A stretch of DNA of 64,000 bases from Collimonas arenae (GTDB lineage Bacteria > Pseudomonadota > Gammaproteobacteria > Burkholderiales > Burkholderiaceae_D): positions 4,154,001 to 4,218,000 of the forward strand of contig NZ_CP009962.1 in NCBI RefSeq assembly GCF_000786695.1. Direction: 5' to 3'. Under the pieces are notes generated by a model. The model ran no database searches. It was given only the letters and a program-made list of their open reading frames with translations, and was not told where the DNA came from. Made by a program: the position numbers and the translations under genes. This document shows, piece by piece, positions 1 through 64,000 of the stretch. Position 1 is the first letter of the stretch. Each line of letters begins with the position of its first letter.

Positions 1-828
1 GGTCATGGCGGCCACCGCTTTGATATGGCCAAGATTTTCCGCCACCAGGATAATCGCAATCGGCGCCAGCAAAGCCATCGCGTCAGCCTTGAACACCGGC
101 GCGGAAAAATGCGGGATGCCGAACCAGGCTGCATTCGCCACAATCGCAAAATCAATCGGCTTGCCAAGCCCAGCACCGTTGGTCAGCACCGCATAAATCA
201 CATATGCGAGCATCAGTCCGACGAGGATCAGCAAGCGCTGCAACATGCCGCGCGCAAACACTGCCACGCCACCGACGCACAATACCGTGCCCAGCGCCAT
301 CCAGGCGTCGAAGTTATTGCCGCTGACGCCCTTGACTGCGATCGGCGCCAGATTCAGGCCGATCACCGCCACCACCGCACCGGTGACCACCGGCGGCATC
401 AGAGTTTCGATCCAGCGAGTACCGATCGCCATTACCAGGAAGCCGATCAGCGCATATACCACGCCGCAGGCAATAATGCCGCCCAGCGCTACGCCAAGGT
501 TAGGATTCAGGCCGTGGCCGCCATAGGCGCTGACTGCGATCACCAGGCCGATAAAAGAAAAGCTGGACCCGAGATAGCTCGGCACGCGCCCACCCACCAG
601 CACAAAGAACAGCAAAGTGCCGATGCCCGACATGAAAATCGCCAGATTGGGATCGAAACCCATCAGTAGCGGCGCTAGTACGGTCGAACCGAACATGGCC
701 ACCACGTGCTGCACGCCCATAGCGAACGTCTGCGGCCATGGCAAACGCTCGTCAGCGGCGATTACCTGGCCCTGCCCGTCCGCCGTGCTTGCGCGCAAAC
801 GCCACGTGGGAAAATAAGAACCTGCCAT
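1..828 (-). CDS. rutG: NCS2-family pyrimidine permease, RutG/UraA type (C-terminus beyond window)
   Basis: Inner-membrane nucleobase:proton symporter of the NCS2 family, expected to import uracil or a related pyrimidine. The frame reads leftward from the ATG at 828 and stays open to base 1, giving the first 276 residues. A GGAGG ribosome binding site lies 7 bases before the ATG. Residues about 28-60 read DERLPWPQ...GVQHVVAMFG, and the frame then shows alternating hydrophobic spans with GGRVPSYLGSS and GTRWIETLMPPVVTGAV. AENLGHIKAV near the end (Glu about 264) matches the TM8 glutamate that binds uracil in UraA. From memory the match is closer to E. coli RutG than to UraA, but no other rut gene is visible here, so the exact substrate is inferred. 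The gene is cut by the window edge, not broken. Confidence 0.85.
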   Translation of the reverse strand, partial: MAGSYFPTWRLRASTADGQGQVIAADERLPWPQTFAMGVQHVVAMFGSTVLAPLLMGFDPNLAIFMSGIGTLLFFVLVGGRVPSYLGSSFSFIGLVIAVSAYGGHGLNPNLGVALGGIIACGVVYALIGFLVMAIGTRWIETLMPPVVTGAVVAVIGLNLAPIAVKGVSGNNFDAWMALGTVLCVGGVAVFARGMLQRLLILVGLMLAYVIYAVLTNGAGLGKPIDFAIVANAAWFGIPHFSAPVFKADAMALLAPIAIILVAENLGHIKAVAAMT

Positions 829-1032
829 GAATTTCCTCCCTGTATTCCGATTTACTCTATGTCTGCGGCGGCTACGGCTGGACTACAAGCCAGACCGGCA
901 AGACATCGTAGAACCGTATGATTGATTTTGCTTTTAACCGGAAGCTAGTGTACGAAGGCGGCAACAAAATAACAATCGAGATAGGGGGAATCGCAGAGAA
1001 AGCAGGAAGAAATTTATGGAACTCGTATAAAA

Positions 1033-1060
1033 AAAGCACCGGCCAGACGCCCGGTGCTTT
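1033..1060 (-). terminator. Rho-independent terminator after the DUF1269 gene
   Basis: AAAGCACCGG (1033-1042) pairs perfectly with CCGGTGCTTT (1051-1060) around an 8-base loop. On the minus strand the stem is followed by a run of seven T, 33 bases past the stop of the DUF1269 gene. The plus strand also has a T-rich tail, so the element may work both ways. Confidence 0.85.
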
Positions 1061-1092
1061 CTTTTGTCAGTTCACTCGCCAATTCGGCGACA

Positions 1093-1611
1093 TTAAGGAA
1101 ACACAGGAATGTGCTTTTCAACCCCGGCAAAAGCCGCTTCCGGATGAAGTTTTTCAATCAACGCTTCAATCTCCGGCACGCGCTTGAACGGCACATCTAC
1201 CAACAGCAGTATCTTGCCCTCCTCGATCCCGGCATGGAAGGCTTTCAGGCGGGAATTCGGCAGCGCCGCCGCCGCCATCCCGGACATCCAGCTACCCAAT
1301 ACTGCGCCGGCCAGCGTCAACGCAACCAAGGCAAGCCAATTCAGATGCACCCACTCAGGCGGAAAATAAACCAGCCACATGCCCAGCAACAAGCCGATTA
1401 CGCCTCCAGCCAGCAAACCGACTTCAGCGCCGTTTGCGAGATCGGTCTTATGGAAAATATTGGCTTCGGGCATATCCGCTGGCAATTTGCCGTCGGCGCC
1501 CCAGAAGTGAATATGCCGAATTCCTATCCGCGCCAGCAGCAATTCATCCAGCGTGCTGCGTGCGCTGGGAACATCCGGCATCATGAAATAAAGTCTTTGT
1601 CGGCCCAGCAT
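1093..1611 (-). CDS. DUF1269-type membrane protein
   Basis: A 172-residue protein with a soluble N-terminal part, two membrane spans (about 63-83 and 92-116, both rich in Gly and Ala with small-residue packing), and a soluble C-terminal tail. The layout and the phrase MPDVPSARSTLDELL fit the DUF1269 family of uncharacterised bacterial membrane proteins. An AGGAG ribosome binding site precedes the ATG at 1611 and a clear terminator follows the stop, so it is probably a single-gene unit. The glycine-zipper-like spans suggest self-association in the inner membrane, but no activity is known to me and none should be assigned. Confidence 0.75.
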   Translation of the reverse strand: MLGRQRLYFMMPDVPSARSTLDELLLARIGIRHIHFWGADGKLPADMPEANIFHKTDLANGAEVGLLAGGVIGLLLGMWLVYFPPEWVHLNWLALVALTLAGAVLGSWMSGMAAAALPNSRLKAFHAGIEEGKILLLVDVPFKRVPEIEALIEKLHPEAAFAGVEKHIPVFP

Positions 1612-1760
1612 GATGGTCTCCTATGGACTATTTATGCTTCAGCATAGTCAATCAAGATCGAATCCACAAAGATTGATTGCCCCTAGGGTACGGACGACCC
1701 CGAGCGGTTAAAAATGCGACAATCACTTTTCCGCCCACCAACAACCATGATGGAAATACC

Positions 1761-2063
1761 ATGATCCTCGAATTAGCCGATATCCGCATCCAGCCAGGCA
1801 AGCAGCAGGAATTTGACGCCGCGATTCAACGCGGAATCGAGCAAGTCATCAGCAAAGCCAAGGGCTTCGTCAGCTTTAAAGTGCACAAGGGGATCGAATC
1901 TCCAGAACGCTATGTCCTGATAATTCTCTGGCAAACGCTGGAAAACCATACGGTAGATTTTCGCGAATCGCCTGCGTTTGCCGACTGGCGCGCGCTGGTA
2001 GGACCGTTTTTTGCGGTGGCGCCGACCGTCGAGCATTTCACGCTCTTGGCAGAATCACACTAA
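1761..2063 (+). CDS. Antibiotic biosynthesis monooxygenase (ABM) family protein
   Basis: A 100-residue protein that fits a single ferredoxin-like ABM domain: ILELADIRIQPGKQQEFD at the start, then FVSFKVHKGIESPERYVLIILWQTLENH, and a closing FRESPAFADWR segment. Proteins of this fold act as small dimeric oxygenases on quinols or heme, or simply bind aromatic compounds; several in proteobacteria have no known substrate. The longer in-frame start at 1677 was rejected because its first 28 residues are not protein-like. GGAA stands 8 bases before the ATG at 1761. Alone on its strand, with no pathway neighbour to name a substrate. Confidence 0.8.
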   Translation: MILELADIRIQPGKQQEFDAAIQRGIEQVISKAKGFVSFKVHKGIESPERYVLIILWQTLENHTVDFRESPAFADWRALVGPFFAVAPTVEHFTLLAESH

Positions 2064-2243
2064 TTGCAGGTTGGGGAAATGCAAGATGAAGTGCACCGTG
2101 TAAGCAGCAGGGCAACCCGATCGACGGCCAATGCCGGTGGGATGCCCGACTGCTACGCAGCGATATGTGTACTACGAACGAGTACAACAGACGAACTACA
2201 GACCTGCTGATAAAACTTTGCAACATAGGCTTAAATACCTGCT

Positions 2244-2280
2244 AACTGCAAACAACTGCAAACAACTGCAAACAACTGCA
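2244..2280. repeat. 10-bp tandem repeat in a 277-bp gene-free stretch
   Basis: AACTGCAAAC is repeated three times exactly, followed by a partial fourth copy (AACTGCA). It sits in the gene-free stretch 2064-2340 between the ABM gene and the DUF3563 gene. The same stretch holds a perfect inverted repeat TGTACT/AGTACA (2168-2186). I see no gene and no clear terminator there. Confidence 0.9.
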
Positions 2281-2340
2281 GCTTACTACCGGTAGCCGAC
2301 AAACCCGGCCACGCATTGCTGCTTTGCTACAGGTACAAAT

Positions 2341-2622
2341 TTAGAAGCCTTTGATCCATGCTGCAGTCTGGGCGCTTTCACGATCCAGGCGTTGCATGCG
2401 ATATTCCAGATCGTACAGGTCGACTGCTTCGGCCAGGTAAGCTTCTTTACGTGCGGCTTCCGAACGTTCGTAGGCAGTACCGAGACGCTTGAAAAATGCA
2501 CCGATGTTGCTCAGCATGCCGGCGCGTTGTACTACTGGCGCTGCCGGACGTGCTACTGGAGCTGGACGTGCTGCTGCTGGACGAGCAATGCTAGAACTGT
2601 TGCTGATTGTCATTGTAGACAT
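2341..2622 (-). CDS. DUF3563 family small protein
   Basis: A 93-residue protein. Residues 1-35 are a low-complexity Ser/Ala/Pro/Arg segment; residues 40-82 form one likely amphipathic helix, FFKRLGTAYERSEAARKEAYLAEA then VDLYDLEYRMQRLDR, which is the hallmark of DUF3563. Such proteins are common and often abundant in Burkholderiales, with no established function. The start at 2622 was chosen over a longer frame because AGAGGA lies 7 bases before it. No membrane span or signal peptide. Confidence 0.8.
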   Translation of the reverse strand: MSTMTISNSSSIARPAAARPAPVARPAAPVVQRAGMLSNIGAFFKRLGTAYERSEAARKEAYLAEAVDLYDLEYRMQRLDRESAQTAAWIKGF

Positions 2623-2872
2623 GATAAATTCCTCTTTCGTTTTGCGTTCACCGCAAGCCAATTGTTGCGTCGCACAATCAGAATAGCGTTTCCCCATGAA
2701 TTATCCAATTTCGATTGCCAATAGCAGTTATCAGTTTTGTGAATTTAAGGGGCTAGGTGCCTGATTCCAGCGATTTTTATGACTTGGCCTAATGTGTTGT
2801 AAAACTGCTATACAGGCATGGAAAGATGCCTGTAAACTGCTGCACCTTCCTCTCATACAAGCCTTAGCTCCG

Positions 2873-4306
2873 ATGTCTACGCACACCTTCCTCTGGCACG
2901 ACTACGAAACCTTCGGCGTCCAGCCGCGACGAGACCGCCCGGCCCAGTTTGCCGCGATCCGCACCGACGCCGAATTGAACGAGATCGGCGAACCGATCAT
3001 GCTGTATTGCCAACCTGCAAATGATTTCTTGCCAGATCCGCAGTCTTGCCTGATTACCGGCATCACGCCTCAACATTGCCTGGAGCGAGGCATTCCTGAA
3101 TACCAGTTCGCCGCCCAGATCGAAAAAGCGTTTTCAGAACCCGGCACCATCGGCGTCGGCTACAACACGATCCGCTTCGACGACGAAGTCACGCGCTTCC
3201 TGTTCTGGCGCAACCTGATCGATCCCTATGCGCGCGAATGGCAGAACCAGTGCGGCCGCTGGGATATTCTTGATGTGGTGCGCACCGCCTACGCCTTGCG
3301 ACCGGACGGCATCGAATGGCCGAAAAACGATGAGGGGCGGCCAAGTTTCCGTTTGGAGCTGTTAACCAAAGCTAACGGCATCAGCCACGAAGCGGCGCAT
3401 GATGCGCTGTCCGACGTGCGGGCGACGATCGCCCTGGCGCGCCTGATCCGGCAGCACCAGCCGAAACTGTTCGATTTCTGCCTTGCCCTACATAAGAAAG
3501 ACCGGGCCGGCGCTGAAATCGGCTTGCCGACGCCACGCCCTTTTCTGCATATTTCAGGGATGTTTCCTGCCGAGAACGGTTGCCTGGCTGTCATGTGGCC
3601 ACTTGGGGTGCATCCAACCAACAAGAATGAAATATTGGCCTGGGACCTGGCCTACGATCCGAGCGAAATATTCTCGCTCGACGCCGATACCGTACGCACC
3701 CGCCTGTTCAGCAAATCGGCCGACTTGCCGGAAGGCGTGACCCGGTTGCCTTTGAAGTCAGTGCACTTGAACAAATCGCCGATGGTCATCAACAAGCTGC
3801 AAACCCTGTCAAGCGACATGGCGGCGCGTTGGGGCATCGATATCCCGCAAGCCTTGAAACATGCTGAAATCGCGGCGCAAGCACCTGATCTCGGCAACTT
3901 GTGGCGTCAAGTGTTCCAGCGTGCGGATGAGAGCGTAACCGATGTCGATGAAGACTTGTACGGCGGTTTTGTCGGCAACAATGACCGTCGCAAGCTCAAT
4001 GATTTACGCGCCATGACGCCGCAAAAACTGGCGGCCGCGCAGCTCAGTTTTGACGACCAGCGCCTGGAAGAACTTACCTTCCGCTACCGCGCCCGCAACT
4101 TCCCCGACACCCTGTCCGGCGACGATCAGGAGCGTTGGGAGGAACACCGCGCCGCCCGCCTGTTCGATGGCGAAGGCAAGGCCCGTACGGTCGAGATGTT
4201 GTTTGAAGAAATCGACAATTTGTCGGAAACGGCGGATGAACGCGGCGAAGAAATCCTCGGCGCGCTTTATGACTATGCCGAGATGATTGCGCCGGCGCGC
4301 GAGTAA
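2873..4306 (+). CDS. sbcB: Exodeoxyribonuclease I
   Basis: A 3'-5' exonuclease on single-stranded DNA, acting in mismatch repair and recombination. The 477-residue length matches E. coli ExoI (475). DEDDh catalytic residues are visible: Asp10 and Glu12 in HDYETFG, Asp103 in RFDDE, and His176/Asp181 in HDALSDVRA. The rest covers the SH3-like and helical ExoI_C parts (VHLNKSPMVINKL, DVDEDLYGGFV, ELTFRYRARNFP). The start MSTHTFLWHDYETFG at 2873 was chosen because the catalytic motif must lie close to the N-terminus; a longer frame from 2792 adds 27 residues unlike the family. The ribosome binding site is weak. Confidence 0.95.
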   Translation: MSTHTFLWHDYETFGVQPRRDRPAQFAAIRTDAELNEIGEPIMLYCQPANDFLPDPQSCLITGITPQHCLERGIPEYQFAAQIEKAFSEPGTIGVGYNTIRFDDEVTRFLFWRNLIDPYAREWQNQCGRWDILDVVRTAYALRPDGIEWPKNDEGRPSFRLELLTKANGISHEAAHDALSDVRATIALARLIRQHQPKLFDFCLALHKKDRAGAEIGLPTPRPFLHISGMFPAENGCLAVMWPLGVHPTNKNEILAWDLAYDPSEIFSLDADTVRTRLFSKSADLPEGVTRLPLKSVHLNKSPMVINKLQTLSSDMAARWGIDIPQALKHAEIAAQAPDLGNLWRQVFQRADESVTDVDEDLYGGFVGNNDRRKLNDLRAMTPQKLAAAQLSFDDQRLEELTFRYRARNFPDTLSGDDQERWEEHRAARLFDGEGKARTVEMLFEEIDNLSETADERGEEILGALYDYAEMIAPARE

Positions 4307-4357
4307 TAGCGAGTCATATCGCAACCGGCTGCAGGCCGGACCGGCCCAGAAAAAACA

Positions 4358-4413
4358 AAGCGGGGCCAGGTATATTTTCGATTCATTCCACGAAAACATG
4401 CCTGGCCCCGCTT
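4358..4413. terminator. Long hairpin between convergent sbcB and DUF3861 genes
   Basis: AAGCGGGGCCAGG (4358-4370) pairs perfectly with CCTGGCCCCGCTT (4401-4413). Inside the loop, TTTTCG and CGAAAA pair again, so the whole 56-base element can fold into one long stem with a small apical loop. It lies between the ends of two converging genes. A-rich sequence on the left would give U-rich RNA on the minus strand. Best read as a bidirectional terminator. Confidence 0.7.
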
Positions 4414-4487
4414 ACTCTTGCCTCTAATTTCACTTACACATCCATCCCCCGGGCGGCGTCCCGCGCGGGCGATTCCTACGTTTCATT

Positions 4488-4790
4488 CTATGCTTCTGCT
4501 GCCATCGGCTGCGCTTTCAGCTTCCCGATAAAATCGCGCATCGGCTGATTGATTTCTGCAAACAGCGGGTTGCTGCGGTTTTTCAGCATGACTTCGGTGA
4601 ACAGCTTCAAACCCAGCGGCAGCGAGGCGGCGGTATCGGCGTCAAACTGGCCTTTGCTGCGCACCTTGTCGATGATCGCGAACAGGTCATCGTGGTTGCC
4701 GGCTTCAAAATTTATTGCGGCATGGGTCGGCTCGCCCTGCTTCGGCGTAGCCAAGTGCTCCAGGGTAATGCGGTAACGATGTTCACGCAT
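4488..4790 (-). CDS. DUF3861 family protein
   Basis: A 100-residue soluble protein. REHRYRITLEHLATPKQGEP at the start, FEAGNHDDLFAIIDKVR in the middle, and LGLKLFTEVMLKNRSNPLF match the DUF3861 family, whose role is unknown. An AAGGAG ribosome binding site precedes the ATG at 4790. It starts 34 bases after the PadR regulator stops, on the same strand, so both are probably transcribed from the PadR promoter; that would put it under the same metal or stress signal. The large hairpin at 4358-4413 closes the unit. Confidence 0.8.
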   Translation of the reverse strand: MREHRYRITLEHLATPKQGEPTHAAINFEAGNHDDLFAIIDKVRSKGQFDADTAASLPLGLKLFTEVMLKNRSNPLFAEINQPMRDFIGKLKAQPMAAEA

Positions 4791-4824
4791 AGTTTCTCCT
4801 TGTTTCCAAACGGCTTTGCTAACT

Positions 4825-5394
4825 TCAAACTCTCTCTATCTTTACAGCAGCGGCATCAATCGCATCAACGATGGCGTGGATCTGCTCCTGGCTGAGTTCG
4901 CCTTTTTCCAGCCGCGTATGCACTGCCATCCTGAAGTTCATGATGGCCCGCTTCAGTTCCGGCGCGGAACTACCGGATGCCCGTTGCGCCGCTTCCAGCT
5001 TCTGCAACGCCAGATTCAGGGCCTCGCTATTGGCAGCCAAAAACGCCGCGCCTTCTGGCGTGATGCGGTACAGTTTTTTGCCGCCCGCTTCCGCTTCGAT
5101 TGCCGTGTAACCCATCTCTTCCAGTAGCGTCAAGGTCGGATAGATCACACCCGGGCTCGGGCTGTAATCGCCACCGACCAGTTCTTCGATCGCCTTGATG
5201 ACTTCGTAGCCGTGGCGTGGCTTTTCCTGCAACAGGTTAAGAATCACCAACCGCAAGCTGCCTTGCTCGAACATGCGCCCGCCGCGGCCGCCTTCACGGC
5301 GCCCGCCACGTTCAAACATACCGCCACCGCGATGTTGCCTTTCGTGACCTTGATGCATCTGGCTGCGGTCGCAACCTCTTCTATGACCAAACAT
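4825..5394 (-). CDS. PadR-family regulator resembling the metal-responsive YqjI
   Basis: A 189-residue regulator. Residues 1-44 are a Gly/Arg/His-rich extension (His4, Cys8, His14, His17, His21). Residues 45-118 are a PadR winged helix (GSLRLVILNLL, HGYEVIKAIEEL, YSPSPGVIYPTLTLLEEMG, GGKKLYRITPEG), and the C-terminal helices form the usual dimer arm. This architecture is that of E. coli YqjI, where a Cys/His-rich N-terminal extension binds nickel or iron and the protein represses itself and the ferric reductase gene yqjH. The extension here has only one cysteine, so its metal preference may differ. No yqjH neighbour is present; the co-transcribed partner is DUF3861. Two AT-rich palindromes lie just upstream. 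Confidence 0.85.
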   Translation of the reverse strand: MFGHRRGCDRSQMHQGHERQHRGGGMFERGGRREGGRGGRMFEQGSLRLVILNLLQEKPRHGYEVIKAIEELVGGDYSPSPGVIYPTLTLLEEMGYTAIEAEAGGKKLYRITPEGAAFLAANSEALNLALQKLEAAQRASGSSAPELKRAIMNFRMAVHTRLEKGELSQEQIHAIVDAIDAAAVKIERV

Positions 5395-5405
5395 GTAAAC
5401 TTCCT

Positions 5406-5438
5406 TATCTCATTGAATGAGATATAAAGATATATCTT
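5406..5438 (-). promoter_or_regulatory. Twin palindromes upstream of the PadR gene, probable autoregulatory operator
   Basis: A perfect 19-bp palindrome TATCTCATTGAATGAGATA (5406-5424) is followed at once by a perfect 12-bp palindrome AAGATATATCTT (5427-5438). They lie 12-44 bases before the PadR start codon, where PadR/YqjI regulators usually bind. The assignment to this regulator is inference from position and symmetry. Confidence 0.65.
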
Positions 5439-5519
5439 AGAAACTACTAAGTCAAGATTGAGTTATGTTTTTATTTAATGAGATGCGGCCTTGCTAGCAA
5501 TTTTTTCATAAAGACAACA

Positions 5520-6056
5520 TCAACTAGTACGTTTTGCCAGATATTCCGGCTGGAACATGCACATCCGGATGGCATCGCGATAAACGCCATTGATGAAAAA
5601 CTCGCTCTTCAATTCGCTTTCCAGCTCAAATCCGCATTTCTTGTAGATGTGAATCGCCTTGTGGTTTTCATTGTCGACATACAAATACAGCTTATACAGA
5701 TTGAGAACGCAGAATGCATATTCGATCGCCAGCCGGGTAGCGCGCTCTGCATAGCCTCGGCCCTGGGCGCTTGGCGCGACGATGATCTGGAATTCCGCGC
5801 GGCGGTGGATATGGGTGATCTCGACCAGTTCGACCAGCCCCACCATCTCGCCGTTATCGCTTTCAAGAATAAAGCGGCGTTCAGTCTGGTCGTGGACGTG
5901 CTGGTCATAAAGTTGCACTAACTCAACATACGCTTCGTAGGGCTCTTCGAACCAGTAGCGCATGATGGTGCTGTTGTTGTCGAGCTGATGTACAAAATGC
6001 AGGTCGTTGCGTTCTAGCGGGCGCAATTTAAGGCCCGGCTGCACGAGAGTCGTCAT
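5520..6056 (-). CDS. speG: Spermidine N1-acetyltransferase
   Basis: A cytoplasmic GNAT enzyme that acetylates spermidine (and spermine) with acetyl-CoA, preventing polyamine toxicity. The 178 residues follow E. coli SpeG closely: [62 protein letters not shown], then the acetyl-CoA loop [13 protein letters not shown] (Q/RxxGxG/A form), [11 protein letters not shown] and [21 protein letters not shown] precedes the ATG at 6056. Single gene; next upstream on the strand is fadE, 64 bases away. Confidence 0.93.
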
Positions 6057-6120
6057 AAAACTTCCTTTTATTTGTTGCTAATATTGTTGTTCTTGGTGAA
6101 ATTGTCAGGCGCCTTGCCGG

Positions 6121-8616
6121 TTATGCTTGCTGCAAGGCTTGCATTCGCGCCTGCAACGATTCGAGCCGGTTAAAGTCTTGCGGGAAATCGTCCACCTGAA
6201 CGCTGATATCCCCGTAGCGCGCAAAATCTTCCAGCACTTGCTGCTCTTCGGCCGTGATTGCGCCGGTGGCCGCAGCGGCAGTGATCCAATCGCTCATCTC
6301 GATCAGGCTTTGCGGCATCGCCGTCAAAGTCCCGGCCATGATCGCGGGCTTGAGTCGTGCTGCAATCGCGTTGACCAGCGGAATCAACCGGAAAGCCAGT
6401 TCGCCAAAAGCTAACGGCGATTCCTCGGCGTTTGGCAGATATGTATCGCCAACCAGACGGTCGCGGCTGACGCCATCCATCTGCATGGCTTTCGCCACTG
6501 CCGTGTCGAGTGCATCGGATGGTTTATCGTAGGGCCGCCCGAAAGGGAAAACAATTACGCGCATTAAGACTGCCAGGATCCGGTTCGGAAAATTATCGAG
6601 TACACCAAGACAGGCTTCTTGCGCCTGATGCAAGGCATCCTGTATCGCCCAATGCACATAGGGTAAATCTTCCTGCTGCCGGCCATCATCCTCATAGCGC
6701 TTGAGCACGCTGGAAATCAGGTACAGCTGCGACAGGATATCGCCCAACCGGCCGGAAATCCGTTCGCGGAATTTCAGCGAACCGCCAAACACGAACATCG
6801 ATGTATCGCTCAGCAGCGCGAACGCCGCCGACATTCGGTTGACTGCGCGATAGAAATGACGCAGCTCGGACGGCGCCACACGCGGCGCCGCAGGAAAACT
6901 GCCAACTGACAGTCCTGCAACCAGGGCTCGTGAAAAATTGGCGAAGACAAAGCTGATATGGTCAAAGAATGCATTGTCGAAATCAACCAGCGCCTTCTGC
7001 TGATCTGCTTCGCCTGCCGCCGCCATTTCCTTCAGCACATAGGGATGACAGCGGATCGCACCTTGGCCAAAAATGATCAGGCAGCGTGTCAGGATGTTCG
7101 CGCCTTCGACCGTGATCGCGATCGGCATCTGCTGGTAGCTGCGCGCCAGGAAATTATTCGGCCCCATGCAAATACCCTTGCCGCCCAACACATCCATGCC
7201 GGCGTTGACCAGAATGCGACCCCGCTCTGTGACATGGTATTTCGAGATCGCTGAAATCACCGACGGCTTTTCGCCATTATCCACCGCCAGCGCCGACAAC
7301 CTGCGCACCGCGTCCATCAGATACAGGTTGCCACCCATGCGCGCCAGCATTTCATGGATGCCCTCGAACTTGCCGATCGGGATCCTGAACTGATGCCGCA
7401 TGGCTGCATAGGCGCTAGTGCCGCGCACCGCCAGTTTGGAAAAGCCGACCGTGGACGACGGCAAGGAAATTGCACGGCCTGCGGCCAGGCACTCCATCAG
7501 CATGCGCCAGCCCTTGCCGATCTGCTCGCGGCCGCCGATCACCCAATCCAGCGGGATGAATACATCCTTGCCGGAAGTCGGACCGTTCTGGAATACCGCA
7601 TTCAACGGCCAATGACGACGGCCTGTGACCACGCCCGGATGGTTGGTTGGAATCAGAGCGCATGTAATACCGAGATCAACCTCGGTGCTCCCATTGGCCG
7701 CCAATAGAAGATCGGGATCCTGCACCCGGAACGCCAGTCCCAGCACGGTCGCGACAGGGCCTAGCGTAATGTAGCGCTTATCCCAGGTTATCTTGAAGCC
7801 CAGCATTTCCTGGCCATCGTAATTTCCTACGCAAACTACACCCACGTCCGGAATCGCCGCCGCATCGGAGCCGGCGTAGGGACTAGTGAGCGCAAAACAC
7901 GGGATTTCCTCGCCTGCGGCGAGGCGCGGCAAGAAATAATCCTTTTGTGCTTCTGTACCGTATTGCAGCAGCAATTCAGCCGGGCCTAGCGAATTAGGCA
8001 CCATTACTGAAATCGCTGCGGCGGAACAATGCGAAGACAGTTTCATGATCACCTGCGAATGCATGTAGGCGGAAAATTCCTTGCCGCCATACTGCTTGGG
8101 GATGATCATGCCGAGGAAACCTTTTTCCTTGACGAATTGCCAGGCCTGCGGCGACAGGTCCTGCCAGATTTCAGTGCTCTCCCAATCCGTGGCCAACTGG
8201 CATAGCTGCTCGACTTCATTATCGAAAAAATCCTGCTCTTCAGCGCTCAGCTTGGGCGCTGGAAGTTGCAGTAATTTATTCCATGCCGGCTTGCCGGAAA
8301 ACAGTTCGGCATCCCACCAGACAGTACCGGCCTCGATCGCATCGCGCTCGGTCTGCGACATACGCGGCAAGATGCGCTGGAAAACATTCAATGCCGGCTT
8401 GCTCAGCAAGCTGTGGCGCAATGGCTTTATAGCGACGATCAAGGTCGGCATCGCCAGCAGCAGTAATAGCAATATCGCTGCCAATGCGCCGATGCCGGCC
8501 AGCCAGAAGCCGCCTGCTATCCAGAGCAGCATGGCGCCCAGCCAAACCCAGGCGCCGAGGCGCAACTGCATCAAGAGCAAGGCGCCAATAAGCAACGCTG
8601 CGATCCAATAGAACAT
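6121..8616 (-). CDS. fadE: Acyl-CoA dehydrogenase, FadE type
   Basis: Flavoenzyme for the first step of fatty acid beta-oxidation, acyl-CoA to trans-2-enoyl-CoA. 831 residues, near the length of E. coli FadE (814). Residues 1-65 hold two to three membrane spans (FYWIAALLIGALLLMQLRLG, then two Leu/Ala-rich spans), a feature of FadE. After residue 80 come LNVFQRILPRMSQTE, IIPKQYGGKEFSAY, CFALTSPYAGSDAAAI (FAD/substrate loop), the RHQFRIPIGKFEGI region, and the C-terminal FadE domain with YDKPSDALD. GGAG lies 6 bases before the ATG at 8616; the longer frame was not used. No FadR site was recognised in the long upstream gap. Confidence 0.92.
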   Translation of the reverse strand: MFYWIAALLIGALLLMQLRLGAWVWLGAMLLWIAGGFWLAGIGALAAILLLLLLAMPTLIVAIKPLRHSLLSKPALNVFQRILPRMSQTERDAIEAGTVWWDAELFSGKPAWNKLLQLPAPKLSAEEQDFFDNEVEQLCQLATDWESTEIWQDLSPQAWQFVKEKGFLGMIIPKQYGGKEFSAYMHSQVIMKLSSHCSAAAISVMVPNSLGPAELLLQYGTEAQKDYFLPRLAAGEEIPCFALTSPYAGSDAAAIPDVGVVCVGNYDGQEMLGFKITWDKRYITLGPVATVLGLAFRVQDPDLLLAANGSTEVDLGITCALIPTNHPGVVTGRRHWPLNAVFQNGPTSGKDVFIPLDWVIGGREQIGKGWRMLMECLAAGRAISLPSSTVGFSKLAVRGTSAYAAMRHQFRIPIGKFEGIHEMLARMGGNLYLMDAVRRLSALAVDNGEKPSVISAISKYHVTERGRILVNAGMDVLGGKGICMGPNNFLARSYQQMPIAITVEGANILTRCLIIFGQGAIRCHPYVLKEMAAAGEADQQKALVDFDNAFFDHISFVFANFSRALVAGLSVGSFPAAPRVAPSELRHFYRAVNRMSAAFALLSDTSMFVFGGSLKFRERISGRLGDILSQLYLISSVLKRYEDDGRQQEDLPYVHWAIQDALHQAQEACLGVLDNFPNRILAVLMRVIVFPFGRPYDKPSDALDTAVAKAMQMDGVSRDRLVGDTYLPNAEESPLAFGELAFRLIPLVNAIAARLKPAIMAGTLTAMPQSLIEMSDWITAAAATGAITAEEQQVLEDFARYGDISVQVDDFPQDFNRLESLQARMQALQQA

Positions 8617-9152
8617 GCTGGCTCCAATTTGACAGATAAGGTTGACAGTTCGTTTGGTAGTTCTGCGCGCTGTAAATCTTTTACATAACCGCAACTGACT
8701 TGAACACGATTATGGGGACAGGACAAAACTGAGTGGTAAAGGGCTGAGAAAAAATTACCCTAAATACAATGAACTGCGTTAGGAAATAAGATGATTCTTC
8801 CCCCTTTGGTCACTTTTTGGATACAAAAAGTTCACAAAAAGCAAATTTAAATGTTAAACAACAACAAGTTAGCTTATCCTATGCGGCGATTTGGGTAACA
8901 ATTATGGGGATGCAAAATCAATAATATGCAACCCTTTGTAAATCTCTGTATCCCTTTGTCAACCATACTATAGAATCGTGCGTTAAGCCGTTTCTATAGT
9001 TGCGCGCAAATATGGGAAAACCCAGAAGAACCATAAAACCGAGTCAGGCCACTCGGCCCATATCCATATCGTAGCGAATACCCGTAGCCAGCTCCGCAAG
9101 CAGGCCAGCCATCAACCCGCATCAGACAAGTTACAAGAGCATTTAGCCTTTC
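8617..9152. promoter_or_regulatory. Gene-free 536-bp divergent region between fadE and the SDR gene
   Basis: No gene is supported here. The stretch is AT-rich and holds two clear inverted repeats: ACTTTTTG-GATA-CAAAAAGT (8812-8831) and ACTATAGAA/TTCTATAGT with a 16-base spacer (8967-9000). CCCTTTGT also occurs twice (about 20 bases apart, near 8933 and 8953). These are candidate operators for one or both of the divergent lipid genes; no regulator is assigned. Confidence 0.55.
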
Positions 9153-10271
9153 ATGAATAATTTAATTTTGATGACCGGCGCGACCGGCTTTCTCGGTGGC
9201 GCAAACGCAGTGGAGGCAATTCATCGCGGGCTAGGTAAAAATCTGTTACTGCTGGCACGTGCTGAAAACGCTGCGATGGCGCACGCCCGAGTCATCAAAA
9301 ATCTGCAACTGTTGGGCGCAAGCGCAACTGACATCGCGCAAATCAGTGTCGACCAGATTCTCTGCTCGGACTTGTCTGAACTTGACAACGTCGCCAGCGA
9401 TCCACGCCTGGACCGGGTGTCGGTTGTAATCCATTCTGCGGCGCTTGCCACTTTTGCGAATCATCCTTCGCTGGAAAAGATCAATGTCGACGGTACGTTG
9501 GCGCTCGGCAAACTGATGCATCGACGGCCAGCCCTGAAACGCTTCATGTACATCGGTACGGCCATGGCGTGCGGCGAAGGCGCCGGCATCAATGCCGTCG
9601 TCAAGGAAAACATCGACTTGCCGCTGGGTGACCAGCATCTGGTGGCCTATACACGCTCCAAGGCAATGGGCGAAAAGAAACTGCGCGACATTTACCCCGA
9701 TTTGCCCGTAGTTTATGTCAGGCCGTCGATTATCGTCGGCCACACCCTGCTCGGCTGCGCCCCATCCCAAAGCATTTTCTGGGTCTTCATGGTATGGCAA
9801 CTGCTGGGCGCGCTGACCACGGCTCTCGATGAAAAAGTCGACGTCGTGCCGGTCGACTGGTGCGCGCAAGCGATCATAGATCTGGCGCAAAAAGATACCC
9901 TGTCGCACAACGTTTTCCATATCTCGGCCGGCGTCGGTTCCTGCGTCTCGTTCCGCGAGATCGATCTGGCTTTGGCGGCAGCGCGCGGCATCGAACCGAT
10001 TGGCGCCACCTATAAGCAGATCACGCCGGACGCCATCGCCACGCTGCTGCCACGCATGCGTGAATGCGTTCCGGAATGCAATGACCGCTTGCTGCTACGC
10101 GCGCTCAAGCTGTATGGTGCATTTGCCGGCCTGAATTATGTATTTGACAATACAAACCTGTTGGCAGAAGGTATTCGCCCAGCTCCACTGTTTACCGATT
10201 ACTTACCGCTCTGCGTCGAGTCGGCAAAACATATTCCGATTGCGGAACAGATGAAGTGGGACTTCAAATAG
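9153..10271 (+). CDS. NAD(P)-dependent reductase, extended SDR / thioester-reductase-like family
   Basis: A 372-residue protein whose N-terminal Rossmann motif is TGATGFLGG (residues 8-16). Tyr166 and Lys170 (AYTRSK) form the YxxxK catalytic pair; VVIHSAALATF and VRPSIIVGH are typical of the NAD_binding_4 (male-sterility / thioester reductase) branch. Relatives reduce fatty acyl thioesters or modify sterols and lipid-linked substrates. It stands divergent from fadE across a 536-bp gap with inverted repeats, which hints at lipid metabolism, but the substrate is not known. The ribosome binding site is weak. The C-terminal 100 residues include MRECVPECNDRLLLRALKLY and look helical. Confidence 0.75.
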   Translation: MNNLILMTGATGFLGGANAVEAIHRGLGKNLLLLARAENAAMAHARVIKNLQLLGASATDIAQISVDQILCSDLSELDNVASDPRLDRVSVVIHSAALATFANHPSLEKINVDGTLALGKLMHRRPALKRFMYIGTAMACGEGAGINAVVKENIDLPLGDQHLVAYTRSKAMGEKKLRDIYPDLPVVYVRPSIIVGHTLLGCAPSQSIFWVFMVWQLLGALTTALDEKVDVVPVDWCAQAIIDLAQKDTLSHNVFHISAGVGSCVSFREIDLALAAARGIEPIGATYKQITPDAIATLLPRMRECVPECNDRLLLRALKLYGAFAGLNYVFDNTNLLAEGIRPAPLFTDYLPLCVESAKHIPIAEQMKWDFK

Positions 10272-10284
10272 TCTTTTCCGCAAC

Positions 10285-10473
10285 ACTAAGAGGCTGTTGC
10301 AAACACAGATGGCTAGGCGCTCCGACGAAGACAGTACGAACAGTACGGCTAGGAGGGTGTAGCAGGGGTTTCAGACGACACTGTCGTCTGCCTGCGGAAC
10401 GGCCCAGGCTTGCTAGCCAGGTGGGACCCTGCAAGGGCAACAACGCCAGGTGTGTTTGCAATAGCCTCTAAGT
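10285..10473. mobile_element. MITE-like element with ~23-bp terminal inverted repeats
   Basis: The left end (from 10285) contains AGAGGCTGTTGCAAACACA (10289-10307); the right end holds its reverse complement at 10451-10469 with one mismatch, and a few more bases pair outside (ACTA.. / ..TAGT-like, one mismatch). The 189-bp unit has no credible coding frame. Inside is a perfect hairpin CAGACGACA-C-TGTCGTCTG (10372-10390) and a short direct repeat (ACAGTACG / ACAGTACG, around 10331-10347). The end sequence resembles IS5-superfamily termini, from memory. It lies between the SDR gene and ypfJ and disrupts neither. Confidence 0.7.
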
Positions 10474-10568
10474 ATTACTTCTGCATTCATCGCTTGCCCC
10501 TAACTGATGGTGGTTTCCGTTAGAATTGCCTTCTATTACGGACAACAAAATCAGTAGGGGTAACGACC

Positions 10569-11456
10569 ATGAAATGGGAAGGCAATCGGGAAAGTGACAA
10601 CGTCGAAGACCGCCGCGGAAATGATAGCGATGGCGGTGGCGGCGGTGGATTTGGCGGACGCTCGATCGGTCTTGGCACGATCGCCATTGCGCTGGTGGCC
10701 TCGTACTTCTTCGGCATCAGCCCGACCACCGTCTTGAGCTTGCTGAGCGGCGGACCGGTCAGCCAGCCGCAATCGCAGCAAGCACCCGCCCCCAACCACA
10801 GCAATCAGCCTGAAGACCGGCAAACCAAATTCGTAAAAACGGTACTGGCCGACACGGAAGATGTCTGGACCCAGATTTTCAGCGCCAATGGCAAAACGTA
10901 TCCGCCGCCGAAGCTGGTCTTGTTTTCCGGCGCCACTCCGACCGCATGCGGTACCGGTCAGACTGCTTCCGGACCGTTTTATTGCCCGGGCGACCGCAAA
11001 GTCTACATCGATCTCAGTTTTTACAAACTGATGCAGCAGCGCTTCCACGTTTCGGGTGAATTTGCCCAGGCTTACGTGATCGCCCATGAAGTCGGACATC
11101 ACGTGCAAAACCTGATGGGCATCATGGACAAGGTTAACAATGCCGAACGACAAATGTCCAAGGCACAGGTCAACGCCATGTCGGTCCGGATGGAATTGCA
11201 AGCCGACTGCCTGGCGGGCGTCTGGGCCTTTCATGCCAACCAGGCGCGCGGCATCCTTGAGCAAGGCGATGTCGAAGGCGCTTTGAACGCAGCTACCGCC
11301 ATTGGCGACGACGCCCTGCAAAAGCAAGAGCAAGGATATGTGGTGCCGGACTCCTTCACGCACGGCACGTCAGCACAACGAGTAAGGTGGTTCAAGCAAG
11401 GCGTCAGCACCGGTGAAGTCAAATCCTGCAATACCTTTGAAGTAAAGGCACTTTAA
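10569..11456 (+). CDS. ypfJ: Neutral zinc metallopeptidase, YpfJ family
   Basis: A 295-residue membrane-anchored predicted zinc peptidase. Residues 1-31 are charged and glycine-rich (run of six Gly at 22-27); 32-50 is a membrane span (IGLGTIAIALVASYFFGI), placing the catalytic part outside the membrane. HEVGHH at 173-178 is the HExxH zinc site, and MELQADCLAGVW (about 208-219) supplies the third ligand region; GDRKVYIDLSFY is typical of the family. Function in E. coli is not established. The start at 10569 follows AGGGG. Cys127, Cys139, Cys215 and the C-terminal Cys could form disulfides. Confidence 0.88.
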   Translation: MKWEGNRESDNVEDRRGNDSDGGGGGGFGGRSIGLGTIAIALVASYFFGISPTTVLSLLSGGPVSQPQSQQAPAPNHSNQPEDRQTKFVKTVLADTEDVWTQIFSANGKTYPPPKLVLFSGATPTACGTGQTASGPFYCPGDRKVYIDLSFYKLMQQRFHVSGEFAQAYVIAHEVGHHVQNLMGIMDKVNNAERQMSKAQVNAMSVRMELQADCLAGVWAFHANQARGILEQGDVEGALNAATAIGDDALQKQEQGYVVPDSFTHGTSAQRVRWFKQGVSTGEVKSCNTFEVKAL

Positions 11457-11601
11457 TTTATCGCATGTGGCAAGCCGGTGCGCCTGGCTTGCGATTTGAT
11501 CGGCGCGTTCTAGCAGGCCGGGGATAAGGTACTGACACCACACGGCTCAATCCATTGGCAAGAACCTGCTCATCTCAGCTTATTAACCTCAGTGCAATCG
11601 C

Positions 11602-11901
11602 ATGTCACATCAAGCAACCATTCAACTACTGCACGACGCTATCAATACGGTGCAGAACAACTCAACCAACAGCCCGTCCGCGATTACCTCCCTGTGTCGC
11701 ATCTGGCGTGCGCAGACCGCTCTGCTGTCAGCACTGCCGCCACGGTTTGCGGAAGTTGCGGAAAATTTCCTCGGCAGGCTGGAGGCCGCCAATCTGTTCA
11801 CGGAAGAAAGCTGTTCATACAGCCAGCAGGATTTGCTCGATCATTTACGCGCCTGGCTTGACCAGGCACAGCTGACGCTACAGAAAAGCGCCGGCGTTTA
11901 A
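11602..11901 (+). CDS. Hypothetical protein, 99 residues
   Basis: I do not recognise a family. The frame gives a soluble, mainly helical protein with two segments, one Asn/Ser/Thr-rich (15-30) and one around FLGRLEAANLFTEE, ending near residue 99. It is supported as a gene by frame quality and by its place 27 bases upstream of the S4-domain gene on the same strand, suggesting a small operon. The ribosome binding site is poor, so the true start could differ. No signal peptide or membrane span. Confidence 0.55.
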   Translation: MSHQATIQLLHDAINTVQNNSTNSPSAITSLCRIWRAQTALLSALPPRFAEVAENFLGRLEAANLFTEESCSYSQQDLLDHLRAWLDQAQLTLQKSAGV

Positions 11902-11928
11902 CCTTTCATTTATCACCATCGGAATATC

Positions 11929-12159
11929 ATGCAACAACTAGAATTACGCCTCAACAGCGACTACGTCGAACTCAATCAACTGCTTAAACTGACCGGCGTG
12001 TGTGACAGCGGCGGCGCCGGCAAGGCGCTGGTCGCGAGCGGTGTCGTATCGGTCGATGGCAAGGTGGAATTGCGCAAGACCTGCAAAATCGTCGCAGGGC
12101 AAAAAGTCACTATCGGCGATCTGCTGATCTATGTGCTGCCGCGGCGCGAGAGTAAATGA
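11929..12159 (+). CDS. ybcJ: S4-domain RNA-binding protein, YbcJ family
   Basis: A 76-residue single S4 RNA-binding domain protein: LELRLNSDYVELNQLLKLTGV, SGGAGKALVASGVVSVDGKVELRKTCKI and GQKVTIGDLLIYV. The length and these motifs fit YbcJ, which in E. coli is a small ribosome- or rRNA-associated protein of uncertain role. It lies between a 99-residue unknown and the DUF924 gene on the same strand with gaps of 27 and 44 bases, which suggests co-transcription. Confidence 0.85.
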   Translation: MQQLELRLNSDYVELNQLLKLTGVCDSGGAGKALVASGVVSVDGKVELRKTCKIVAGQKVTIGDLLIYVLPRRESK

Positions 12160-12203
12160 TTTAATACGCGCAAGGTACCCAGCGGTGCATCCGGAGAGAT
12201 GAG

Positions 12204-12806
12204 ATGACGACAGATATTCTGACGATCAGGAAATTCTGGTTTGGGGAGGCTACGGATGATCTCGCCGCCGCCAACCAGCAGTCCACCCTATGGTGGGGCA
12301 AGAATCCTGCCAGCGACCAGCTCATCAAACAGCAGTTTGAAAGCACGCTATTGGCGGCCAAAAATATGCAACTAACCGACTGGGACAAAACTCCGGAAGG
12401 GGCATTGGCGCTGGTGATCCTGACCGACCAGTTTCCGCGTAATATCTACCGCGGCACGCCGCGTTCATTCGCCTTCGATACGCTGGCGCGCAGCTTTTGC
12501 CGTATCGGGCTGCAAACGGATTTTTATCATGCCTTGCGTCCGATCGAACGTAGCTTCCTGCATTTGCCGCTGACGCATTCAGAATTGCTGGCCGACCAAG
12601 ACCAGGCGGTGGCGCTCGCCAGCGCGCTGGTCGAGCAAGTGCCGGCCCGCGAGAAAGAACGCTTTTTCGGCTATCTGTCGTTCGCGATTCGGCATCGCGA
12701 CATCATCGCCCGCTTCGGCCGGTTCCCGCATCGCAACCAAATCCTGCAACGGCAATCGACGCCGCAGGAGCTGATATTTCTGCAACAACCTGGCTCCTCT
12801 TTCTGA
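12204..12806 (+). CDS. DUF924 family protein
   Basis: A 200-residue soluble helical protein. FWFGEATDD near the start, WWGKNPASDQLI, and ALVILTDQFPRNIYRGTPRSFAFD followed by HLPLTHSELLADQD are the conserved blocks of DUF924, a TPR-like helical family with no known biochemical role. GGAG stands 9 bases before the ATG at 12204. Its stop is only 5 bases from the stop of the convergent MBL-fold gene, leaving no room for a separate terminator. Confidence 0.85.
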   Translation: MTTDILTIRKFWFGEATDDLAAANQQSTLWWGKNPASDQLIKQQFESTLLAAKNMQLTDWDKTPEGALALVILTDQFPRNIYRGTPRSFAFDTLARSFCRIGLQTDFYHALRPIERSFLHLPLTHSELLADQDQAVALASALVEQVPAREKERFFGYLSFAIRHRDIIARFGRFPHRNQILQRQSTPQELIFLQQPGSSF

Positions 12807-12811
12807 ACATT

Positions 12812-13681
12812 CTATAGCGTGACATCCAAGGGAATCTTCAGATAGCGCACGCCGTTTTCCTCAGGCGCCGGCAGGACCCCGGCACAGATATTCAATTGAA
12901 TTGATGGCAGCATCAAGGTCGGCAAACCCAAGGTTGCATCGCGACGGGTGCGCATGGCGATGAACTCTTCTTCGCTAATGCCGTTGCCGACGTGGATATT
13001 TTTTGCACGCTGCTCGGTCACGGTAGCTTCACACTGCGGTGCGCGACCCGCCGGCGGATAATCGTGACAGACGAACAGCCGAGTGGCGGGTGGCAGGTCC
13101 AGCAACTTTGCTACCGAACGATACAGACTGCTGGCGCTGCCGCCAGGAAAATCGCAGCGCGCCGAGCCTAGATCCGGCATGAACAAGGTATCACCGACAA
13201 ACGCCACTTCCTGCCCCACCAGATAAGCCATGTCGGCTGGCGTATGGCCGGGAACATGCAGCGCTTGCGCCTGCAAATTACCAATGTAAAAAATTTCGTC
13301 TGCTACAAACAAATGGTCGAACTGTGCGCCATCGAGCAAGAATTCAGACTGCAGGTTGAAGACCTTTTTGAATACCCCCTGCACCACACGGATTTGGTCG
13401 CCAATTGCAATGACGCCACCCAACTGTCTTCGCAAATAGGGGGCTGCGGAAATGTGGTCGGCATGCGCATGGGTTTCCAGCAGCCATTGCACTTTCAGGT
13501 TATTGGCGCGGACGAATTCAACTACACGATCGGCAGCTGCAGTGGAAGTACGGCCGGCCACCGGATCATAGTCAAGCACCGAATCAATAATCGCACATTC
13601 AGAACCAGCCGCTTCGTACACGACATAGGTAAATGTGGAGGTGCTCTGGTCAAAAATCACTTCTATCTGTGGACTAGCCAT
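12812..13681 (-). CDS. MBL-fold persulfide dioxygenase-like hydrolase (ETHE1/Blh type)
   Basis: A 289-residue metallo-beta-lactamase fold enzyme. HAHADH (residues 71-76) is the metal site, GHTPADMAY and FVGDTLFMPDLGSARCDFPGG supply further His and Asp ligands, and FVCHDYPP gives the last His. These blocks and the absence of glyoxalase II features point to the ETHE1/Blh group, which oxidises glutathione persulfide to sulfite with one non-heme iron. The divergent neighbour is a DUF442-sulfide:quinone oxidoreductase, its usual partner in bacterial H2S detoxification, so the role is well supported by context. Start: ATG at 13681 after GAGGATG; an in-frame TTG just upstream is less likely. No BigR-type regulator gene is adjacent. 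Confidence 0.87.
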   Translation of the reverse strand: MASPQIEVIFDQSTSTFTYVVYEAAGSECAIIDSVLDYDPVAGRTSTAAADRVVEFVRANNLKVQWLLETHAHADHISAAPYLRRQLGGVIAIGDQIRVVQGVFKKVFNLQSEFLLDGAQFDHLFVADEIFYIGNLQAQALHVPGHTPADMAYLVGQEVAFVGDTLFMPDLGSARCDFPGGSASSLYRSVAKLLDLPPATRLFVCHDYPPAGRAPQCEATVTEQRAKNIHVGNGISEEEFIAMRTRRDATLGLPTLMLPSIQLNICAGVLPAPEENGVRYLKIPLDVTL

Positions 13682-13732
13682 CAATTACATCCTCAAACTT
13701 AACAATAAACAACTATATAAACATACCAAACA

Positions 13733-13761
13733 TTGACAAATAAGTAAGCAGTCTTTATATT
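13733..13761 (+). promoter_or_regulatory. Sigma70-type promoter for the DUF442-SQR gene in a 404-bp divergent gap
   Basis: TTGACA (13733-13738), a 17-base spacer and TATATT (13756-13761) form a near-consensus promoter reading rightward. The leader would be about 315 bases before the ATG at 14086, unusually long. The gap 13682-14085 has no other gene I can support. No BigR operator was identified. Confidence 0.55.
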
Positions 13762-14085
13762 ATTAACAATCAAACAAGTCGCGATATTACAATGGGACAG
13801 ATTATTTCACTGGTGCATTCGATATAGTGCGAGTCGCCGGGAATGACCGCAAATTGTTAAACGTACCGGTAGACCGAAGCCCTTCACGACCCCGTCAGCG
13901 CACTCGAGCGCTCCGCAACAAATGCGGTCAACGTATCTGCCCTACCATCTTAACCATTTGTGCTCCGTGGTGACATCGTCGTGTCGATACCTGGCCCATA
14001 TCGACAGCAAACCCGGCAGCTGAATATAGCCGGACAGCAAGCAGATAAACAGTGCCACTCACCTGACACGATGGAAGCAACACCT

Positions 14086-15699
14086 ATGGATCTTCATATC
14101 ATCAAGCATAGCGAGTTATTTTCTACTACCGGTCAAATCGGCACGGAAAACTTGAGCGATATCGCCGCCGCCGGCTACAAGTCAATAATCTGCAATCGCC
14201 CGGACAGCGAAGACCGCGGCCGTCATGCCTCCAGCAACGAGCTGGCTGCGGCATGTGAAAAATTCGGCCTGGAATTCAGCTACCTGCCCGCCGACGCTAC
14301 CCATCTCAGCAAAGAACATGGCGCCGCCCTGCGCCGGCTGCTTATCACCATGCCGCCGCCGATCCTGGCATTTTGCCGCACCGGCGTTCGTTCGACCAAC
14401 ATTTTCCGCCTGGCGAATCTGACCGAGGACTCAGTACCTGTAATCCAGACTGAGGAACCGAGCGACAAATTGCAACAATTTGAAGTCGTGATCGTAGGCG
14501 CCGGTGCGGCCGGCATCGCGGTTGCCGCCAGCTTGCTACGACGCGCTCCGAATATCCAGATCGCCATGATCGATCCAGCCAGCCAGCATTATTACCAGCC
14601 GGCATGGACACTGGTTGGCGGCGGTGCCTACGATTATAAAAAAACCGTGCGGCCCATGGCTTCGGTGATCCCGGAACGCACACAATGGCTACAACAGGCC
14701 GTGACCGAATTCCTGCCAGATCATAACCGCATTCGACTCGACAATGGCAACCTGATCGCCTATCAACAACTGATTGTCTGCCCCGGCCTGCGCCTGGCCT
14801 GGGAAAAGATTGAGGGGTTGGAGCAAACGCTGGGGCAGAACGGCGTCACGTCCAACTATCGTTACGATCTGGCGCCTTATACCTGGTTACTGGTGTCGCA
14901 ATTAAAACAAGGCACCGCGATTTTTTCGCAACCGGCGATGCCGGTCAAATGCGCCGGTGCACCGCAGAAAGCCATGTATTTGTCTTGTGATCACTGGTTA
15001 CGCTCAGGCATGCTGAACAAGATCAAGGTTGAATTTCATAGCGCCGGGACAGTCCTGTTCGGCGTCGCCGCTTTTGTGCCGCCGCTGATGCGTTATATTC
15101 AAAAGTACAAGGCGCAGCTGGTATTTGAATCGAACCTTGTCAAAGTCGACGGCGACAGGAAACTCGCCTGGTTCGATGTCAAGGATGCCTCCGGCAATAT
15201 CGTGCGCCAGGAAAAAACCTTCGATTTGCTGCATGTAGTGCCGCCGCAAGTAGCGCCCGATGCATTGCGCAACAGCGCGCTGGCCAACCTCGACGGCTGG
15301 TGCGAGGTCGATCCTGCCACGCTGCGCCACGTGCGGTATCGCAATGTTTTTGCACTCGGTGATGTCAGCTCGACAGCCAATGCAAAAACGGTTGCCGCAA
15401 TCCGCAAACAAGCTGTAGTCGTGGCCACCAACCTGCTCGCCGCATGCGCGGGGCAAGCTCTGAGCGCAAACTACGACGGCTATGGCGCATGTCCGCTCAC
15501 CGTGGAAAAGGGTAAAGTCATACTGGCCGAATTCGGCTATGGCGGCAAATTGCTGCCGACCTTTCCCCTCGACCCTACCGTCGCTCGCCGCAGCAACTGG
15601 CTTCTGAAAACCAAGGTGCTGCCGTGGGTCTATTGGACGCTGATGCTGAAAGGCCGGGAGTGGCTGACCAAATCCTCGACATCCGGGAAAAACTCCTAG
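14086..15699 (+). CDS. DUF442 domain fused to sulfide:quinone oxidoreductase
   Basis: A 537-residue fusion. Residues 1-112 are a DUF442 (TIGR01244) phosphatase-like or rhodanese-associated domain with AFCRTGVRS (Cys97). From 133 on it is a FAD enzyme: VVIVGAGAAGIAVA (134-147), then PVKCAGAPQKAMYL with Cys289, YACPLTVEKG-like GACPLTVEKG with Cys469, and FALGDVSSTANAKT. Cys289 and Cys469 match the redox cysteine pair of type II sulfide:quinone oxidoreductases (Cys201 and Cys379 in the human enzyme). The product would oxidise H2S to persulfide and pass electrons to quinone at the inner membrane. The divergent ETHE1-like gene would process the persulfide. Start 14086 has GGAAG at good spacing; an upstream GTG frame is poor. 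Confidence 0.87.
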   Translation: MDLHIIKHSELFSTTGQIGTENLSDIAAAGYKSIICNRPDSEDRGRHASSNELAAACEKFGLEFSYLPADATHLSKEHGAALRRLLITMPPPILAFCRTGVRSTNIFRLANLTEDSVPVIQTEEPSDKLQQFEVVIVGAGAAGIAVAASLLRRAPNIQIAMIDPASQHYYQPAWTLVGGGAYDYKKTVRPMASVIPERTQWLQQAVTEFLPDHNRIRLDNGNLIAYQQLIVCPGLRLAWEKIEGLEQTLGQNGVTSNYRYDLAPYTWLLVSQLKQGTAIFSQPAMPVKCAGAPQKAMYLSCDHWLRSGMLNKIKVEFHSAGTVLFGVAAFVPPLMRYIQKYKAQLVFESNLVKVDGDRKLAWFDVKDASGNIVRQEKTFDLLHVVPPQVAPDALRNSALANLDGWCEVDPATLRHVRYRNVFALGDVSSTANAKTVAAIRKQAVVVATNLLAACAGQALSANYDGYGACPLTVEKGKVILAEFGYGGKLLPTFPLDPTVARRSNWLLKTKVLPWVYWTLMLKGREWLTKSSTSGKNS

Positions 15700-15739
15700 C
15701 CTCCCCCTTTCTCCGGCAGACGTATGCGCCGCAGCCTAA

Positions 15740-18028
15740 TCAACGTAGCGCCCGCAGCAACCGCAAGCCATTGAACACGACCAGTAAACTGGCGCCCATA
15801 TCGGCAAACACCGCCATCCACAACGTAGCCTCTCCACTCAAGGCCAACACCAGGAAGATCGCCTTGATGCCCAGCGCCAGCGTGATGTTTTGCATCAGCA
15901 CCGCATACGTCTTTTTGCTCAATCGGATAAAGTCCGGAATCTTGCGCAGATCATCGTCCATCAGCGCTACGTCGGCAGTTTCCAACGCCGTGTCGCTACC
16001 GGCCGCACCCATGGCAAAGCCGATACTGGCTTGCGCCAGCGCCGGCGCATCGTTGATGCCGTCGCCCACCATGCCGACATGGCCATAACGCGCGCGCAAA
16101 TCATTAATGGCTTCAAGTTTATCCTGAGGCAACTGGTCGCCACGGGCATCGCTGATACCGACCTGGGTCGCTATAGTTTGTGCGGTGTGCGCATTGTCGC
16201 CGGTCAGCATCACCGCTTCCACCCCGATCGACCGCAGCTTGGCCACAGCTTCCAGCGCTGTCTCGCGCACCGTATCAGCCACCGCCAGAATCAGCAAAGG
16301 CCGCGACGCCGAGCACAGCACTACCGTGGTCTTGCCTTCGCTCTCCAGTGCGGACAAACGCGCTTCCAGTTCCGGGCTGCAAATATTCATCTCATGCACC
16401 AGCCGATGATTGCCCAGATAGAACTGCTGTCCCGCGATCATGCCTTGCACGCCGCGGCCCGTCAGCGCTTCGAAGCCGCTGACATCGAGCAAGCTGCCGC
16501 TGTTGCCGGACGCTTGCCAGTGGGCCACCACCGCTCCTGATACCGGATGATCGGAGCGGCTAGCCAGACTTGCCGCCTGAAGTTGCAACTGCAGGCCGTC
16601 GCTGATATCAGCCACGCTCTGCACCAGTTGCACATCCGTGACACGTGGCTTGCCCTGAGTCAGCGTGCCGGTCTTGTCCAGCGCCAGCGCCTTGAGCTTG
16701 CGACCCATTTCCAGATACACGCCGCCCTTGATCAGGATGCCATGCTTGGCTGCCGCAGCCAAGCCGCTCACCACCGTTACCGGCGTCGAAATTACAAGCG
16801 CGCACGGACAGGCGATCACCAGCAGCACCAGCGCCTTGTACAGCCATGGATAAAATGCTGCGCCCATCAGCAACGGCGGCAATGCCGCGACCAGTATCGC
16901 TGCCAGGACCACAACCGGGATGTAATAGCGCGCGAACTGATCGACGAAGCGCTGCGTCGGCGCACGCTCACCCTGCGCCTGTTGCACGCTCTTGATGATG
17001 CGCGCGAGGGTTGAATTGGCTTGCAGCGCCGTGACCTCATAAACGAAAGAGCCGCGTTCGTTGATGGTGCCCGCAAAGACCTGATCACCTGCCTGTTTGG
17101 CGACCGGCATGCCTTCACCAGTGATCGCAGCCTGGTTGATGGTGGTCTGTCCCTCCTTCACCAGTCCGTCCAAGGGTACGCGCGCACCCGGTTTGACACG
17201 GATCAAAGCGGCCAGCGTGACTTCGCCAGTGGCTACTTCGCGCCACTCGCCATCCGCACCCTGGACGGTCGCCATATCCGGCGCCATTGCCATCAAACCT
17301 TTGATGGCATTACGGGCCCGGTCGAGCGACAGCGCTTCAATCATTTCCGCCAGCGCAAACAGGAAAATCACGACGGCCGCTTCCGGCCACTGGCCAATGA
17401 CCGCGGCGCCGATCACTGCGATCGACATCAGGAAATTCATGTTGAGAGAGAGATTCCTCAACGCTATCCAGCCCTTCTTTAGGGTATCCAGACCACCGCT
17501 CAGAATGGCAATCAACGCTAGGCCGATCACCAGCCATGAACTATCCTGGCCGCCGCTCCAGACCACCACTTCGGCGCCGACCGCGGTAATCCCGGAGAGC
17601 GCCATCAGCAGCCATTTTTTCCGCGATATTCTGAAGGCGCCGTCCCCCAGGTCTTCGCTCAAGCCGGTTGCGCCGGTCAACGTATCCGACTTCAGCGCAG
17701 GCTCCATGTCCAGCGCCTTCAGGGTCGCCACGATAGAATCCACCGATGGCAAACGATGCTGCACCGTCAGTTCACGCTGGATCAAGTTGAATTGCATGGC
17801 TTCAATGCCGGCCATACTCTTGAACCTGTCGCGTATCAGCTTTTCTTCGGTGGGACAATCCATTTTCTGGATCAGGAACACTGCTTCTGCTGCACCTGCA
17901 GCCAGCGCCGGACGATAAGCGACGACCGTACCCGCATCCGCTTGCGCATGTTCGTGCGAATGATCGTGTTTGTGCTGGTGATCGTGATGGTTGTGGTGGT
18001 CGCTATGTTCATGTTGGCAACTGGCCAT
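15740..18028 (-). CDS. cadA: Zn/Cd/Pb-exporting P-type ATPase (CadA/ZntA/PbrA type)
   Basis: A 762-residue P1B-type heavy-metal efflux ATPase in the inner membrane. Residues 5-29 are histidine-rich (13 His). A metal-associated domain follows with KMDCPTEEKLI (Cys58; the second Cys of the usual CxxC is absent, as is common in PbrA/CadA proteins). Then come membrane spans, the TGEGMPV phosphatase loop, the CPC metal site (407-409), DKTGTLT (phosphorylated Asp451) and MVGDGINDAPALAQA. CPC and the His-rich tail fit Zn2+/Cd2+/Pb2+ rather than Cu+. It is divergent from a CadR/PbrR regulator with a classic promoter between them. The start at 18028 follows GGAG; a longer frame lacks support. Confidence 0.92.
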   Translation of the reverse strand: MASCQHEHSDHHNHHDHQHKHDHSHEHAQADAGTVVAYRPALAAGAAEAVFLIQKMDCPTEEKLIRDRFKSMAGIEAMQFNLIQRELTVQHRLPSVDSIVATLKALDMEPALKSDTLTGATGLSEDLGDGAFRISRKKWLLMALSGITAVGAEVVVWSGGQDSSWLVIGLALIAILSGGLDTLKKGWIALRNLSLNMNFLMSIAVIGAAVIGQWPEAAVVIFLFALAEMIEALSLDRARNAIKGLMAMAPDMATVQGADGEWREVATGEVTLAALIRVKPGARVPLDGLVKEGQTTINQAAITGEGMPVAKQAGDQVFAGTINERGSFVYEVTALQANSTLARIIKSVQQAQGERAPTQRFVDQFARYYIPVVVLAAILVAALPPLLMGAAFYPWLYKALVLLVIACPCALVISTPVTVVSGLAAAAKHGILIKGGVYLEMGRKLKALALDKTGTLTQGKPRVTDVQLVQSVADISDGLQLQLQAASLASRSDHPVSGAVVAHWQASGNSGSLLDVSGFEALTGRGVQGMIAGQQFYLGNHRLVHEMNICSPELEARLSALESEGKTTVVLCSASRPLLILAVADTVRETALEAVAKLRSIGVEAVMLTGDNAHTAQTIATQVGISDARGDQLPQDKLEAINDLRARYGHVGMVGDGINDAPALAQASIGFAMGAAGSDTALETADVALMDDDLRKIPDFIRLSKKTYAVLMQNITLALGIKAIFLVLALSGEATLWMAVFADMGASLLVVFNGLRLLRALR

Positions 18029-18086
18029 GGTGCTCTCCTGGACACGGGTTTCGTTGATGCGTATGCATACTCCTTGCATATTTAAA

Positions 18087-18110
18087 ACCCTGTAGCTACT
18101 ATAAGGTCAA
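18087..18110 (-). promoter_or_regulatory. CadR/PbrR-type operator and 19-bp-spaced promoter of the ATPase
   Basis: On the minus strand TTGACC (18110-18105) is the -35 box and, 19 bases further, TTAAAT is the -10 box. The long spacer contains the dyad ACCTTATAG-TAG-CTACAGGGT (7 of 9 arm positions match). A 19-base spacer with a centred dyad is the signature of MerR-family metal-responsive promoters, and this sequence closely resembles the pbr/cad promoters of Cupriavidus, from memory. Confidence 0.85.
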
Positions 18111-18148
18111 GGATTAATTGCAGAAATGGCTATCGAAGGAGCAACAAC

Positions 18149-18616
18149 ATGAGCAATGGCATCAGCACTACGGCACTCAAGATCGGAGAACTAGCGGCGC
18201 ATGCAGGTTGCCCAGTTGAAACTATCCGCTATTACGAACGCGAAGGCTTGCTGCCGCTGGCGGCGCGCTCGCAAAGCAATTACCGCTTGTATGGGCAAGC
18301 ACATATCGAACGCTTGCAGTTCATCCGTCATTGCCGTTCGTTGGACATGACGCTTGATGAGGTGCGCAGATTGTTGCAGTTCCGCGACCTGCCAGAAGAC
18401 AATTGCGCCGAGGTCAACACCTTGCTGGATCATCATATCGATCACGTCGCCGCCCGGATTACCGAATTGAAAGCGTTGCAAACGCAACTTAAACAACTGC
18501 GCAAGCAATGTCAAAGAACCCAGGCAGCCAAGGATTGCGGCATCCTGCAAGGGCTGGCAAGCATGGAAGACGACGCGCCGGCCAATCTTGGCAGCCATGG
18601 CGGCGGCGTCCACTAA
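18149..18616 (+). CDS. cadR: MerR-family Cd/Pb/Zn-responsive activator, CadR/PbrR
   Basis: A 155-residue MerR regulator: KIGELAAHAGCPVETIRYYEREGLLP (HTH), QFIRHCRSLDMTLDEVRRLLQF, then the long dimerisation helix. Metal-binding cysteines in the expected places are visible: NCAEVN (about residue 91), KQCQRTQ (about 120) and KDCGIL (about 129), the set used by CadR/PbrR for Cd2+ and Pb2+. The C-terminal tail SHGGGVH is His-rich, as in Pseudomonas CadR. It is divergently transcribed from the ATPase and would untwist that promoter on metal binding. AAGGAG precedes the ATG at 18149. Confidence 0.92.
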   Translation: MSNGISTTALKIGELAAHAGCPVETIRYYEREGLLPLAARSQSNYRLYGQAHIERLQFIRHCRSLDMTLDEVRRLLQFRDLPEDNCAEVNTLLDHHIDHVAARITELKALQTQLKQLRKQCQRTQAAKDCGILQGLASMEDDAPANLGSHGGGVH

Positions 18617-18626
18617 ACTGCGCACG

Positions 18627-19508
18627 ATGAATATTCATTCGGATGATTTGCGGATTTTCATTGCCGTAGTTGATTGCGGCACTCTCAGCGCCGCTGCGGA
18701 ACAGTTGGGCCAGACCACTTCCGGCCTGAGCCGCGCCCTGTCGCGCCTGGAGAAAAAGCTGGCCACGTCGCTGCTGACGCGCACCACGCGCCGCATGGAG
18801 CTGACCGAGGAAGGTAAGCTTTTCCTGGAAAAGGCGCGCGCCATCATCACTGCGATGGAAGAAGCAGAAGAAGCTATCCAGGTGCGCCATCAAAGGCCGT
18901 CAGGACGATTGCGGGTGGATGCCTCACCACCCTTCATGTTGCATTGCATAGTGCCGCACATTGCGGAATTTCGTAAGAACTACCCTGACATCACGCTGGA
19001 ACTGACCAGCAACGACCAGAATATCGATCTGTTGGAACACCGTACCGATATCGCCATACGCCACGGCGCTTTGCAAGATTCGATGCTGCACGCGCGCAGG
19101 CTGGGAGCGAGCCAGCTGCACATTGTTGCAAGCCCAGATTATCTGCGCGCGCATGGCACGCCAGACAATACCGACGCGCTGAAACAACACCAGCTGCTCG
19201 GCTTCACGCAACCGGAGTCGTTGAATGTCTGGCCGCTAAGGCAACAGCAGGAGGAAAACCTGACGATCAGCCCGACATTGCTGGCGTCGGGCGGAGAAAC
19301 CATACGCCAGCTGGCCTTGCATGGCCTTGGCATTGCCTGCCTCTCAGCTTTCATGGTGCGCGAGGATATCGCGCGTGGAACGCTGACCGATATCCTCGCG
19401 ACGCACAACAACGGCTACCGCCAGCAAATTCATGCGGTGTATTACCGGAACACGCAACTAGCGCGGCGCATTACCTGTTTCCTCGACTTCCTGCAGTTGA
19501 AACTCTGA
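18627..19508 (+). CDS. LysR-family transcriptional regulator
   Basis: A 293-residue LysR regulator. MNIHSDDLRIFIAVVDCGTLSAAAEQL with SGLSRALSRLEKKLATSLLTRTTRRMELTEEG is the HTH; residues 90-290 form the inducer-binding domain (GRLRVDASPPFMLHCIVPH, LEHRTDIAIRHGALQDS). The layout, with a deep TRRMELTEEG motif, fits the CrgA/AaeR-like subgroup that often controls neighbouring oxidoreductases. It begins 10 bases after cadR on the same strand, but is probably a separate unit. The start MNIHSDD was chosen because the upstream in-frame residues fall inside cadR. Confidence 0.87.
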   Translation: MNIHSDDLRIFIAVVDCGTLSAAAEQLGQTTSGLSRALSRLEKKLATSLLTRTTRRMELTEEGKLFLEKARAIITAMEEAEEAIQVRHQRPSGRLRVDASPPFMLHCIVPHIAEFRKNYPDITLELTSNDQNIDLLEHRTDIAIRHGALQDSMLHARRLGASQLHIVASPDYLRAHGTPDNTDALKQHQLLGFTQPESLNVWPLRQQQEENLTISPTLLASGGETIRQLALHGLGIACLSAFMVREDIARGTLTDILATHNNGYRQQIHAVYYRNTQLARRITCFLDFLQLKL

Positions 19509-19539
19509 GAGTTGCTCTGTGATTTGCTCTGAGACTCCA

Positions 19540-20547
19540 TCAGCGAGCGTGCGACTGTTCGCTATCCAGATGCGCCATCGCCGCCGCCGCATAACGGTCA
19601 CCGGCTGCGGCGTCTGCCGGTATCGCCACTTCGATCTGCGCCAGGTCGGCGGCGCTCAACTGAATCGCCGTTGCTCCCAACGACTCCGCCAGGCGGTCGC
19701 GACGACGCGCACCAACCAGCGGTACGATATCGCTTCCGCGCGACATGACCCAGGCGATGGCGATCTGCGCCAAGGTCGCTTGCTTGCTGTCGGCAACCAC
19801 CCGCAAAGCCTCCAACAAGGACAGGTTGTGCGCAAGATTATCGCCGCTGAAGCGTGGGTTGAAGCTGCGGAAATCCCCCGGGGCCAATTTCTTTTCCTTG
19901 TCCCAGTGACCACTGATCAAGCCACGCGACAACACACCATACGCCGTAATGCCAATACCCAGTTCACGGCATACCGGCAAGATCACCGCCTCGACGCCGC
20001 GCGAAACCAATGAATATTCAATCTGCAGATCCGCAATCGGATGCACTGCCTGCGCCCGGCGGATGGTTTGCGCGCCGACTTCAGACAAGCCAATATGACG
20101 CACGTAACCGGCCTTGACCAGATCTGCGATGGCGCCCACTGTTTCTTCGATCGGCACATTCGGATCGAGCCGCGCCGGACGGTAAATATCGATGTGATCA
20201 GTACCCAGCCGGCGCAAGGTATAAGCCAGAAAGCTTTTGATTGCTTCAGGCCGGCAATCCATTCCCATCCAGTTGCCAGCAGGATCGCGCATCGCGCCAA
20301 ATTTGACGCTCAGTAAAACCTGGTCGCGTTTGCGACTGCGCAGCGCTTCCCGGATCAGCATTTCGTTATGGCCCATGCCGTAGAAATCGCCCGTATCCAG
20401 CAGAGTGATGCCGGCATCGATAGCCGCGTGCAGCGTAGCAATGCTTTCGTTTTCATCGGCAGGGCCGTACAAATCAGACATGCCCATACAGCCGAGACCG
20501 ATGATGGAAGATTGCGGACCGGTAGCGCCTAATTGTTGGGTTTTCAT
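19540..20547 (-). CDS. Aldo/keto reductase
   Basis: A 335-residue NADP(H)-dependent reductase of the AKR superfamily (AKR13-like, YajO/general stress protein type). [28 protein letters not shown] starts the barrel, [12 protein letters not shown] carries Asp and Tyr of the catalytic tetrad, SVKFGA carries the Lys, and [11 protein letters not shown] follows; where many relatives have YQxH the sequence reads [12 protein letters not shown], so the usual His may be replaced. The divergent LysR gene 158 bases away is the likely regulator. Start 20547 chosen by homology; the longer frame is not credible. Confidence 0.87.
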
Positions 20548-20629
20548 AGTGACATCCTTGGTTGAATTGTTCATGTGCAGTCGAAAGGCAACACCGGATC
20601 GGAGCGCCATGGGAAGAGTATTGCGCACA

Positions 20630-20670
20630 GAAATCAATGAATAAATGGGCTTAAAATGATTTCTTTATTC
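20630..20670. promoter_or_regulatory. Overlapping inverted repeats between AKR and LysR genes
   Basis: Two interleaved inverted repeats lie 36-83 bases from the LysR start: GAAATCA (20630-20636) with TGATTTC (20657-20663), and GAATAAA (20639-20645) with TTTATTC (20664-20670). Position and symmetry suit a LysR-type operator controlling the divergent AKR gene; the assignment is inferred. Confidence 0.45.
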
Positions 20671-20705
20671 GAAAATCACCAATAATTCCTCCAAAGGAAA
20701 GCACA

Positions 20706-21605
20706 ATGGATCGCATCCAGACCATGGAAGTCTTCTCGAGAGTCGCTGAACTGGGTAGCTTCAGCCGTGCAGCGGAGCAGTTGAACCTGCCGGCGGCAAC
20801 GGTCACCAATGCGGTGCAAGCGCTGGAGAAGCATCTGGGGGTACGTCTGCTGCATCGGACTACGCGCAAAGTGACCTTGACCGACGAAGGCATCACCTAC
20901 CTCGACCGCTGCACGCAATTGCTGACCGAGTTCGAAGATGTCGACGCTTTGTTCCAGCACGACCAGTTGCAGCCACGCGGCGTGGTCCGGGTTGACTTGC
21001 CTGAGCGGCTGGCACATCTGGTGGTGATCCCGGCGCTGCCGGAATTTTTCGCACTCTACCCGCAGTTGCGGCTCAAGCTGACCGCTACCGACCGCTTTAT
21101 CGACCTGATCGGAGAAGCGGTCGACTGTGTAGTGCGCGTCGGCCCTTTGAGCGACTCCAGCCTGATTGCGCGCCGCATCGGCAGCATGGAACAGATCAAC
21201 TGTGGCTCCAGGTCGTACCTGGAGCGCTATGGCCGCCCACAAGCACTGAGCGATTTACAGCATCACATGGTTGTAAATTTTTTTTCCAGCCGCACCGGAC
21301 GCGACCTGGGTTGGGAATATATGGCGGATGGCGAATTGCATTTCCTGAAGTTGCAGGGAGTGATTTCAGTTGCCAGCTCCGATGCCTACCTGGCGAGCTG
21401 CCGCGCCGGCTTAGGCTTGATACAGGCACCACGGTTTGGATTAGAGGAATTGCTGGAGAGCGGCGAGATGGAAGAAGTACTGCCGGATTTCAAACCGCCG
21501 CCGTTGCCGGTGTCTGTGGTGTACGCACACAACAAACATCTGTCGGCGCGCGTGCGGGTATTTGTCGATTGGATCGCCAAGCTGCTGGCGGCGCGTTACA
21601 GCTAG
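20706..21605 (+). CDS. LysR-family transcriptional regulator, divergent from AKR
   Basis: A 299-residue LysR regulator: MDRIQTMEVFSRVAELGSFSRAAEQLNLPAATVTNAVQALEKHLGVRLLHRTTRKVTLTDEG is the HTH (given here in part), followed by an inducer domain with RLIGEAVDCVVRVGPL-like text (LIGEAVDCVVRVG) and SCRAGLGLIQAPRFG. It belongs to the large DhcR/CrgA-like group that often sits next to an oxidoreductase. AAAGGAA precedes the ATG at 20706. It most likely regulates the aldo/keto reductase transcribed away from it. Confidence 0.9.
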   Translation: MDRIQTMEVFSRVAELGSFSRAAEQLNLPAATVTNAVQALEKHLGVRLLHRTTRKVTLTDEGITYLDRCTQLLTEFEDVDALFQHDQLQPRGVVRVDLPERLAHLVVIPALPEFFALYPQLRLKLTATDRFIDLIGEAVDCVVRVGPLSDSSLIARRIGSMEQINCGSRSYLERYGRPQALSDLQHHMVVNFFSSRTGRDLGWEYMADGELHFLKLQGVISVASSDAYLASCRAGLGLIQAPRFGLEELLESGEMEEVLPDFKPPPLPVSVVYAHNKHLSARVRVFVDWIAKLLAARYS

Positions 21606-21667
21606 GTCCTGCCAGACTGAAGTAGCCGGTTGACCTGGATGCATCCCAAACCAACCGGAAAGTGAAA

Positions 21668-23419
21668 TTATCTCGCTGCGGCCTGTTGCGCAATCCAGCC
21701 ATCGATCTGTGTTTCCAGCATCTCCAGCGGCAAAGCGCCATTGTCAATCACTGCATTGTTGAAGCGCCGTAAATCGAACTTGTCGCCCAACGCAGTTTGC
21801 GCCTTTTCACGCAGCGCCTTGATCTTCAGCTGGCCGATCTTGTACCCCAGGGCCTGGCCAGGATCGACAATATAACGGTCGATCTCAACTTGATTGTCAT
21901 GTGGCGGATTGGCTGTATTCACGTTCATGTAATCGATCGCCTGCTGCCGCGTCCAGCCCAACGCATGCATGCCGGTATCCACCACCAGCCGCGCCGCCCG
22001 AAACAGTTCGTCATTGAGGTGACCGAACTTGGAATAAGGATCGGTATAGAAACCCATTTCGCTACCCAGGCTTTCCGCATACAGCGCCCAGCCTTCGCCG
22101 AAAGCGACGTACCAGCCGAAACGGCGGAATTCAGGCAAACCCTTGATTTCTTGTGCGCGCGCAGTCTGCAAATGATGTCCCGGTACAGATTCGTGCAGCG
22201 TCAGCGTTTCCATCTCCCATTTCGGACGCGTATCCAGTTTAGACAGATTGGCGACGAAATAACCCGGACGCGAACCGTCCGGCGTGCCAGGCTCGTAATA
22301 AGCTCCAGCCTGATTTTCCGCCCCCACCGCGGGCACCGGTTTGACGTCAACCGGCGCGCGTGGAATCTGGGCAAAGAAGCGTGGCAGCTGAGCAGAGGAT
22401 TTCTTGATGATTGCCTTGTAGCCGGCCAGCAGATCTTCCGGTTTGGTGTAATAGAAACGAGGGTCTGTATTCAAAAACGTGATGAATTCAGCAAACGTGC
22501 CGGTAAATCCGGTTTGCTGCATCACCTGCTTCATTTCCCCTTGAATCCGTGCCACTTCCTGCAAACCGATGTCGTGAATCTCTTGCGGCGTCATGTCGGT
22601 CGTGGTGTTTTCCTGGACCTTGTACGCATAGTACGGAGCGCCACCAGGCAGGCTGGAAGCGGCAATGCTGTCTCGGCAAGCCGGCAGATAAGTATTGCTG
22701 ACATAGTTTTCCAGTTTGCGGAAAGCCGGCGCAACGGCCTGTTGCAACAATTGCCAGCCCTGGCGCGCCAGCTGTGCACGCTCGGCCGCAGGAATCGATG
22801 CCGGCATGTCATTGAAAGGCGCCACCAGAGGGCTGCTGTCCAGTTTGGCGACGAATTCCTGCAATTGACCGGGCACCACGCTCATGGTGACCTTGGGCGC
22901 CATCCAGCCCGATTTGACGCCCTGCTGTAACTGCGCGATGACGCCGTCGACGTACTTTGGCAATGCGCGCAAGCGCCCCAGGTAATTGCGATAATCCTTC
23001 GCATCGTTAAACGGCATCTGCGCCACCAGTTGCGGAAAATCGAACTGGACGCCGCTCAACTGCGTAAGAGGCGAAGGGTTGTAGGGATAAAATCCAGCGG
23101 CCTTGATATTCTTTTTCTTTTCATAGACGAACAAATCGTAGGACAACAAATCCTGGCTGCTCAATTTGCTGCGGTCGATACGACCGGCTTGCGCCAGCAT
23201 CTGCGCCTGATGCGCGTTGGCGGCCAGACTGGCTGCCAGCGAAGCGTCCGACAGTCTGTCGTTATAGCGATTGTCGCCCACTGCCGTGGCGCTCTCTGGA
23301 GAGCGACGCATACTCCATTGCCAGTCGCTGTCGAATAGTGTGTTGAGTTGCTGCTGAGGCGTCGCTGCATAGCTGGACGAGGTCAGCAACAACGCAAAGA
23401 TAAAGGCAATTCTGTGCAT
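21668..23419 (-). CDS. DUF885 family metallopeptidase, exported
   Basis: A 583-residue protein with an N-terminal signal peptide (MHRIAFIFALLLTSSSYAA, cleavage after about residue 19). HESVPGHHLQ (about 400-409) is the expected zinc site (HExxxHH form) of DUF885, a group of predicted metalloproteases related to carboxypeptidase Taq-like folds; GWALYAESLGSEMG follows as the glutamate segment. Residues 20-390 are helical. It likely acts in the periplasm on peptides, but the substrate is unknown. GGAG lies 7 bases before the ATG at 23419. Alone, converging with the LysR gene. Confidence 0.85.
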   Translation of the reverse strand: MHRIAFIFALLLTSSSYAATPQQQLNTLFDSDWQWSMRRSPESATAVGDNRYNDRLSDASLAASLAANAHQAQMLAQAGRIDRSKLSSQDLLSYDLFVYEKKKNIKAAGFYPYNPSPLTQLSGVQFDFPQLVAQMPFNDAKDYRNYLGRLRALPKYVDGVIAQLQQGVKSGWMAPKVTMSVVPGQLQEFVAKLDSSPLVAPFNDMPASIPAAERAQLARQGWQLLQQAVAPAFRKLENYVSNTYLPACRDSIAASSLPGGAPYYAYKVQENTTTDMTPQEIHDIGLQEVARIQGEMKQVMQQTGFTGTFAEFITFLNTDPRFYYTKPEDLLAGYKAIIKKSSAQLPRFFAQIPRAPVDVKPVPAVGAENQAGAYYEPGTPDGSRPGYFVANLSKLDTRPKWEMETLTLHESVPGHHLQTARAQEIKGLPEFRRFGWYVAFGEGWALYAESLGSEMGFYTDPYSKFGHLNDELFRAARLVVDTGMHALGWTRQQAIDYMNVNTANPPHDNQVEIDRYIVDPGQALGYKIGQLKIKALREKAQTALGDKFDLRRFNNAVIDNGALPLEMLETQIDGWIAQQAAAR

Positions 23420-23530
23420 GCATATCTCCGGAAATTAGCCCGCTATTCTAGCAAATTAAAGCGGATTAATTTCCAAATGGAAATAGCCTCCTACCTTGCC
23501 TGACGCCGCTTTGCGCCAGTGTTTACCAAC

Positions 23531-25306
23531 TTACAAGGTACTGTCAGACGCTGCCAAACCTGTATCACGGGGCGACGTCATGATCATGTTGCGGCCACCG
23601 TTCTTCGCCTTGTACAAAGCCAGGTCGGCGCGTGCGATCAGGCTTTCAAGCGTATCGTCCCCATCAAAAGCCACGACGCCGAAACTGGCGGTGACTTTGA
23701 TGACAGCACCGCCATCCAGCTTAAAATGGCAAGCCTCGATCTCTGTGCGCAATTTCTCCGCAACGGCATTGCCTTGGCCCAGATCGATCTCAGGCAGCAG
23801 TAGCAAAAACTCTTCCCCGCCGTAACGGGCTAGCAGATCGACTTTGCGCCGGAACCGCCTGCTCAGTTCAGCTACCATGCACAGCACCTGATCGCCGGCC
23901 CGATGTCCGTACTTGTCATTAACCGTCTTGAAATGATCAACATCCATCAAAATCAACGCCAGTTGCCGCCGATAGCGGCGAGCGATGCCGAATTGCTGCT
24001 CTCCTTGCGAGAAAAGGGCACGCCGGTTCAGCAGGCCGGTCAGGAAATCCGTATCGGAAGCGGCCCGCAATTGCACGATCATCTGTTCGCGCTCTTTTTC
24101 CAGGCATTTCTTTTGCTGGCTATACGTTTTCAGTATATTGATCGCACGCATCATGTCGCTGATTTCATCGTCATAGTGCGGGACCGGGATTGCGGCAATC
24201 TGCCGCTCGCCAGCCAGCGCGACAAATAAATTGGTAGCTTCCAGAATCGGCCGCAAGACCCGTTGCCGTATCACGCGCAGCAGCAATACAAAAATACCCA
24301 GCGCCAGGATCGCCAAGCCTACCGTGGCCAACAGAATATAACGTGCCCACTGGTTGCGGTATTCAGCTTGCCGCAGCATTTCCGCAACGATCATATCGCG
24401 CAAATGCGGAATGGCCGTCATCTTCGGCACGTAGCGGGCTACTACCTGTTCCGACGTCAAACCGTAGTCTCCCGAGGTGCGTCCGATGACATACAAGGTA
24501 TTCAGAAAATCCACTCCTTCACCCATGGAGTGATCGTGAATACTCTCCAGTGTCGCCTTGAAGTCCGGCTTGTGGCTGTAGCCGCGCAGCTGCAGCTCAA
24601 TCACGGAACATAGCTGCTCAGCCTGACCAGAGAGTTTGGCGAACGTGTATCTCTCCTGTATGGTCAGGGGGCGCTGCGCGACAATGGCGGCAGTGAGGGT
24701 CGACATCATCTGACCGGCGATATTGCGCAGGCTGGAAGCCAGCTGTGCGCTGTCTATGCCGCCATGTGATTGTGGATCGGCCTGGATGGCGATGCTGGAA
24801 AGAGCGGTGACGGTCGGCGTAAAAGCATCCACGGCAGTCATCGCCATATCGACAGCGGTTGTTACCGCTTCCGGATCGCGCTGCACTTTTGGCAACGCCG
24901 CCAGAGAATCCACCTCTTTGCGCATGGCAGCGAGTGTATCCTCCGTCAATTGTACGTTCGCCGCTACCGGGGCCAGCCAAGGACTTGCTTGCGCCTGCAA
25001 GGACTGCCGCAATGTCGCGAAAGCCTGAGCGCTGGCGGCCCGTGCCGGCGCCAGCCTGGCAAGCGCCGCCGCGCCATCCTGGATATCTTGCCGAAGCAGA
25101 GAGTTGCTGATCCCGCGCTCAATGACCAGCTTTTCTTCCGTCAGCAATGCCAGATGCACATTCCTGATCGCAGGTATGCTTTCCGTACTGTGCTGATACA
25201 CAGTCCATTCGCTGTCGAGAATCTTGCCGGTGAGAGTCAGAAAAAGCAGCATCAGGAGCGTAGAAATCACCCCGAATAAGCGATTTAGTGACATACGAAA
25301 TGACAT
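23531..25306 (-). CDS. Membrane-bound diguanylate cyclase (GGDEF)
   Basis: A 591-residue diguanylate cyclase that would make c-di-GMP from two GTP. Residues about 10-28 form a first membrane span, about 30-315 a helical periplasmic sensor domain, about 318-345 a second span followed by a HAMP-like helix, and about 425-580 the GGDEF domain. GGEEF (496-500) is intact, so the enzyme should be active, and RKVD (Arg487, Asp490) exactly five residues before it forms the I-site for product inhibition. The polysaccharide cluster lies 125 bases away, so a regulatory link to surface polysaccharide is possible but only by proximity. The upstream gap is very AT-rich. Confidence 0.93.
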   Translation of the reverse strand: MSFRMSLNRLFGVISTLLMLLFLTLTGKILDSEWTVYQHSTESIPAIRNVHLALLTEEKLVIERGISNSLLRQDIQDGAAALARLAPARAASAQAFATLRQSLQAQASPWLAPVAANVQLTEDTLAAMRKEVDSLAALPKVQRDPEAVTTAVDMAMTAVDAFTPTVTALSSIAIQADPQSHGGIDSAQLASSLRNIAGQMMSTLTAAIVAQRPLTIQERYTFAKLSGQAEQLCSVIELQLRGYSHKPDFKATLESIHDHSMGEGVDFLNTLYVIGRTSGDYGLTSEQVVARYVPKMTAIPHLRDMIVAEMLRQAEYRNQWARYILLATVGLAILALGIFVLLLRVIRQRVLRPILEATNLFVALAGERQIAAIPVPHYDDEISDMMRAINILKTYSQQKKCLEKEREQMIVQLRAASDTDFLTGLLNRRALFSQGEQQFGIARRYRRQLALILMDVDHFKTVNDKYGHRAGDQVLCMVAELSRRFRRKVDLLARYGGEEFLLLLPEIDLGQGNAVAEKLRTEIEACHFKLDGGAVIKVTASFGVVAFDGDDTLESLIARADLALYKAKNGGRNMIMTSPRDTGLAASDSTL

Positions 25307-25430
25307 GCGCCCAGACTGGCATCTGGCGCGAATGTTATCTATAGTTTTTAATAGTTAAACACTATTTAAATAAATTATTTAATAGCTTATCTATTAAACA
25401 ATCCTATCACATATCACTTCAGCGCCAAGT

Positions 25431-26579
25431 TCAAGCTCTCAGGCTTGCTTGCGGTTCGGTCACTCCGCGCATTGCCAGCACGTCGCGATAGAGCGTTGCG
25501 TAGCTCTCACCCATCACTCGTGCCGTGAATAATTTATGATAACGCGCCTGAGCACGAAGCCCCATTGCCTGCGCCTGACCGGGATCGTCCCATAACTGCT
25601 GCATCGCAGCCCTGAAGGCATCTGGATCGCTAGGAGGAACCACGATGCCGGTTTCGCCATGGTTGTTGATATAGCTGGTGCCGGTACCGATTTCGCTTGA
25701 AATCATCGGTTTGCCATACATTGCGCCCTCCAGCAGGGAAATGCCAAAGGCTTCCGAGCGCAAGTGCGAAGGAAAGACCAGCGCGTAGCATTGCCGCAGC
25801 AAGGCGACCTTGTCTTCATCGCTGACAATGCCCAGGAAAATCACATTGCTCAATCCTTCTTCGGCGGCACGCTGTTTGAGTTCCTGTTCGATCGGGCCGG
25901 CGCCGACGATCACGATCGGGTAATTGGTTCCGCGTGCTGCATCCAGCAGGATATGCAAGCCTTTGTAATAACGGATAGCGCCGACAAACAAGAAAAACCG
26001 GTCGCCGATGCGTGCTTGCCATTCCGCCATCAATGGCTCTGACGGGGTTGGATAGTTGCTTTTATCGAGTCCGATGGGAATGACCTGCGTTTTATCCTTG
26101 TAACCGGCTAGAACCGAGCTGGTTTGCAAATAGTTAGGCGAAGTGGCGACGATTGCATCGACGCTGCTGAGAAAGCGATGCATCAAAGGCCGGTATAACT
26201 GCAACAGGGCTTTATAACGCACGATATCGGAATGATAGGTCACTACACTTGGCTTGTTTATGCGCGTAACAAAATGCACCAGATCCATGAATGGCCACGG
26301 AAAATGGTAGTGCACCAAATCGAAATCGTCAGCCAGCTGGGCAAAACGCTTGATGGCGGAAAATGAAAAACCGGTAGAGGCAATATGCAAATCCAGCTTG
26401 ACCCGATGCACCTTGTGCCCGTGATACATCAATTCGGCCGGCTCAGGAGATTCGCTCAGCGTCAGCACTTCGCTTTCAATACCGCTGGCCGGCGAACACT
26501 TGCACAGCTGGTAAATGGTCTGCTCGACGCCGCCATATGACTCCGACTGGTAAGTCTTGTAAAAATGAAGAACTCGCAT
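25431..26579 (-). CDS. wbpZ: Glycosyltransferase (GT4), WbpZ-like D-rhamnan initiation
   Basis: A 382-residue GT4 glycosyltransferase; RVLHFYKTYQSESYGGVEQTIYQL at the start and SEAFGISLLEGAMYGKPM with the EX7E motif near the C-terminus. It is the last gene of the polysaccharide operon and by order and length corresponds to WbpZ of the P. aeruginosa A-band locus, thought to add the first D-rhamnose to the lipid-linked GlcNAc primer. It may act at the inner-membrane face. A 126-bp AT-rich gap separates it from the preceding gene, larger than elsewhere in the cluster. Start at 26579 chosen from the family motif; 26594 is an alternative. Confidence 0.82.
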   Translation of the reverse strand: MRVLHFYKTYQSESYGGVEQTIYQLCKCSPASGIESEVLTLSESPEPAELMYHGHKVHRVKLDLHIASTGFSFSAIKRFAQLADDFDLVHYHFPWPFMDLVHFVTRINKPSVVTYHSDIVRYKALLQLYRPLMHRFLSSVDAIVATSPNYLQTSSVLAGYKDKTQVIPIGLDKSNYPTPSEPLMAEWQARIGDRFFLFVGAIRYYKGLHILLDAARGTNYPIVIVGAGPIEQELKQRAAEEGLSNVIFLGIVSDEDKVALLRQCYALVFPSHLRSEAFGISLLEGAMYGKPMISSEIGTGTSYINNHGETGIVVPPSDPDAFRAAMQQLWDDPGQAQAMGLRAQARYHKLFTARVMGESYATLYRDVLAMRGVTEPQASLRA

Positions 26580-26705
26580 TGCATTCTCTTTCATGTTCTG
26601 CCCCATCTTCCGTCGCAACAGGATGTAAGAGCTCTTTTCTATTGGCGCCGACTGCCTGTCTCCACACCAGTCTACCTAAGACTACTTAAGATCAAACAAT
26701 ATTAT

Positions 26706-27845
26706 TTAACTATGCGCGACTTGCCGATACACCCCAGCAGTGATCGCAGCACATTTTTCCCAGGAAAAATCCTGTGAGCGCGCCAAACCGGCGCTACGCC
26801 GCTCCGTCCAGTATCCGTCATCCTCCATCAGCCGCCGCATTTGCTCGGTCAGAGCAACCTCGTCTTGCGGACCAACATAAGTACCAGCTGTCCCCCCCAC
26901 TTCCGACAGACTTGCGCAATCAGATGCAATGACCGGCGTACCGCTGGCCATGGATTCCAGCAACGGCAGGCCAAAGCCCTCGTACAGAGACGGAAACACC
27001 ATGATCCTGGCGGCGGCCGTGACACAAGCCAGATCTGCCTGATCCAGATAACCCGCAAGACGTACGTAACCGGCGCTCACCGCTTGCGCCAGCGCACCGC
27101 TCCATGCCTCGGCTTGCCAGCCTGCCATGCCGACCACCAGCAACGGGAAACGCGCGCGCAACGACTGCGGCAACCGCGCATGGGCCTTGAGCGTCAACGC
27201 CAGATTCTTGCGTGGCTCCAGCGTGCCAACCGAAAGAACAAAGCCGCGATAAGTCAGGCCCAATTTTTTTAAACGAAGCGCCAGCTCCGGTTCGTTCCGT
27301 GGCCGAAAGATCGCTGAACAGGCAAGCGGCGCCAGCACCACCTTTTCCGCCGGCAGGTTGAATTGCCTCTTTACTTCTGTGCCAATAAACTCGGAGTCGA
27401 CCAGTATCCGGCTGGCGCGCGCCACTGCCGATGGCAAACGCCGTTCAATTTCCTTCAGACGATCTTTGGGCTGCGTTTGCGGATAATGAATATGTGTAAG
27501 ATCATGCACTGTCATCACTGTCGGCCCGGAAAAATTCAGCGGCCACAAAGTCGGCTCGTGATACACATCAGGAGCAATCCTGCGTACTCCGCGATTGAAA
27601 CATAATTGCTCAAGCGCCCGGCGCATCATGTAGGCCGCCGGCAGGCGCTTGGCAACGCCAGACCAACGCGCGTATTCCGGCATCGATGCAGTTGCCAATG
27701 CCGGCCGCCAGCGGGCGCCGTAAAAATACTGCATGTCCAGTTCGCTATCTTGCTGCAAGGCTTGCGCAAGCTCGGCGACATAGTTGCCGATACCGGTGCG
27801 CGGAGCCAGCAGGATTTTGCTATTTAGTGCAATCGTCAGTTTCAT
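26706..27845 (-). CDS. wbpY: Glycosyltransferase (GT4), WbpY-like
   Basis: A 379-residue GT4 enzyme with MKLTIALNSKILLAPRTGIGNYVAEL, SVGTLEPRKNLALTL and EGFGLPLLESMASGTPVIASD (EX7E). Fits WbpY, which in P. aeruginosa adds alpha-1,3-linked D-rhamnose from GDP-D-rhamnose. The order (after WbpX, before WbpZ) is the same as in that locus. The start ATG at 27845 lies inside the end of the previous gene (26-base overlap), indicating tight coupling; an in-frame GTG nine bases earlier is a weaker option. Confidence 0.82.
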   Translation of the reverse strand: MKLTIALNSKILLAPRTGIGNYVAELAQALQQDSELDMQYFYGARWRPALATASMPEYARWSGVAKRLPAAYMMRRALEQLCFNRGVRRIAPDVYHEPTLWPLNFSGPTVMTVHDLTHIHYPQTQPKDRLKEIERRLPSAVARASRILVDSEFIGTEVKRQFNLPAEKVVLAPLACSAIFRPRNEPELALRLKKLGLTYRGFVLSVGTLEPRKNLALTLKAHARLPQSLRARFPLLVVGMAGWQAEAWSGALAQAVSAGYVRLAGYLDQADLACVTAAARIMVFPSLYEGFGLPLLESMASGTPVIASDCASLSEVGGTAGTYVGPQDEVALTEQMRRLMEDDGYWTERRSAGLARSQDFSWEKCAAITAGVYRQVAHS

Positions 27846-29220
27846 CACAGCCACTTTGCACGTACTGACGAACGTTGGTTTGTTGCAGAACCCGCTGCAC
27901 CAGTTGACGCGCAGAATTCTCCCAATTCAGCCAGGACCAGTCTTTTATTGTCCGCGGCGCAGGAAAAACGCCGCTGCTTTCAAACTGCCTGACTTGCCGC
28001 GCCAGCGAGTCCGGTTGGTCCAAATCAAAATAACTCATAAAATCGCCGCCAATCTCATGGAAAACAGGTATATCGCTGCCCATCGCCGGCAAACCACGCT
28101 GCATCGCTTCCACCACCGGTAAACCAAAGCCCTCCACGAATGACGGGAAAACCAATGCCTTGGAGTGGCTATAGGCATATTCCAATTCGACGTCGCTCAG
28201 ATCATTAAACATGTAAAGCCGTCGTTTCAGCTCCGGATGCGTTTTCACTCGCTCGATCAGGCGCTCATTTTTCCATCCTATGCGCCCAATGAAGCACAAG
28301 ACGACATCGCCGCCCTCTTCCCACAAGCGATCAAAGGCATCGAGCAAGTAAGCGTGGTTCTTGCGAGGCTCTATGGTGCTGACCATCAGATAGACAGAAC
28401 GGCCGGATATGAACAATTTCTTCAACACGGGGCGCACTGTTTTACAAGGACCAACCTGATCGAGTTCGGAACCCAGATGAAAAAAATCAAACCACCGGTT
28501 CCCGGCCTGCTCAGTACCTAAGCGCCGTTGCACCTCGGTCCGCACTTCATCGCGTATGGTGCCGGATATCGCAACGAAACCGTTTGCCGTGTTGGCAATC
28601 CATTCAAACCAACGATCGAAAACCTGGACCAGCGGACCATCGCAAAATTGCGGATGGGTTAAAGGAATCAAATCGTAAATAACCGATACGATAGACACGC
28701 CCTGTTGCTGCAGTTTTTCCGCTACCGGAAAAAAATCTGCATGCCACGACGAATCCAGCAGCACCAGAATGTCATCGGAACGGCATTCCATTTCAAATGC
28801 GCGCGGACGCACTTCAATTTTTTTCAGCAGCCATTCTGCCAAATACAAGGGCAACATGAACGACAAACTGAGTAGTCGGCATAGGACATATGTCACACGC
28901 TTGGCATTGTGAAATGCGTTCCACGGCCAATGGTACAACAGGCGGGAATGAAGCAACCAGTAACGATTGCGTATCTGCACCAGTTTTTGCGTCGCCTTTT
29001 CCAACTTTTCTTGCAAGCGGCTACGCCAATCGTCACCATAATCTGGCGCCAACTGTTTGACTTCAAGCAGCTTTCCTTGTTTGAATATGACGGGAATGCA
29101 AACCGCTTCATCCTGAACTGACGGCAGATGATTGATAATATTGCGGACCACGCGTTGTATGCCGGAATTCATTTCCGGGTGATGAAACACATACGTGCAT
29201 TCGATCAGTAGCCTAGTCAT
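27820..29220 (-). CDS. wbpX: Glycosyltransferase (GT4), WbpX-like
   Basis: A 466-residue glycosyltransferase (WbpX is about 460): MTRLLIECTYVFHHPEMNSGIQRVVRNI at the start, DILVLLDSSWHADF, and SFVEGFGLPVVEAMQRGLP with EX7E. In P. aeruginosa WbpX adds the alpha-1,2-linked D-rhamnose of the trisaccharide repeat. The ATG at 29220 overlaps the wzt stop (ATGA, 4 bases), and its end overlaps wbpY, so it is translated as part of the same operon. The enzyme sequence contains two hydrophobic stretches around residues 100-130, probably membrane-associated. Confidence 0.82.
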   Translation of the reverse strand: MTRLLIECTYVFHHPEMNSGIQRVVRNIINHLPSVQDEAVCIPVIFKQGKLLEVKQLAPDYGDDWRSRLQEKLEKATQKLVQIRNRYWLLHSRLLYHWPWNAFHNAKRVTYVLCRLLSLSFMLPLYLAEWLLKKIEVRPRAFEMECRSDDILVLLDSSWHADFFPVAEKLQQQGVSIVSVIYDLIPLTHPQFCDGPLVQVFDRWFEWIANTANGFVAISGTIRDEVRTEVQRRLGTEQAGNRWFDFFHLGSELDQVGPCKTVRPVLKKLFISGRSVYLMVSTIEPRKNHAYLLDAFDRLWEEGGDVVLCFIGRIGWKNERLIERVKTHPELKRRLYMFNDLSDVELEYAYSHSKALVFPSFVEGFGLPVVEAMQRGLPAMGSDIPVFHEIGGDFMSYFDLDQPDSLARQVRQFESSGVFPAPRTIKDWSWLNWENSARQLVQRVLQQTNVRQYVQSGCDETDDCTK

Positions 29221-30473
29221 GCTGTAACCTCAATCTTGCGCGCATATCCATATGAACGTTCGACCGCCATCTCGGCGTCCAGGAATGCACAACCGACAAA
29301 GTCGGGATGCTGCGTATTGATTACATGGAAAATGACGCTATAGTCGCGCCACTCATAGTTGGTATCCAGATGCGAGTCCAGCCGCGACAAGGAAATGGCT
29401 ACCGAATAGCTGCCCTTGCCCAGGTTCACCGGAAAGCGACAGCGATACACCAACTCTTCGTCGGCCACCAAGTCCGTCTGCGGCATCTCGAGCCGATGTG
29501 TATTGATGCCAAAGATCGACTGCCCCAGTTTGTCCTTGATCATGTACCCCATCACCAGCCGCGGTATGGCGACATTGATCGCAACCCGTATTTCCAGCGT
29601 GGCGTAGGCGCCGACTTCGATCACATCAAGCTTCTTACCCTCGTCATCCAGCAAGTTCACGGACACAATACTGGCTTCACCTGTACCGGAAATCGTTCTT
29701 AACCTGCCGTCTTCCAAACGCTCTTGCCTGACGGTTTGCTGCTCGCGCTCTGCCAGCATGGCATTATAAAAATCCATTACTTCGACCGGGTCGCCCTGCA
29801 TTTCCAGGCGGCCGCGATTCAGCAGGATGGCGCGATCACAGATAGTCTGGATGGCATAACGATCATGCGAAACAATCAGCAAGGTGGTGCCAGAACGTCG
29901 GAATTCCCTGATCCGTTCAAAGCTTTTATGCTGGAAATAAGCGTCGCCGACAGACAGCGCTTCGTCAACAATCAACACGTCCGGCCGGCTGGCCGTGGCG
30001 ACGCTGAAAGCCAGCCGCATCTGCATGCCACTCGAATAAGTACGCACCGGCTGGTCGATGTATTCGCCGATTTCCGCAAACGCTTCGATCGCCGGCATCA
30101 AAGATGCAATTTCGTCACCGCGCAAACCCTGCAGCTGACCGGCCATGATGGCATTTTGCCGGCCGGTAAAATCGGGATGAAAACCCATCCCGAGTTCCAG
30201 CAGTGCCGCCACCCTTCCCCGAATATCGATGGTGCCAACGGTGCATTGGGTGGTTCCTGCAATCAGTTTCAACAACGTGCTTTTGCCAGCGCCGTTGATG
30301 CCGACGATTCCCACCGCCTCACCGGCCTCCAGCTCAAAATCGATGCCCTGCAAGACCCAGTGCAACTGATGGCGCGGTTTGGCAAACGGGATTAACCATT
30401 CCGCCAGGCGCGCCCAGCGGCCGTTATATGATTTATAGGCCTTGCCCAGGCCTTTCACGGTAACCTTACCCAT
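29217..30473 (-). CDS. wzt: ABC exporter ATPase with C-terminal carbohydrate-binding domain (Wzt)
   Basis: A 418-residue polysaccharide export ATPase. GINGAGKST (58-66) is Walker A, YSSGMQMRLAFSVAT the signature region and DVLIVDEALSVGD Walker B. Residues about 250-418 are the extra Wzt C-terminal module, a beta-sandwich that in O9a- and related systems binds the chemically capped, non-reducing end of the finished chain. Presence of this long module fits export of a terminally modified polymer and the two methyltransferases upstream. It overlaps wzm by one base (TGATG). Confidence 0.92.
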   Translation of the reverse strand: MGKVTVKGLGKAYKSYNGRWARLAEWLIPFAKPRHQLHWVLQGIDFELEAGEAVGIVGINGAGKSTLLKLIAGTTQCTVGTIDIRGRVAALLELGMGFHPDFTGRQNAIMAGQLQGLRGDEIASLMPAIEAFAEIGEYIDQPVRTYSSGMQMRLAFSVATASRPDVLIVDEALSVGDAYFQHKSFERIREFRRSGTTLLIVSHDRYAIQTICDRAILLNRGRLEMQGDPVEVMDFYNAMLAEREQQTVRQERLEDGRLRTISGTGEASIVSVNLLDDEGKKLDVIEVGAYATLEIRVAINVAIPRLVMGYMIKDKLGQSIFGINTHRLEMPQTDLVADEELVYRCRFPVNLGKGSYSVAISLSRLDSHLDTNYEWRDYSVIFHVINTQHPDFVGCAFLDAEMAVERSYGYARKIEVTA

Positions 30474-31285
30474 CAGAGTTCATCCACCATTTCACCTGCG
30501 TGCCGGCGGAACAGCAGCATCCCGAAAGCACACAAGAGCACGCTCAACAGCGTAACCACCCACAAATCGTTCCAGTGCGGCCATATGCCACTGACAAAAA
30601 TTCCCTGATAGGCAACGACCAAAGCAGTCATTGGATTAAATTTGAGCAAGGTTTGTACGGCGGCAGGCAAGGTGGAAACCGTATAGACAATTGGTGTAAA
30701 CCAGAACCAGAATTGCAGCACGATGCCAAACAGTTGGCCGATATCGCGAAAAAAGACGTTTAACACTCCAAGCACAATCCCCAGACCAGCGGAAAACAAC
30801 ACTTGTATCAATAGCAGCGGCAACATGCCGAAGAAAACCCAGCCGGGAAAATTACCGGACACCAGCAAGAAGCCGAGGAACAAGGTAAAGATGATGCAAA
30901 AATTCAAACCTGCATTCATGACGGTGATAATGGGCAGGCAAATACGCGGAAAATTCAGCTTCTTGAGCATGTTGCCGTTTTCCAGAAACATGTTTTGCAT
31001 GCGCGACACAGTCTCTGTGAAAAATCCCCATGTCAGCAAGCCAGCGCACAGATAAATCCCGTAAGCGAACTGGCTGCTGGCGTTTGGCAAGCGTGCATGC
31101 ATCAACTGCGAAAAGATCACCGTATAGACCACGATCATGGCGAGCGGATTCAACACCATCCAGGCAGCGCCCAACATCGAATTGCGATAGCGCGACTGAA
31201 ATTCGCGCTTGACGCTACCGATAATAAAGCCACGGTAATGCCATATCGAACGCAACAGTGTGTGCGTCCTTGTTTTCTGCATCAT
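30473..31285 (-). CDS. wzm: ABC-2 type polysaccharide export permease (Wzm)
   Basis: A 270-residue inner-membrane permease with about six spans (MLGAAWMVLNPLAMIVVYTVIF, YLCAGLLTWGFF, FCIIFTLFLGFLLV and following). GSVKREFQSRYRNSMLGAAW is typical of ABC-2 polysaccharide exporters. It pairs with Wzt to flip the lipid-linked polymer across the inner membrane. Its ATG (31285) lies two bases after the GDP-mannose synthase stop; an in-frame GTG at 31303 overlapping that gene is possible. The stop and the wzt start share one base. Confidence 0.88.
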   Translation of the reverse strand: MMQKTRTHTLLRSIWHYRGFIIGSVKREFQSRYRNSMLGAAWMVLNPLAMIVVYTVIFSQLMHARLPNASSQFAYGIYLCAGLLTWGFFTETVSRMQNMFLENGNMLKKLNFPRICLPIITVMNAGLNFCIIFTLFLGFLLVSGNFPGWVFFGMLPLLLIQVLFSAGLGIVLGVLNVFFRDIGQLFGIVLQFWFWFTPIVYTVSTLPAAVQTLLKFNPMTALVVAYQGIFVSGIWPHWNDLWVVTLLSVLLCAFGMLLFRRHAGEMVDEL

Positions 31286-31287
31286 CT

Positions 31288-32775
31288 TCAACACTGCTTG
31301 CACCTGCCGTACTTGTCGTCAAAACGTACGATATCGTCTTCGCCAAGATAAGCACCGCTCTGCACTTCAATCATGACCAGTTCCAGCAAGCCGGGATTTT
31401 CCAGACGGTGCCGGGTACCGGCCGGGATGTAGGTCGATTCGTTGGTGTTAACATAGATTTCCTTGTCGCCATTCACCACCTTGGCCATGCCATGCACCAC
31501 GACCCAGTGCTCGCTGCGATGATGATGCATCTGCAACGACAGCGACGCGCCCTGCTTTACCACGATGCGCTTGATCTTGAAATTGGGTCCTTGTTCCAAC
31601 AATGTGTAACTACCCCACGGCCGGAACACGGTACGGTGCAATTTGTAAGTGTCGTGCTGAGTACTCTTGAGCTGATGCACAATCTTCTTCACATTCTGCA
31701 CATGGTCCGGATGTGCGATCAGAAGTGCGTCAGGCGTGTCCACCACGATCAGGTTATTGACGCCGACGGTCGCCACCAGGCGCTGTTCAGAGTAGATGTA
31801 ATTATTATTGCTGTCGATCAGAACCGCTTCGCCCAGTACGCGATTTTCTTGTTCGTCAGGCTCGACCAACTGGCGCAACGCTCCCCAGGAACCGATATCA
31901 TTCCAGTCAAAGCCGGCCGATATCACTGCGACCCGATCGGAGTGTTCCAACACCGCATAGTCGATCGAAATATCATCCATCGCCATGAAACTCTCGCTGT
32001 CCAGTTCCTGCAGCAAGACGCCTGCCGCTGTGCTGGCCGGGCTGACTTCAATGCAAGACGTGGCTTTCGTCAGAATTTCCGGAGCGTACTTTTCCAGCTC
32101 GCTTAAAAAGGTCGATACCGAGAAACAAAATATGCCGGCATTCCACAGGTGCTTTCCGCTTTCAACAAAGCCGGCAGCACGTTCGGCGTCCGGCTTTTCA
32201 ATGAAACGCTTTACCTGAGCAGCACCGTCGTCGTCAATTTCCGCGCCGCATTCGATATAGCCGAAGCCGGTTTCCGGTGTCAGCGGCCGTATCCCGAATG
32301 TCACCAGATAACCTTGCTTGGCGACTTCCACCGCATGCCGCACAGCTTCGGCAAAACATTCGACATCCTTGATCAAATGATCCGCAGGCATCACCACCAT
32401 GATGGTATTGTCGCCGTGCAGAGCGCGCAGGGACACTGCCGCCGCTGCGATCGCAGGCGCTGTATTTCGTCCCGATGGCTCAAGCATGAAATGCGGCCGA
32501 TGATGAGCTCCCAGATCGGCTGAAATGAATTCGTCTTTGCTCTGGAAATAATAGTCGCGATTCGTCACGCTCAGAATGTCGCCACGGATGCCCAGTTGCG
32601 CCACCCGCTGATAGGTTTTCTGCAGCAGGCTTTTCCCATCAGGAAGTTTGATGAAGGGCTTAGGATGCCCTTCTCGCGAGACTGGCCACAAGCGCGTCCC
32701 GGCGCCGCCTGAAAGCACTACCGGAACGATTACCGCTGTTGTTGTCAATGGAATACCGGGTTCTGGCGTACGCAT
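31288..32775 (-). CDS. wbpW: Bifunctional mannose-1-phosphate guanylyltransferase / phosphomannose isomerase (WbpW/ManC)
   Basis: A 495-residue enzyme making GDP-mannose, and by its C-terminal domain isomerising fructose 6-phosphate to mannose 6-phosphate. VVLSGGAGTRLWPVSREGHPKPF (pyrophosphorylase signature, 29-51 region), FIEKPDAERA, LWNAGIFCF, and the cupin-like end QMHHHRSEHWVVVHGMAKV with the metal His/Glu are all present, as in PMI/GMP type II enzymes (AlgA, WbpW, XanB). In the operon it follows gmd, as in P. aeruginosa. GGGGGAG ribosome binding site precedes the ATG. Confidence 0.93.
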   Translation of the reverse strand: MRTPEPGIPLTTTAVIVPVVLSGGAGTRLWPVSREGHPKPFIKLPDGKSLLQKTYQRVAQLGIRGDILSVTNRDYYFQSKDEFISADLGAHHRPHFMLEPSGRNTAPAIAAAAVSLRALHGDNTIMVVMPADHLIKDVECFAEAVRHAVEVAKQGYLVTFGIRPLTPETGFGYIECGAEIDDDGAAQVKRFIEKPDAERAAGFVESGKHLWNAGIFCFSVSTFLSELEKYAPEILTKATSCIEVSPASTAAGVLLQELDSESFMAMDDISIDYAVLEHSDRVAVISAGFDWNDIGSWGALRQLVEPDEQENRVLGEAVLIDSNNNYIYSEQRLVATVGVNNLIVVDTPDALLIAHPDHVQNVKKIVHQLKSTQHDTYKLHRTVFRPWGSYTLLEQGPNFKIKRIVVKQGASLSLQMHHHRSEHWVVVHGMAKVVNGDKEIYVNTNESTYIPAGTRHRLENPGLLELVMIEVQSGAYLGEDDIVRFDDKYGRCKQC

Positions 32776-32788
32776 ATTCGTCTCCCCC

Positions 32789-33811
<1,023 letters not shown>

Positions 33812-34753
33812 CTAAAGCGTAGGCTGAATCGTGCGCTCGGCGCCGGCCCGCGCATCCCAGTCTTGCAGGACACTCAGTAAAGTCTGTTGCATGGGAATGG
33901 CAGGCTGCCATCCTGTTGCCAGCGTAAGTTTTCTATTGTCGCCCTTCACGCGACGCAGATCGGAAGGTCGCAGTCGTGACGGATCCTGTTCGATCGCAGC
34001 ATCGATCTCGGTCAGATACAACATACTGGCGATCATGTCTCGGATCAGATATTCCTTGCCAGAACAAACGTTGTAGATTTCACCGTTCTGCCCTTTTTCC
34101 AGCAAGGACAGATAGGCCGAAATGACATCTTCGACATCAAGAAAATCGCGGGTGACATCAACATCGCCGACCTGGATGCGTGGTTCCTGTAAGCCCAGCC
34201 GTATACGCGCCAACTGCCGCGCGACGCTGGATATCACGAAATCTTCCCGCTGCCCGGCACCAATGTGGTTGAACGGACGCGCGATCATGATGCGCCACGG
34301 CAGATTGCAACTCCATTGATAGCACAGGAGTTCCGCAGCAGATTTGCTGACCGCATAAGGATTTTGCGGACGTGCGGGTTGTTGCTCGCTGATCGGCAGC
34401 AGCTCGGGATTCACCTTGCCGTAAACATCGCCGGAACTGACGTAGAGAAAAGTGCCGCTGAACCCGTTGCCTTGCAGCGCCTGCAACAGATTCAGGGTTC
34501 CCTTCAGATTGACATCCAGTGTATGTGCGGGATCGCGGAATGCTTCCGGGATAAAAGTCTGTCCGGCGAGATGAATGACAGCATCCGGACGTGCCTGCTG
34601 CAATACGAGATCCAGCGAAGCCGGATCCAGCAGATCATAAGAACCGGCGGCGGATATCAGTTGCCAGCCGTGCGCGGCAACGCTATGTTCGCGCAGGCGC
34701 TCAAAAGTAAGACCGACAAACCCTGACTGGCCGGTAATAAATAGTCGTTTCAT
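33812..34753 (-). CDS. rmd: GDP-6-deoxy-4-keto-D-mannose reductase (GDP-D-rhamnose synthesis)
   Basis: A 313-residue SDR enzyme that reduces the Gmd product to GDP-D-rhamnose. MKRLFITGQSGFVGLTFERL is the Rossmann start, YVSSGDVYGKV and NPYAVSKSAAELL (YxxxK) the active site, and ARPFNHIGAGQREDFVISS and DVDVTRDFLDVEDV are typical of Rmd. It is the third gene of the GDP-D-rhamnose pathway. AAGGAG precedes the ATG at 34753. Together with gmd and wbpW it completes synthesis of the donor sugar for the polymer. Confidence 0.9.
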   Translation of the reverse strand: MKRLFITGQSGFVGLTFERLREHSVAAHGWQLISAAGSYDLLDPASLDLVLQQARPDAVIHLAGQTFIPEAFRDPAHTLDVNLKGTLNLLQALQGNGFSGTFLYVSSGDVYGKVNPELLPISEQQPARPQNPYAVSKSAAELLCYQWSCNLPWRIMIARPFNHIGAGQREDFVISSVARQLARIRLGLQEPRIQVGDVDVTRDFLDVEDVISAYLSLLEKGQNGEIYNVCSGKEYLIRDMIASMLYLTEIDAAIEQDPSRLRPSDLRRVKGDNRKLTLATGWQPAIPMQQTLLSVLQDWDARAGAERTIQPTL

Positions 34754-34807
34754 ATGCAGCCGCTCCTTCTCTGCCGTTGTAAATTTAAAACCATATCGCA
34801 ACTTCCA

Positions 34808-35665
34808 TCATGGCTTGCGTGCGACAATGATCTGGCTCTTGGGCATGAAATCGTTCAAGGCGCTCCTGACGTGTTCGCCGTTCGGACTATCCATCAGGAT
34901 TTCCCAGGTTTTTGCCCAACTCTCCAGCAGAGGGTGTCGAGGATTGCTCAGATCAACCTTGCAAACCCAAAAAAGCAGCCACCAGACCGACCAGTAGAAG
35001 CCATAATATTCGTGACGTTCAATCACCAGGCCTGCATCGGTCACCATCTTCTCAAATTCGTCGCGCTGAATAATCCTGATATGGTTCGGCTTTTCAAAAT
35101 GAGAAGCTGGCGCTACCTGTTTCTGCAGATTCTCTTGTACCGGATCCGGCACTGACAGCAAGTAATGCGAACCTTGCTGGCCAACCCTGACCAGTTCACT
35201 CAGGAATTGAACAGGATCGTCAACGTGTTCAAGTACTTCCATGCATACCACTTTTGATGCTGTGCCGCTTTCCAGCGGCAATGGATTAGCATCGCTCACG
35301 ACGCATTGCACGATCCGCGCAGGAGTTTCTGTCAGCCGTTGCCTGGTGAACTCAACTTTGTCTGCATCGATATCAGCCACAATTACGTGAGCGCCGCGGT
35401 GTCCGCAAAACAATGAATTGCCACCGTCACCGCAGCCAATATCAAGCACGATGTCCTCCGCATTAATAACGAAGCCGCGATAGAGTTCATCGCTTTCCTG
35501 CAAATACCAGCCGCTCGCCAAGGCGTCGCGCAATCCGACATGAAAGGAATCGGCGGGCGCAACCGGAGCCGCCGGTACTATTTCAATAACCGGCGCAATC
35601 GGGACAATCGGGGCCAGGGCATCATTCCTGGCGATACCGAAAAATTTTCTGATCATGTCGCGCAT
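34808..35665 (-). CDS. Class I SAM methyltransferase, polysaccharide cluster (first of two)
   Basis: A 285-residue methyltransferase. VLDIGCGDGGNSLFCGHRGAHVIVADIDADK (72-102 region) binds SAM, followed by VVCMEVLEHVDD and HYLLSVPDPVQ. The N-terminal 40 residues are Pro/Ile/Val-rich and low complexity. A similar protein is encoded at 36854-37726 (shared IVLD(I/V)GCG(D/E)GG, FEKPNHI/FQKPNHI, and the C-terminal MPKSQ.I.ARKP ending). It likely caps or decorates the rhamnan; the P. aeruginosa locus also has two methyltransferases (PA5457, PA5459). Substrate position unknown. Confidence 0.82.
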   Translation of the reverse strand: MRDMIRKFFGIARNDALAPIVPIAPVIEIVPAAPVAPADSFHVGLRDALASGWYLQESDELYRGFVINAEDIVLDIGCGDGGNSLFCGHRGAHVIVADIDADKVEFTRQRLTETPARIVQCVVSDANPLPLESGTASKVVCMEVLEHVDDPVQFLSELVRVGQQGSHYLLSVPDPVQENLQKQVAPASHFEKPNHIRIIQRDEFEKMVTDAGLVIERHEYYGFYWSVWWLLFWVCKVDLSNPRHPLLESWAKTWEILMDSPNGEHVRSALNDFMPKSQIIVARKP

Positions 35666-35691
35666 GCTAATTTTTCTTCCATCGTGATGAT

Positions 35692-36834
35692 CTATGTTTG
35701 AAGCTGAAACCTGGACTGCCCCATTTTTTCGGCAATTCTTTTGCCTTGTGCACGTAAGGGCGTCTCGACAAAGCGGTAGTTAAGTTCGCTGAATATGACT
35801 ACCAGCACTGCTGCAGTGAGAGCGAGCCTTACGTTGTAGGTATGATCGAAAATGGTATCTGTGGGAGCAATCCAAAACCAGATCTGCCGACTCATCAGAT
35901 AAGCCGGCATGTGCGTCAGATACAGCGCATAGGAGCGGCTGCCAACCCAAAGCAATATGCGCTTCAATGGATTGTCCGGCATCAGATAATCCATGTCATA
36001 AGACGCAATCCATACCAGCACAATGGAAATCAACGCCACGATGCCGACCCAATAGCGAAAATCCTGATATTGCGGCGATCCGATTTTTGCGAGACCTGCC
36101 AGAAGAATCAGCAACAGCGTAAAACGCGCCCAGTTTAGATTTTTCAAGAACACCGGCTCCAACCTGCGATAACTGTCATGCTTGCTCCAGATTGCCAGCA
36201 ACACACCTAACAACAGCGCATCAGATCGCACCAGCATCAGAAATAAGGAATGGTGACGATTCGCAAAAAATTGCAGCACAACCAAGATAATCAATACACT
36301 GGACAGCCAGCGACGACAAATAAAGACGGCAAACGGTAGCAGCAGATAAAACTGCTCTTCCAGGGAAAGGCTCCAATATGGCGTAGTCGGACCAAGTTCA
36401 TCATGGCCGAACTTCAACATCACGCGGAAATTCATGTAGTTCAAAAATCCTGCCAGGCTTCCTTCCAGATTCACCTGAAGCGAGCTGAATATTCCAGATT
36501 TCTTGAACGCGACTGTTGCCAGCAGCAACAGTACCAGCCAAAGCCACGCGGTAGGCCACAAGCGCCAGGCGCGCCTTACCCAGAATTTGACTGCAACTGA
36601 AAAAAATGTTTCCCGATCCCCGCTGCGATCAAGCCGCGGAATCAAATCTCTGGCAATCACGAATCCCGAAATCGCAAAGAACAAATCAACGCCATTCCAG
36701 AATCCGAAATGCGTGTAGATGAACGCAAGACCGTCGCTTGGCTGCCCGAATAAATTGAAGCGCGTATGCTCGAACAAAACGAATAGCACCGCGATTCCGC
36801 GCAATAGCTCGATATCTTTAATGCGATGATTCAT
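35692..36834 (-). CDS. Acyltransferase 3 family membrane protein (OafA-like)
   Basis: A 380-residue multi-span membrane acyltransferase. MNHRIKDIELLRGIAVLFVLFEHTRF carries the family His near residue 23, followed by about ten spans, FAISGFVIARDLIPRLDRSGD and PYWSLSLEEQFYLL. Members acetylate or acylate surface sugars from the inner membrane. Between the two methyltransferase genes (gaps 26 and 19 bases) it resembles PA5458 of the P. aeruginosa set. Probably O-acetylates the polymer or core. Confidence 0.88.
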   Translation of the reverse strand: MNHRIKDIELLRGIAVLFVLFEHTRFNLFGQPSDGLAFIYTHFGFWNGVDLFFAISGFVIARDLIPRLDRSGDRETFFSVAVKFWVRRAWRLWPTAWLWLVLLLLATVAFKKSGIFSSLQVNLEGSLAGFLNYMNFRVMLKFGHDELGPTTPYWSLSLEEQFYLLLPFAVFICRRWLSSVLIILVVLQFFANRHHSLFLMLVRSDALLLGVLLAIWSKHDSYRRLEPVFLKNLNWARFTLLLILLAGLAKIGSPQYQDFRYWVGIVALISIVLVWIASYDMDYLMPDNPLKRILLWVGSRSYALYLTHMPAYLMSRQIWFWIAPTDTIFDHTYNVRLALTAAVLVVIFSELNYRFVETPLRAQGKRIAEKMGQSRFQLQT

Positions 36835-36853
36835 AGGTCATCAGCTCCGACGT

Positions 36854-37726
36854 TTATCTATGCTCTGGCTTGCGGGCGATAATCGCCTGGCTCTTGGGCA
36901 TGACGCTATCCAATACTTGCTTGATCCTGGCTCCCTCCGGCAACGAAATCAATTGATACCAAGTCTTTGCCCATTCATTGAGCAAAGGTGAATAAGGCGG
37001 TTTGATGTTATCGCGCGTAGCGCCATCGCCGGTGGATTCGCCTGCCCAATACAGGCACATCCAGACTGACCAAAAAAAACCGGACGCGTGATGCCGTTCG
37101 ATCTGCAAACCGGCATCAGTCACCAATGCTGCGAACGCATCACGCTCGAAAACATGAATATGGTTGGGCTTTTGAAAATGCGACGGCGGTGCCAGTTGTT
37201 TCTGCAAACCTTCTCCGACCGGATCCGGAACGGTCAGCAAATAAAGTGCGCCGGGCTGGCCAACGCGAACAAGTTCGGCCAGTACCTTTGTTGGATCGTC
37301 GACATGCTCCAGCATTTCCATGGCGACGATGCGGCTGACGCTGCCATCGGCTAGCGGTAGCGGGTCGGTGTCGCCAACCAGCGCCTGGAAGCTACGCGCC
37401 GGAACATTCGCCACATTGGCAGACAATCGTTCGACTTGCTCCGCGTCGGTATCTGAAAAAATCACATGCGCGCCACAACGCGCGGCGAACAAGGTAGCCC
37501 CACCCTCGCCGCAACCGACATCGAGGACAATATCTTCCGGACCAATTGGAAAACCCTTCAATAACTCGCTGGTGTCGGTTTGAAACCAACCGCTTTGCAC
37601 AGTATCGATAAAACCGCAGACACGTGAATCAACCACGCCATCCGCCGATACCGGCGCAGGCAACTTTTCCTGTTCAGTTATTTTTGCTTTCGAGGGACGC
37701 CACCAACCGGAAAGGAACTTGATCAT
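36854..37726 (-). CDS. Class I SAM methyltransferase, polysaccharide cluster (second of two)
   Basis: A 290-residue methyltransferase, similar along its whole length to the gene at 34808-35665. IVLDVGCGEGGATLFAARCGAHVIF (SAM loop), IVAMEMLEHVDDPTKVL, LLTVPDPVGEG and a C-terminal MPKSQAIIARKPEHR. It starts with ATG at 37726 overlapping the upstream stop by four bases (ATGA), a reliable start; the longer frame is rejected. Probably a tandem-duplicated partner that methylates a different position or step of the rhamnan. Confidence 0.85.
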   Translation of the reverse strand: MIKFLSGWWRPSKAKITEQEKLPAPVSADGVVDSRVCGFIDTVQSGWFQTDTSELLKGFPIGPEDIVLDVGCGEGGATLFAARCGAHVIFSDTDAEQVERLSANVANVPARSFQALVGDTDPLPLADGSVSRIVAMEMLEHVDDPTKVLAELVRVGQPGALYLLTVPDPVGEGLQKQLAPPSHFQKPNHIHVFERDAFAALVTDAGLQIERHHASGFFWSVWMCLYWAGESTGDGATRDNIKPPYSPLLNEWAKTWYQLISLPEGARIKQVLDSVMPKSQAIIARKPEHR

Positions 37727-39048
37727 AGGGTGACCTTTTCCGATGTGAGGTCGATATCGCGCTTGTGCATAGCGATCCGGCTGGCAAGGAAAGATTCGAG
37801 ACGTTCCTTGACCACCGCATGCGAACAATGCTGCTGCAACCGCTGAACTGCGTGGTCGGCCATTTGCCAATACCTTGCCGGATCCTGCTTGGCGACGCGA
37901 TAACTTTCCTTGTAGGCGGCAAGCAATGTACCCCAGTCTATGCGGTAACGCAGGGTACGGTATGCCTGGCGCGGATCATGCGGCCAGTGGCTCGGTTCTG
38001 TGTTGGAGTCCAGTACAAAGGCGTTGTCGCTGTCAATATAGTCGGCCATTGCCGTGTTGCGTGGCGCAATGGCTGGCTTTCCACAGGACATGAATTCCAT
38101 CAAAGGCAGGCACTGGCCTTCCCCATGCGAGGTATTCAGGATATAGGTTGTTGCCGACACCAGCTTTTCATAATCCGCGTCGCTCAGATAACCGTGGATC
38201 AACAGAACCCTGCATTTGAACGGTGTCAGCTTGTACACATTCTCCAGCAAATTATCGATACCGATCTTGACGTCATTGTGCGTCAGCTTTAATACCAGTG
38301 TGGCCTCTTCGACGTCGCGGAACGCCCAGCAAAATGCGCTGATCATGTCGTACCAGTTCTTGCGTCCGTCATAGGGGTTGAAGACCGAGGTATACACCAC
38401 GCCGTCGATATGGACCTTGACCGGCTCGCGCTTCGCAAGCGCCGGCGGCCGGACCAGGTCCGGCTTGGGATAACGGCGCAACGGGACGCTATACGGTGAA
38501 AGATCGACCGTGCGGCTATCGATGACCGTGCCGGCAACCAGCAGATCAACGCCATCAGGATAATTTGCAATCGATAATTTCTCGCGCAATGCGGCAAAAC
38601 GATCCCAGACCGGCGCAGGTATCGCCGCTACCAGAAACTCTGGCGTCATTGCCTGCCGTACCGAATTTGCAGTGTATGCGGAATGTGTAATCGCGCTGCC
38701 TACTTTATCGAACACATAGCGCCAGTCATGGCGCGGCTCGCCAAGCCAGACTTCATTAGGCAGTGTGCTGAATTCCCATGCAAATACAGGAACAGTCGGA
38801 CAAACAAGACCCACCGCGGTTTTATGCGGCGGCGAAAACGACAGGAAAACGCAGGACTCCCCATGTGCTTTGGCGCTTCGGTAGATGTCGTCCACTTCAC
38901 GTTCAGGATCACTGACGGTAACCACGATGCCCAACTGCTCAAGCACCGGGCGAAATTCCTTCAGCACAAAGTAGTAGCTGTATTCGGGCAAGCCCAGATT
39001 GGAAACAATCGAACCGGCGTTGGTATCGGAGTAAATAATAATAATCAT
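37723..39048 (-). CDS. Glycosyltransferase, paralogue B of a tandem pair
   Basis: A 441-residue glycosyltransferase. MIIIIYSDTNAGSIVSNLGLPEYSYYFVLKEF opens it, PTVPVFAWEFSTLPNEVW follows, and SHGEGQCLPLMEFMSCGKPAIAPR has the EX7E motif of GT4 enzymes. It is similar over both ends to the next gene upstream, but lacks that gene's 110-residue insert. The family resemblance to PA5455/PA5456 of the P. aeruginosa locus is inferred from position and class. Start chosen at the second Met because the paralogue begins at the same point. Confidence 0.82.
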   Translation of the reverse strand: MIIIIYSDTNAGSIVSNLGLPEYSYYFVLKEFRPVLEQLGIVVTVSDPEREVDDIYRSAKAHGESCVFLSFSPPHKTAVGLVCPTVPVFAWEFSTLPNEVWLGEPRHDWRYVFDKVGSAITHSAYTANSVRQAMTPEFLVAAIPAPVWDRFAALREKLSIANYPDGVDLLVAGTVIDSRTVDLSPYSVPLRRYPKPDLVRPPALAKREPVKVHIDGVVYTSVFNPYDGRKNWYDMISAFCWAFRDVEEATLVLKLTHNDVKIGIDNLLENVYKLTPFKCRVLLIHGYLSDADYEKLVSATTYILNTSHGEGQCLPLMEFMSCGKPAIAPRNTAMADYIDSDNAFVLDSNTEPSHWPHDPRQAYRTLRYRIDWGTLLAAYKESYRVAKQDPARYWQMADHAVQRLQQHCSHAVVKERLESFLASRIAMHKRDIDLTSEKVTL

Positions 39049-39087
39049 CTGGCACCGGGCTTTAGGGAAGGCCATAGGAAAGCGACA

Positions 39088-40746
39088 TCATGCATATTCC
39101 TCCACTGGTTGCTGGAAGAAACTGCGCAACTGCTCCTTCACGACCGTGCGGGAACTATAGGATTCCAGCCGCGCCATGGCCTGCATACTCATATCGAGGT
39201 ATTTTTCCGGCTGCTGCTTCACTGTGCGGTAACTATCCGAATACGCAGTACAAATCGACTCCCAGTCCAGGCGATAACGCAAGGTGCGGAACAGGTCGCG
39301 CGGATCATGCGGCCAGACATTATGTTCAAGACTAGACTTGATAATGAAAGCTGCGTCAGCGTCAATATAATCTTCCATCGCCGTGTGCCGTGGCGCGATC
39401 ACGGGCTTCCCGCAGCACATGAACTCCATCAGCGGCAGGCACAAGCCTTCGCACAAGGAAGTATTCACGTAATAGCTGGTAGCACCGATCAATTCTTCAT
39501 AGGCCGCTTCATCCAGATAAGCGTGCAAAGTCACGACCCTGCATTTGAATGGCGCCAACTGCGACAACAAGGTGAGCAAGGTATTGTGATACCGCGACAG
39601 ATCGCGCTCACTCATTTTCAGCACCAGCGTTGCGTCCTCAACCTCGCGAAATGTCCAGCAAAACGCGGTCACCATGTCGAACCAGTTCTTGCGGCCATCC
39701 TTGGGACTGAGGATAGAGGTATACACAACACCGCTCAGATCTACAGTCGCCTCAGGTTCCCGTTCCAGTTCCTGCACTGGCGGAATAGGCGTCGGAGTTA
39801 CTTCCTCGATCGGTTCAATCGCCTTGGGACTGTCTTCCAGTGCTACCGGCAACGGTGGTATTGCGTTACTTTCGTAGCCCAGCATCGCGCGTGCGAGGGT
39901 ATTGCCGCTGCGTCCGCTAACGGCCACCGCCCGGGCCAGCCACAAAGGCAACAGATCCCGCACAGCCTCCCGGTACCACGTCAGTAAATGACGTTTAGTT
40001 ACCGCGAGCCGGTAACGCAGAGTTTTAGCCGGTGCTGCGGGTTCAGGCGGTGCTGGCATTTGTTCAGGCTCAGGTTCGGGCTGGGGAGGCGGCGGTGCAG
40101 TTTGCGCTTCCGGCTGGGCTGGCGGCGGCATGGTTTGCGCTTCCGGCTCATCCGTCGTTTGCGAGAAAGTCATGTGTGCAATCAGACCGTCGGCGGACAA
40201 ACCCAGCAGATGACTATCGATCACGATACCGCGTAGTTGCAGCTGACTTTGACTTGGCGGCAACCTGGCTCCAAATCGCGCGCGCGGGTCGGCAAACTGC
40301 TCCCACAATGGCGCCGGCGCCGCCAGTACAGGAAATGTCGCACCCATCGCCTCTCTGACAATGCGAGCCGTATAGCTGGACAAGGTGATCGCTTTGCCAT
40401 GACGGCCGAATACTATGCGCCAATCATTACGGACGTCTTCATCCCAGAGTTCATCAGGAATATTGCTGTATTCCCAAGCGAACACCGATACTGTCGGGCA
40501 CCGGAGGTCGATCAAGGTTTTATTTGGCGGAGAAAAGGAAAGGAAAACACATTCTTCCCCGCGTTGCCGGTGCGCGTCGAACAGCGGATCGACTTCGGTT
40601 TCAGGGTGCTGCACCACGGTCACCGTGCCAAGCTCTGTCAATACAGTGCGAAAAGCTTTCAAGACAAAGTAGTAGCTGTACTCTGGTAAACCAAGGCTTT
40701 TGTTGATTGCACTTTCGCCAATATCCGAATACAGAATGAAATTCAT
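39088..40746 (-). CDS. Glycosyltransferase, paralogue A with Pro/Glu/Gln-rich insert
   Basis: A 552-residue relative of the gene at 37723-39048: same beginning (NFILYSDIGESAINKSLGLPEYSYYFVLKAF) and same end (CEGLCLPLMEFMCCGKPVIAPRHTAM, EX7E). Between them, residues about 195-335 are an insert absent from the paralogue. It has a Pro/Glu/Gln/Ala-rich tract (199-241, with PEAQT twice), a short basic helical part (244-285), and a second Pro/Glu-rich tract (295-332). The insert looks like a disordered tether or a membrane or partner contact. First gene of the cluster. ATG at 40746. Confidence 0.85.
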   Translation of the reverse strand: MNFILYSDIGESAINKSLGLPEYSYYFVLKAFRTVLTELGTVTVVQHPETEVDPLFDAHRQRGEECVFLSFSPPNKTLIDLRCPTVSVFAWEYSNIPDELWDEDVRNDWRIVFGRHGKAITLSSYTARIVREAMGATFPVLAAPAPLWEQFADPRARFGARLPPSQSQLQLRGIVIDSHLLGLSADGLIAHMTFSQTTDEPEAQTMPPPAQPEAQTAPPPPQPEPEPEQMPAPPEPAAPAKTLRYRLAVTKRHLLTWYREAVRDLLPLWLARAVAVSGRSGNTLARAMLGYESNAIPPLPVALEDSPKAIEPIEEVTPTPIPPVQELEREPEATVDLSGVVYTSILSPKDGRKNWFDMVTAFCWTFREVEDATLVLKMSERDLSRYHNTLLTLLSQLAPFKCRVVTLHAYLDEAAYEELIGATSYYVNTSLCEGLCLPLMEFMCCGKPVIAPRHTAMEDYIDADAAFIIKSSLEHNVWPHDPRDLFRTLRYRLDWESICTAYSDSYRTVKQQPEKYLDMSMQAMARLESYSSRTVVKEQLRSFFQQPVEEYA

Positions 40747-41192
40747 CAAAATCGTACTTTTAATCGAATGTTAATCGTCTACATCATTACCGCCACGATA
40801 ATCCGCGCCAGTATCTTGCTGTTTCAGACTTGTCTCAGCCCCGTAGTCGAGGCCATTCTTTTTTATGCGTGGGAGAAGTGTGGGAGCAGCCATGAGGCGC
40901 ATCGCCAAGAAAGTTTCCTGTCAAACACTGTCCACTGGCGATAATACCTGATACCGCGCGATGGTAGTGGAATGAGGCTGGGCTTTAGAGAGAGCCCCCT
41001 ATTATGCAGAAATCTTTTCGCATGGATTCTTTTGCCGGCATCATAGGCAAAATATCCGGAAGAGCTAAGTGCAAAGGGATATGGCGCGACGCAGTGCGCG
41101 CGCTCATTACATCAACGCATACTGGCTAGTGTTAGCGCCAAAGGGGCATACCACTTGGCGCGGGCGATTGCCGCGATGGCCGCTTTATGCGA
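40747..41192 (-). promoter_or_regulatory. 446-bp gene-free region upstream of the polysaccharide operon
   Basis: This stretch separates the operon from the IS5-like gene and must contain the operon's promoter, though I could not pick a convincing -35/-10 pair. GGCGGTAAT on the minus strand (40794-40786), about 40 bases before the first ATG, partly resembles the RfaH ops element (GGCGGTAGNNT), but one core base differs. No gene is supported. Confidence 0.35.
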
Positions 41193-41663
41193 TCAACTGG
41201 TCTGGACGTCGTTGCTAACCAGCCAGACCCATGATGATGAGAGTTCGTCGGCCCGTGGCGGCTTGGTATTGGCTCCGGCGGCCGATGCGAGGGCGCGGCC
41301 GTAAATTTTGACGTTGTCGCGCCGGATCGATCTTTCCGTATTCAGTCGTGTGTGCTCATCGCCCAGAATAATAATGGCTTGCAATATCACTTGCAGTTCG
41401 TGCTCGTCGACCAGGTTTTCCGCCACGCGCCGCCAGACATCTGCCTTGGTCCAACGCCGGAAACGCATGTAGCTGGTTCTCCAGCGGCCAAACTCCGGCG
41501 CCAGGTTACTCCATGTACCCGCTTTCAGCGCAACCCACAGGACCGCCTCCATAAACAGCCGATTGTCACGACCGCACATGCCGGAATCTCCCGGCCGCCC
41601 TACCAGCAAAGGCTCCAGTTTCTCCCATTGGTCATCACGAAGAACGCTATTAATTTTGTGCAT
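41193..41663 (-). pseudogene. IS5-family transposase relic (DUF4096 N-terminal part)
   Basis: A 156-residue frame. The first ~90 residues fit the DUF4096 N-terminal domain of IS5-like transposases: RDDQWEKLEPLLVGRPGDSGMCGRDNRLFMEAVLWVALKAGTWSNLAPEFGRW, then RFRRWTKADVWRRVAENL. The rest departs from the family and no DDE catalytic part, second frame or terminal inverted repeats were found nearby. Read as a truncated relic, though a small domesticated regulator cannot be excluded. It sits in the boundary between the polysaccharide operon and an AT-rich tract. Confidence 0.65.
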
Positions 41664-42138
41664 CTATCTACTCTTTGATTGTTGAACTTGAATCAGGCGC
41701 TTGATTTTCTTTATAGAAAATCTTTTTCTTTTGGAAATCGCCGGACCACATCCAATCGATTAACCCTGTCGCTGTGCGTTCACCGATTTGTTAAGTCCGG
41801 CGATACCACGCAAGCACAGAGTAAAAGCAAGAGCCGTATGAAACCACTGAAAAATCGAATTTTTAACTATAGTTCACATAAATTAACGATATTTATCTAT
41901 CTAATGAGGTTAGATACGCATTTAATATTTCCGAAATGAAACCAAATGTATTTAACTATTTCTTTTTGAAAATATTTACTATTCATCGGTTTCGCAAAAA
42001 AATGCCGGGAGATAATTTCACAATCCCAAAAATCATAGTTAACAATAGGGGCTCTGGAGCACATCAGCAACAGGCTCGAAATAGTAACATTGTCACATTG
42101 CAACTACGTAAGTTCATTACCAGCAGCTTACGGAGAAA
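41664..42138. other. 475-bp AT-rich gene-free stretch
   Basis: No convincing gene on either strand. Clearly more AT-rich than the flanking genes. Contains a perfect hairpin GATTTTCT-TTAT-AGAAAATC (41703-41722) followed by a T-rich run, which would be a weak terminator for plus-strand transcription. Possibly a decayed insertion. Confidence 0.6.
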
Positions 42139-43026
42139 TCAGCGAAAGGAGGACAAAGCAACCAGGATCTGGGCAATGTTGTAACGCATCATGTGCAGGT
42201 AAGTCGGCGCCGGACCGCCTGGCGCAGATAAAGCGTCCGCATACAGTTTGCCGCCTGGCGCAACCCCGGCGTCGCGACTGAGTTGTTGCAGTAGCCGCGG
42301 ATTGCTCATGTTCTCGAAAAACACTGCTTTGACATGTTGCTGCTTTATTTGCCGGATCAGCAAGGCGATATCATGCGCGCTGGGTTCACTATCGGTAGAA
42401 ACCCCCTGTGCCGCGAGAAAAACGACGCCATAATGCGCGCCGAAATATTCAAAGGCATCGTGCGAGGTGATAACCGTGCGCCGCAAGGCTGGAATAGCGG
42501 AAAATTGCGCCTGCGCCCATCGATCCAGGTCAGCCAAGGCACGCAGGTAGCGTTCCCCGTTTGCCTTGTATGCTGCGCTGCTTGCCGGATCGAGTTTGCT
42601 CAGCGCCGCAACGATATTGCGAGTGTAGATCATTACATTGACAGGATCCTGCCAGGCGTGCGGATCCGGTCGCGCGCCTTTCCCCGGTCGTTGCCGGGCC
42701 AGCACGCCGTCACTCGCGACTACAATGCTGCCCCTATAATCGGCAGCGTCTGTCAAACGCGCCATCCAGCCCTCAAACCCCAGGCCGTTGATCACCACCA
42801 GCCTGGCCTTGGCGATTGCTTCGACATCGGCTGGCGTCGGCTCGAACACATGCGCATCCTGGTCCGGCCCGACCAGCGTCGACACCGCTACCCGGTCGCC
42901 ACCGACAGTATTGACGATGTCGCCGAGAATGCTAAAACTGGCGACCACTGGAATTTTTTCTGCCGCCATGGCATTGCTGCCGATCGACAGCAATGCGATC
43001 ACTATTAATTTACTTAAATTTTTCAC
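42139..43026 (-). CDS. aztC: Zinc ABC transporter substrate-binding protein, AztC type
   Basis: A 295-residue periplasmic cluster A-I binding protein with a signal peptide (KNLSKLIVIALLSIGSNAMAAE, about residues 2-23). Ligand His residues appear in DQDAHVFEPTPAD, DPHAWQDP and TSHDAFEYFGAHYG, with an acidic residue in LYADALSAPGGPAPTYLHMMRYN; the usual His-rich loop of ZnuA is missing. QGVSTDSEPSAHD and the C-terminal block are strongly like Paracoccus AztC, from memory. It would deliver Zn2+ to AztBA. Starts at GTG (43026); no upstream ATG is near. Confidence 0.85.
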   Translation of the reverse strand: MKNLSKLIVIALLSIGSNAMAAEKIPVVASFSILGDIVNTVGGDRVAVSTLVGPDQDAHVFEPTPADVEAIAKARLVVINGLGFEGWMARLTDAADYRGSIVVASDGVLARQRPGKGARPDPHAWQDPVNVMIYTRNIVAALSKLDPASSAAYKANGERYLRALADLDRWAQAQFSAIPALRRTVITSHDAFEYFGAHYGVVFLAAQGVSTDSEPSAHDIALLIRQIKQQHVKAVFFENMSNPRLLQQLSRDAGVAPGGKLYADALSAPGGPAPTYLHMMRYNIAQILVALSSFR

Positions 43027-43056
43027 GATAACTCTCGATAGGTAAGGAAAAGCCGA

Positions 43057-43950
43057 CTACTCCGCAAGCTCGGCCGGACGCCGCCATACCCGTGGCAGAC
43101 AGCCGTGTGGCGCGATCAGCAGAGAAACCAGATAACAGGCCGCTGCGCAAATGATGATGGCCGGGCCGGAGGGAGCTGCCGTGTAATAGGAAACCAGCAA
43201 GCCGGCATAGGCTGCCAGTGCCGCCTGGATTGCGCTATTCAACAATTGCGCCGGCAAAGTGTCATGCCACAATCGCGCAGAGACTGCGGGCAACATCATC
43301 AGCCCCACAGCCATCAGGGTGCCGAGGGTCTGGAATGAGGCCACCAGATTCATCACTACCAGCATCAGGAACATATGCTGGTACATAGCGCCGCGTCTGC
43401 CGCTTGCGGCCAGATAGGAAGGATCGAAACTTTCCAGTAGCAAGCCGCGATACGCCAGCGCGCCTGCCAGCAGACTGAAGGTACTGACACCTGCCACCAA
43501 AAGCAGGCCGTCACGGTCGACCCCGAGCACGTTGCCAAACAAGATATGCAATAAGTCCAGCTTCGAGCCATTCATCGATATCAGCATCACACCAAGCGCC
43601 AGCGCGATCAGGTAGACGGAAGCCAGGCTGGCGTCTTCTTTCAGGCCGGTATGGCGGCTGATCCGTGCAGCGATGCAAACCACGATCACGCCTGCCAGAA
43701 AGCCGCCGATACTAAGCGCCGGCAGCGACAGGCCGAACAAGATAAAGCCGATCGCCACCCCGGGCAGCACTGCGTGGCTGAGCGCATCCCCGAACAGGCT
43801 CATGTGCCGCAAAGTCAGTAACACACCCAGCGGCGCACTGCTGAACGCCAGCGCCAAGGTGCCGATCAGAGCTCGCCGCATGAATGCAAATTCGGCAAAC
43901 GGCGCCCATGCAAGCTGTTGCACTGTGTGCAGCCAGGAAAACACACTCAT
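43057..43950 (-). CDS. aztB: Zinc ABC transporter permease, AztB type
   Basis: A 297-residue metal ABC-3 permease with about eight spans. AFMRRALIGTLALAFSSAPLGVLLTLRHMSLFGDALSHAVLPGVAIGF is the family signature (in part LFGDALSHAVLPG). Inner membrane partner of the ATPase upstream and binding protein downstream. Overlap with aztA is ATGA (43947-43950), aztC follows after 30 bases. Without the binding protein its metal could be Zn2+ or Mn2+; the operon context with a COG0523 GTPase and Zur-like boxes favours Zn2+. Confidence 0.88.
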   Translation of the reverse strand: MSVFSWLHTVQQLAWAPFAEFAFMRRALIGTLALAFSSAPLGVLLTLRHMSLFGDALSHAVLPGVAIGFILFGLSLPALSIGGFLAGVIVVCIAARISRHTGLKEDASLASVYLIALALGVMLISMNGSKLDLLHILFGNVLGVDRDGLLLVAGVSTFSLLAGALAYRGLLLESFDPSYLAASGRRGAMYQHMFLMLVVMNLVASFQTLGTLMAVGLMMLPAVSARLWHDTLPAQLLNSAIQAALAAYAGLLVSYYTAAPSGPAIIICAAACYLVSLLIAPHGCLPRVWRRPAELAE

Positions 43951-44690
43951 GCTGCAACCTCAACCGCTCCATGTTCAATGTTCGTATCCGCCTCGTCCGG
44001 CATGTGCCTGGCCCGCTGCAGATTGACCTCGCCCAGCACTTGTCCGGTATCGCCCCAGGCCACCAATTGCCGCGCCAGCATGACTGCCTGCGGAAAATGC
44101 CGGCGCACTTGTTCATGATCATGCAACACGGCAATCACGGTGCGCTGCTGGGCATGCCATTCACGGATAAGCATTAGCAAATCTTCCGTGGTTCTCGCGT
44201 CCACTGCGTTGAAGGGCTCATCCAGCAAGATCAAATCAGCATCCTGAACCACGATCCGCGCAAACAGCACACGCTGCATCTGTCCTGCCGACAAGGTAGC
44301 GATGGATCGTCGTTCGAAGCCGTGCAAACCAACCGCGCGAAGCGCCTCCCTGGCGCCTTCTATCATTGCCGAAGTAACGCTGCCGAAACTCCCCAAGCGC
44401 GGCCAGTATCCGAGACACACGCAATCCAGCACGGCGATCGGAAAATTGCGATCGATTTCCGCCTGCTGCGGCAAATAAGCAATCAGCTTGCGTGCAACGT
44501 GCATCTCAACATGACCGCTATCGATAGGTACAAGGCCCAGCAGAGCCTTCAATAAAGTGCTTTTTCCGGCGCCGTTCGGCCCCACGACAGCCGTCAGAGA
44601 GGCACGCGCAAAAGCCCCTGTTATATGCCGCAATGCCGGTCGCCGGTGGTAAGCCAGGCTGATATCATGAACCACGACGGCAGGCCTCAT
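43947..44690 (-). CDS. aztA: Zinc ABC transporter ATPase, AztA type
   Basis: A 247-residue ATPase: GPNGAGKSTLLKALLGLVP (Walker A), LSAGQMQRVLFARIV (signature), DLILLDEPFNAVD (Walker B) and HDHEQVRRHFP. Start at 44690 (MRPAVVVHD) lies four bases inside the preceding small gene's end (ATGA), so it is chosen over a much longer frame that overlaps the COG0523 gene. Powers Zn2+ import by AztB. Confidence 0.9.
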   Translation of the reverse strand: MRPAVVVHDISLAYHRRPALRHITGAFARASLTAVVGPNGAGKSTLLKALLGLVPIDSGHVEMHVARKLIAYLPQQAEIDRNFPIAVLDCVCLGYWPRLGSFGSVTSAMIEGAREALRAVGLHGFERRSIATLSAGQMQRVLFARIVVQDADLILLDEPFNAVDARTTEDLLMLIREWHAQQRTVIAVLHDHEQVRRHFPQAVMLARQLVAWGDTGQVLGEVNLQRARHMPDEADTNIEHGAVEVAA

Positions 44691-44854
44691 CCTAGCGCTC
44701 CCGCCAGCGCCCAGGCAACACCCAACCACAATACAAGACATGCCGGCAGCACCAGCAACAGCCGCAGCCAGGCCGCGCGGGCCAATATGCTGGGGCGCAT
44801 TGGCGGCGCGGGTAGCCTCAACGCCGACGCACGCGATTGATTGGTATCTGCCAT
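44687..44854 (-). CDS. 55-residue single-span membrane protein in the zinc operon
   Basis: A short frame, MADTNQSRASALRL at the start, a proline-containing linker, and one Leu/Val/Ala-rich membrane span (about residues 29-53). It starts two bases after the COG0523 GTPase stop and ends with a four-base overlap with aztA, so it is tightly locked in the operon. I do not recognise a family. Role may be assembly of the importer or linkage with the GTPase. Confidence 0.6.
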   Translation of the reverse strand: MADTNQSRASALRLPAPPMRPSILARAAWLRLLLVLPACLVLWLGVAWALAGALG

Positions 44855-44856
44855 GA

Positions 44857-46086
44857 TCAGTGCCCCTCGCCGGCGCTTCTTTGCCAACCCGGAAACGGAT
44901 CGTCAAATTCCCGCCAGACTGCCATGCCGAGGCTGGTTTCCGCAGCATCCAGCAAACATGCTTGCAGCCTGCGGCGGATCGCCGCCTGATCCATATCCTG
45001 TCCGATAAAAACGATTTCCTGATGGCGATCGCCATATGGTTCACTCCAGCCAACCTTGATCTGCGATCGTGTGTAGGCGTCTTGCGGCCAACGCTCCGCC
45101 GGCACCGTAGCCCACCAGAAGCCTACCGGCTCGCTCGCCATCAACCTCCCCGCGCCAGACATGCTAGCGACCCACTCTGGACGGCTGGCCAGCCAGAAAT
45201 ACCCTTTGCTGCGGATCACGCCAGGAACCGGCGCCGACAGGAAATCGTGCAGGCGTTTCGGATGAAAAGGCTCCGGCGTCCGATAGACAAAACTGCTGAT
45301 GCCATATTCTTCACTTTCCGAACTGCCCCTGCCCTCCAGCTCCTGAGCCCAGCCAGGCATCGCGGAAGCCTGTTCCAGATCGAACAGGCCGGTATCCAGG
45401 ATGCTATCCAGCGGAACCCTGGAATGCTGCGCATGAATCACCTTCGCAGCAGGATTAAGCGCCTTGATCACGCCCATGACCTTTTGTAACAGCACGCTAT
45501 CGACAAGGTCCGTCTTATTGAGCACGATCACGTTGGCAAACTCGATCTGCTCGGTCAGCAAATGCACCAGCCGCCGCTGATCGCCTTCGCCTGCGGTCTC
45601 GCCACGATCGGCCAGGAATTCTTCGCTGGAAAAATCCGCCAGCAGATTGGCGGCATCCACTACCGTGACCATCGTGTCGATGCACGCCACATGGTTCAGG
45701 CTGTTGCCTGCCTCGTCTTCAAAATCGAAAGTAGCGGCAATCGGCATCGGCTCGGAGACCCCGGTAGATTCGATCAGCAGATAATCGAAGCGCCCCGCCG
45801 CCGCCAGTTGCCGCACCTCTTGCAGCAAGTCGTCACGCAATGTGCAGCAGATGCAGCCGTTCGACATTTCCACCAGTTTCTCTTCAGTGCGCGACAACGC
45901 TGCATCGGCTGCCGCGGCGCCGTCTCGAATCAGCTCGGCGTCGATGTTGACTTCGCTCATATCGTTGACAATCACGGCCACGCGTTTGCCCTCGCGATTG
46001 CGCAATATGTGATTCAGCAAGGTGGTTTTTCCGGCGCCAAGGAAGCCTGACAGCACGGTGACAGGGAGTTTTTTTAACTGATTCAT
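44857..46086 (-). CDS. zigA: COG0523 GTPase, zinc chaperone ZigA type
   Basis: A 409-residue CobW/COG0523 metallochaperone GTPase. [18 protein letters not shown] (P-loop), [12 protein letters not shown] (CxCC metal site), [11 protein letters not shown] and VLNKTDLVD (NKxD) are all present; the C-terminal CobW_C domain spans about 290-400. Family members move Zn2+ to apo-enzymes under scarcity and are Zur-controlled. First gene of the zinc operon, with two boxes upstream (46195-46241). Lacks a His-rich C-terminal tail. ATG at 46086. Confidence 0.92.
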
Positions 46087-46194
46087 GGTGATCTCTGGAA
46101 TTGGACAAGTGGTTTGGCTGCACGACTGGCAAACGCTTCGCTAACAAGTGATTGGCGTAACGGCATTCCAGCGTTACCGACGCGCATGGAAATA

Positions 46195-46241
46195 ATGCAA
46201 CCAAGTTGCATATTGAGATTGTAATGCAACTTAGTTGCATT
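46195..46241 (-). promoter_or_regulatory. Two Zur-like palindromes upstream of the zinc operon
   Basis: ATGCAAC-CAA-GTTGCAT (46195-46211) and AATGCAAC-TTA-GTTGCATT (46223-46241) are near-identical palindromes whose centres are 29 bases apart, about three helical turns. They lie 109-155 bases before the first start codon of a zinc uptake operon. Zur binding is inferred from symmetry and context. Confidence 0.7.
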
Positions 46242-46359
46242 TGCACGGACCGCATTAAATGATGGAATTTGGCTTCGCTACAAACAGGAGGAGGCAAAGA
46301 CTGCGCTGCGCTAGCAACCAGGACCGGATCAGCGCAGCTTTAATGACATGTATTTCCGT

Positions 46360-46391
46360 TACCAGCCTGAGATCAGGGACTCAGGCTGGTA
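46360..46391 (-). terminator. Hairpin after the LivK-like gene
   Basis: TACCAGCCTGAG (46360-46371) pairs perfectly with CTCAGGCTGGTA (46380-46391) around an 8-base loop, 49 bases past the stop of the minus-strand binding-protein gene. No U tract follows, so termination strength is uncertain. Confidence 0.5.
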
Positions 46392-46439
46392 GCGCAATAG
46401 CAGAGAGAACAACTAAGAGGACAGCGGAACGCTGGTAAA

Positions 46440-47567
46440 TCAGTGCAGGAATCTGCCCGACTTCGCCACCATGGTCAGATCGACGAACTCTGAACCGTTG
46501 TGGTTACTTGGAGTGAAGGTAATGAAATAACCGCCCGCATCGTAATGATTGACGGTTTCCAGCGCCTTGATCAAACTTTCGCGCGACAAATTGCTGCCGG
46601 CGCGGCGCAGGCCTTCGACAAACACCTTGGCGGCGATAAAGCCTTCCATGCTGACATAATCCCATTGCTTCTTACCGTCCTGCAGATAGTATTTGCGATA
46701 CTCCTTGACGATGGCATGCGTCTCGTCCCACGGCGCCGGCATCACCTGGGCAATCTGCACCCCGCTGGCGTCCTTGCCCAGCGCTGTCACCAACTGCTGG
46801 CTGCCGACGAATGAAATGTTCCAGAACGATGGAGGACTGCCGGCGGCGATCATGGCTTTGATGAAGGCGGCGCTGGAGTTGTAGGCAGACACCATGATTA
46901 CCGTCTGCGGCTTGCTTTGGCGGATCTTGGCGACGGCGTCGCTGACGTTAACGCTGTTGCGCTCTACCGTGCCGAGTCCGGCCACTTCAATCCCCCGCTT
47001 CTTCAAGGCCCGCGTCACTCCTTCCAGTCCAGCCTTGCCGTAGGCGTCATTTTGATAAAAAACTGCAATCCGCTTCAGCGACAAGGTGCTGATCTGTTGC
47101 ACGATTTTTTCGGTCTCGGCAAAGTAGCTGGCGCGGATATTGAAGATGTTACGGTTGAATGGTTCGCGCAGCGATTGCGCGCCGGTGAAGGCCGCAAAGA
47201 ACGGTACCTTGGCTTTGCTCACTGCAGGAATCGACGCATTCGATGTCGGCGTGCCGACATAGCCGAACAAGGCCAGCACCTCGTCCTGATCGATGAACTG
47301 TTTGGTGTTCGCGGCGGCGCGGTCGGGCTCGTAGCCGTCGTCCAGTGTCTTCAGAATGATCTTCCGGCCGAACACCCCGCCGCTTGCATTGACCTGATCG
47401 AAATAAGCCTGGGCGCCATCGTGCATACCCTTGCCAAGTTCTTTCGCCGGGCCGGAAAATGCGGCTGACTGCCCCAGCGTAATAGTGGTGGCGGTCACGC
47501 CGGTCTCAGCGTGGCATGTGGCTGCCAGCAACAGGGATGTAAGGGCGAGTAATTTATTAAGGCGCAT
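46440..47567 (-). CDS. ABC transporter substrate-binding protein, LivK-like (orphan)
   Basis: A 375-residue periplasmic type-I binding protein with a signal peptide (MRLNKLLALTSLLLAATCHAE, 1-21). ITLGQSAAFSGPAKELGKGMHDGAQAYFDQVNASGGVFGRKI is the start of the Leu/Ile/Val-binding fold, FYQNDAYGKAGLEGVTRAL follows. Ligand is probably an amino acid, amide or aromatic acid. No permease or ATPase genes are adjacent, so it probably feeds a transporter encoded elsewhere or acts as a sensor. Start at 47567 from the signal peptide; the longer frame is rejected. Confidence 0.87.
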   Translation of the reverse strand: MRLNKLLALTSLLLAATCHAETGVTATTITLGQSAAFSGPAKELGKGMHDGAQAYFDQVNASGGVFGRKIILKTLDDGYEPDRAAANTKQFIDQDEVLALFGYVGTPTSNASIPAVSKAKVPFFAAFTGAQSLREPFNRNIFNIRASYFAETEKIVQQISTLSLKRIAVFYQNDAYGKAGLEGVTRALKKRGIEVAGLGTVERNSVNVSDAVAKIRQSKPQTVIMVSAYNSSAAFIKAMIAAGSPPSFWNISFVGSQQLVTALGKDASGVQIAQVMPAPWDETHAIVKEYRKYYLQDGKKQWDYVSMEGFIAAKVFVEGLRRAGSNLSRESLIKALETVNHYDAGGYFITFTPSNHNGSEFVDLTMVAKSGRFLH

Positions 47568-48093
47568 GGAGAATCCGATCCTTCTTATGGACTGAGTTGA
47601 TAGACATTGCAAGGTACGGCCGATGTTAGCGCTACCGGATCGCCACGCAAAAATACGCCCGTACTTATGCGGTGCGGGGGACTTACATGGCAATACGAAA
47701 TGTGCGTGAGACCAGGCTGCAACGAGCACGAGCTTACCTGCGCACCGAGTCCAGACTCAGCAAAAAACGGAGGCAGGTACAGCAAAAACAAAGGGATAGT
47801 TTGTTGCGACGCAGAAAATTGCGCTAAGTAAAACGCAAAGGGGGTAATGCTGTCAAGCAAGTGACGCACAAATGCTCCTTTAAGGAGCAAAATAACCAGC
47901 GCTATATTTATATAGGAATAACGCTAACTGACATACGAAACATGAGGGATTTCAATTGGCCGAGACCGTCGTCGAAACAAAAGCCATAAAGAAAATCGCA
48001 GAACAACCAGCATTGCCGATTGCTCTGCGATTTATTGCAGTTGCCTGGAGATGCGCTTATACAGCGCAGCAGAAATTGACGTTGAACGTAGTT
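47568..48093. promoter_or_regulatory. 526-bp gap: upstream region of the LivK-like gene with a 17-bp palindrome
   Basis: No gene is supported. A perfect palindrome TGCTCCTT-T-AAGGAGCA lies at 47873-47889, followed by AAATAA, and would suit a dimeric regulator. The rest is unremarkable apart from a terminator (listed separately). Confidence 0.5.
47993..48033 (-). terminator. Terminator after the S53 peptidase gene
   Basis: AAATCGCAGA (47993-48002) pairs perfectly with TCTGCGATTT (48024-48033). It lies 60 bases beyond the peptidase stop on the minus strand, followed there by a T-rich tract (TTTTCTTTA), so it is a plausible rho-independent terminator. Confidence 0.7.
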
Positions 48094-50301
48094 TTAGAAA
48101 TTAGCAAAGAGCTTGCTACTGTTGGGGACGCCTAGACCAGTCACATTATCGTAGCCCGGCACAGCGGTGCATATGGCGCACTGCATTGAACCGAGATTAT
48201 TACTACCCGACACAATATCGTAGAAAGCAGGATTGGTCCCTTGCATCAATTTCGCCTGATACAGCAAGCCGTTGAAACCACCCGGCGTGGCCTTGATCAA
48301 GGCAGCCAGGGAGCTTCCTTTGTTCCCCAGGTATTGCCCGAAAAGCGCGCTAATGCCGGCCCAGATCGGTGTACTTGCGCTGGTGCCGCCACTCATCACC
48401 CACCGTTGCTTGTAATAGATGCTCACGGCGCTGTGCTGGCTGTCAGCTACTGCGGAAACATCCGGCACCGCGCGCATACCGCTGTTGAGCGCCGTCAGAC
48501 TGCTACCAAGGTACGATGACTGCCAGGCCGGCATGGACATATAGTAACTATCCCCGCCACCCGAAAACTGCCAGGCCACTTCATTTTGCGGAGCGCCGTT
48601 CCATACAACCGAATTAATACGCGTACCGCCCACCGCAGTGACATAAGGCGACGCGGCCGGATAAGCGGCTCCTGTCCAGGAAACAAACCCGGCGTCACCA
48701 GTGCTGGCGAAGAAAGCCACACCCTTATTACTCTGGAAACCGGACAGCAACGCATCCTCGCTTTGTGCATCGCTTGGCATAGGAAACCCAGCGAAACTCA
48801 TCGACACCGCCGTCACACCAGGCAATGCGGCAGCATAGTTGATGGCGGCAAACAGGTCGGCCTGGCTCGGACTCTTAGCCGTCACCACAACGATCTTGGC
48901 GCCAGGCGCGATTGCATGCACCAGTTGTGTATCAAGCTCCACTTCAGCGCCCCAATCGCTGGCCGTTGGCACCGGTGCGCCATTCGACAAGTCAATATGC
49001 TGGTAGCAAGCATTGGCAGTAGTGCATTGCGGGAGATTGAAATATTGGCTGTAAATCCCTAAATCGTCTTCAACGTTGCCGGTGGACGGCGCTTCGATCA
49101 GCGCCACAGTTTGACCTGCACCATTCAGGCTGACAGGACTTCCGTAGTGCGCTTGCAAGTCGATCGGGGCTAACGCACCGTTGATGCCATGGGCTCCAAT
49201 ACCAAACAAATCGACAGTCCCCACCTCTGCCACACTACCGCTCTGCGAGCCGGGTACGCTTGCGCCCGTGATCAAGCCCTGCTGCACGCTACTGACTGCC
49301 GCCTGGTTCAAGCCAATGTAATAAGCAACCACCGAGCCGTCCCTTTGCGGATACTTGTACGACGTGCCGTCTTTTTCCAGCGCGCCCATATAAACATTGC
49401 CATTCAGTTCGTAATAGATGCGATAGGTTGTAGTCGTGTTTTGCGCATTCGGCAGTGGCGCATTGGCTACCCACATGCGGACGCCATTGACCATACTGAT
49501 CGTGCCGTCAGCAGAGAAATCCGTTTCATATGGGTGAAAATTAGCGTTCTCCAGCGTGACTGGAAAGAAACTATCGAGTTTCGCCTGGAGCATACAAGGC
49601 GTCGTTGCAGATGACGTCGTCACCTGAGCGGGCAAGTGATTCGTGCAGTCCAGCGCAAAATAAGTATCACCTATCAGTGCCCCCTGCCTCTTTGTATAGG
49701 CAGCGCCGCTCTGCCATTGCGCATTGGCTGAAAAATTATTGGCGCTAACCCAATCATCGATTTGGTATGAAGCCTGCAACTCTTCTGGCGCGTTGTCCAT
49801 GGCCCCGGACAGTTGCGTTTCACTAAAATTGGAAAACAACGAAGACTGAACCACGGTAGTACCGTCATCCGCGAGCGCATCGGTCCGGACTCCACTGCCG
49901 ACATAGCTCACAGCACGTTGAGCAGTCGAAGAACGGACTAAAATTTTACCGTTCAGCAAATAGCGTGTCGGCGCAATCGCTGGCAAGACCAAAGCTGAAT
50001 CCAGCGAATTGTACAGCGACGCCTCAATATGGCTACCTGCGGTCGACGGTGATGTGCTAAAACCTCCCGTCGACGACGAATAGAAGTAATTAACGCCGCT
50101 GACCAGGTTACCGCCACCATAAGGCAAGACGACCCCCAGTGCGTAAGTCCCCCCATGCAGCTCCTCATGCTCGAAAATCTGCTGGTCGGAACTCAATGCG
50201 GCGGCCTGCGGTGTGTTGTCCGTGCCAGAGCCACCTCCACCACCACAAGCATTCAACAGGACGGCCAGCGTGATACAGGTCAAGCTATTGTGTAATTTCA
50301 T
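48094..50301 (-). CDS. S53 family (sedolisin/kumamolisin-like) serine-carboxyl peptidase, lipoprotein
   Basis: A 735-residue peptidase. The signal sequence ends with a lipobox, LLNAC (Cys about residue 18), followed by Gly-rich spacer, so it is probably lipid-anchored. Residues about 30-340 form the pro-domain-like N-terminal part, and about 380-735 the S53 domain. WGAEVELDTQLVHAIAPGA has the Glu-xxx-Asp catalytic pair, and MSGGTSASTPIWAG (Ser641) the catalytic serine; the calcium site near the C-terminus is in NVTGLGVPN. Secreted acid-type peptidase, possibly for exo-proteolysis. ATG at 50301 (GTG one codon earlier is possible). Overlaps a small upstream frame by one base. Confidence 0.9.
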   Translation of the reverse strand: MKLHNSLTCITLAVLLNACGGGGGSGTDNTPQAAALSSDQQIFEHEELHGGTYALGVVLPYGGGNLVSGVNYFYSSSTGGFSTSPSTAGSHIEASLYNSLDSALVLPAIAPTRYLLNGKILVRSSTAQRAVSYVGSGVRTDALADDGTTVVQSSLFSNFSETQLSGAMDNAPEELQASYQIDDWVSANNFSANAQWQSGAAYTKRQGALIGDTYFALDCTNHLPAQVTTSSATTPCMLQAKLDSFFPVTLENANFHPYETDFSADGTISMVNGVRMWVANAPLPNAQNTTTTYRIYYELNGNVYMGALEKDGTSYKYPQRDGSVVAYYIGLNQAAVSSVQQGLITGASVPGSQSGSVAEVGTVDLFGIGAHGINGALAPIDLQAHYGSPVSLNGAGQTVALIEAPSTGNVEDDLGIYSQYFNLPQCTTANACYQHIDLSNGAPVPTASDWGAEVELDTQLVHAIAPGAKIVVVTAKSPSQADLFAAINYAAALPGVTAVSMSFAGFPMPSDAQSEDALLSGFQSNKGVAFFASTGDAGFVSWTGAAYPAASPYVTAVGGTRINSVVWNGAPQNEVAWQFSGGGDSYYMSMPAWQSSYLGSSLTALNSGMRAVPDVSAVADSQHSAVSIYYKQRWVMSGGTSASTPIWAGISALFGQYLGNKGSSLAALIKATPGGFNGLLYQAKLMQGTNPAFYDIVSGSNNLGSMQCAICTAVPGYDNVTGLGVPNSSKLFANF

Positions 50302-50501
50302 CACGCCAATTCTCGATAAGGTCGTACGTTAGGGATAAGCTCCTCAGCTTGCACAGCACCATCTACTGAGTGGCCAGCAAAGTTTTGGATCATACCTGAC
50401 AACATGTATTTTTTGCTATTAAGAAATAAATTTAAACCATGCTTTTGAAGGCTCCCGAATTCTTTACCCACTGTGTTATGTCTTTCTTTGACTAAAAACA
50501 T
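50301..50501 (-). CDS. Possible 66-residue small protein coupled to the S53 peptidase
   Basis: An open frame from an ATG at 50501 with a strong ribosome binding site, GGAGGGGG about 9 bases before it, ending in TGA at 50303-50301 that overlaps the peptidase ATG by one base (TGATG). The peptide is basic in its first half (KERH, KEFGSLQKHG, SKKYM) and acidic near the end. I do not recognise a family and there is no signal peptide. The coupling arrangement is the main evidence; it could instead be the true start region of peptidase translation. Treat as a candidate. Confidence 0.4.
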   Translation of the reverse strand: MFLVKERHNTVGKEFGSLQKHGLNLFLNSKKYMLSGMIQNFAGHSVDGAVQAEELIPNVRPYRELA

Positions 50502-50587
50502 CTTGCGCCCCCTCCTGTAAACGCATTTATGCGGGTTGCGACTGCACGAATTTGTCATTGAAGCGCATGCAGACGCCGATGAATGGC

Positions 50588-50606
50588 TATAATGAGAATC
50601 ATTATT
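50588..50606 (+). promoter_or_regulatory. Fur box upstream of feoA
   Basis: TATAATGAGAATCATTATT matches 16 of 19 bases of the consensus GATAATGATAATCATTATC and lies 15 bases before the feoA start codon. Expected to bind Fur with iron and repress the feo operon. Confidence 0.9.
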
Positions 50607-50621
50607 AGTAATGGTTTTCGT

Positions 50622-50861
50622 ATGAGACTTTGTGACTTGAACCCGTTTACACCCGCTGTCATCGAACATGTGGAAGATGTCCTGGTTGCCGACCCCATTG
50701 CCCAGCGCTTGCGCGAACTGGGCTTTGTCAATGGCGAACCGGTTAGCGTGGTGGCGCGTGGTCCGGTCGGCGCTGATCCATTGATGATACAAATCGGCTT
50801 CACTCGTTTCGCCCTGCGTCGCGCCGAAGCGCACCGGGTACATGTCAATCCGGCCTCCTGA
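50622..50861 (+). CDS. feoA: Ferrous iron transport protein A
   Basis: A 79-residue SH3-like FeoA protein: DLNPFTPAVIEHVEDVL, IAQRLRELGFVNGEPVSVVARGP and MIQIGFTRFALRRAEAHRVHV are the family blocks. It aids FeoB-mediated Fe2+ uptake. Start at the second Met cluster (MRLCDLNPF) after the Fur box. 11 bases ahead of feoB on the same strand; operon feoA-feoB-Cys-rich gene. Confidence 0.92.
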   Translation: MRLCDLNPFTPAVIEHVEDVLVADPIAQRLRELGFVNGEPVSVVARGPVGADPLMIQIGFTRFALRRAEAHRVHVNPAS

Positions 50862-50872
50862 ATTCAAGCTCC

Positions 50873-52711
50873 ATGTCCAGCACTTCCTCTCTGCGCATCG
50901 CCCTTGTCGGCAATCCCAATTGCGGCAAAACCGCCCTCTTCAACCAGCTGACCGGCAGCCGCCAGAAGGTCGCCAATTACGCCGGAGTCACGGTAGAACG
51001 CAAGGAAGGCCGCTTCACCGCGCCATCCGGCCGCGTATTCCAGCTGCTTGACCTGCCCGGCGCCTATAGCCTGGAAGCGACCAGCCCGGATGAAATGATC
51101 ACCCGCAAAGTCTGCCTCGGCCAGATGCCCGGCGAAGCGCTGCCGGACCTGGTGGTGTGCGTGGCCGATGCCACCAATTTGCGCCTGCACCTTCGCTTCG
51201 TGCTCGAAGTCAAACGGTTGGGACGCCCTATGGTGCTGGCGCTGAACATGATGGATGCGGCCCGCAAGCGCGGCATCGGCATCGATCGCGCGGAGCTGGA
51301 GCGCCGTCTCGGGATTCCTGTGATTGAAACCATTGCCGTGCGTAGCGGCGGCGCCCGTGAACTGATCCAACATCTGGACCAGGCTGGCGCACCGGCGCCG
51401 GCGACCGGCACCGTCGACGACGATTTGCACGCACAGGTGCGCGGCATGCTCGCTGCCGCAGTCACCATGCCGCGCAACACTTCGATGATCGACGATGCGA
51501 TCGACCGCTGGGTGCTGCATCCAGTGATCGGCCTGGCGCTGCTGGCGGCGATCATGTTCTTTATTTTCCAGGCAGTGTTCTCCTGGGCGCAGCCGGTGAT
51601 GGCGGCGATCCAGACCGGCGTGACCGCCATCGGTGCCTGGGTTACCGCAGCGATGCCGGAAAGCCTGTTGCGCAGCCTGGTGAGCGACGGTATCTTCGGC
51701 GGCCTGGGCACAGTGCTGGTGTTCTTGCCGCAGATCCTGATCCTGTTTTTCTTTATCCTGGTGCTGGAAGAGTCCGGCTACCTGCCGCGCGCCGCCTTCC
51801 TGCTGGACCGCATGATGTTCAAGGCCGGCCTCACCGGCCGTTCGTTCATACCGTTGCTGTCCAGCTTTGCCTGCGCGATCCCGGGCATCATGGCGACCCG
51901 CAGCATCCAGGACCCGCGCGACCGCCTGACTACTATCCTGGTGGCGCCGCTGATGACTTGCTCGGCGCGCTTGCCGGTGTATACGCTGCTGATTGCCGCC
52001 TTCATTCCTAACACCAGCGTTTGGGGCCTGTTCAACATGCAGGGTATCGTGCTGTTCGTGTTGTATGTGGCCGGCATTGTCAGCGCGCTGGCAGTATCTT
52101 GGATTATCAAGCGCGTCCGCAAGGACAAGAGCGAGCATGCCTTGCTGATGGAACTGCCATCGTACCGCCTTCCTGGCGCACGCAATATCGCTATCGGCCT
52201 GTGGGAACGGGCGTTGATATTTCTACGTCGCGTCACCACCATCATCCTAGCGCTCACGGTATTGCTGTGGTTCCTGTCGACCTTCCCCGGCCCGCCGCCG
52301 GGCGCCACCTTGCCGGCTATCGACTACAGCCTGGCGGGCAGAATCGGCCATCTGCTGGAATACCTGTTTGCGCCTATCGGCTTTAACTGGCAGATCTGTA
52401 TTGCGCTGGTGCCCGGCATGGCCGCGCGTGAAGTTGCCGTCTCGGCGCTGGGTACGGTGTACGCCATGTCTGGCAGCGAAGACGCGATTGCATCGCAACT
52501 GGGCCCGATGATCGCCCATCAATGGTCGCTGGCGACCGCGCTGGCGCTGCTGGCCTGGTACGTATTCGCCCCGCAATGCATGTCGACGCTGGCCGTGATG
52601 CGGCGTGAAACCAACTCCTGGAAAATAGTCGCCTTGGCCACCGCCTACCTGTTCGGCCTGGCCTATCTGGCGGCTTTCCTCACCTATCAAATTACCAGGC
52701 TGCTGACATGA
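50873..52711 (+). CDS. feoB: Ferrous iron transporter FeoB
   Basis: A 612-residue Fe2+ permease: N-terminal G domain with GNPNCGKT (13-20), DLPGAYSLEA (about 58-67) and NMMD as G4 variant, then the GDI helical part, followed by about 8-10 membrane spans (LLAAIMFFIFQAVFSW, VLVFLPQILILFFFILVLEESGYLPRAAFLLDRMM with the Gate motif, and CSARLPVYTLLIAAF, in part). Shorter than E. coli FeoB (773) as in Neisseria and other beta-proteobacteria. Stop overlaps the next gene by four bases (ATGA). Confidence 0.96.
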   Translation: MSSTSSLRIALVGNPNCGKTALFNQLTGSRQKVANYAGVTVERKEGRFTAPSGRVFQLLDLPGAYSLEATSPDEMITRKVCLGQMPGEALPDLVVCVADATNLRLHLRFVLEVKRLGRPMVLALNMMDAARKRGIGIDRAELERRLGIPVIETIAVRSGGARELIQHLDQAGAPAPATGTVDDDLHAQVRGMLAAAVTMPRNTSMIDDAIDRWVLHPVIGLALLAAIMFFIFQAVFSWAQPVMAAIQTGVTAIGAWVTAAMPESLLRSLVSDGIFGGLGTVLVFLPQILILFFFILVLEESGYLPRAAFLLDRMMFKAGLTGRSFIPLLSSFACAIPGIMATRSIQDPRDRLTTILVAPLMTCSARLPVYTLLIAAFIPNTSVWGLFNMQGIVLFVLYVAGIVSALAVSWIIKRVRKDKSEHALLMELPSYRLPGARNIAIGLWERALIFLRRVTTIILALTVLLWFLSTFPGPPPGATLPAIDYSLAGRIGHLLEYLFAPIGFNWQICIALVPGMAAREVAVSALGTVYAMSGSEDAIASQLGPMIAHQWSLATALALLAWYVFAPQCMSTLAVMRRETNSWKIVALATAYLFGLAYLAAFLTYQITRLLT

Positions 52712-53004
52712 CGCCATTCCTGATAGCCCAAGACATCATCATCGGCCTGGCGGTAATCGCCAGCCTGATCTACGCATGCCGGCGCTTGATGCCCGCGACC
52801 AGCCAACGCTGGCAAGCGGCGCTGGCAAACTCGCTGAGCAAGCAGTCACGACCGGCACTGCTACGCAAGATCGGTGAACAGCTACAACCAGCGAGCGCTG
52901 ATGGAGGCTGTGGCAGTGGCTGCGGCACATGCTCAAGCGGCTGTGGAACGACATCGCCAAGCGACGAACAGCCACTGCAGTTTCAAGCACGGTCGCGCGA
53001 ATAA
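52708..53004 (+). CDS. Cys-rich small membrane protein of the feo operon
   Basis: A 98-residue protein: a hydrophobic N-terminal span (LIAQDIIIGLAVIASLIYACR, residues about 5-25), a helical basic part, and a Cys/Gly-rich motif GGCGSGCGTCSSGCG (five Cys) near residue 66-80. It starts in the last codons of feoB (ATGA overlap), so it is co-translated. DUF6587-like/FeoB-associated Cys-rich protein; the cysteines could bind iron or an Fe-S cluster and take the place of FeoC. Function is not established. Confidence 0.8.
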   Translation: MTPFLIAQDIIIGLAVIASLIYACRRLMPATSQRWQAALANSLSKQSRPALLRKIGEQLQPASADGGCGSGCGTCSSGCGTTSPSDEQPLQFQARSRE

Positions 53005-53054
53005 GAAAGAAAATTTAAGGAAACCAGATAGTCCTCAACCAGGCGTCGCCGTTT

Positions 53055-53477
53055 TCAGGAAGCGTTCCAAGGGTTGAAAATCCCGACTCCTGTTGGCACA
53101 AAATCCGCCACATTACGCGTAACCACGGTCATGCCGTGAACCAGCGCCGTGGCCGCTATCAAGCCGTCTCGCACAGAACGAGGGTCTGGTGCATGCAGTT
53201 TCGCGCTGCGCAATGCAACGGCTGTATCGAAAGCCAGAATGCGCCCGGCAAATGCAGGTAAAACGTGGCTGTCGAACCAGGTCCGGAACATTGCGCCGTG
53301 CAAGGGATCTCTCCGTTCGGCAAGCAGCACGCCAATCTCCAATTCCTGAATTGTAATCACGGAAAGATACAAGTCGCCGCTGGCTACGCTGTCGGCCCAC
53401 TTTGCAACGTTCTGGTCAGCTTTGCCAAGACGAATCTTGCGTAATTCGGAAACAACATTGGTATCGAGAATGAACAT
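53055..53477 (-). CDS. vapC: Type II toxin, VapC-family PIN-domain ribonuclease
   Basis: A 140-residue PIN domain toxin. Acidic residues are in the right places: Asp5 (FILDTNVVSE), Glu45 (TIQELEIGV), Asp104 (SVRDGLIAATAL) and Asp125 (VADF). Family members cleave tRNA or rRNA. The ATG at 53477 overlaps the antitoxin's TGA by one base (TGATG), the standard arrangement. No truncation seen. Confidence 0.9.
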   Translation of the reverse strand: MFILDTNVVSELRKIRLGKADQNVAKWADSVASGDLYLSVITIQELEIGVLLAERRDPLHGAMFRTWFDSHVLPAFAGRILAFDTAVALRSAKLHAPDPRSVRDGLIAATALVHGMTVVTRNVADFVPTGVGIFNPWNAS

Positions 53478-53731
53478 CAGGAAAAATCCGCCGGCTGAGC
53501 AAGATCGCGTGACTGTGGAATATCCAGTTCGATATCTTCAATGCCAGGCATTGCCAGCAGATCGGCAATCTTCTGGCTGGCGCCGGTAATCCTTTGGTAG
53601 TCTTCAAAACTGAGCAGAACATGTGCCGGCCGGCCGCGGTCGGTGATGAACACGGGGCCATTGTTGGCGGCTTTCTTGGCGTCGCTGGAATGCTGGTTAA
53701 ATTCGCGACTTGAAAGAGTGGTAATTGTCAT
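53477..53731 (-). CDS. Type II antitoxin, Phd/YefM family
   Basis: An 84-residue antitoxin. TTLSSREFNQHSSDAKKAA and PVFITDRGRPAHVLLSFEDYQRI form the Phd/YefM DNA-binding dimer domain; the rest (IADLLAMPGIEDIELDIPQS) is the toxin-binding tail. Neutralises the VapC partner and represses the operon by the twin palindromes upstream. GAGGTG precedes the ATG at 53731. Confidence 0.9.
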   Translation of the reverse strand: MTITTLSSREFNQHSSDAKKAANNGPVFITDRGRPAHVLLSFEDYQRITGASQKIADLLAMPGIEDIELDIPQSRDLAQPADFS

Positions 53732-53750
53732 GGCGCCACCTCATCATTCA

Positions 53751-53812
53751 TTTGTAGATACGTTACTACAAATTGAGAGGCGATGCAATGAATGTAGAAA
53801 CATATCTACATT
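53751..53812 (-). promoter_or_regulatory. Twin operators of the toxin-antitoxin operon
   Basis: TTTGTAG-(8)-CTACAAA (53751-53772) and AATGTAGA-(6)-TCTACATT (53791-53812) are both perfect inverted repeats sharing TGTAG/CTACA. Their centres are exactly 40 bases apart, and they lie 20-81 bases before the antitoxin start, as expected for cooperative binding of antitoxin dimers. Confidence 0.75.
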
Positions 53813-53825
53813 AATCAAGGTTGAC

Positions 53826-54791
53826 TCATTCTTCTTGCAACGCATAGCGGGCGCAATACTCGTCAGTAATCAACCCCGACCACCAGCCTCCCCGCAGCAC
53901 CGCCCGAATCGCCTCGGCCTTCTTGACCCCGCCCGCCATCCCAATCACCGGTCGTGTCGGCGGCGAAGTCAGCGGCAAACTGGTGATCCGATCCTCGATT
54001 GGCGAAGCAATCAGCCGCCCGTCGCCGGTAATCGCATGCCCGATCATCTCCCCTACCGCCCCATGCGCCTGCAACTGCAGCACCTCCGCTGCCGTCAGAA
54101 AACCGTCCTCGTGCATAGGGCAACCGAGCGCAATTGTGCCAACCCCGATGAAAGTCACATCGGCCTGTTGCGCCAGGTCGGCGACGATCCGGTACACACG
54201 GTGGTTACACCACTGCCGCATATCCTCGGCGCTGTCGGCCACCAGCGGCGCCGGCAGCAAAAAGAAACGCCCCTGCGTCTTGTCCGCAACCGTCAATGCG
54301 ACGTCATAACGGTTCGATGAGCCGTCCGCGGCGATCGCCCCGACCATGGAAACAATCCGGTGCTGCGGGCGATCCATTTCGGGCACCGCCGCCAGCACCG
54401 CTTTCAAGGTCCGCCCCGACCCGACATTCACCACCAGCGGATTCTCTTGCTGCAAATATCGCTCGACAACCTCTGCCCCCACCACCGCCAGCATCTGTTG
54501 CACCCCGGCGTCATCGATCAGGCTGTCTTCGGAGCCGACGCTAGGAACCACATGGCATTGTTCCAATCCGTACTTCTGCTGCAGCGCAGCAGCCAAGGCC
54601 AGACATTCCGACACCGGATGCTCGACCCGCACCTTGACCAGCCCCGATTCGCGCGCATAAGCCACCAGCCGCTGCGCCATTTGCCGCGAGATTCCCAGAT
54701 GGTCGGCGATCTCGTTCTGGGTATTGCCGACCACGTAATACATCCATGCCGCACGGGCTGCGAGGTCTAGTTTTTCATTTCTTGATGCCAT
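53826..54791 (-). CDS. SorC/DeoR-type sugar-binding transcriptional regulator
   Basis: A 321-residue SorC-family regulator. The first 60 residues contain an HTH (NTQNEIADHLGISRQMAQRLVAYARESGLV), followed by the sugar-phosphate binding domain (VVNVGSGRTLKAVLAAVPE, ADVTFIGVGTIA, DGRLIASPIEDRITSLPL). It stands divergent from the polyol operon and is the likely regulator of it, with an operator in the 344-bp gap. Start at 54791 after AAAGGAAAC; the longer frame is rejected. Confidence 0.9.
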   Translation of the reverse strand: MASRNEKLDLAARAAWMYYVVGNTQNEIADHLGISRQMAQRLVAYARESGLVKVRVEHPVSECLALAAALQQKYGLEQCHVVPSVGSEDSLIDDAGVQQMLAVVGAEVVERYLQQENPLVVNVGSGRTLKAVLAAVPEMDRPQHRIVSMVGAIAADGSSNRYDVALTVADKTQGRFFLLPAPLVADSAEDMRQWCNHRVYRIVADLAQQADVTFIGVGTIALGCPMHEDGFLTAAEVLQLQAHGAVGEMIGHAITGDGRLIASPIEDRITSLPLTSPPTRPVIGMAGGVKKAEAIRAVLRGGWWSGLITDEYCARYALQEE

Positions 54792-54943
54792 CTGGTTTCC
54801 TTTTTTATCGGCGTAAGGCGCTGCCAATGTGCTATCGCACCCCATCGGCAGCCGACGCCCGTGTATGGCATTCGACCATGAATTGTCCCAGATAGTGCAC
54901 TGCGACAGAACCATTCAAGATGGATTTATTCGGCAAAAAAATC

Positions 54944-55016
54944 TTGACATGACCTGGATCATGGATGATTATTTGCTCAACGAAAAGTCTTTTGCTCGAT
55001 ATTTTACGAAAAGACT
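54944..55016 (+). promoter_or_regulatory. Promoter and inverted-repeat operator of the polyol operon
   Basis: TTGACA (54944-54949), 17-base spacer and GATTAT (54967-54972) form a plausible promoter. Just downstream an inverted repeat AGTCTTTT (54986-54993) / AAAAGACT (55009-55016), and a direct repeat ACGAAAAG (54980-54987 and 55006-55013), suit the divergent SorC regulator. Position over the start point suggests repression relieved by sugar. Confidence 0.5.
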
Positions 55017-55135
55017 GTGTTACAACAACTCTCCGAAAAGCCAGGGCAATCATCGGTTTTCCGAAGAAAGTGATATAGCGAAGCCGCGCAAGTCGGCATG
55101 GCACATTGCATATTCCAACAACGATGGAGACAAAC

Positions 55136-56482
55136 ATGATATCTCGCAGCATCGGCAACAACGCGTTTTCAGCAATCCTGGCCCCGCTCAGCGCACTTTC
55201 CATGGCCATGCTTTGCATGAGCGCATCGGCCGCACCGGTTACCGTCAATATCGCAACGATCAACAATCCGGACATGATCGAATTGCAAAAACTCTCCAGC
55301 AATTTCGAAACAGCCAATCCCGATATCAAACTGCGCTGGGTCGTGCTGGAAGAAAGCGTGCTGCGCCAGCGCGTCACTACTGACATCGCCACAGGCAGCG
55401 GCCAGTTCGACCTGATGACCATCGGCGCGTATGAAGCGCCGATCTGGGCCAAGAAAGGCTGGCTGGCGCCGATGGAGGGCTTGCCCGCCAGCTACGACGA
55501 AGGCGACCTGATCAAGACTGTGCACGACGGCCTGACGGAAGGCGGCAAACTGTACGCGCTGCCGTTCTATGCCGAAAGCTCGATGACCTATTACCGCAAG
55601 GACCTGTTTGATGCAAAAGGCCTGAAGATGCCTGAGCATCCGACCTTCACCGACATCGCAGGTTTCGCTGAAAAACTGAACGACAAGCAAAACGGCGTCG
55701 CTGGCATCTGCCTCCGCGGCCGCGCCGGCTGGGGCGAAAACATGGCTGTGATCGGCACCTTCGCCAATACGTTCGGCGGTCGCTGGTTCGATGAAAAATG
55801 GCAGCCGCAACTCAATTCTCCGGAATGGAAAAACGCCGTCACTACCTATGTCGACCTGCTGCGCAAATATGGTCCGCAAGGCGCGACATCCAACGGCTTC
55901 AACGAAAACCTGGTGCTGTTCTCCAGTGGTAAATGCGGCATGTGGATTGACGCCACCGTCGCCGCCGGCATGATCTATAGCAGCAAGGAATCGAAAGTGG
56001 TCGGCAAGGTGGCATTTGCGCCGTCGCCGGTCGCCGTCACGCCAAAGGGCGCGCACTGGTTGTGGATCTGGTCGCTGGCGATTCCGAAATCGTCGAAGTC
56101 GCAAGAAGCTGCCAAGAAATTCGCCGCATGGGCGACTTCGAAGGAATATATCCAGCTGGTCGCCAAGGAAAAGGGCTGGGGCCTGGTGCCTCCCGGCACG
56201 CGCATGTCGACTTACGCTTCGCCCGAGTACAAAAAAGCTGCGCCCTATTCCAACTTCGTCCTGAGCGCGATCCAGACTGCTGACACCAAGGATGCGACCT
56301 TGCAAAAAGTGCCTTATACAGGCATCCAGTTTGCAACAATCCCGGAATTTCAATCGCTGGGAACCGTAGTTGGCCAGGCGATCGCCGGCGCGTTAGCCGG
56401 CAAGACCACGGTTGACGTTGCGCTGCAAACCTCGCAGTCGCAAGCGGACCGGATGATGCGTCAAGGCCGCTACATCAAATAA
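55136..56482 (+). CDS. Polyol ABC transporter substrate-binding protein (MtlE/SmoE type)
   Basis: A 448-residue periplasmic binding protein with a signal peptide (AILAPLSALSMAMLCMSASAA, ending about residue 33). Residues after 34 read PVTVNIATINNPDMIELQKLS, then FDLMTIGAYEAPIWAKKGWLAPM and MTYYRKDLFDAKGLKMPEHP. This group binds sorbitol, mannitol or arabinitol. GGAGA lies 6 bases before the chosen ATG. First gene of the operon; a 181-bp gap with a hairpin follows. Confidence 0.9.
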   Translation: MISRSIGNNAFSAILAPLSALSMAMLCMSASAAPVTVNIATINNPDMIELQKLSSNFETANPDIKLRWVVLEESVLRQRVTTDIATGSGQFDLMTIGAYEAPIWAKKGWLAPMEGLPASYDEGDLIKTVHDGLTEGGKLYALPFYAESSMTYYRKDLFDAKGLKMPEHPTFTDIAGFAEKLNDKQNGVAGICLRGRAGWGENMAVIGTFANTFGGRWFDEKWQPQLNSPEWKNAVTTYVDLLRKYGPQGATSNGFNENLVLFSSGKCGMWIDATVAAGMIYSSKESKVVGKVAFAPSPVAVTPKGAHWLWIWSLAIPKSSKSQEAAKKFAAWATSKEYIQLVAKEKGWGLVPPGTRMSTYASPEYKKAAPYSNFVLSAIQTADTKDATLQKVPYTGIQFATIPEFQSLGTVVGQAIAGALAGKTTVDVALQTSQSQADRMMRQGRYIK

Positions 56483-56560
56483 TCCGCCGGACCAGGCAAC
56501 AAGGTAACAAATAGAGCAAGAAACAAAGCAAAAACCAGAGCAAAAAAACAGAGCAAGCGC

Positions 56561-56586
56561 GCAAGCGGACGTTACGGTCCGCTTGC
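56561..56586 (+). terminator. Hairpin between binding-protein and permease genes
   Basis: GCAAGCGGAC (56561-56570) pairs perfectly with GTCCGCTTGC (56577-56586) around a 6-base loop, with no U tract. Preceded by loosely repeated AGAGCAA motifs (56511-56560). In ABC operons such hairpins protect the binding-protein mRNA or partly end transcription, so that more binding protein than permease is made. Confidence 0.6.
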
Positions 56587-56663
56587 CCTTCCTTGCCGAT
56601 GCCAGGCCGGAATCTGCTCTTCAGCAATCGGCAGCGCAAAATACGTAATGAGGTCTTATCGCC

Positions 56664-57593
56664 ATGCTTACTCAAACCGCCCAGGGCGCACCTGTGGCCA
56701 CATCGGCGCAGCCCAACGCCAGCAAATTCAAACTGGTCCGCCTGTTGCAGACGCCATCGGTCGCACTGCTTTTATTGTGGATGATCGTGCCGCTGGCGAT
56801 GACGCTATACTTTTCAGTCACTCGCTATAACTTGCTGACTCCGGACGAAACCGGCTTTGTCGGAATCGACAATTATGCCTTCCTCTTTAGCGATCCGGCC
56901 TTCTGGCCGTCGATTCTCAATACGCTGGTGCTGATCGGTTCGGTGCTGGTCATCAGCGTAGTGGCCGGCACCTTGCTGGCGGTGCTGTTCGACCAGCCGT
57001 TTTTCGGCCGCGGCATAGCGCGCCTGCTGGTGATTGGCCCTTTCTTCGTGATGCCTACCGTTGCCGCACTGATCTGGAAAAACATGATCCTGCACCCGGT
57101 CTATGGTTTGCTGGCATGGGCCATGCGGCTGGTTGGACTGGAGCCGATCGACTGGCTGGCGGAATATCCGATGCTGTCGGTCATCATGATCGTGGCCTGG
57201 CAATGGATTCCGTTCGCTTTCCTGATCTTGCTGACAGCCCTGCAATCGCTGGACCTGGAACAGAAGGAAGCGGCACAGCTTGACGGCGCTGGCGCCATCC
57301 GGATTTTCTGGTACGTCGTCCTGCCCCATCTCAAACGCGCCATCACCGTCGTGGTGATGATCGAAACCATTTTCCTGCTATCGATTTTCGCTGAAATTTT
57401 CACCACTACCGCCGGCGGTCCTGGTACGGCGACCACCAACCTGGCTTACCTGGTGTATTCGATCGGCTTGCAGCAATTCGATATCGGCATCGCCTCGGCC
57501 GGCGGCATCATCGCCGTGATCCTGGCCAATATCGTGTCGTTCTTCCTGGTGCGGATGATGGCCAAGAACCTGAAAGGAGCGAACGAAAAATGA
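56664..57593 (+). CDS. Polyol ABC transporter permease (MtlF/SmoF type)
   Basis: A 309-residue permease with about six spans; ALLLLWMIVPLAMTLYFSVTRYNLL at the first, and the cytoplasmic EAA motif in EKEAAQLDGAGAIRIFWYVVLPHLK (about residues 207-230, in part EAAQLDGAGAIRIFW). Partner of the next gene with which it overlaps by four bases (ATGA). Belongs to the CUT1 family. Start has GAGG 10 bases upstream. Confidence 0.92.
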   Translation: MLTQTAQGAPVATSAQPNASKFKLVRLLQTPSVALLLLWMIVPLAMTLYFSVTRYNLLTPDETGFVGIDNYAFLFSDPAFWPSILNTLVLIGSVLVISVVAGTLLAVLFDQPFFGRGIARLLVIGPFFVMPTVAALIWKNMILHPVYGLLAWAMRLVGLEPIDWLAEYPMLSVIMIVAWQWIPFAFLILLTALQSLDLEQKEAAQLDGAGAIRIFWYVVLPHLKRAITVVVMIETIFLLSIFAEIFTTTAGGPGTATTNLAYLVYSIGLQQFDIGIASAGGIIAVILANIVSFFLVRMMAKNLKGANEK

Positions 57594-58405
57594 GCGCCAA
57601 AAATAAAACTCCACTGTGGCTTGGCGTGTTGGCCTGGGCTTGCGCCATCGTTCTGTTCTTCCCGATCTTCTGGGTGGCGATCACAGCCTTCAAGACCGAG
57701 CACCAGGCTTACGTTCCATCGCTGATTTTCTGGCCGACGCTGGAGAGTTTTCATGAAGTCCTGGCGCGCAGCAATTACATGGACTTTGTCACCAACTCGC
57801 TCATCGTATCGCTCGGCTCCACCATCCTGGCGCTGGTGATCGCCGTACCGGCAGCTTACTCAATGGCATTCTTCCCGACCGCAAAGACACAGAAGCTGCT
57901 GCTGTGGATGCTGTCGACCAAGATGATGCCGGCGGTCGGCGTGCTGATCCCCATCTACCTGCTGGCCAAGAACAGCGGCCTGCTCGATACCGTGACTGGC
58001 CTGACCATCATCTATACCTTGATCAACCTGCCGATTGCAGTGTGGATGGCGTTCACCTACTTCAACGACGTGCCGAAAGAAATCCTCGAAGCGGCGCGCA
58101 TCGACGGCGCCAACGCATGGCAGGAAATGATCTACCTGTTGCTGCCGACATCAATGCCCGGGCTGGTATCGACCGGGCTGCTGCTGATCATCCTGTCCTG
58201 GAATGAAGCATTCTGGAGCATCAACCTGACCAGCGTCAGCGGCGCACCGCTGACCGTGTTCATCGCCTCTTATTCCAACCCGGAAGGTTTGTTCTGGGCC
58301 AAATTGTCAGCCGCATCCTTGTTGGCCATCGCACCGATCATGGTGCTCGGCTGGCTGGCGCAAAAGCAACTGGTGCGCGGCCTGACTTTCGGCGCTGTGA
58401 AATGA
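57590..58405 (+). CDS. Polyol ABC transporter permease (MtlG/SmoG type)
   Basis: A 271-residue CUT1 permease. FFPIFWVAITAFKTEHQAY begins the first periplasmic loop; the EAA-loop is EILEAARIDGANAWQEMIYLLLP (in part). Six spans. Overlaps the previous gene and the HAD phosphatase gene by four bases each (ATGA), so the three are tightly coupled. Makes the membrane channel with the previous gene product. Confidence 0.92.
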   Translation: MSAKNKTPLWLGVLAWACAIVLFFPIFWVAITAFKTEHQAYVPSLIFWPTLESFHEVLARSNYMDFVTNSLIVSLGSTILALVIAVPAAYSMAFFPTAKTQKLLLWMLSTKMMPAVGVLIPIYLLAKNSGLLDTVTGLTIIYTLINLPIAVWMAFTYFNDVPKEILEAARIDGANAWQEMIYLLLPTSMPGLVSTGLLLIILSWNEAFWSINLTSVSGAPLTVFIASYSNPEGLFWAKLSAASLLAIAPIMVLGWLAQKQLVRGLTFGAVK

Positions 58406-59142
58406 CGCAGCTTATGAATCAGCCTATGAATCAACTTATGAAGCACACGAAAAATAAACACATCACCCATCTGATCTGCGATTGCGATGGCGTCTTGCTC
58501 GACAGCGAAAGCATTGCTCTTACCGTTCTGCATCGCCAGCTGGCCAGCTACCTGCCGCATTCGGTGGTACAAGGCAATGGCCAGACCGAACTGGCCTTGC
58601 ATAGTGCGATTTCCGAACGGCTTGGCATGATGACCAACCAGTTGCTGGATGAAATCAGCGCCCAGTTCGACCTTGGCTTGCTGGCGCCTGATTACTCTTT
58701 AATCAACATGGTGGTCAGTCGTGCCTGCAGCGAAGAAGTCACTGCGGTGCCAGGCGTCATCGAGGTGCTGGCGACCATTCCCTTGCCTAAGGCGGTCGCC
58801 AGCAACAGCAGCCTGCAGCGCATCGACGCCGGCTTACGCCGTTGCGGTTTGCTGGAATTGTTCGAGGGCCATATCCACAGCGGCCACGACATGGGCACGC
58901 CCAAGCCGGCGCCAGATGTCTATCTGGCTGCCGCCGCCGGCTTCAAGGCGCCGCCACAGCAGTGCATCGCCATTGACGATAGCGTGACCGGGGTCCGCTC
59001 CGCAGTCGCTGCAGGTATCCGGGTGTTCGGTTTTACCGGCGTGGCGCACGACCGCGACCAGGCCACCGAGCGCTTGCTGGCGGCGGGCGCCGAACTGGTA
59101 TTCCACGACATGCAGCAGCTGCCCCGTCTGCTTGCGGCCTGA
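58402..59142 (+). CDS. HAD-IA phosphatase in the polyol operon
   Basis: A 246-residue HAD hydrolase: [11 protein letters not shown] (Asp27, Asp29), [10 protein letters not shown] (motif II), [11 protein letters not shown] (motif III Lys) and [13 protein letters not shown] (motif IV). The first 14 residues contain near-repeats ([11 protein letters not shown]) in a non-conserved leader; the true start may be at Met13 rather than at the ATGA overlap. Could dephosphorylate sugar phosphates that accumulate in the pathway, as seen for a HAD gene in the mannitol or sorbitol operons. Substrate not established. Confidence 0.85.
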
Positions 59143-59234
59143 GCCCTGGGAACAAACGGATCAGTGAAACAGTTTCAGCCGTCACCCTGACGCCAAGCGA
59201 CGCGGTGATTCGAGAAAAACAGAAGGAGACCATC

Positions 59235-60383
59235 ATGGCAGGCGTAAAAATCAGAAATCTCATCAAGAGCTACGACGACAACGAAGTCATGCGCGATATC
59301 AATCTCGATATCGACGACGGAGAATTCGTGGTCTTCGTCGGTCCCAGCGGCTGCGGTAAATCGACATTGTTGCGCATGATTGCCGGCCTGGAAGATATCA
59401 GCAGCGGCGACCTGTTCATCGGCGAGACGCGCATGAACGACGTGCCACCGGCCAAGCGCGGCATTGCAATGGTATTCCAGTCTTATGCGCTGTATCCGCA
59501 CATGACACTGTACGACAATATGGCCTTCGGTTTGAAGATCGCCGGCAAAACCAAGGCCGAGATCGATACCGCCGTACAGAAGGCAGCCAAGACTTTGCAT
59601 ATCGATCATCTGTTGGATCGCAAACCAAAAGCATTGTCCGGAGGCCAGCGCCAACGGGTAGCGATCGGACGCGCCATCACCCGCGAGCCCAGCGTGTTCT
59701 TGTTCGACGAACCGTTGTCGAACCTGGATTCTGCGTTGCGGGTAAAAATGCGCTTGGAGTTTTCACGCCTGCACGACCAGCTCAAGACCACCATGATCTA
59801 TGTCACACACGACCAGATCGAAGCCATGACTCTGGCCGACAAAATCGTTGTGTTGTCGGCCGGCCGGGTTGAACAGGTCGGTTCGCCGCAGCAGCTTTAT
59901 CATCATCCGGCGAACCGCTTTGTAGCGGGCTTTATCGGTTCGCCAAAGATGAATTTCATCGATGGCAAAGTGGTGGCCATCGGCGGCAACGGCGTGCTGG
60001 TGGAACTGGCCAGCGGCGGCCGGCAATCGGTTGCTGTGGATGGAAGCAGCCTGCAGATCGGCGCCGAGGTGAGTATCGGCGTGCGCGCCGAACACCTGAT
60101 GCTCGATACGCAAACACCGATGCTCAAGGCGAAATTCACAGTGCTGGAAGCACTGGGCGATTTCTCTTATTTGTACGCCGACTCAACAGTATCAGAAGAA
60201 CCGCTGGTGCTGCGCGTGGCCGACACCGTCGACATGCAGCGCGGCAGCGAAATCGGCGTTTCGGCCGATCCGCAGCGCTGCCATCTGTTCGACCAGAGCG
60301 GCCGCGCTTTGCCACGACTGAAGTCTGCCGTCGCGGCGCCGGGCCAGACACACACACATCCGGCCGTCGCACAAACAGCATAA
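59235..60383 (+). CDS. Polyol ABC transporter ATPase (MtlK/SmoK, UgpC/MalK type)
   Basis: A 382-residue CUT1 ATPase: [18 protein letters not shown] (Walker A), [15 protein letters not shown] (signature), [11 protein letters not shown] (Walker B) and [14 protein letters not shown], with a C-terminal TOBE/MalK regulatory part (GIRAEHLML-like GVRAEHLML). AAGGAG precedes the ATG at 59235. Powers the two permeases above. Gap of 92 bases from the HAD gene. Confidence 0.93.
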
Positions 60384-60405
60384 AAACATTTATTCAGGAC
60401 ACACC

Positions 60406-61806
60406 ATGCAAGTCACATCCTCCGCTACCAATGGACCCGAGCAGGTCTGGCTACACATCGGCGCAGGCTCATTTCATCGCGCGCACCAGGCGGTGTATCT
60501 TCATCATTTGATGGAAACCGGCGACCTCAGCTGGTCGCTGGCGTTGGCCAACATCCGCGACGACATGACGCCGATGCTGGACACGCTGGAGCGGCAAGGC
60601 GGGGCCTATACGCTGGAAACCGTAACACCCGGCGGTGTCCGCAACTACGAAGTCATCCGTTCGATCAAGACCATCGTGCCGTGGGATGCGGCGTTGATGG
60701 AACTGACCGCAGTTGGCGCCCGCGCGACAACCAAAGTGATTTCCTTCACCGTCACCGAAGGCGGTTATTACCTGGACCATCGTCATCGCCTGGACACCGG
60801 CAATCCGGATCTTGCCGCCGACCTGCAAGGCGAGTTGAATACCATCTACGGCGCCATGACAGCGATCCTGCGCGCGCGCGCCGCAGCTAATGGCGGACCG
60901 CTTACCCTGCTCAATTGCGACAACCTGCGCCATAACGGCGAACGTTTTCACGACGGCTTGCTGCAGTTCCTCGCATTGCGTGGCGAGACCGCCTTGCAGC
61001 AATGGGTTGTCGCACATACCAGCAGCCCCAACTCCATGGTCGATCGCATTACACCGCGCCCCACCGATGAAGTCAGGGACCGCGTCGCACACGCATGCGG
61101 CGAGCCGGATCCATGCGCGATCATGGCTGAATCATTTATCCAGTGGGTCATCGAAGACGATTTCACTGCAGGACGCCCGGCGCTGGAAAAGGTAGGCGTT
61201 GAAATGGTCGAGTCGGTATTGCCTTATGAAGAAGCCAAGATCCGCATACTGAACGCCACCCACAGCTGCATCGCCTGGGCCGGAACGCTGGTCGGACTGA
61301 CTTACATCGATCAAGGCTGCGCCCGTGCCGACATCCGCAAAATGGCGTTCGATTACGTGACGCAGGATGTCATCCCCTGTCTGACGCCGAGCCCGCTCAA
61401 CCTGGAAAACTATCGCGACACCGTGCTGGAACGCTTCGGCAATCCGAATATCCAGGATAGCAACCAACGTGTTGCCGCCGACGGCTTCTCCAAGATTCCG
61501 GGCTTCATCCTGCCAACCCTGCAAGAATGCATTGCACGCGGCGTCGTGCCGCATGCAACGCTGGTTCTACCGGCACTGTTTTTCCTGTTCCTGCAACGCT
61601 GGGCCAGGGATGAACTGCCCTACGCCTATCAGGACGGCGTCTTCGATCCCGCCTCTACCCGCGCCATGCTGCACGCCGACGATCCGTTGCGCGCCTATTG
61701 CGCCGATACCGCCTTATGGGGCACACTAGCTGGCAGCGCACAGCTGGAGTTACCGTTGCGCGAAGCGGTCATTCGCGTTCAGGATTGGCTCGCGCAGCAA
61801 AACTGA
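60406..61806 (+). CDS. dalD: D-arabinitol 4-dehydrogenase
   Basis: A 466-residue long-chain polyol dehydrogenase that oxidises D-arabinitol to D-xylulose with NAD+. [77 protein letters not shown], and [16 protein letters not shown] match Klebsiella DalD block by block, from memory. [13 protein letters not shown] and the Lys in KIRILNATH are catalytic. Mannitol 2-dehydrogenase is close, but the match is better to DalD. 22 bases after the ATPase. Confidence 0.88.
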
Positions 61807-61965
61807 TCTGGCCGCACAATGAGAGCGGTGAATTGGGTTACCGACGCGTAACCCAAGGTTAACTGCGTACCGAATCCAAAGCTTGTTCAAGAAAACTCTC
61901 GCCGTAAAATCCTGGCCGGCCAGTGTTTCTCACAACAACCCGCCATGCGCGTAGAGGAAATGCAA

Positions 61966-63456
61966 ATGTATCTGGGCATCGACCTGGGCACCTCGGAAGT
62001 CAAGGTAGTCCTGATGGATCAGGGAGGAAATCTGCGCGCCGACGCCGGCTGTGCACTCGACGTCTCCCGGCCACAGCCGCGCTGGTCGGAGCAGGATCCT
62101 GCACAATGGTGGCAAGCCACCTGCGACACCATCGCTAAACTGCGCGCCAAGGCCCCGCGGGAATTCCGCGATGTGCGCGCCATCGGCCTGTCTGGCCAGA
62201 TGCACGGCGCGGTCATACTGGATGCGCATGACAAGGTGTTGCGGCCGGCGATCTTATGGAACGACCTGCGCAGCGTCAGCGAATGTGCCGAGCTGACCGA
62301 GCGTGCACCGCAGTTGCACCAGATCGCAGGCAACCTCGCCATGCCCGGCTTTACCGCCCCCAAGCTGCTGTGGCTGGCGCGTCACGAACCGGACATATTC
62401 GCCGCCATGGCGGCTGTGCTGCTGCCCAAGGACTGGCTGCGCCTGAAACTCACCGGCAACAAGGTATCCGAACCCTCCGATGCTGCCGGCACACTGTGGC
62501 TGGACGTAGCCAAACGCGACTGGTCGGATGAATTGCTGGCTGCCACCGGCATGCGCCGAGCACACATGCCGCGCCTGGTGGAAGGCGGCGAATCGTCCGG
62601 TACGCTGTTGCCCGAGGTGGCCGATGCCTGGGGCCTGTCGCAGCAAGTCATCGTCGCCGGCGGCGGCGGCGACGGCGCCGCCAGCGCAGTCGGCATCGGA
62701 GCGGTCAATCCCGGTGACGGCTTCATTTCCCTCGGCACCTCCGGCGTGCTGTTCGTCGTCAACGACCGCTTCCGCCCCAATCCTGCCCAGGCAGTGCACG
62801 CCTTCTGCCACGCCCTCCCCGGCCGCTGGCACCAGATGAGCGTCATGCTCTCCGCCGCCAGCTGCCTGCGCTGGTTCTGTCGGCTGGTCAGCGTCGATGA
62901 AGCCACCCTGCTAACGGAAATCGCAGCGCTAAGCGCGGCAGAGCTCGAAAACGCACCGCTTTTCCTCCCCTATCTATCCGGCGAACGCACACCCCACAAC
63001 GATCCCTACGCACAAGGCGTATTCCATGGAATATCGCACGCCCACGGCCGCGCCGCGCTCGGTTATGCCGTGATTGAAGGCGTCACCTTCGGCATGGCCG
63101 ACGGCCTCGCAGCCCTGCACACGGCCGGCACCGAGGTAAGCGAACTGTCGCTGGTTGGCGGCGGCTCACGCAGCCCCTACTGGGCGCAACTAATTGCCGA
63201 CGCATTGAATGTGCGGATGATTACCCATATCGGCAGCGAAACCGGCGGCGCTCTCGGCGCAGCACGACTGGCATGGCTAGCGACGAACGACCAGCCGGAT
63301 AAAGAAGCCGTCATCTGCGCCAAGCCACCAATGCGTGAAGTATTCACGCCAAATCCGCTGCGCCACAAGGCATTGCAGCCGCGCCTGGTGGCCTACCGCG
63401 AAATCTACCGCTGCCGCCCAGAACGCATCGTCGACGCCGAACAACCAGCGCACTGA
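61966..63456 (+). CDS. xylB: Xylulokinase
   Basis: A 496-residue FGGY kinase that phosphorylates D-xylulose to xylulose 5-phosphate. YLGIDLGTSEVKVVLMDQ at the N-terminus binds ATP; LSGQMHGAVILDAH, LWNDLRS, MPGFTAPKLLWL, DWLRLKLTGN, SLGTSGVLFVV and GVTFGMADGLA are family blocks. GAGGAAATGCAA precedes the ATG at 61966, favouring this start over one 21 bases earlier. It completes entry of the DalD product into the pentose phosphate pathway. Confidence 0.93.
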   Translation: MYLGIDLGTSEVKVVLMDQGGNLRADAGCALDVSRPQPRWSEQDPAQWWQATCDTIAKLRAKAPREFRDVRAIGLSGQMHGAVILDAHDKVLRPAILWNDLRSVSECAELTERAPQLHQIAGNLAMPGFTAPKLLWLARHEPDIFAAMAAVLLPKDWLRLKLTGNKVSEPSDAAGTLWLDVAKRDWSDELLAATGMRRAHMPRLVEGGESSGTLLPEVADAWGLSQQVIVAGGGGDGAASAVGIGAVNPGDGFISLGTSGVLFVVNDRFRPNPAQAVHAFCHALPGRWHQMSVMLSAASCLRWFCRLVSVDEATLLTEIAALSAAELENAPLFLPYLSGERTPHNDPYAQGVFHGISHAHGRAALGYAVIEGVTFGMADGLAALHTAGTEVSELSLVGGGSRSPYWAQLIADALNVRMITHIGSETGGALGAARLAWLATNDQPDKEAVICAKPPMREVFTPNPLRHKALQPRLVAYREIYRCRPERIVDAEQPAH

Positions 63457-63530
63457 GTTGTATCAACTAAGGCATTAATTGCTGATAGAATATATTTTGT
63501 GTTTTTGCATGGTCTCTTGGCAAAAACAGT

Positions 63531-63606
63531 GCCGGTGTAGCTCAGTTGGTAGAGCAATTCATTCGTAATGAAGAGGTCGGGGGTTCGACTCCTCTCTCCG
63601 GCACCA
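63531..63606 (+). tRNA. tRNA-Thr (anticodon CGT)
   Basis: A 76-base cloverleaf with encoded CCA: acceptor GCCGGTG/CTCCGGC (one U-U at position 6:67), D-arm GCTC..GAGC, anticodon loop TTCGTAA (CGT at 63564-63566), variable AGGTC, T-arm GGGGG TTCGACT CCTCT, ending ACCA. Reads ACG codons. It stands 74 bases after the xylulokinase stop. Confidence 0.95.
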
Positions 63607-63725
63607 GATGTTCCATATCTCATATGGCTCCGAACGCTTTCTGGCGTAGCCAGATAAATCTTTGTCAGCCCATATTCATATTGATCCATACGCTATCCAC
63701 TACTAGATCGACCATCGCTGATCCA

Positions 63726-63754
63726 CGGCAGCACACCAGTGTGATGTGCTGCCG
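63726..63754 (-). terminator. Hairpin at the end of the YadA-like gene
   Basis: CGGCAGCACA (63726-63735) pairs perfectly with TGTGCTGCCG (63745-63754), 7 bases past the stop of the minus-strand gene. No U tract; a possible terminator. Confidence 0.5.
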
Positions 63755-63761
63755 GTAAAAT

Positions 63762-64000
63762 CTACCAGGTGAAGCCGTATCCGACTTGGAGGACAGTGTT
63801 TTGCCCCGTAGTACTGACCCCCGCACCCCAAGCGCTATTACCGCTACTGCTAACCTGTTTGAATTGCAACGCAAGCGCGTTATAGCCCTGATACGAGCCC
63901 AATCCCACTCCTAGTCCCCTTTTTCCAGGATTTATAGTCGGCATCACCACACCTGAAAGAGCCGCACCCATGGCAACACCGGAGTAGGCAATGCGTTTGA
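63762..64000 (-). CDS. C-terminal YadA-like membrane anchor of a trimeric autotransporter (N-terminus beyond window)
   Basis: The frame reads leftward and is open to base 64000, giving the last 78 or so residues of a larger protein: KRIAYSGVAMGAALSGVV, then PGKRGLGVGLGSYQGYNALALQFKQ, and the end VLQVGYGFTW. The terminal aromatic residue, alternating hydrophobic beta-strands, and GVGxYQGxxALA are the hallmark of the YadA anchor, which forms a trimeric 12-stranded outer-membrane barrel. The adhesive part lies outside the window. Confidence 0.85.
   Translation of the reverse strand, partial: KRIAYSGVAMGAALSGVVMPTINPGKRGLGVGLGSYQGYNALALQFKQVSSSGNSAWGAGVSTTGQNTVLQVGYGFTW

Follow-up and report, generated by a model that had tools for sequence, protein, structure and literature searches.

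Thirteen genes, all on the minus strand, occupy positions 25431-40746 of the window (the whole stretch of 64,000 nucleotides of Collimonas arenae DNA analysed here). A previous sequence-only reading had described 13 genes on one strand, and the coordinates of the open reading frames (ORFs) bear this out, with every gene where it had been placed beforehand; the upper end, 40746, is an ATG one codon inside an ORF at 39088-40749. Comparison with Pfam and NCBIfam gave the following run of families: two glycosyltransferases (GT), a methyltransferase (MT), an acyltransferase (AT), a second MT, an Rmd-like SDR, Gmd, GMP-PMI, an ABC2 permease, an ABC ATPase with Wzt_C, and three GT4 proteins. The genes and their two neighbours are:

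41193..41663, minus strand: DUF4096-only protein (PF13340), resembling an IS4/5-type transposase N-domain, upstream of GTa
39088..40746, minus strand: GTa, GT4-like glycosyltransferase, PA5455 position; PF13692/PF00534 at cut-off, Pro/Glu-rich stretch mid-protein
37723..39048, minus strand: GTb, GT4-like glycosyltransferase, PA5456 position; likely ATG at 39048 in an ORF that opens at 39075
36854..37726, minus strand: MT1, SAM methyltransferase (PF08241), PA5457 position; likely ATG at 37726
35692..36834, minus strand: AT, membrane acyltransferase (PF01757), PA5458 position
34808..35665, minus strand: MT2, SAM methyltransferase (PF08241), PA5459 position
33812..34753, minus strand: rmd, GDP-6-deoxy-D-lyxo-4-hexulose reductase (GDP-D-rhamnose maker); likely ATG at 34753
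32789..33769, minus strand: gmd, GDP-mannose 4,6-dehydratase (TIGR01472, 1rpn)
31288..32805, minus strand: manC/wbpW, mannose-1-P guanylyltransferase / mannose-6-P isomerase (TIGR01479, 570 bits, above cut-off)
30473..31303, minus strand: wzm, ABC-2 permease (PF01061)
29217..30473, minus strand: wzt, ABC ATPase with C-terminal Wzt_C domain (PF00005 and PF14524)
27820..29220, minus strand: wbpX-like GT4, by family and core gene order
26706..27854, minus strand: wbpY-like GT4, by family and core gene order
25431..26618, minus strand: wbpZ-like GT4, by family and core gene order
23531..25306, minus strand: GGDEF diguanylate cyclase (PF00990), downstream of wbpZ

GTa lies at the Pfam line (27.1 against a cut-off of 27; 26.2 against 26.4) and is the first of the GT pair in all 8 Collimonas/Glaciimonas loci among the best 80 of at least 578 loci (see below). 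GTb falls below both cut-offs (25.7 against 27; 23.3 against 26.4); its predicted structure (mean pLDDT 81) resembles GT-B/GT4 enzymes, and it is 57% identical to the P. aeruginosa MH38 protein of the PA5456 position. MT1 is an old paralogue of MT2 and, among the loci examined, was not found in L004, L008, L010, L141, L143 and L145; Collimonas genome G057 also lacks it. The PDB matches of MT2 were weak (the best being 6uv6, a D-glucose O-methyltransferase), and the best matches of Rmd, Gmd and Wzt were 6x3b (370 bits), 1rpn (590 bits) and 8dku (residues 7-402), respectively. Gmd scored 406.9 bits on TIGR01472, slightly below the cut-off of 415, and 1rpn itself had a full match in none of the genomes searched (closest, 98%).

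Of 14 other loci (13 from Collimonas and 1 from Glaciimonas), 9 have the DUF4096 gene ahead of GTa, and against those 9 its dN/dS is 0.068-0.086. It appears to be transposase-derived and to be kept in this position in most of the Collimonas loci examined, and a role as a regulator is possible; its predicted structure (mean pLDDT 47) was of no use, and nothing on a DUF4096-type regulator appeared among the literature matches listed. The GGDEF gene, 55-70% identical, is present in 13/13 other Collimonas loci and was not found in the Glaciimonas locus L009. A JUMPStart/ops leader was rejected: among 15 Collimonas/Glaciimonas leaders, 3 have GGCGGTA, the JUMPStart/ops motif, ahead of GTa, so the motif is not conserved. 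Sigma-70-like sites were no commoner than in shuffles, and terminator-like sites numbered 32 against a mean of 20.9.

Identity of the locus and proposed pathway

The GDP-D-rhamnose genes manC/wbpW, gmd and rmd adjoin one another (Gmd with its score slightly below the TIGR01472 cut-off), next to a wzm-wzt exporter with Wzt_C (PF01061, PF00005, PF14524); wbpX-wbpY-wbpZ follow wzt in the Pseudomonas order, with mean identity of 0.53-0.65 to Pseudomonas. Beside rmd stands a five-gene block homologous to PA5455-PA5459, in which direct comparison with a P. aeruginosa protein covers one of the five positions (PA5456). The earlier reading had proposed a D-rhamnan (CPA-like) locus in a betaproteobacterium, and families, PDB matches and the Pseudomonas-like core order all agree with it. 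Its two more specific claims also held: the last eight genes are ordered like rmd-gmd-wbpW-wzm-wzt-wbpX-wbpY-wbpZ of Pseudomonas and match them in sequence (mean identity 53-81%), and blocks homologous to the five preceding genes were found in Pseudomonas. Close relatives of the eight core proteins sit in CPA-type loci.

The locus is not a product of chance, since other Collimonas and Glaciimonas have the same gene set, in Collimonas apparently at one site. Some of these loci lack MT1 and two lack gmd and manC, which are missing between rmd and wzm in C. silvisoli (L007/L144) and G226 (L139). An O-antigen cluster of C. fungivorans, described in 2022, contains the same rmd, gmd, manC, wzm, wzt and three GTs as C. 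arenae; the five-gene block goes unmentioned in the accessible part of that description (PMC9834719). Judged by sequence, C. arenae carries the gene set by which Pseudomonas builds a D-rhamnose surface polymer, and we consider it very probable that 25431-40746 encodes a D-rhamnan O-polysaccharide that depends on an ABC transporter, as the CPA (A-band) locus of P. aeruginosa does, with the mechanism proposed below and a collinear accessory module. The two species share the eight core genes in order and the homologous GT-GT-MT-AT-MT block beside rmd. By contrast with P. aeruginosa, the C. arenae block is head-to-tail with rmd rather than divergent, a DUF4096 gene lies upstream, the host is betaproteobacterial, and a WbpL-family initiator was not found in the genome.

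In the pathway that we propose, where enzyme specificities, the primer and the sugar itself are predictions set upon observed gene content, order, strand and trees, ManC, Gmd and Rmd would make GDP-D-rhamnose, and WbpZ, WbpY and WbpX, acting in the cytoplasm, would extend a lipid-linked primer into D-rhamnan. Wzm/Wzt would export the chain, with the Wzt C-terminal domain probably reading its end, and a ligase encoded elsewhere would attach the polymer to the lipid A core; two PF04932 genes lie outside the locus. The polymer, or the first sugars of it, would depend on GTa and GTb, and MT1, MT2 and AT may methylate or acylate it. In P. aeruginosa, the available text of PMC5297154 reports PA5455 and PA5456 as needed for CPA and PA5457 and PA5458 as dispensable.

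The primer probably does not come from a WbpL/WecA-type (PF00953) enzyme, because none was found in the genome. We rejected the sole PF00953 gene as a WbpL-like initiator: it is MraY (425.6 bits on TIGR00445), adjoining what we take, by eye, to be a MurF-like protein. With MraY as the only member of the family, chain initiation would therefore differ from that of P. aeruginosa, which lowers the case for the same pathway throughout but not the identity of the locus. The best candidate may be a PF02397 sugar transferase of a second polysaccharide cluster, the one such gene (L232:1190-1750) in a search covering 60 kb around C1:1.0 Mb and, by motif, the window.

Order and orientation of the accessory block

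Read on its own strand, the C. arenae block runs GTa-GTb-MT1-AT-MT2, collinear with rmd. A scan of named genomes returned at least 592 stretches, of which at least 578 were confirmed and the best 80 kept. These best 80 comprise 8 Collimonas/Glaciimonas loci, all collinear, and 72 from Pseudomonadales: 50 divergent, 14 collinear, 4 with MT/AT only and 4 without any block gene. In the divergent Pseudomonas loci of this set the entire block lies opposite to the rmd strand, the relative order GT-GT-MT1-AT-MT2 is kept in 50/50 (30 with all five genes), and the gap between block and rmd has a median of 404 bp (range 121-441). The PAO1 operon coordinates in the part of PMC5297154 available leave a gap of about 408 bp; from these coordinates, its relatives and the "common organization" wording of PMC6804347, we infer that the PAO1 block is divergent.

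The same block order, collinear with rmd, is also seen in L033 and in L064, where a single additional gene precedes rmd in each case. Among the best 80 of at least 578 loci, block order is altered only in collinear Pseudomonadales, 5 of 14 of which read GT-GT-MT1-MT2-AT. In P. aeruginosa PA7 (region RGP80), whose core falls in L111 and whose block falls in L137, the block lies on the rmd strand in the order GT-GT-MT1-AT-MT2, as in C. arenae; unlike in C. arenae, other genes come in between, at least 9.5 kb separates block and rmd, and the block sequences are of the collinear type. An inversion of PA5456-PA5459 in PA7 is described in the accessible part of PMC2809737.

The C. arenae block is thus collinear rather than divergent as in PAO1-like strains, and its internal order is that of divergent-type Pseudomonas. 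Since the order is unchanged and the strand differs, what varies is the way a single module faces: it is head-to-tail with rmd in C. arenae and some Pseudomonas, and divergent in the PAO1/fluorescens-like type. Divergence does not define CPA loci, because 14 of the 72 Pseudomonadales loci (best 80 of at least 578) are collinear too, and the PAO1-like layout looks derived.

Histories of block and core

We put at about an even chance that block and core move separately, that Pseudomonas holds two old block lineages, and that the divergent PAO1/fluorescens-like block shares ancestry with the Collimonas block and not with other Pseudomonas blocks. The trees drew on chosen loci (47 rows, including 14 of the 50 divergent loci among the best 80 of at least 578). 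The core tree used 7 genes and was rooted on five Burkholderiales loci, each carrying between 3 and 7 of them. In it, 21 Pseudomonas and near-kin rows formed one clade (100/100) with Collimonas/Glaciimonas as sister, and a clade of Collimonas with fluorescens/aeruginosa was rejected (p 0.020); the unrooted core tree, with no outgroup, does not reject it (p 0.575). By contrast, the GT pair, rooted by its own duplication, joined Collimonas to the divergent type (100/95 and 100/96), and a Pseudomonas-only clade was rejected for both block GTs (AU p 0.020 and 0.021, post hoc) and for MT2 (p 0.043), though not for MT1 (p 0.437). Placing the second GT of PA7 with the divergent type was rejected (p 0.00015), whereas its core groups with fluorescens (100/100).

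By sequence identity, the two Pseudomonas types are more unlike each other than Collimonas is from either in 4/5 block genes and closest in 8/8 core genes, AT being the block gene that resembles the core. The block comparison used three groups, with GT sets of 6, 8 and 11 out of 6, 8 and 12 rows because only loci with exactly two GT ORFs were kept; the sets were 6, 7 and 8 for MT1, 6, 8 and 11 for AT, and 6, 8 and 12 for MT2. For both GTs the closest relatives are of the PAO1-like type, which the MT1 and AT comparisons do not show.

Seven core genes were also taken singly, with wzt in two halves. The best tree contained a Pseudomonas clade for rmd, gmd, manC, wzm and wbpY, and also for the C-terminal half of Wzt, there with a support of only 31. 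For wbpZ (p 0.096) and the ATPase half of Wzt (p 0.263) the clade was missing from the best tree, yet not rejected. Tests of a clade of Collimonas with the divergent type are poor in core genes, because the divergent rows do not form a clade there. The idea that the Wzt C-terminal domain tracks the block was rejected, the Pseudomonas types being closest in both Wzt halves. Against separate movement, the groups were named only after the first trees, and two block copies in an ancestral locus, followed by losses, would leave the same pattern. Building on separate movement, we tentatively suggest that the block is a self-contained exchange module, two old lineages of which were swapped between species while the core stayed; the PAO1/fluorescens-like divergent block would have come from the lineage shared with Collimonas and landed inverted, and PA7 and other Pseudomonas would hold the other type.

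It is unlikely that the locus was simply inherited vertically among betaproteobacteria and lost elsewhere. Counting its own genus, 10 of the 158 Burkholderiales genera sampled do have a related Rmd gene, but at E<=1e-100 no more than 2 of the 44 genera in the family have Rmd (15/392 genomes), and the 9 other Burkholderiales loci compared (of 10 found), some of which end at contig ends, include none with a block gene and none with the full core.

Gene-by-gene rearrangement of the block in the Collimonas lineage, suggested by the strand-blind map orders MT-AT-MT-GT-GT-rmd and GT-GT-MT-AT-MT-rmd, is extremely improbable and was rejected by the strand-aware comparison, given the order kept in all 50 divergent Pseudomonas loci (best 80 of at least 578), the same order collinear with rmd in L033, L064 and PA7, and reordering confined to the 5 of 14 collinear Pseudomonadales. 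The Pseudomonas order given in the sequence-only reading fits the map of divergent loci but ignores strand, so its "permuted" block differs in strand relative to rmd alone; its locus "moved or inherited as a module and rearranged once" keeps the module, in the different sense that block and core trees disagree, and loses the rearrangement.

Implications

Already in print, in the parts of the sources available, are the PA7 block inversion (PMC2809737) and the C. fungivorans rmd-gmd-manC-wzm-wzt cluster (PMC9834719); the separate histories of block and core, the missing WbpL/WecA-type initiator and the conserved transposase-derived small gene upstream are new leads. The strand-aware comparison reverses the direction of change, with the PAO1-like layout probably derived, and the missing initiator poses the question of what primes the chain. 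If the block is an exchange module, swapping a single 6-kb stretch could alter how the surface polymer is decorated. Should block and core be exchanged independently, contrasts between Collimonas that have MT1 and those that lack it, and between Pseudomonas of the two block types, would make the function of the PA5455-PA5459 homologues testable. Finally, according to the accessible text of PMC3916391, pyocin L1 uses CPA as its receptor and D-rhamnose is also bound by putidacin L1; the prediction from the locus is therefore that soil Pseudomonas bacteriocins which bind D-rhamnose could recognise Collimonas.

A D-rhamnan locus and its surroundings

The window (C1:4154001-4218000 of a 5.64 Mb genome), whose closest named proteins come from Collimonas (Burkholderiales, Oxalobacteraceae), carries a minus-strand run of 13 genes, read from 40746 to 25431 as GTa, GTb, MT1, AT and MT2 (the block: glycosyltransferases, GT; methyltransferases, MT; an acyltransferase, AT), followed by rmd, gmd, manC, wzm, wzt, wbpX, wbpY and wbpZ (the core). 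The sequence-only reading had claimed a complete D-rhamnan locus here, and the locus is indeed real and recognisable, its 13-gene content matching the common polysaccharide antigen (CPA) type of P. aeruginosa. The top PDB matches of Gmd and Rmd were 1rpn (590 bits) and 6x3b (370 bits), which we take to be P. aeruginosa enzymes. Among the best 120 matches of Rmd, named ones beyond Collimonas and Glaciimonas came mostly from Pseudomonas and Zestomonas (60-65% identity), with one each from Sterolibacterium (62%) and Spongiibacteraceae (60%). Other features in the window were as follows.

23531-25306, minus strand: diguanylate cyclase gene, directly 3' of wbpZ
40075-40148: 33-bp repeat, 2.2 copies, within a Pro/Glu-rich stretch of GTa
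about 40700-41010, minus strand: leader 5' of GTa
41193-41663, minus strand: DUF4096-only protein of 156 residues, similar to an IS4/5 transposase N-domain
63765-63932, minus strand (C1:4217765-4217932): YadA_anchor domain (trimeric autotransporter end), at the right edge

Similar leader stretches, including the ~35 bases immediately 5' of the GTa ATG, occur across 15 Collimonas/Glaciimonas loci, in which no conserved ops motif was found.

Of 392 family genomes searched at E<=1e-100, 15 (from 2 of 44 genera) had Rmd; at E<=1e-90 it was detected in 12 of 399 order-level genomes (the present genome and one other Collimonas counted) and in 4 of 369 class-level ones (the present genome counted). 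Nine of the 10 other Burkholderiales Rmd loci were examined (G449, with its match at a contig start, was left out; L159 and L160 were cut by contig ends), and none of the nine had a block gene or the full core; the same held for the two examined of three class-level loci. The site of the locus looks common to Collimonas: all 13 other loci from this genus had a GGDEF gene (55-70% identical) 3' of wbpZ, and nine of the 13 had the DUF4096 gene 5' of GTa; the Glaciimonas locus L009 showed neither. In P. aeruginosa, a passage of PMC7168646 describes a c-di-GMP-responsive methyltransferase that lowers CPA chain length. In two Collimonas genomes (L007/L144; L139), no gmd or manC separates rmd from wzm and no N is present there, and rmd is shortened in L139; gmd and manC may have been lost or be supplied from elsewhere.

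The DUF4096 ORF looks like an IS5 fragment. Nine of 14 other loci (13 from Collimonas, one from Glaciimonas) have it 5' of GTa, with 78-90% identity, and it is absent from the stretch examined in L004, L005, L008, L009 and L010. It is under purifying selection (dN/dS 0.068-0.086 against the window copy, dS up to 1.7). The genome holds 14 further matches (38-48% identity; one short, one with a stop), and no DDE part was seen by eye in the 13 ORFs inspected. A trimeric-autotransporter gene is found no more than 3 kb from eight of the 15 copies (expected 0.42; 0/20,000 random placements), although not all are independent, two having near-identical surroundings and two lying within 9 kb of each other. 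This proximity is also enriched in three other Collimonas genomes (4/23 copies within 3 kb; expected 0.33; 7/20,000 placements), though in those genomes the majority of copies have no such gene next to them. At E<=1e-20, matches occurred in 14 of 145 genomes of the family; those reaching the C-terminal third belonged to Collimonas (3-14 copies in the seven genomes with matches, the present one included) and one genome of genus g15, taken to be Glaciimonas, the match in the other six genera being limited to the first two thirds. These proteins may be a transposase-derived regulator family.

Order and orientation of the block

We scanned named genomes with an Rmd alignment, took the best 80 loci, annotated them with HMMs and tallied their genes with strand taken into account. 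All eight Collimonas/Glaciimonas loci among them were collinear (block on the rmd strand), five reading GT-GT-MT1-AT-MT2 and three lacking MT1 (missing-gene numbers are upper bounds throughout, as contig ends or broken frames cut some loci). The 72 Pseudomonadales loci comprised 50 divergent (block on the opposite strand), 14 collinear, four with MT/AT only and four without a block gene. Among the divergent loci, 30 had all five genes, and at most 11 lacked MT1, five MT2 and three AT, one having GT-GT alone; the gap between block and rmd had a median of 404 bp (range 121-441), and operon coordinates for PAO1 in a passage of PMC5297154 leave about 408 bp. According to a passage of PMC6804347, serovars of P. 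aeruginosa have an organisation in common with three strains that it names, from P. fluorescens, P. chlororaphis and P. brassicacearum; the P. brassicacearum loci L069 and L078 were divergent in our tally.

On the block's own strand, the relative order GT-GT-MT1-AT-MT2 was kept in 50/50 divergent loci of the best 80. The earlier claim that the Collimonas block is permuted was thus wrong: the Pseudomonas order on which it relied, MT-AT-MT-GT-GT-rmd, is a map order that ignores strand.

Collinear blocks also occur in Pseudomonas, e.g., GT-GT-MT1-AT-MT2-AT-rmd (L033) and GT-GT-MT1-AT-MT2-MT-rmd (L064), each on one strand. Five of the 14 collinear Pseudomonadales loci among the best 80 read GT-GT-MT1-MT2-AT, the remainder being subsets or having extra genes. 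G016, taken to be P. aeruginosa PA7, had no block gene in about 9.5 kb upstream of rmd; GT-GT-MT1-AT-MT2 lies farther upstream, on the rmd strand (L137). The island table in PMC2809737 lists PA7 island RGP80 as containing a four-gene inversion of PA5456-PA5459, and inversion of this block is therefore already in print.

Histories of block and core

With five Burkholderiales loci as root, the core tree united 21 rows of Pseudomonas and near kin (100/100), and Collimonas/Glaciimonas formed their sister group. A constraint joining Collimonas to the fluorescens/aeruginosa clade was rejected (p 0.020; groups were picked after the first trees, so all clade-test p values here are softer than face value); without the outgroup it was not (p 0.575). 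The Pseudomonas clade appeared in the best single-gene trees of rmd, gmd, manC, wzm, wbpY and the Wzt C-terminal half (support 31 in the last), and was absent yet not rejected for the Wzt ATPase half (p 0.263) and wbpZ (p 0.096); the wbpX set had no outgroup. Divergent-collinear was the top mean identity in 8/8 core genes, each Wzt half included.

As old paralogues, the block's two GTs root each other's trees. Collimonas grouped with the divergent type from Pseudomonas in both (100/95 and 100/96), and each rejected a clade of Pseudomonas alone (AU test, p 0.020 and 0.021). MT2 was consistent with them (p 0.043), while the MT1 tree does not resolve (p 0.437).

Mean identities of block genes (Collimonas-divergent; Collimonas-collinear; divergent-collinear)
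First GT: 0.495; 0.439; 0.410
Second GT: 0.573; 0.494; 0.484
MT1: 0.537; 0.548; 0.491
MT2: 0.555; 0.553; 0.517
AT: 0.475; 0.456; 0.497

PA7 is the clearest case of discordance between block and core: its core grouped with fluorescens (100/100), and a constraint putting its second GT among divergent-type sequences was rejected (p 0.00015). A P. aeruginosa GTb homologue (P0302) fell within the divergent clade; it is 99% identical to P0301 of strain MH38, which shares 57% identity with the window GTb. The Wzt C-terminal half tracks the core rather than the block, suggesting that what Wzt reads is not determined by the type of block.

Loci of divergent layout were confined to the fluorescens/aeruginosa clade of the core trees and surrounded by collinear loci (the 47-row tree held 14 of the 50 divergent loci plus G021), and the GT tree had the collinear type branching outside the group of Collimonas and the divergent type. 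Read most simply, both would make the collinear layout ancestral.

Pathway and chain initiation

By analogy with the CPA pathway, whose steps are given in passages of PMC12608077 and PMC5297154, GDP-D-rhamnose would be made, the GT4 enzymes would assemble the chain in the cytoplasm, and Wzm/Wzt would export it before ligation, for which two PF04932 genes are candidates. A passage of PMC5297154 states that CPA requires PA5455 and PA5456, but not PA5457 or PA5458; from this and from gene families we infer putative roles for GTa, GTb, MT1, MT2 and AT. Modelled GTb is predicted to have a GT-B enzyme fold.

Whereas CPA initiation in P. aeruginosa is by WbpL (a passage of PMC6804347), no WecA/WbpL-type initiator was found in the Collimonas genome, whose sole PF00953 match (C1:5043415, L176) is MraY (425.6 bits on TIGR00445, adjoining a MurF-like gene). 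A PF02397 sugar transferase (194.9 bits; L232:1190-1750), encoded around C1:1.011 Mb by a second polysaccharide cluster, may be the primer enzyme. The locus very probably works as its CPA counterpart in P. aeruginosa does, our confidence having been lowered slightly after the initiator check. Both the accessory block's apparently separate history and the absent WbpL-type initiator merit a second look.
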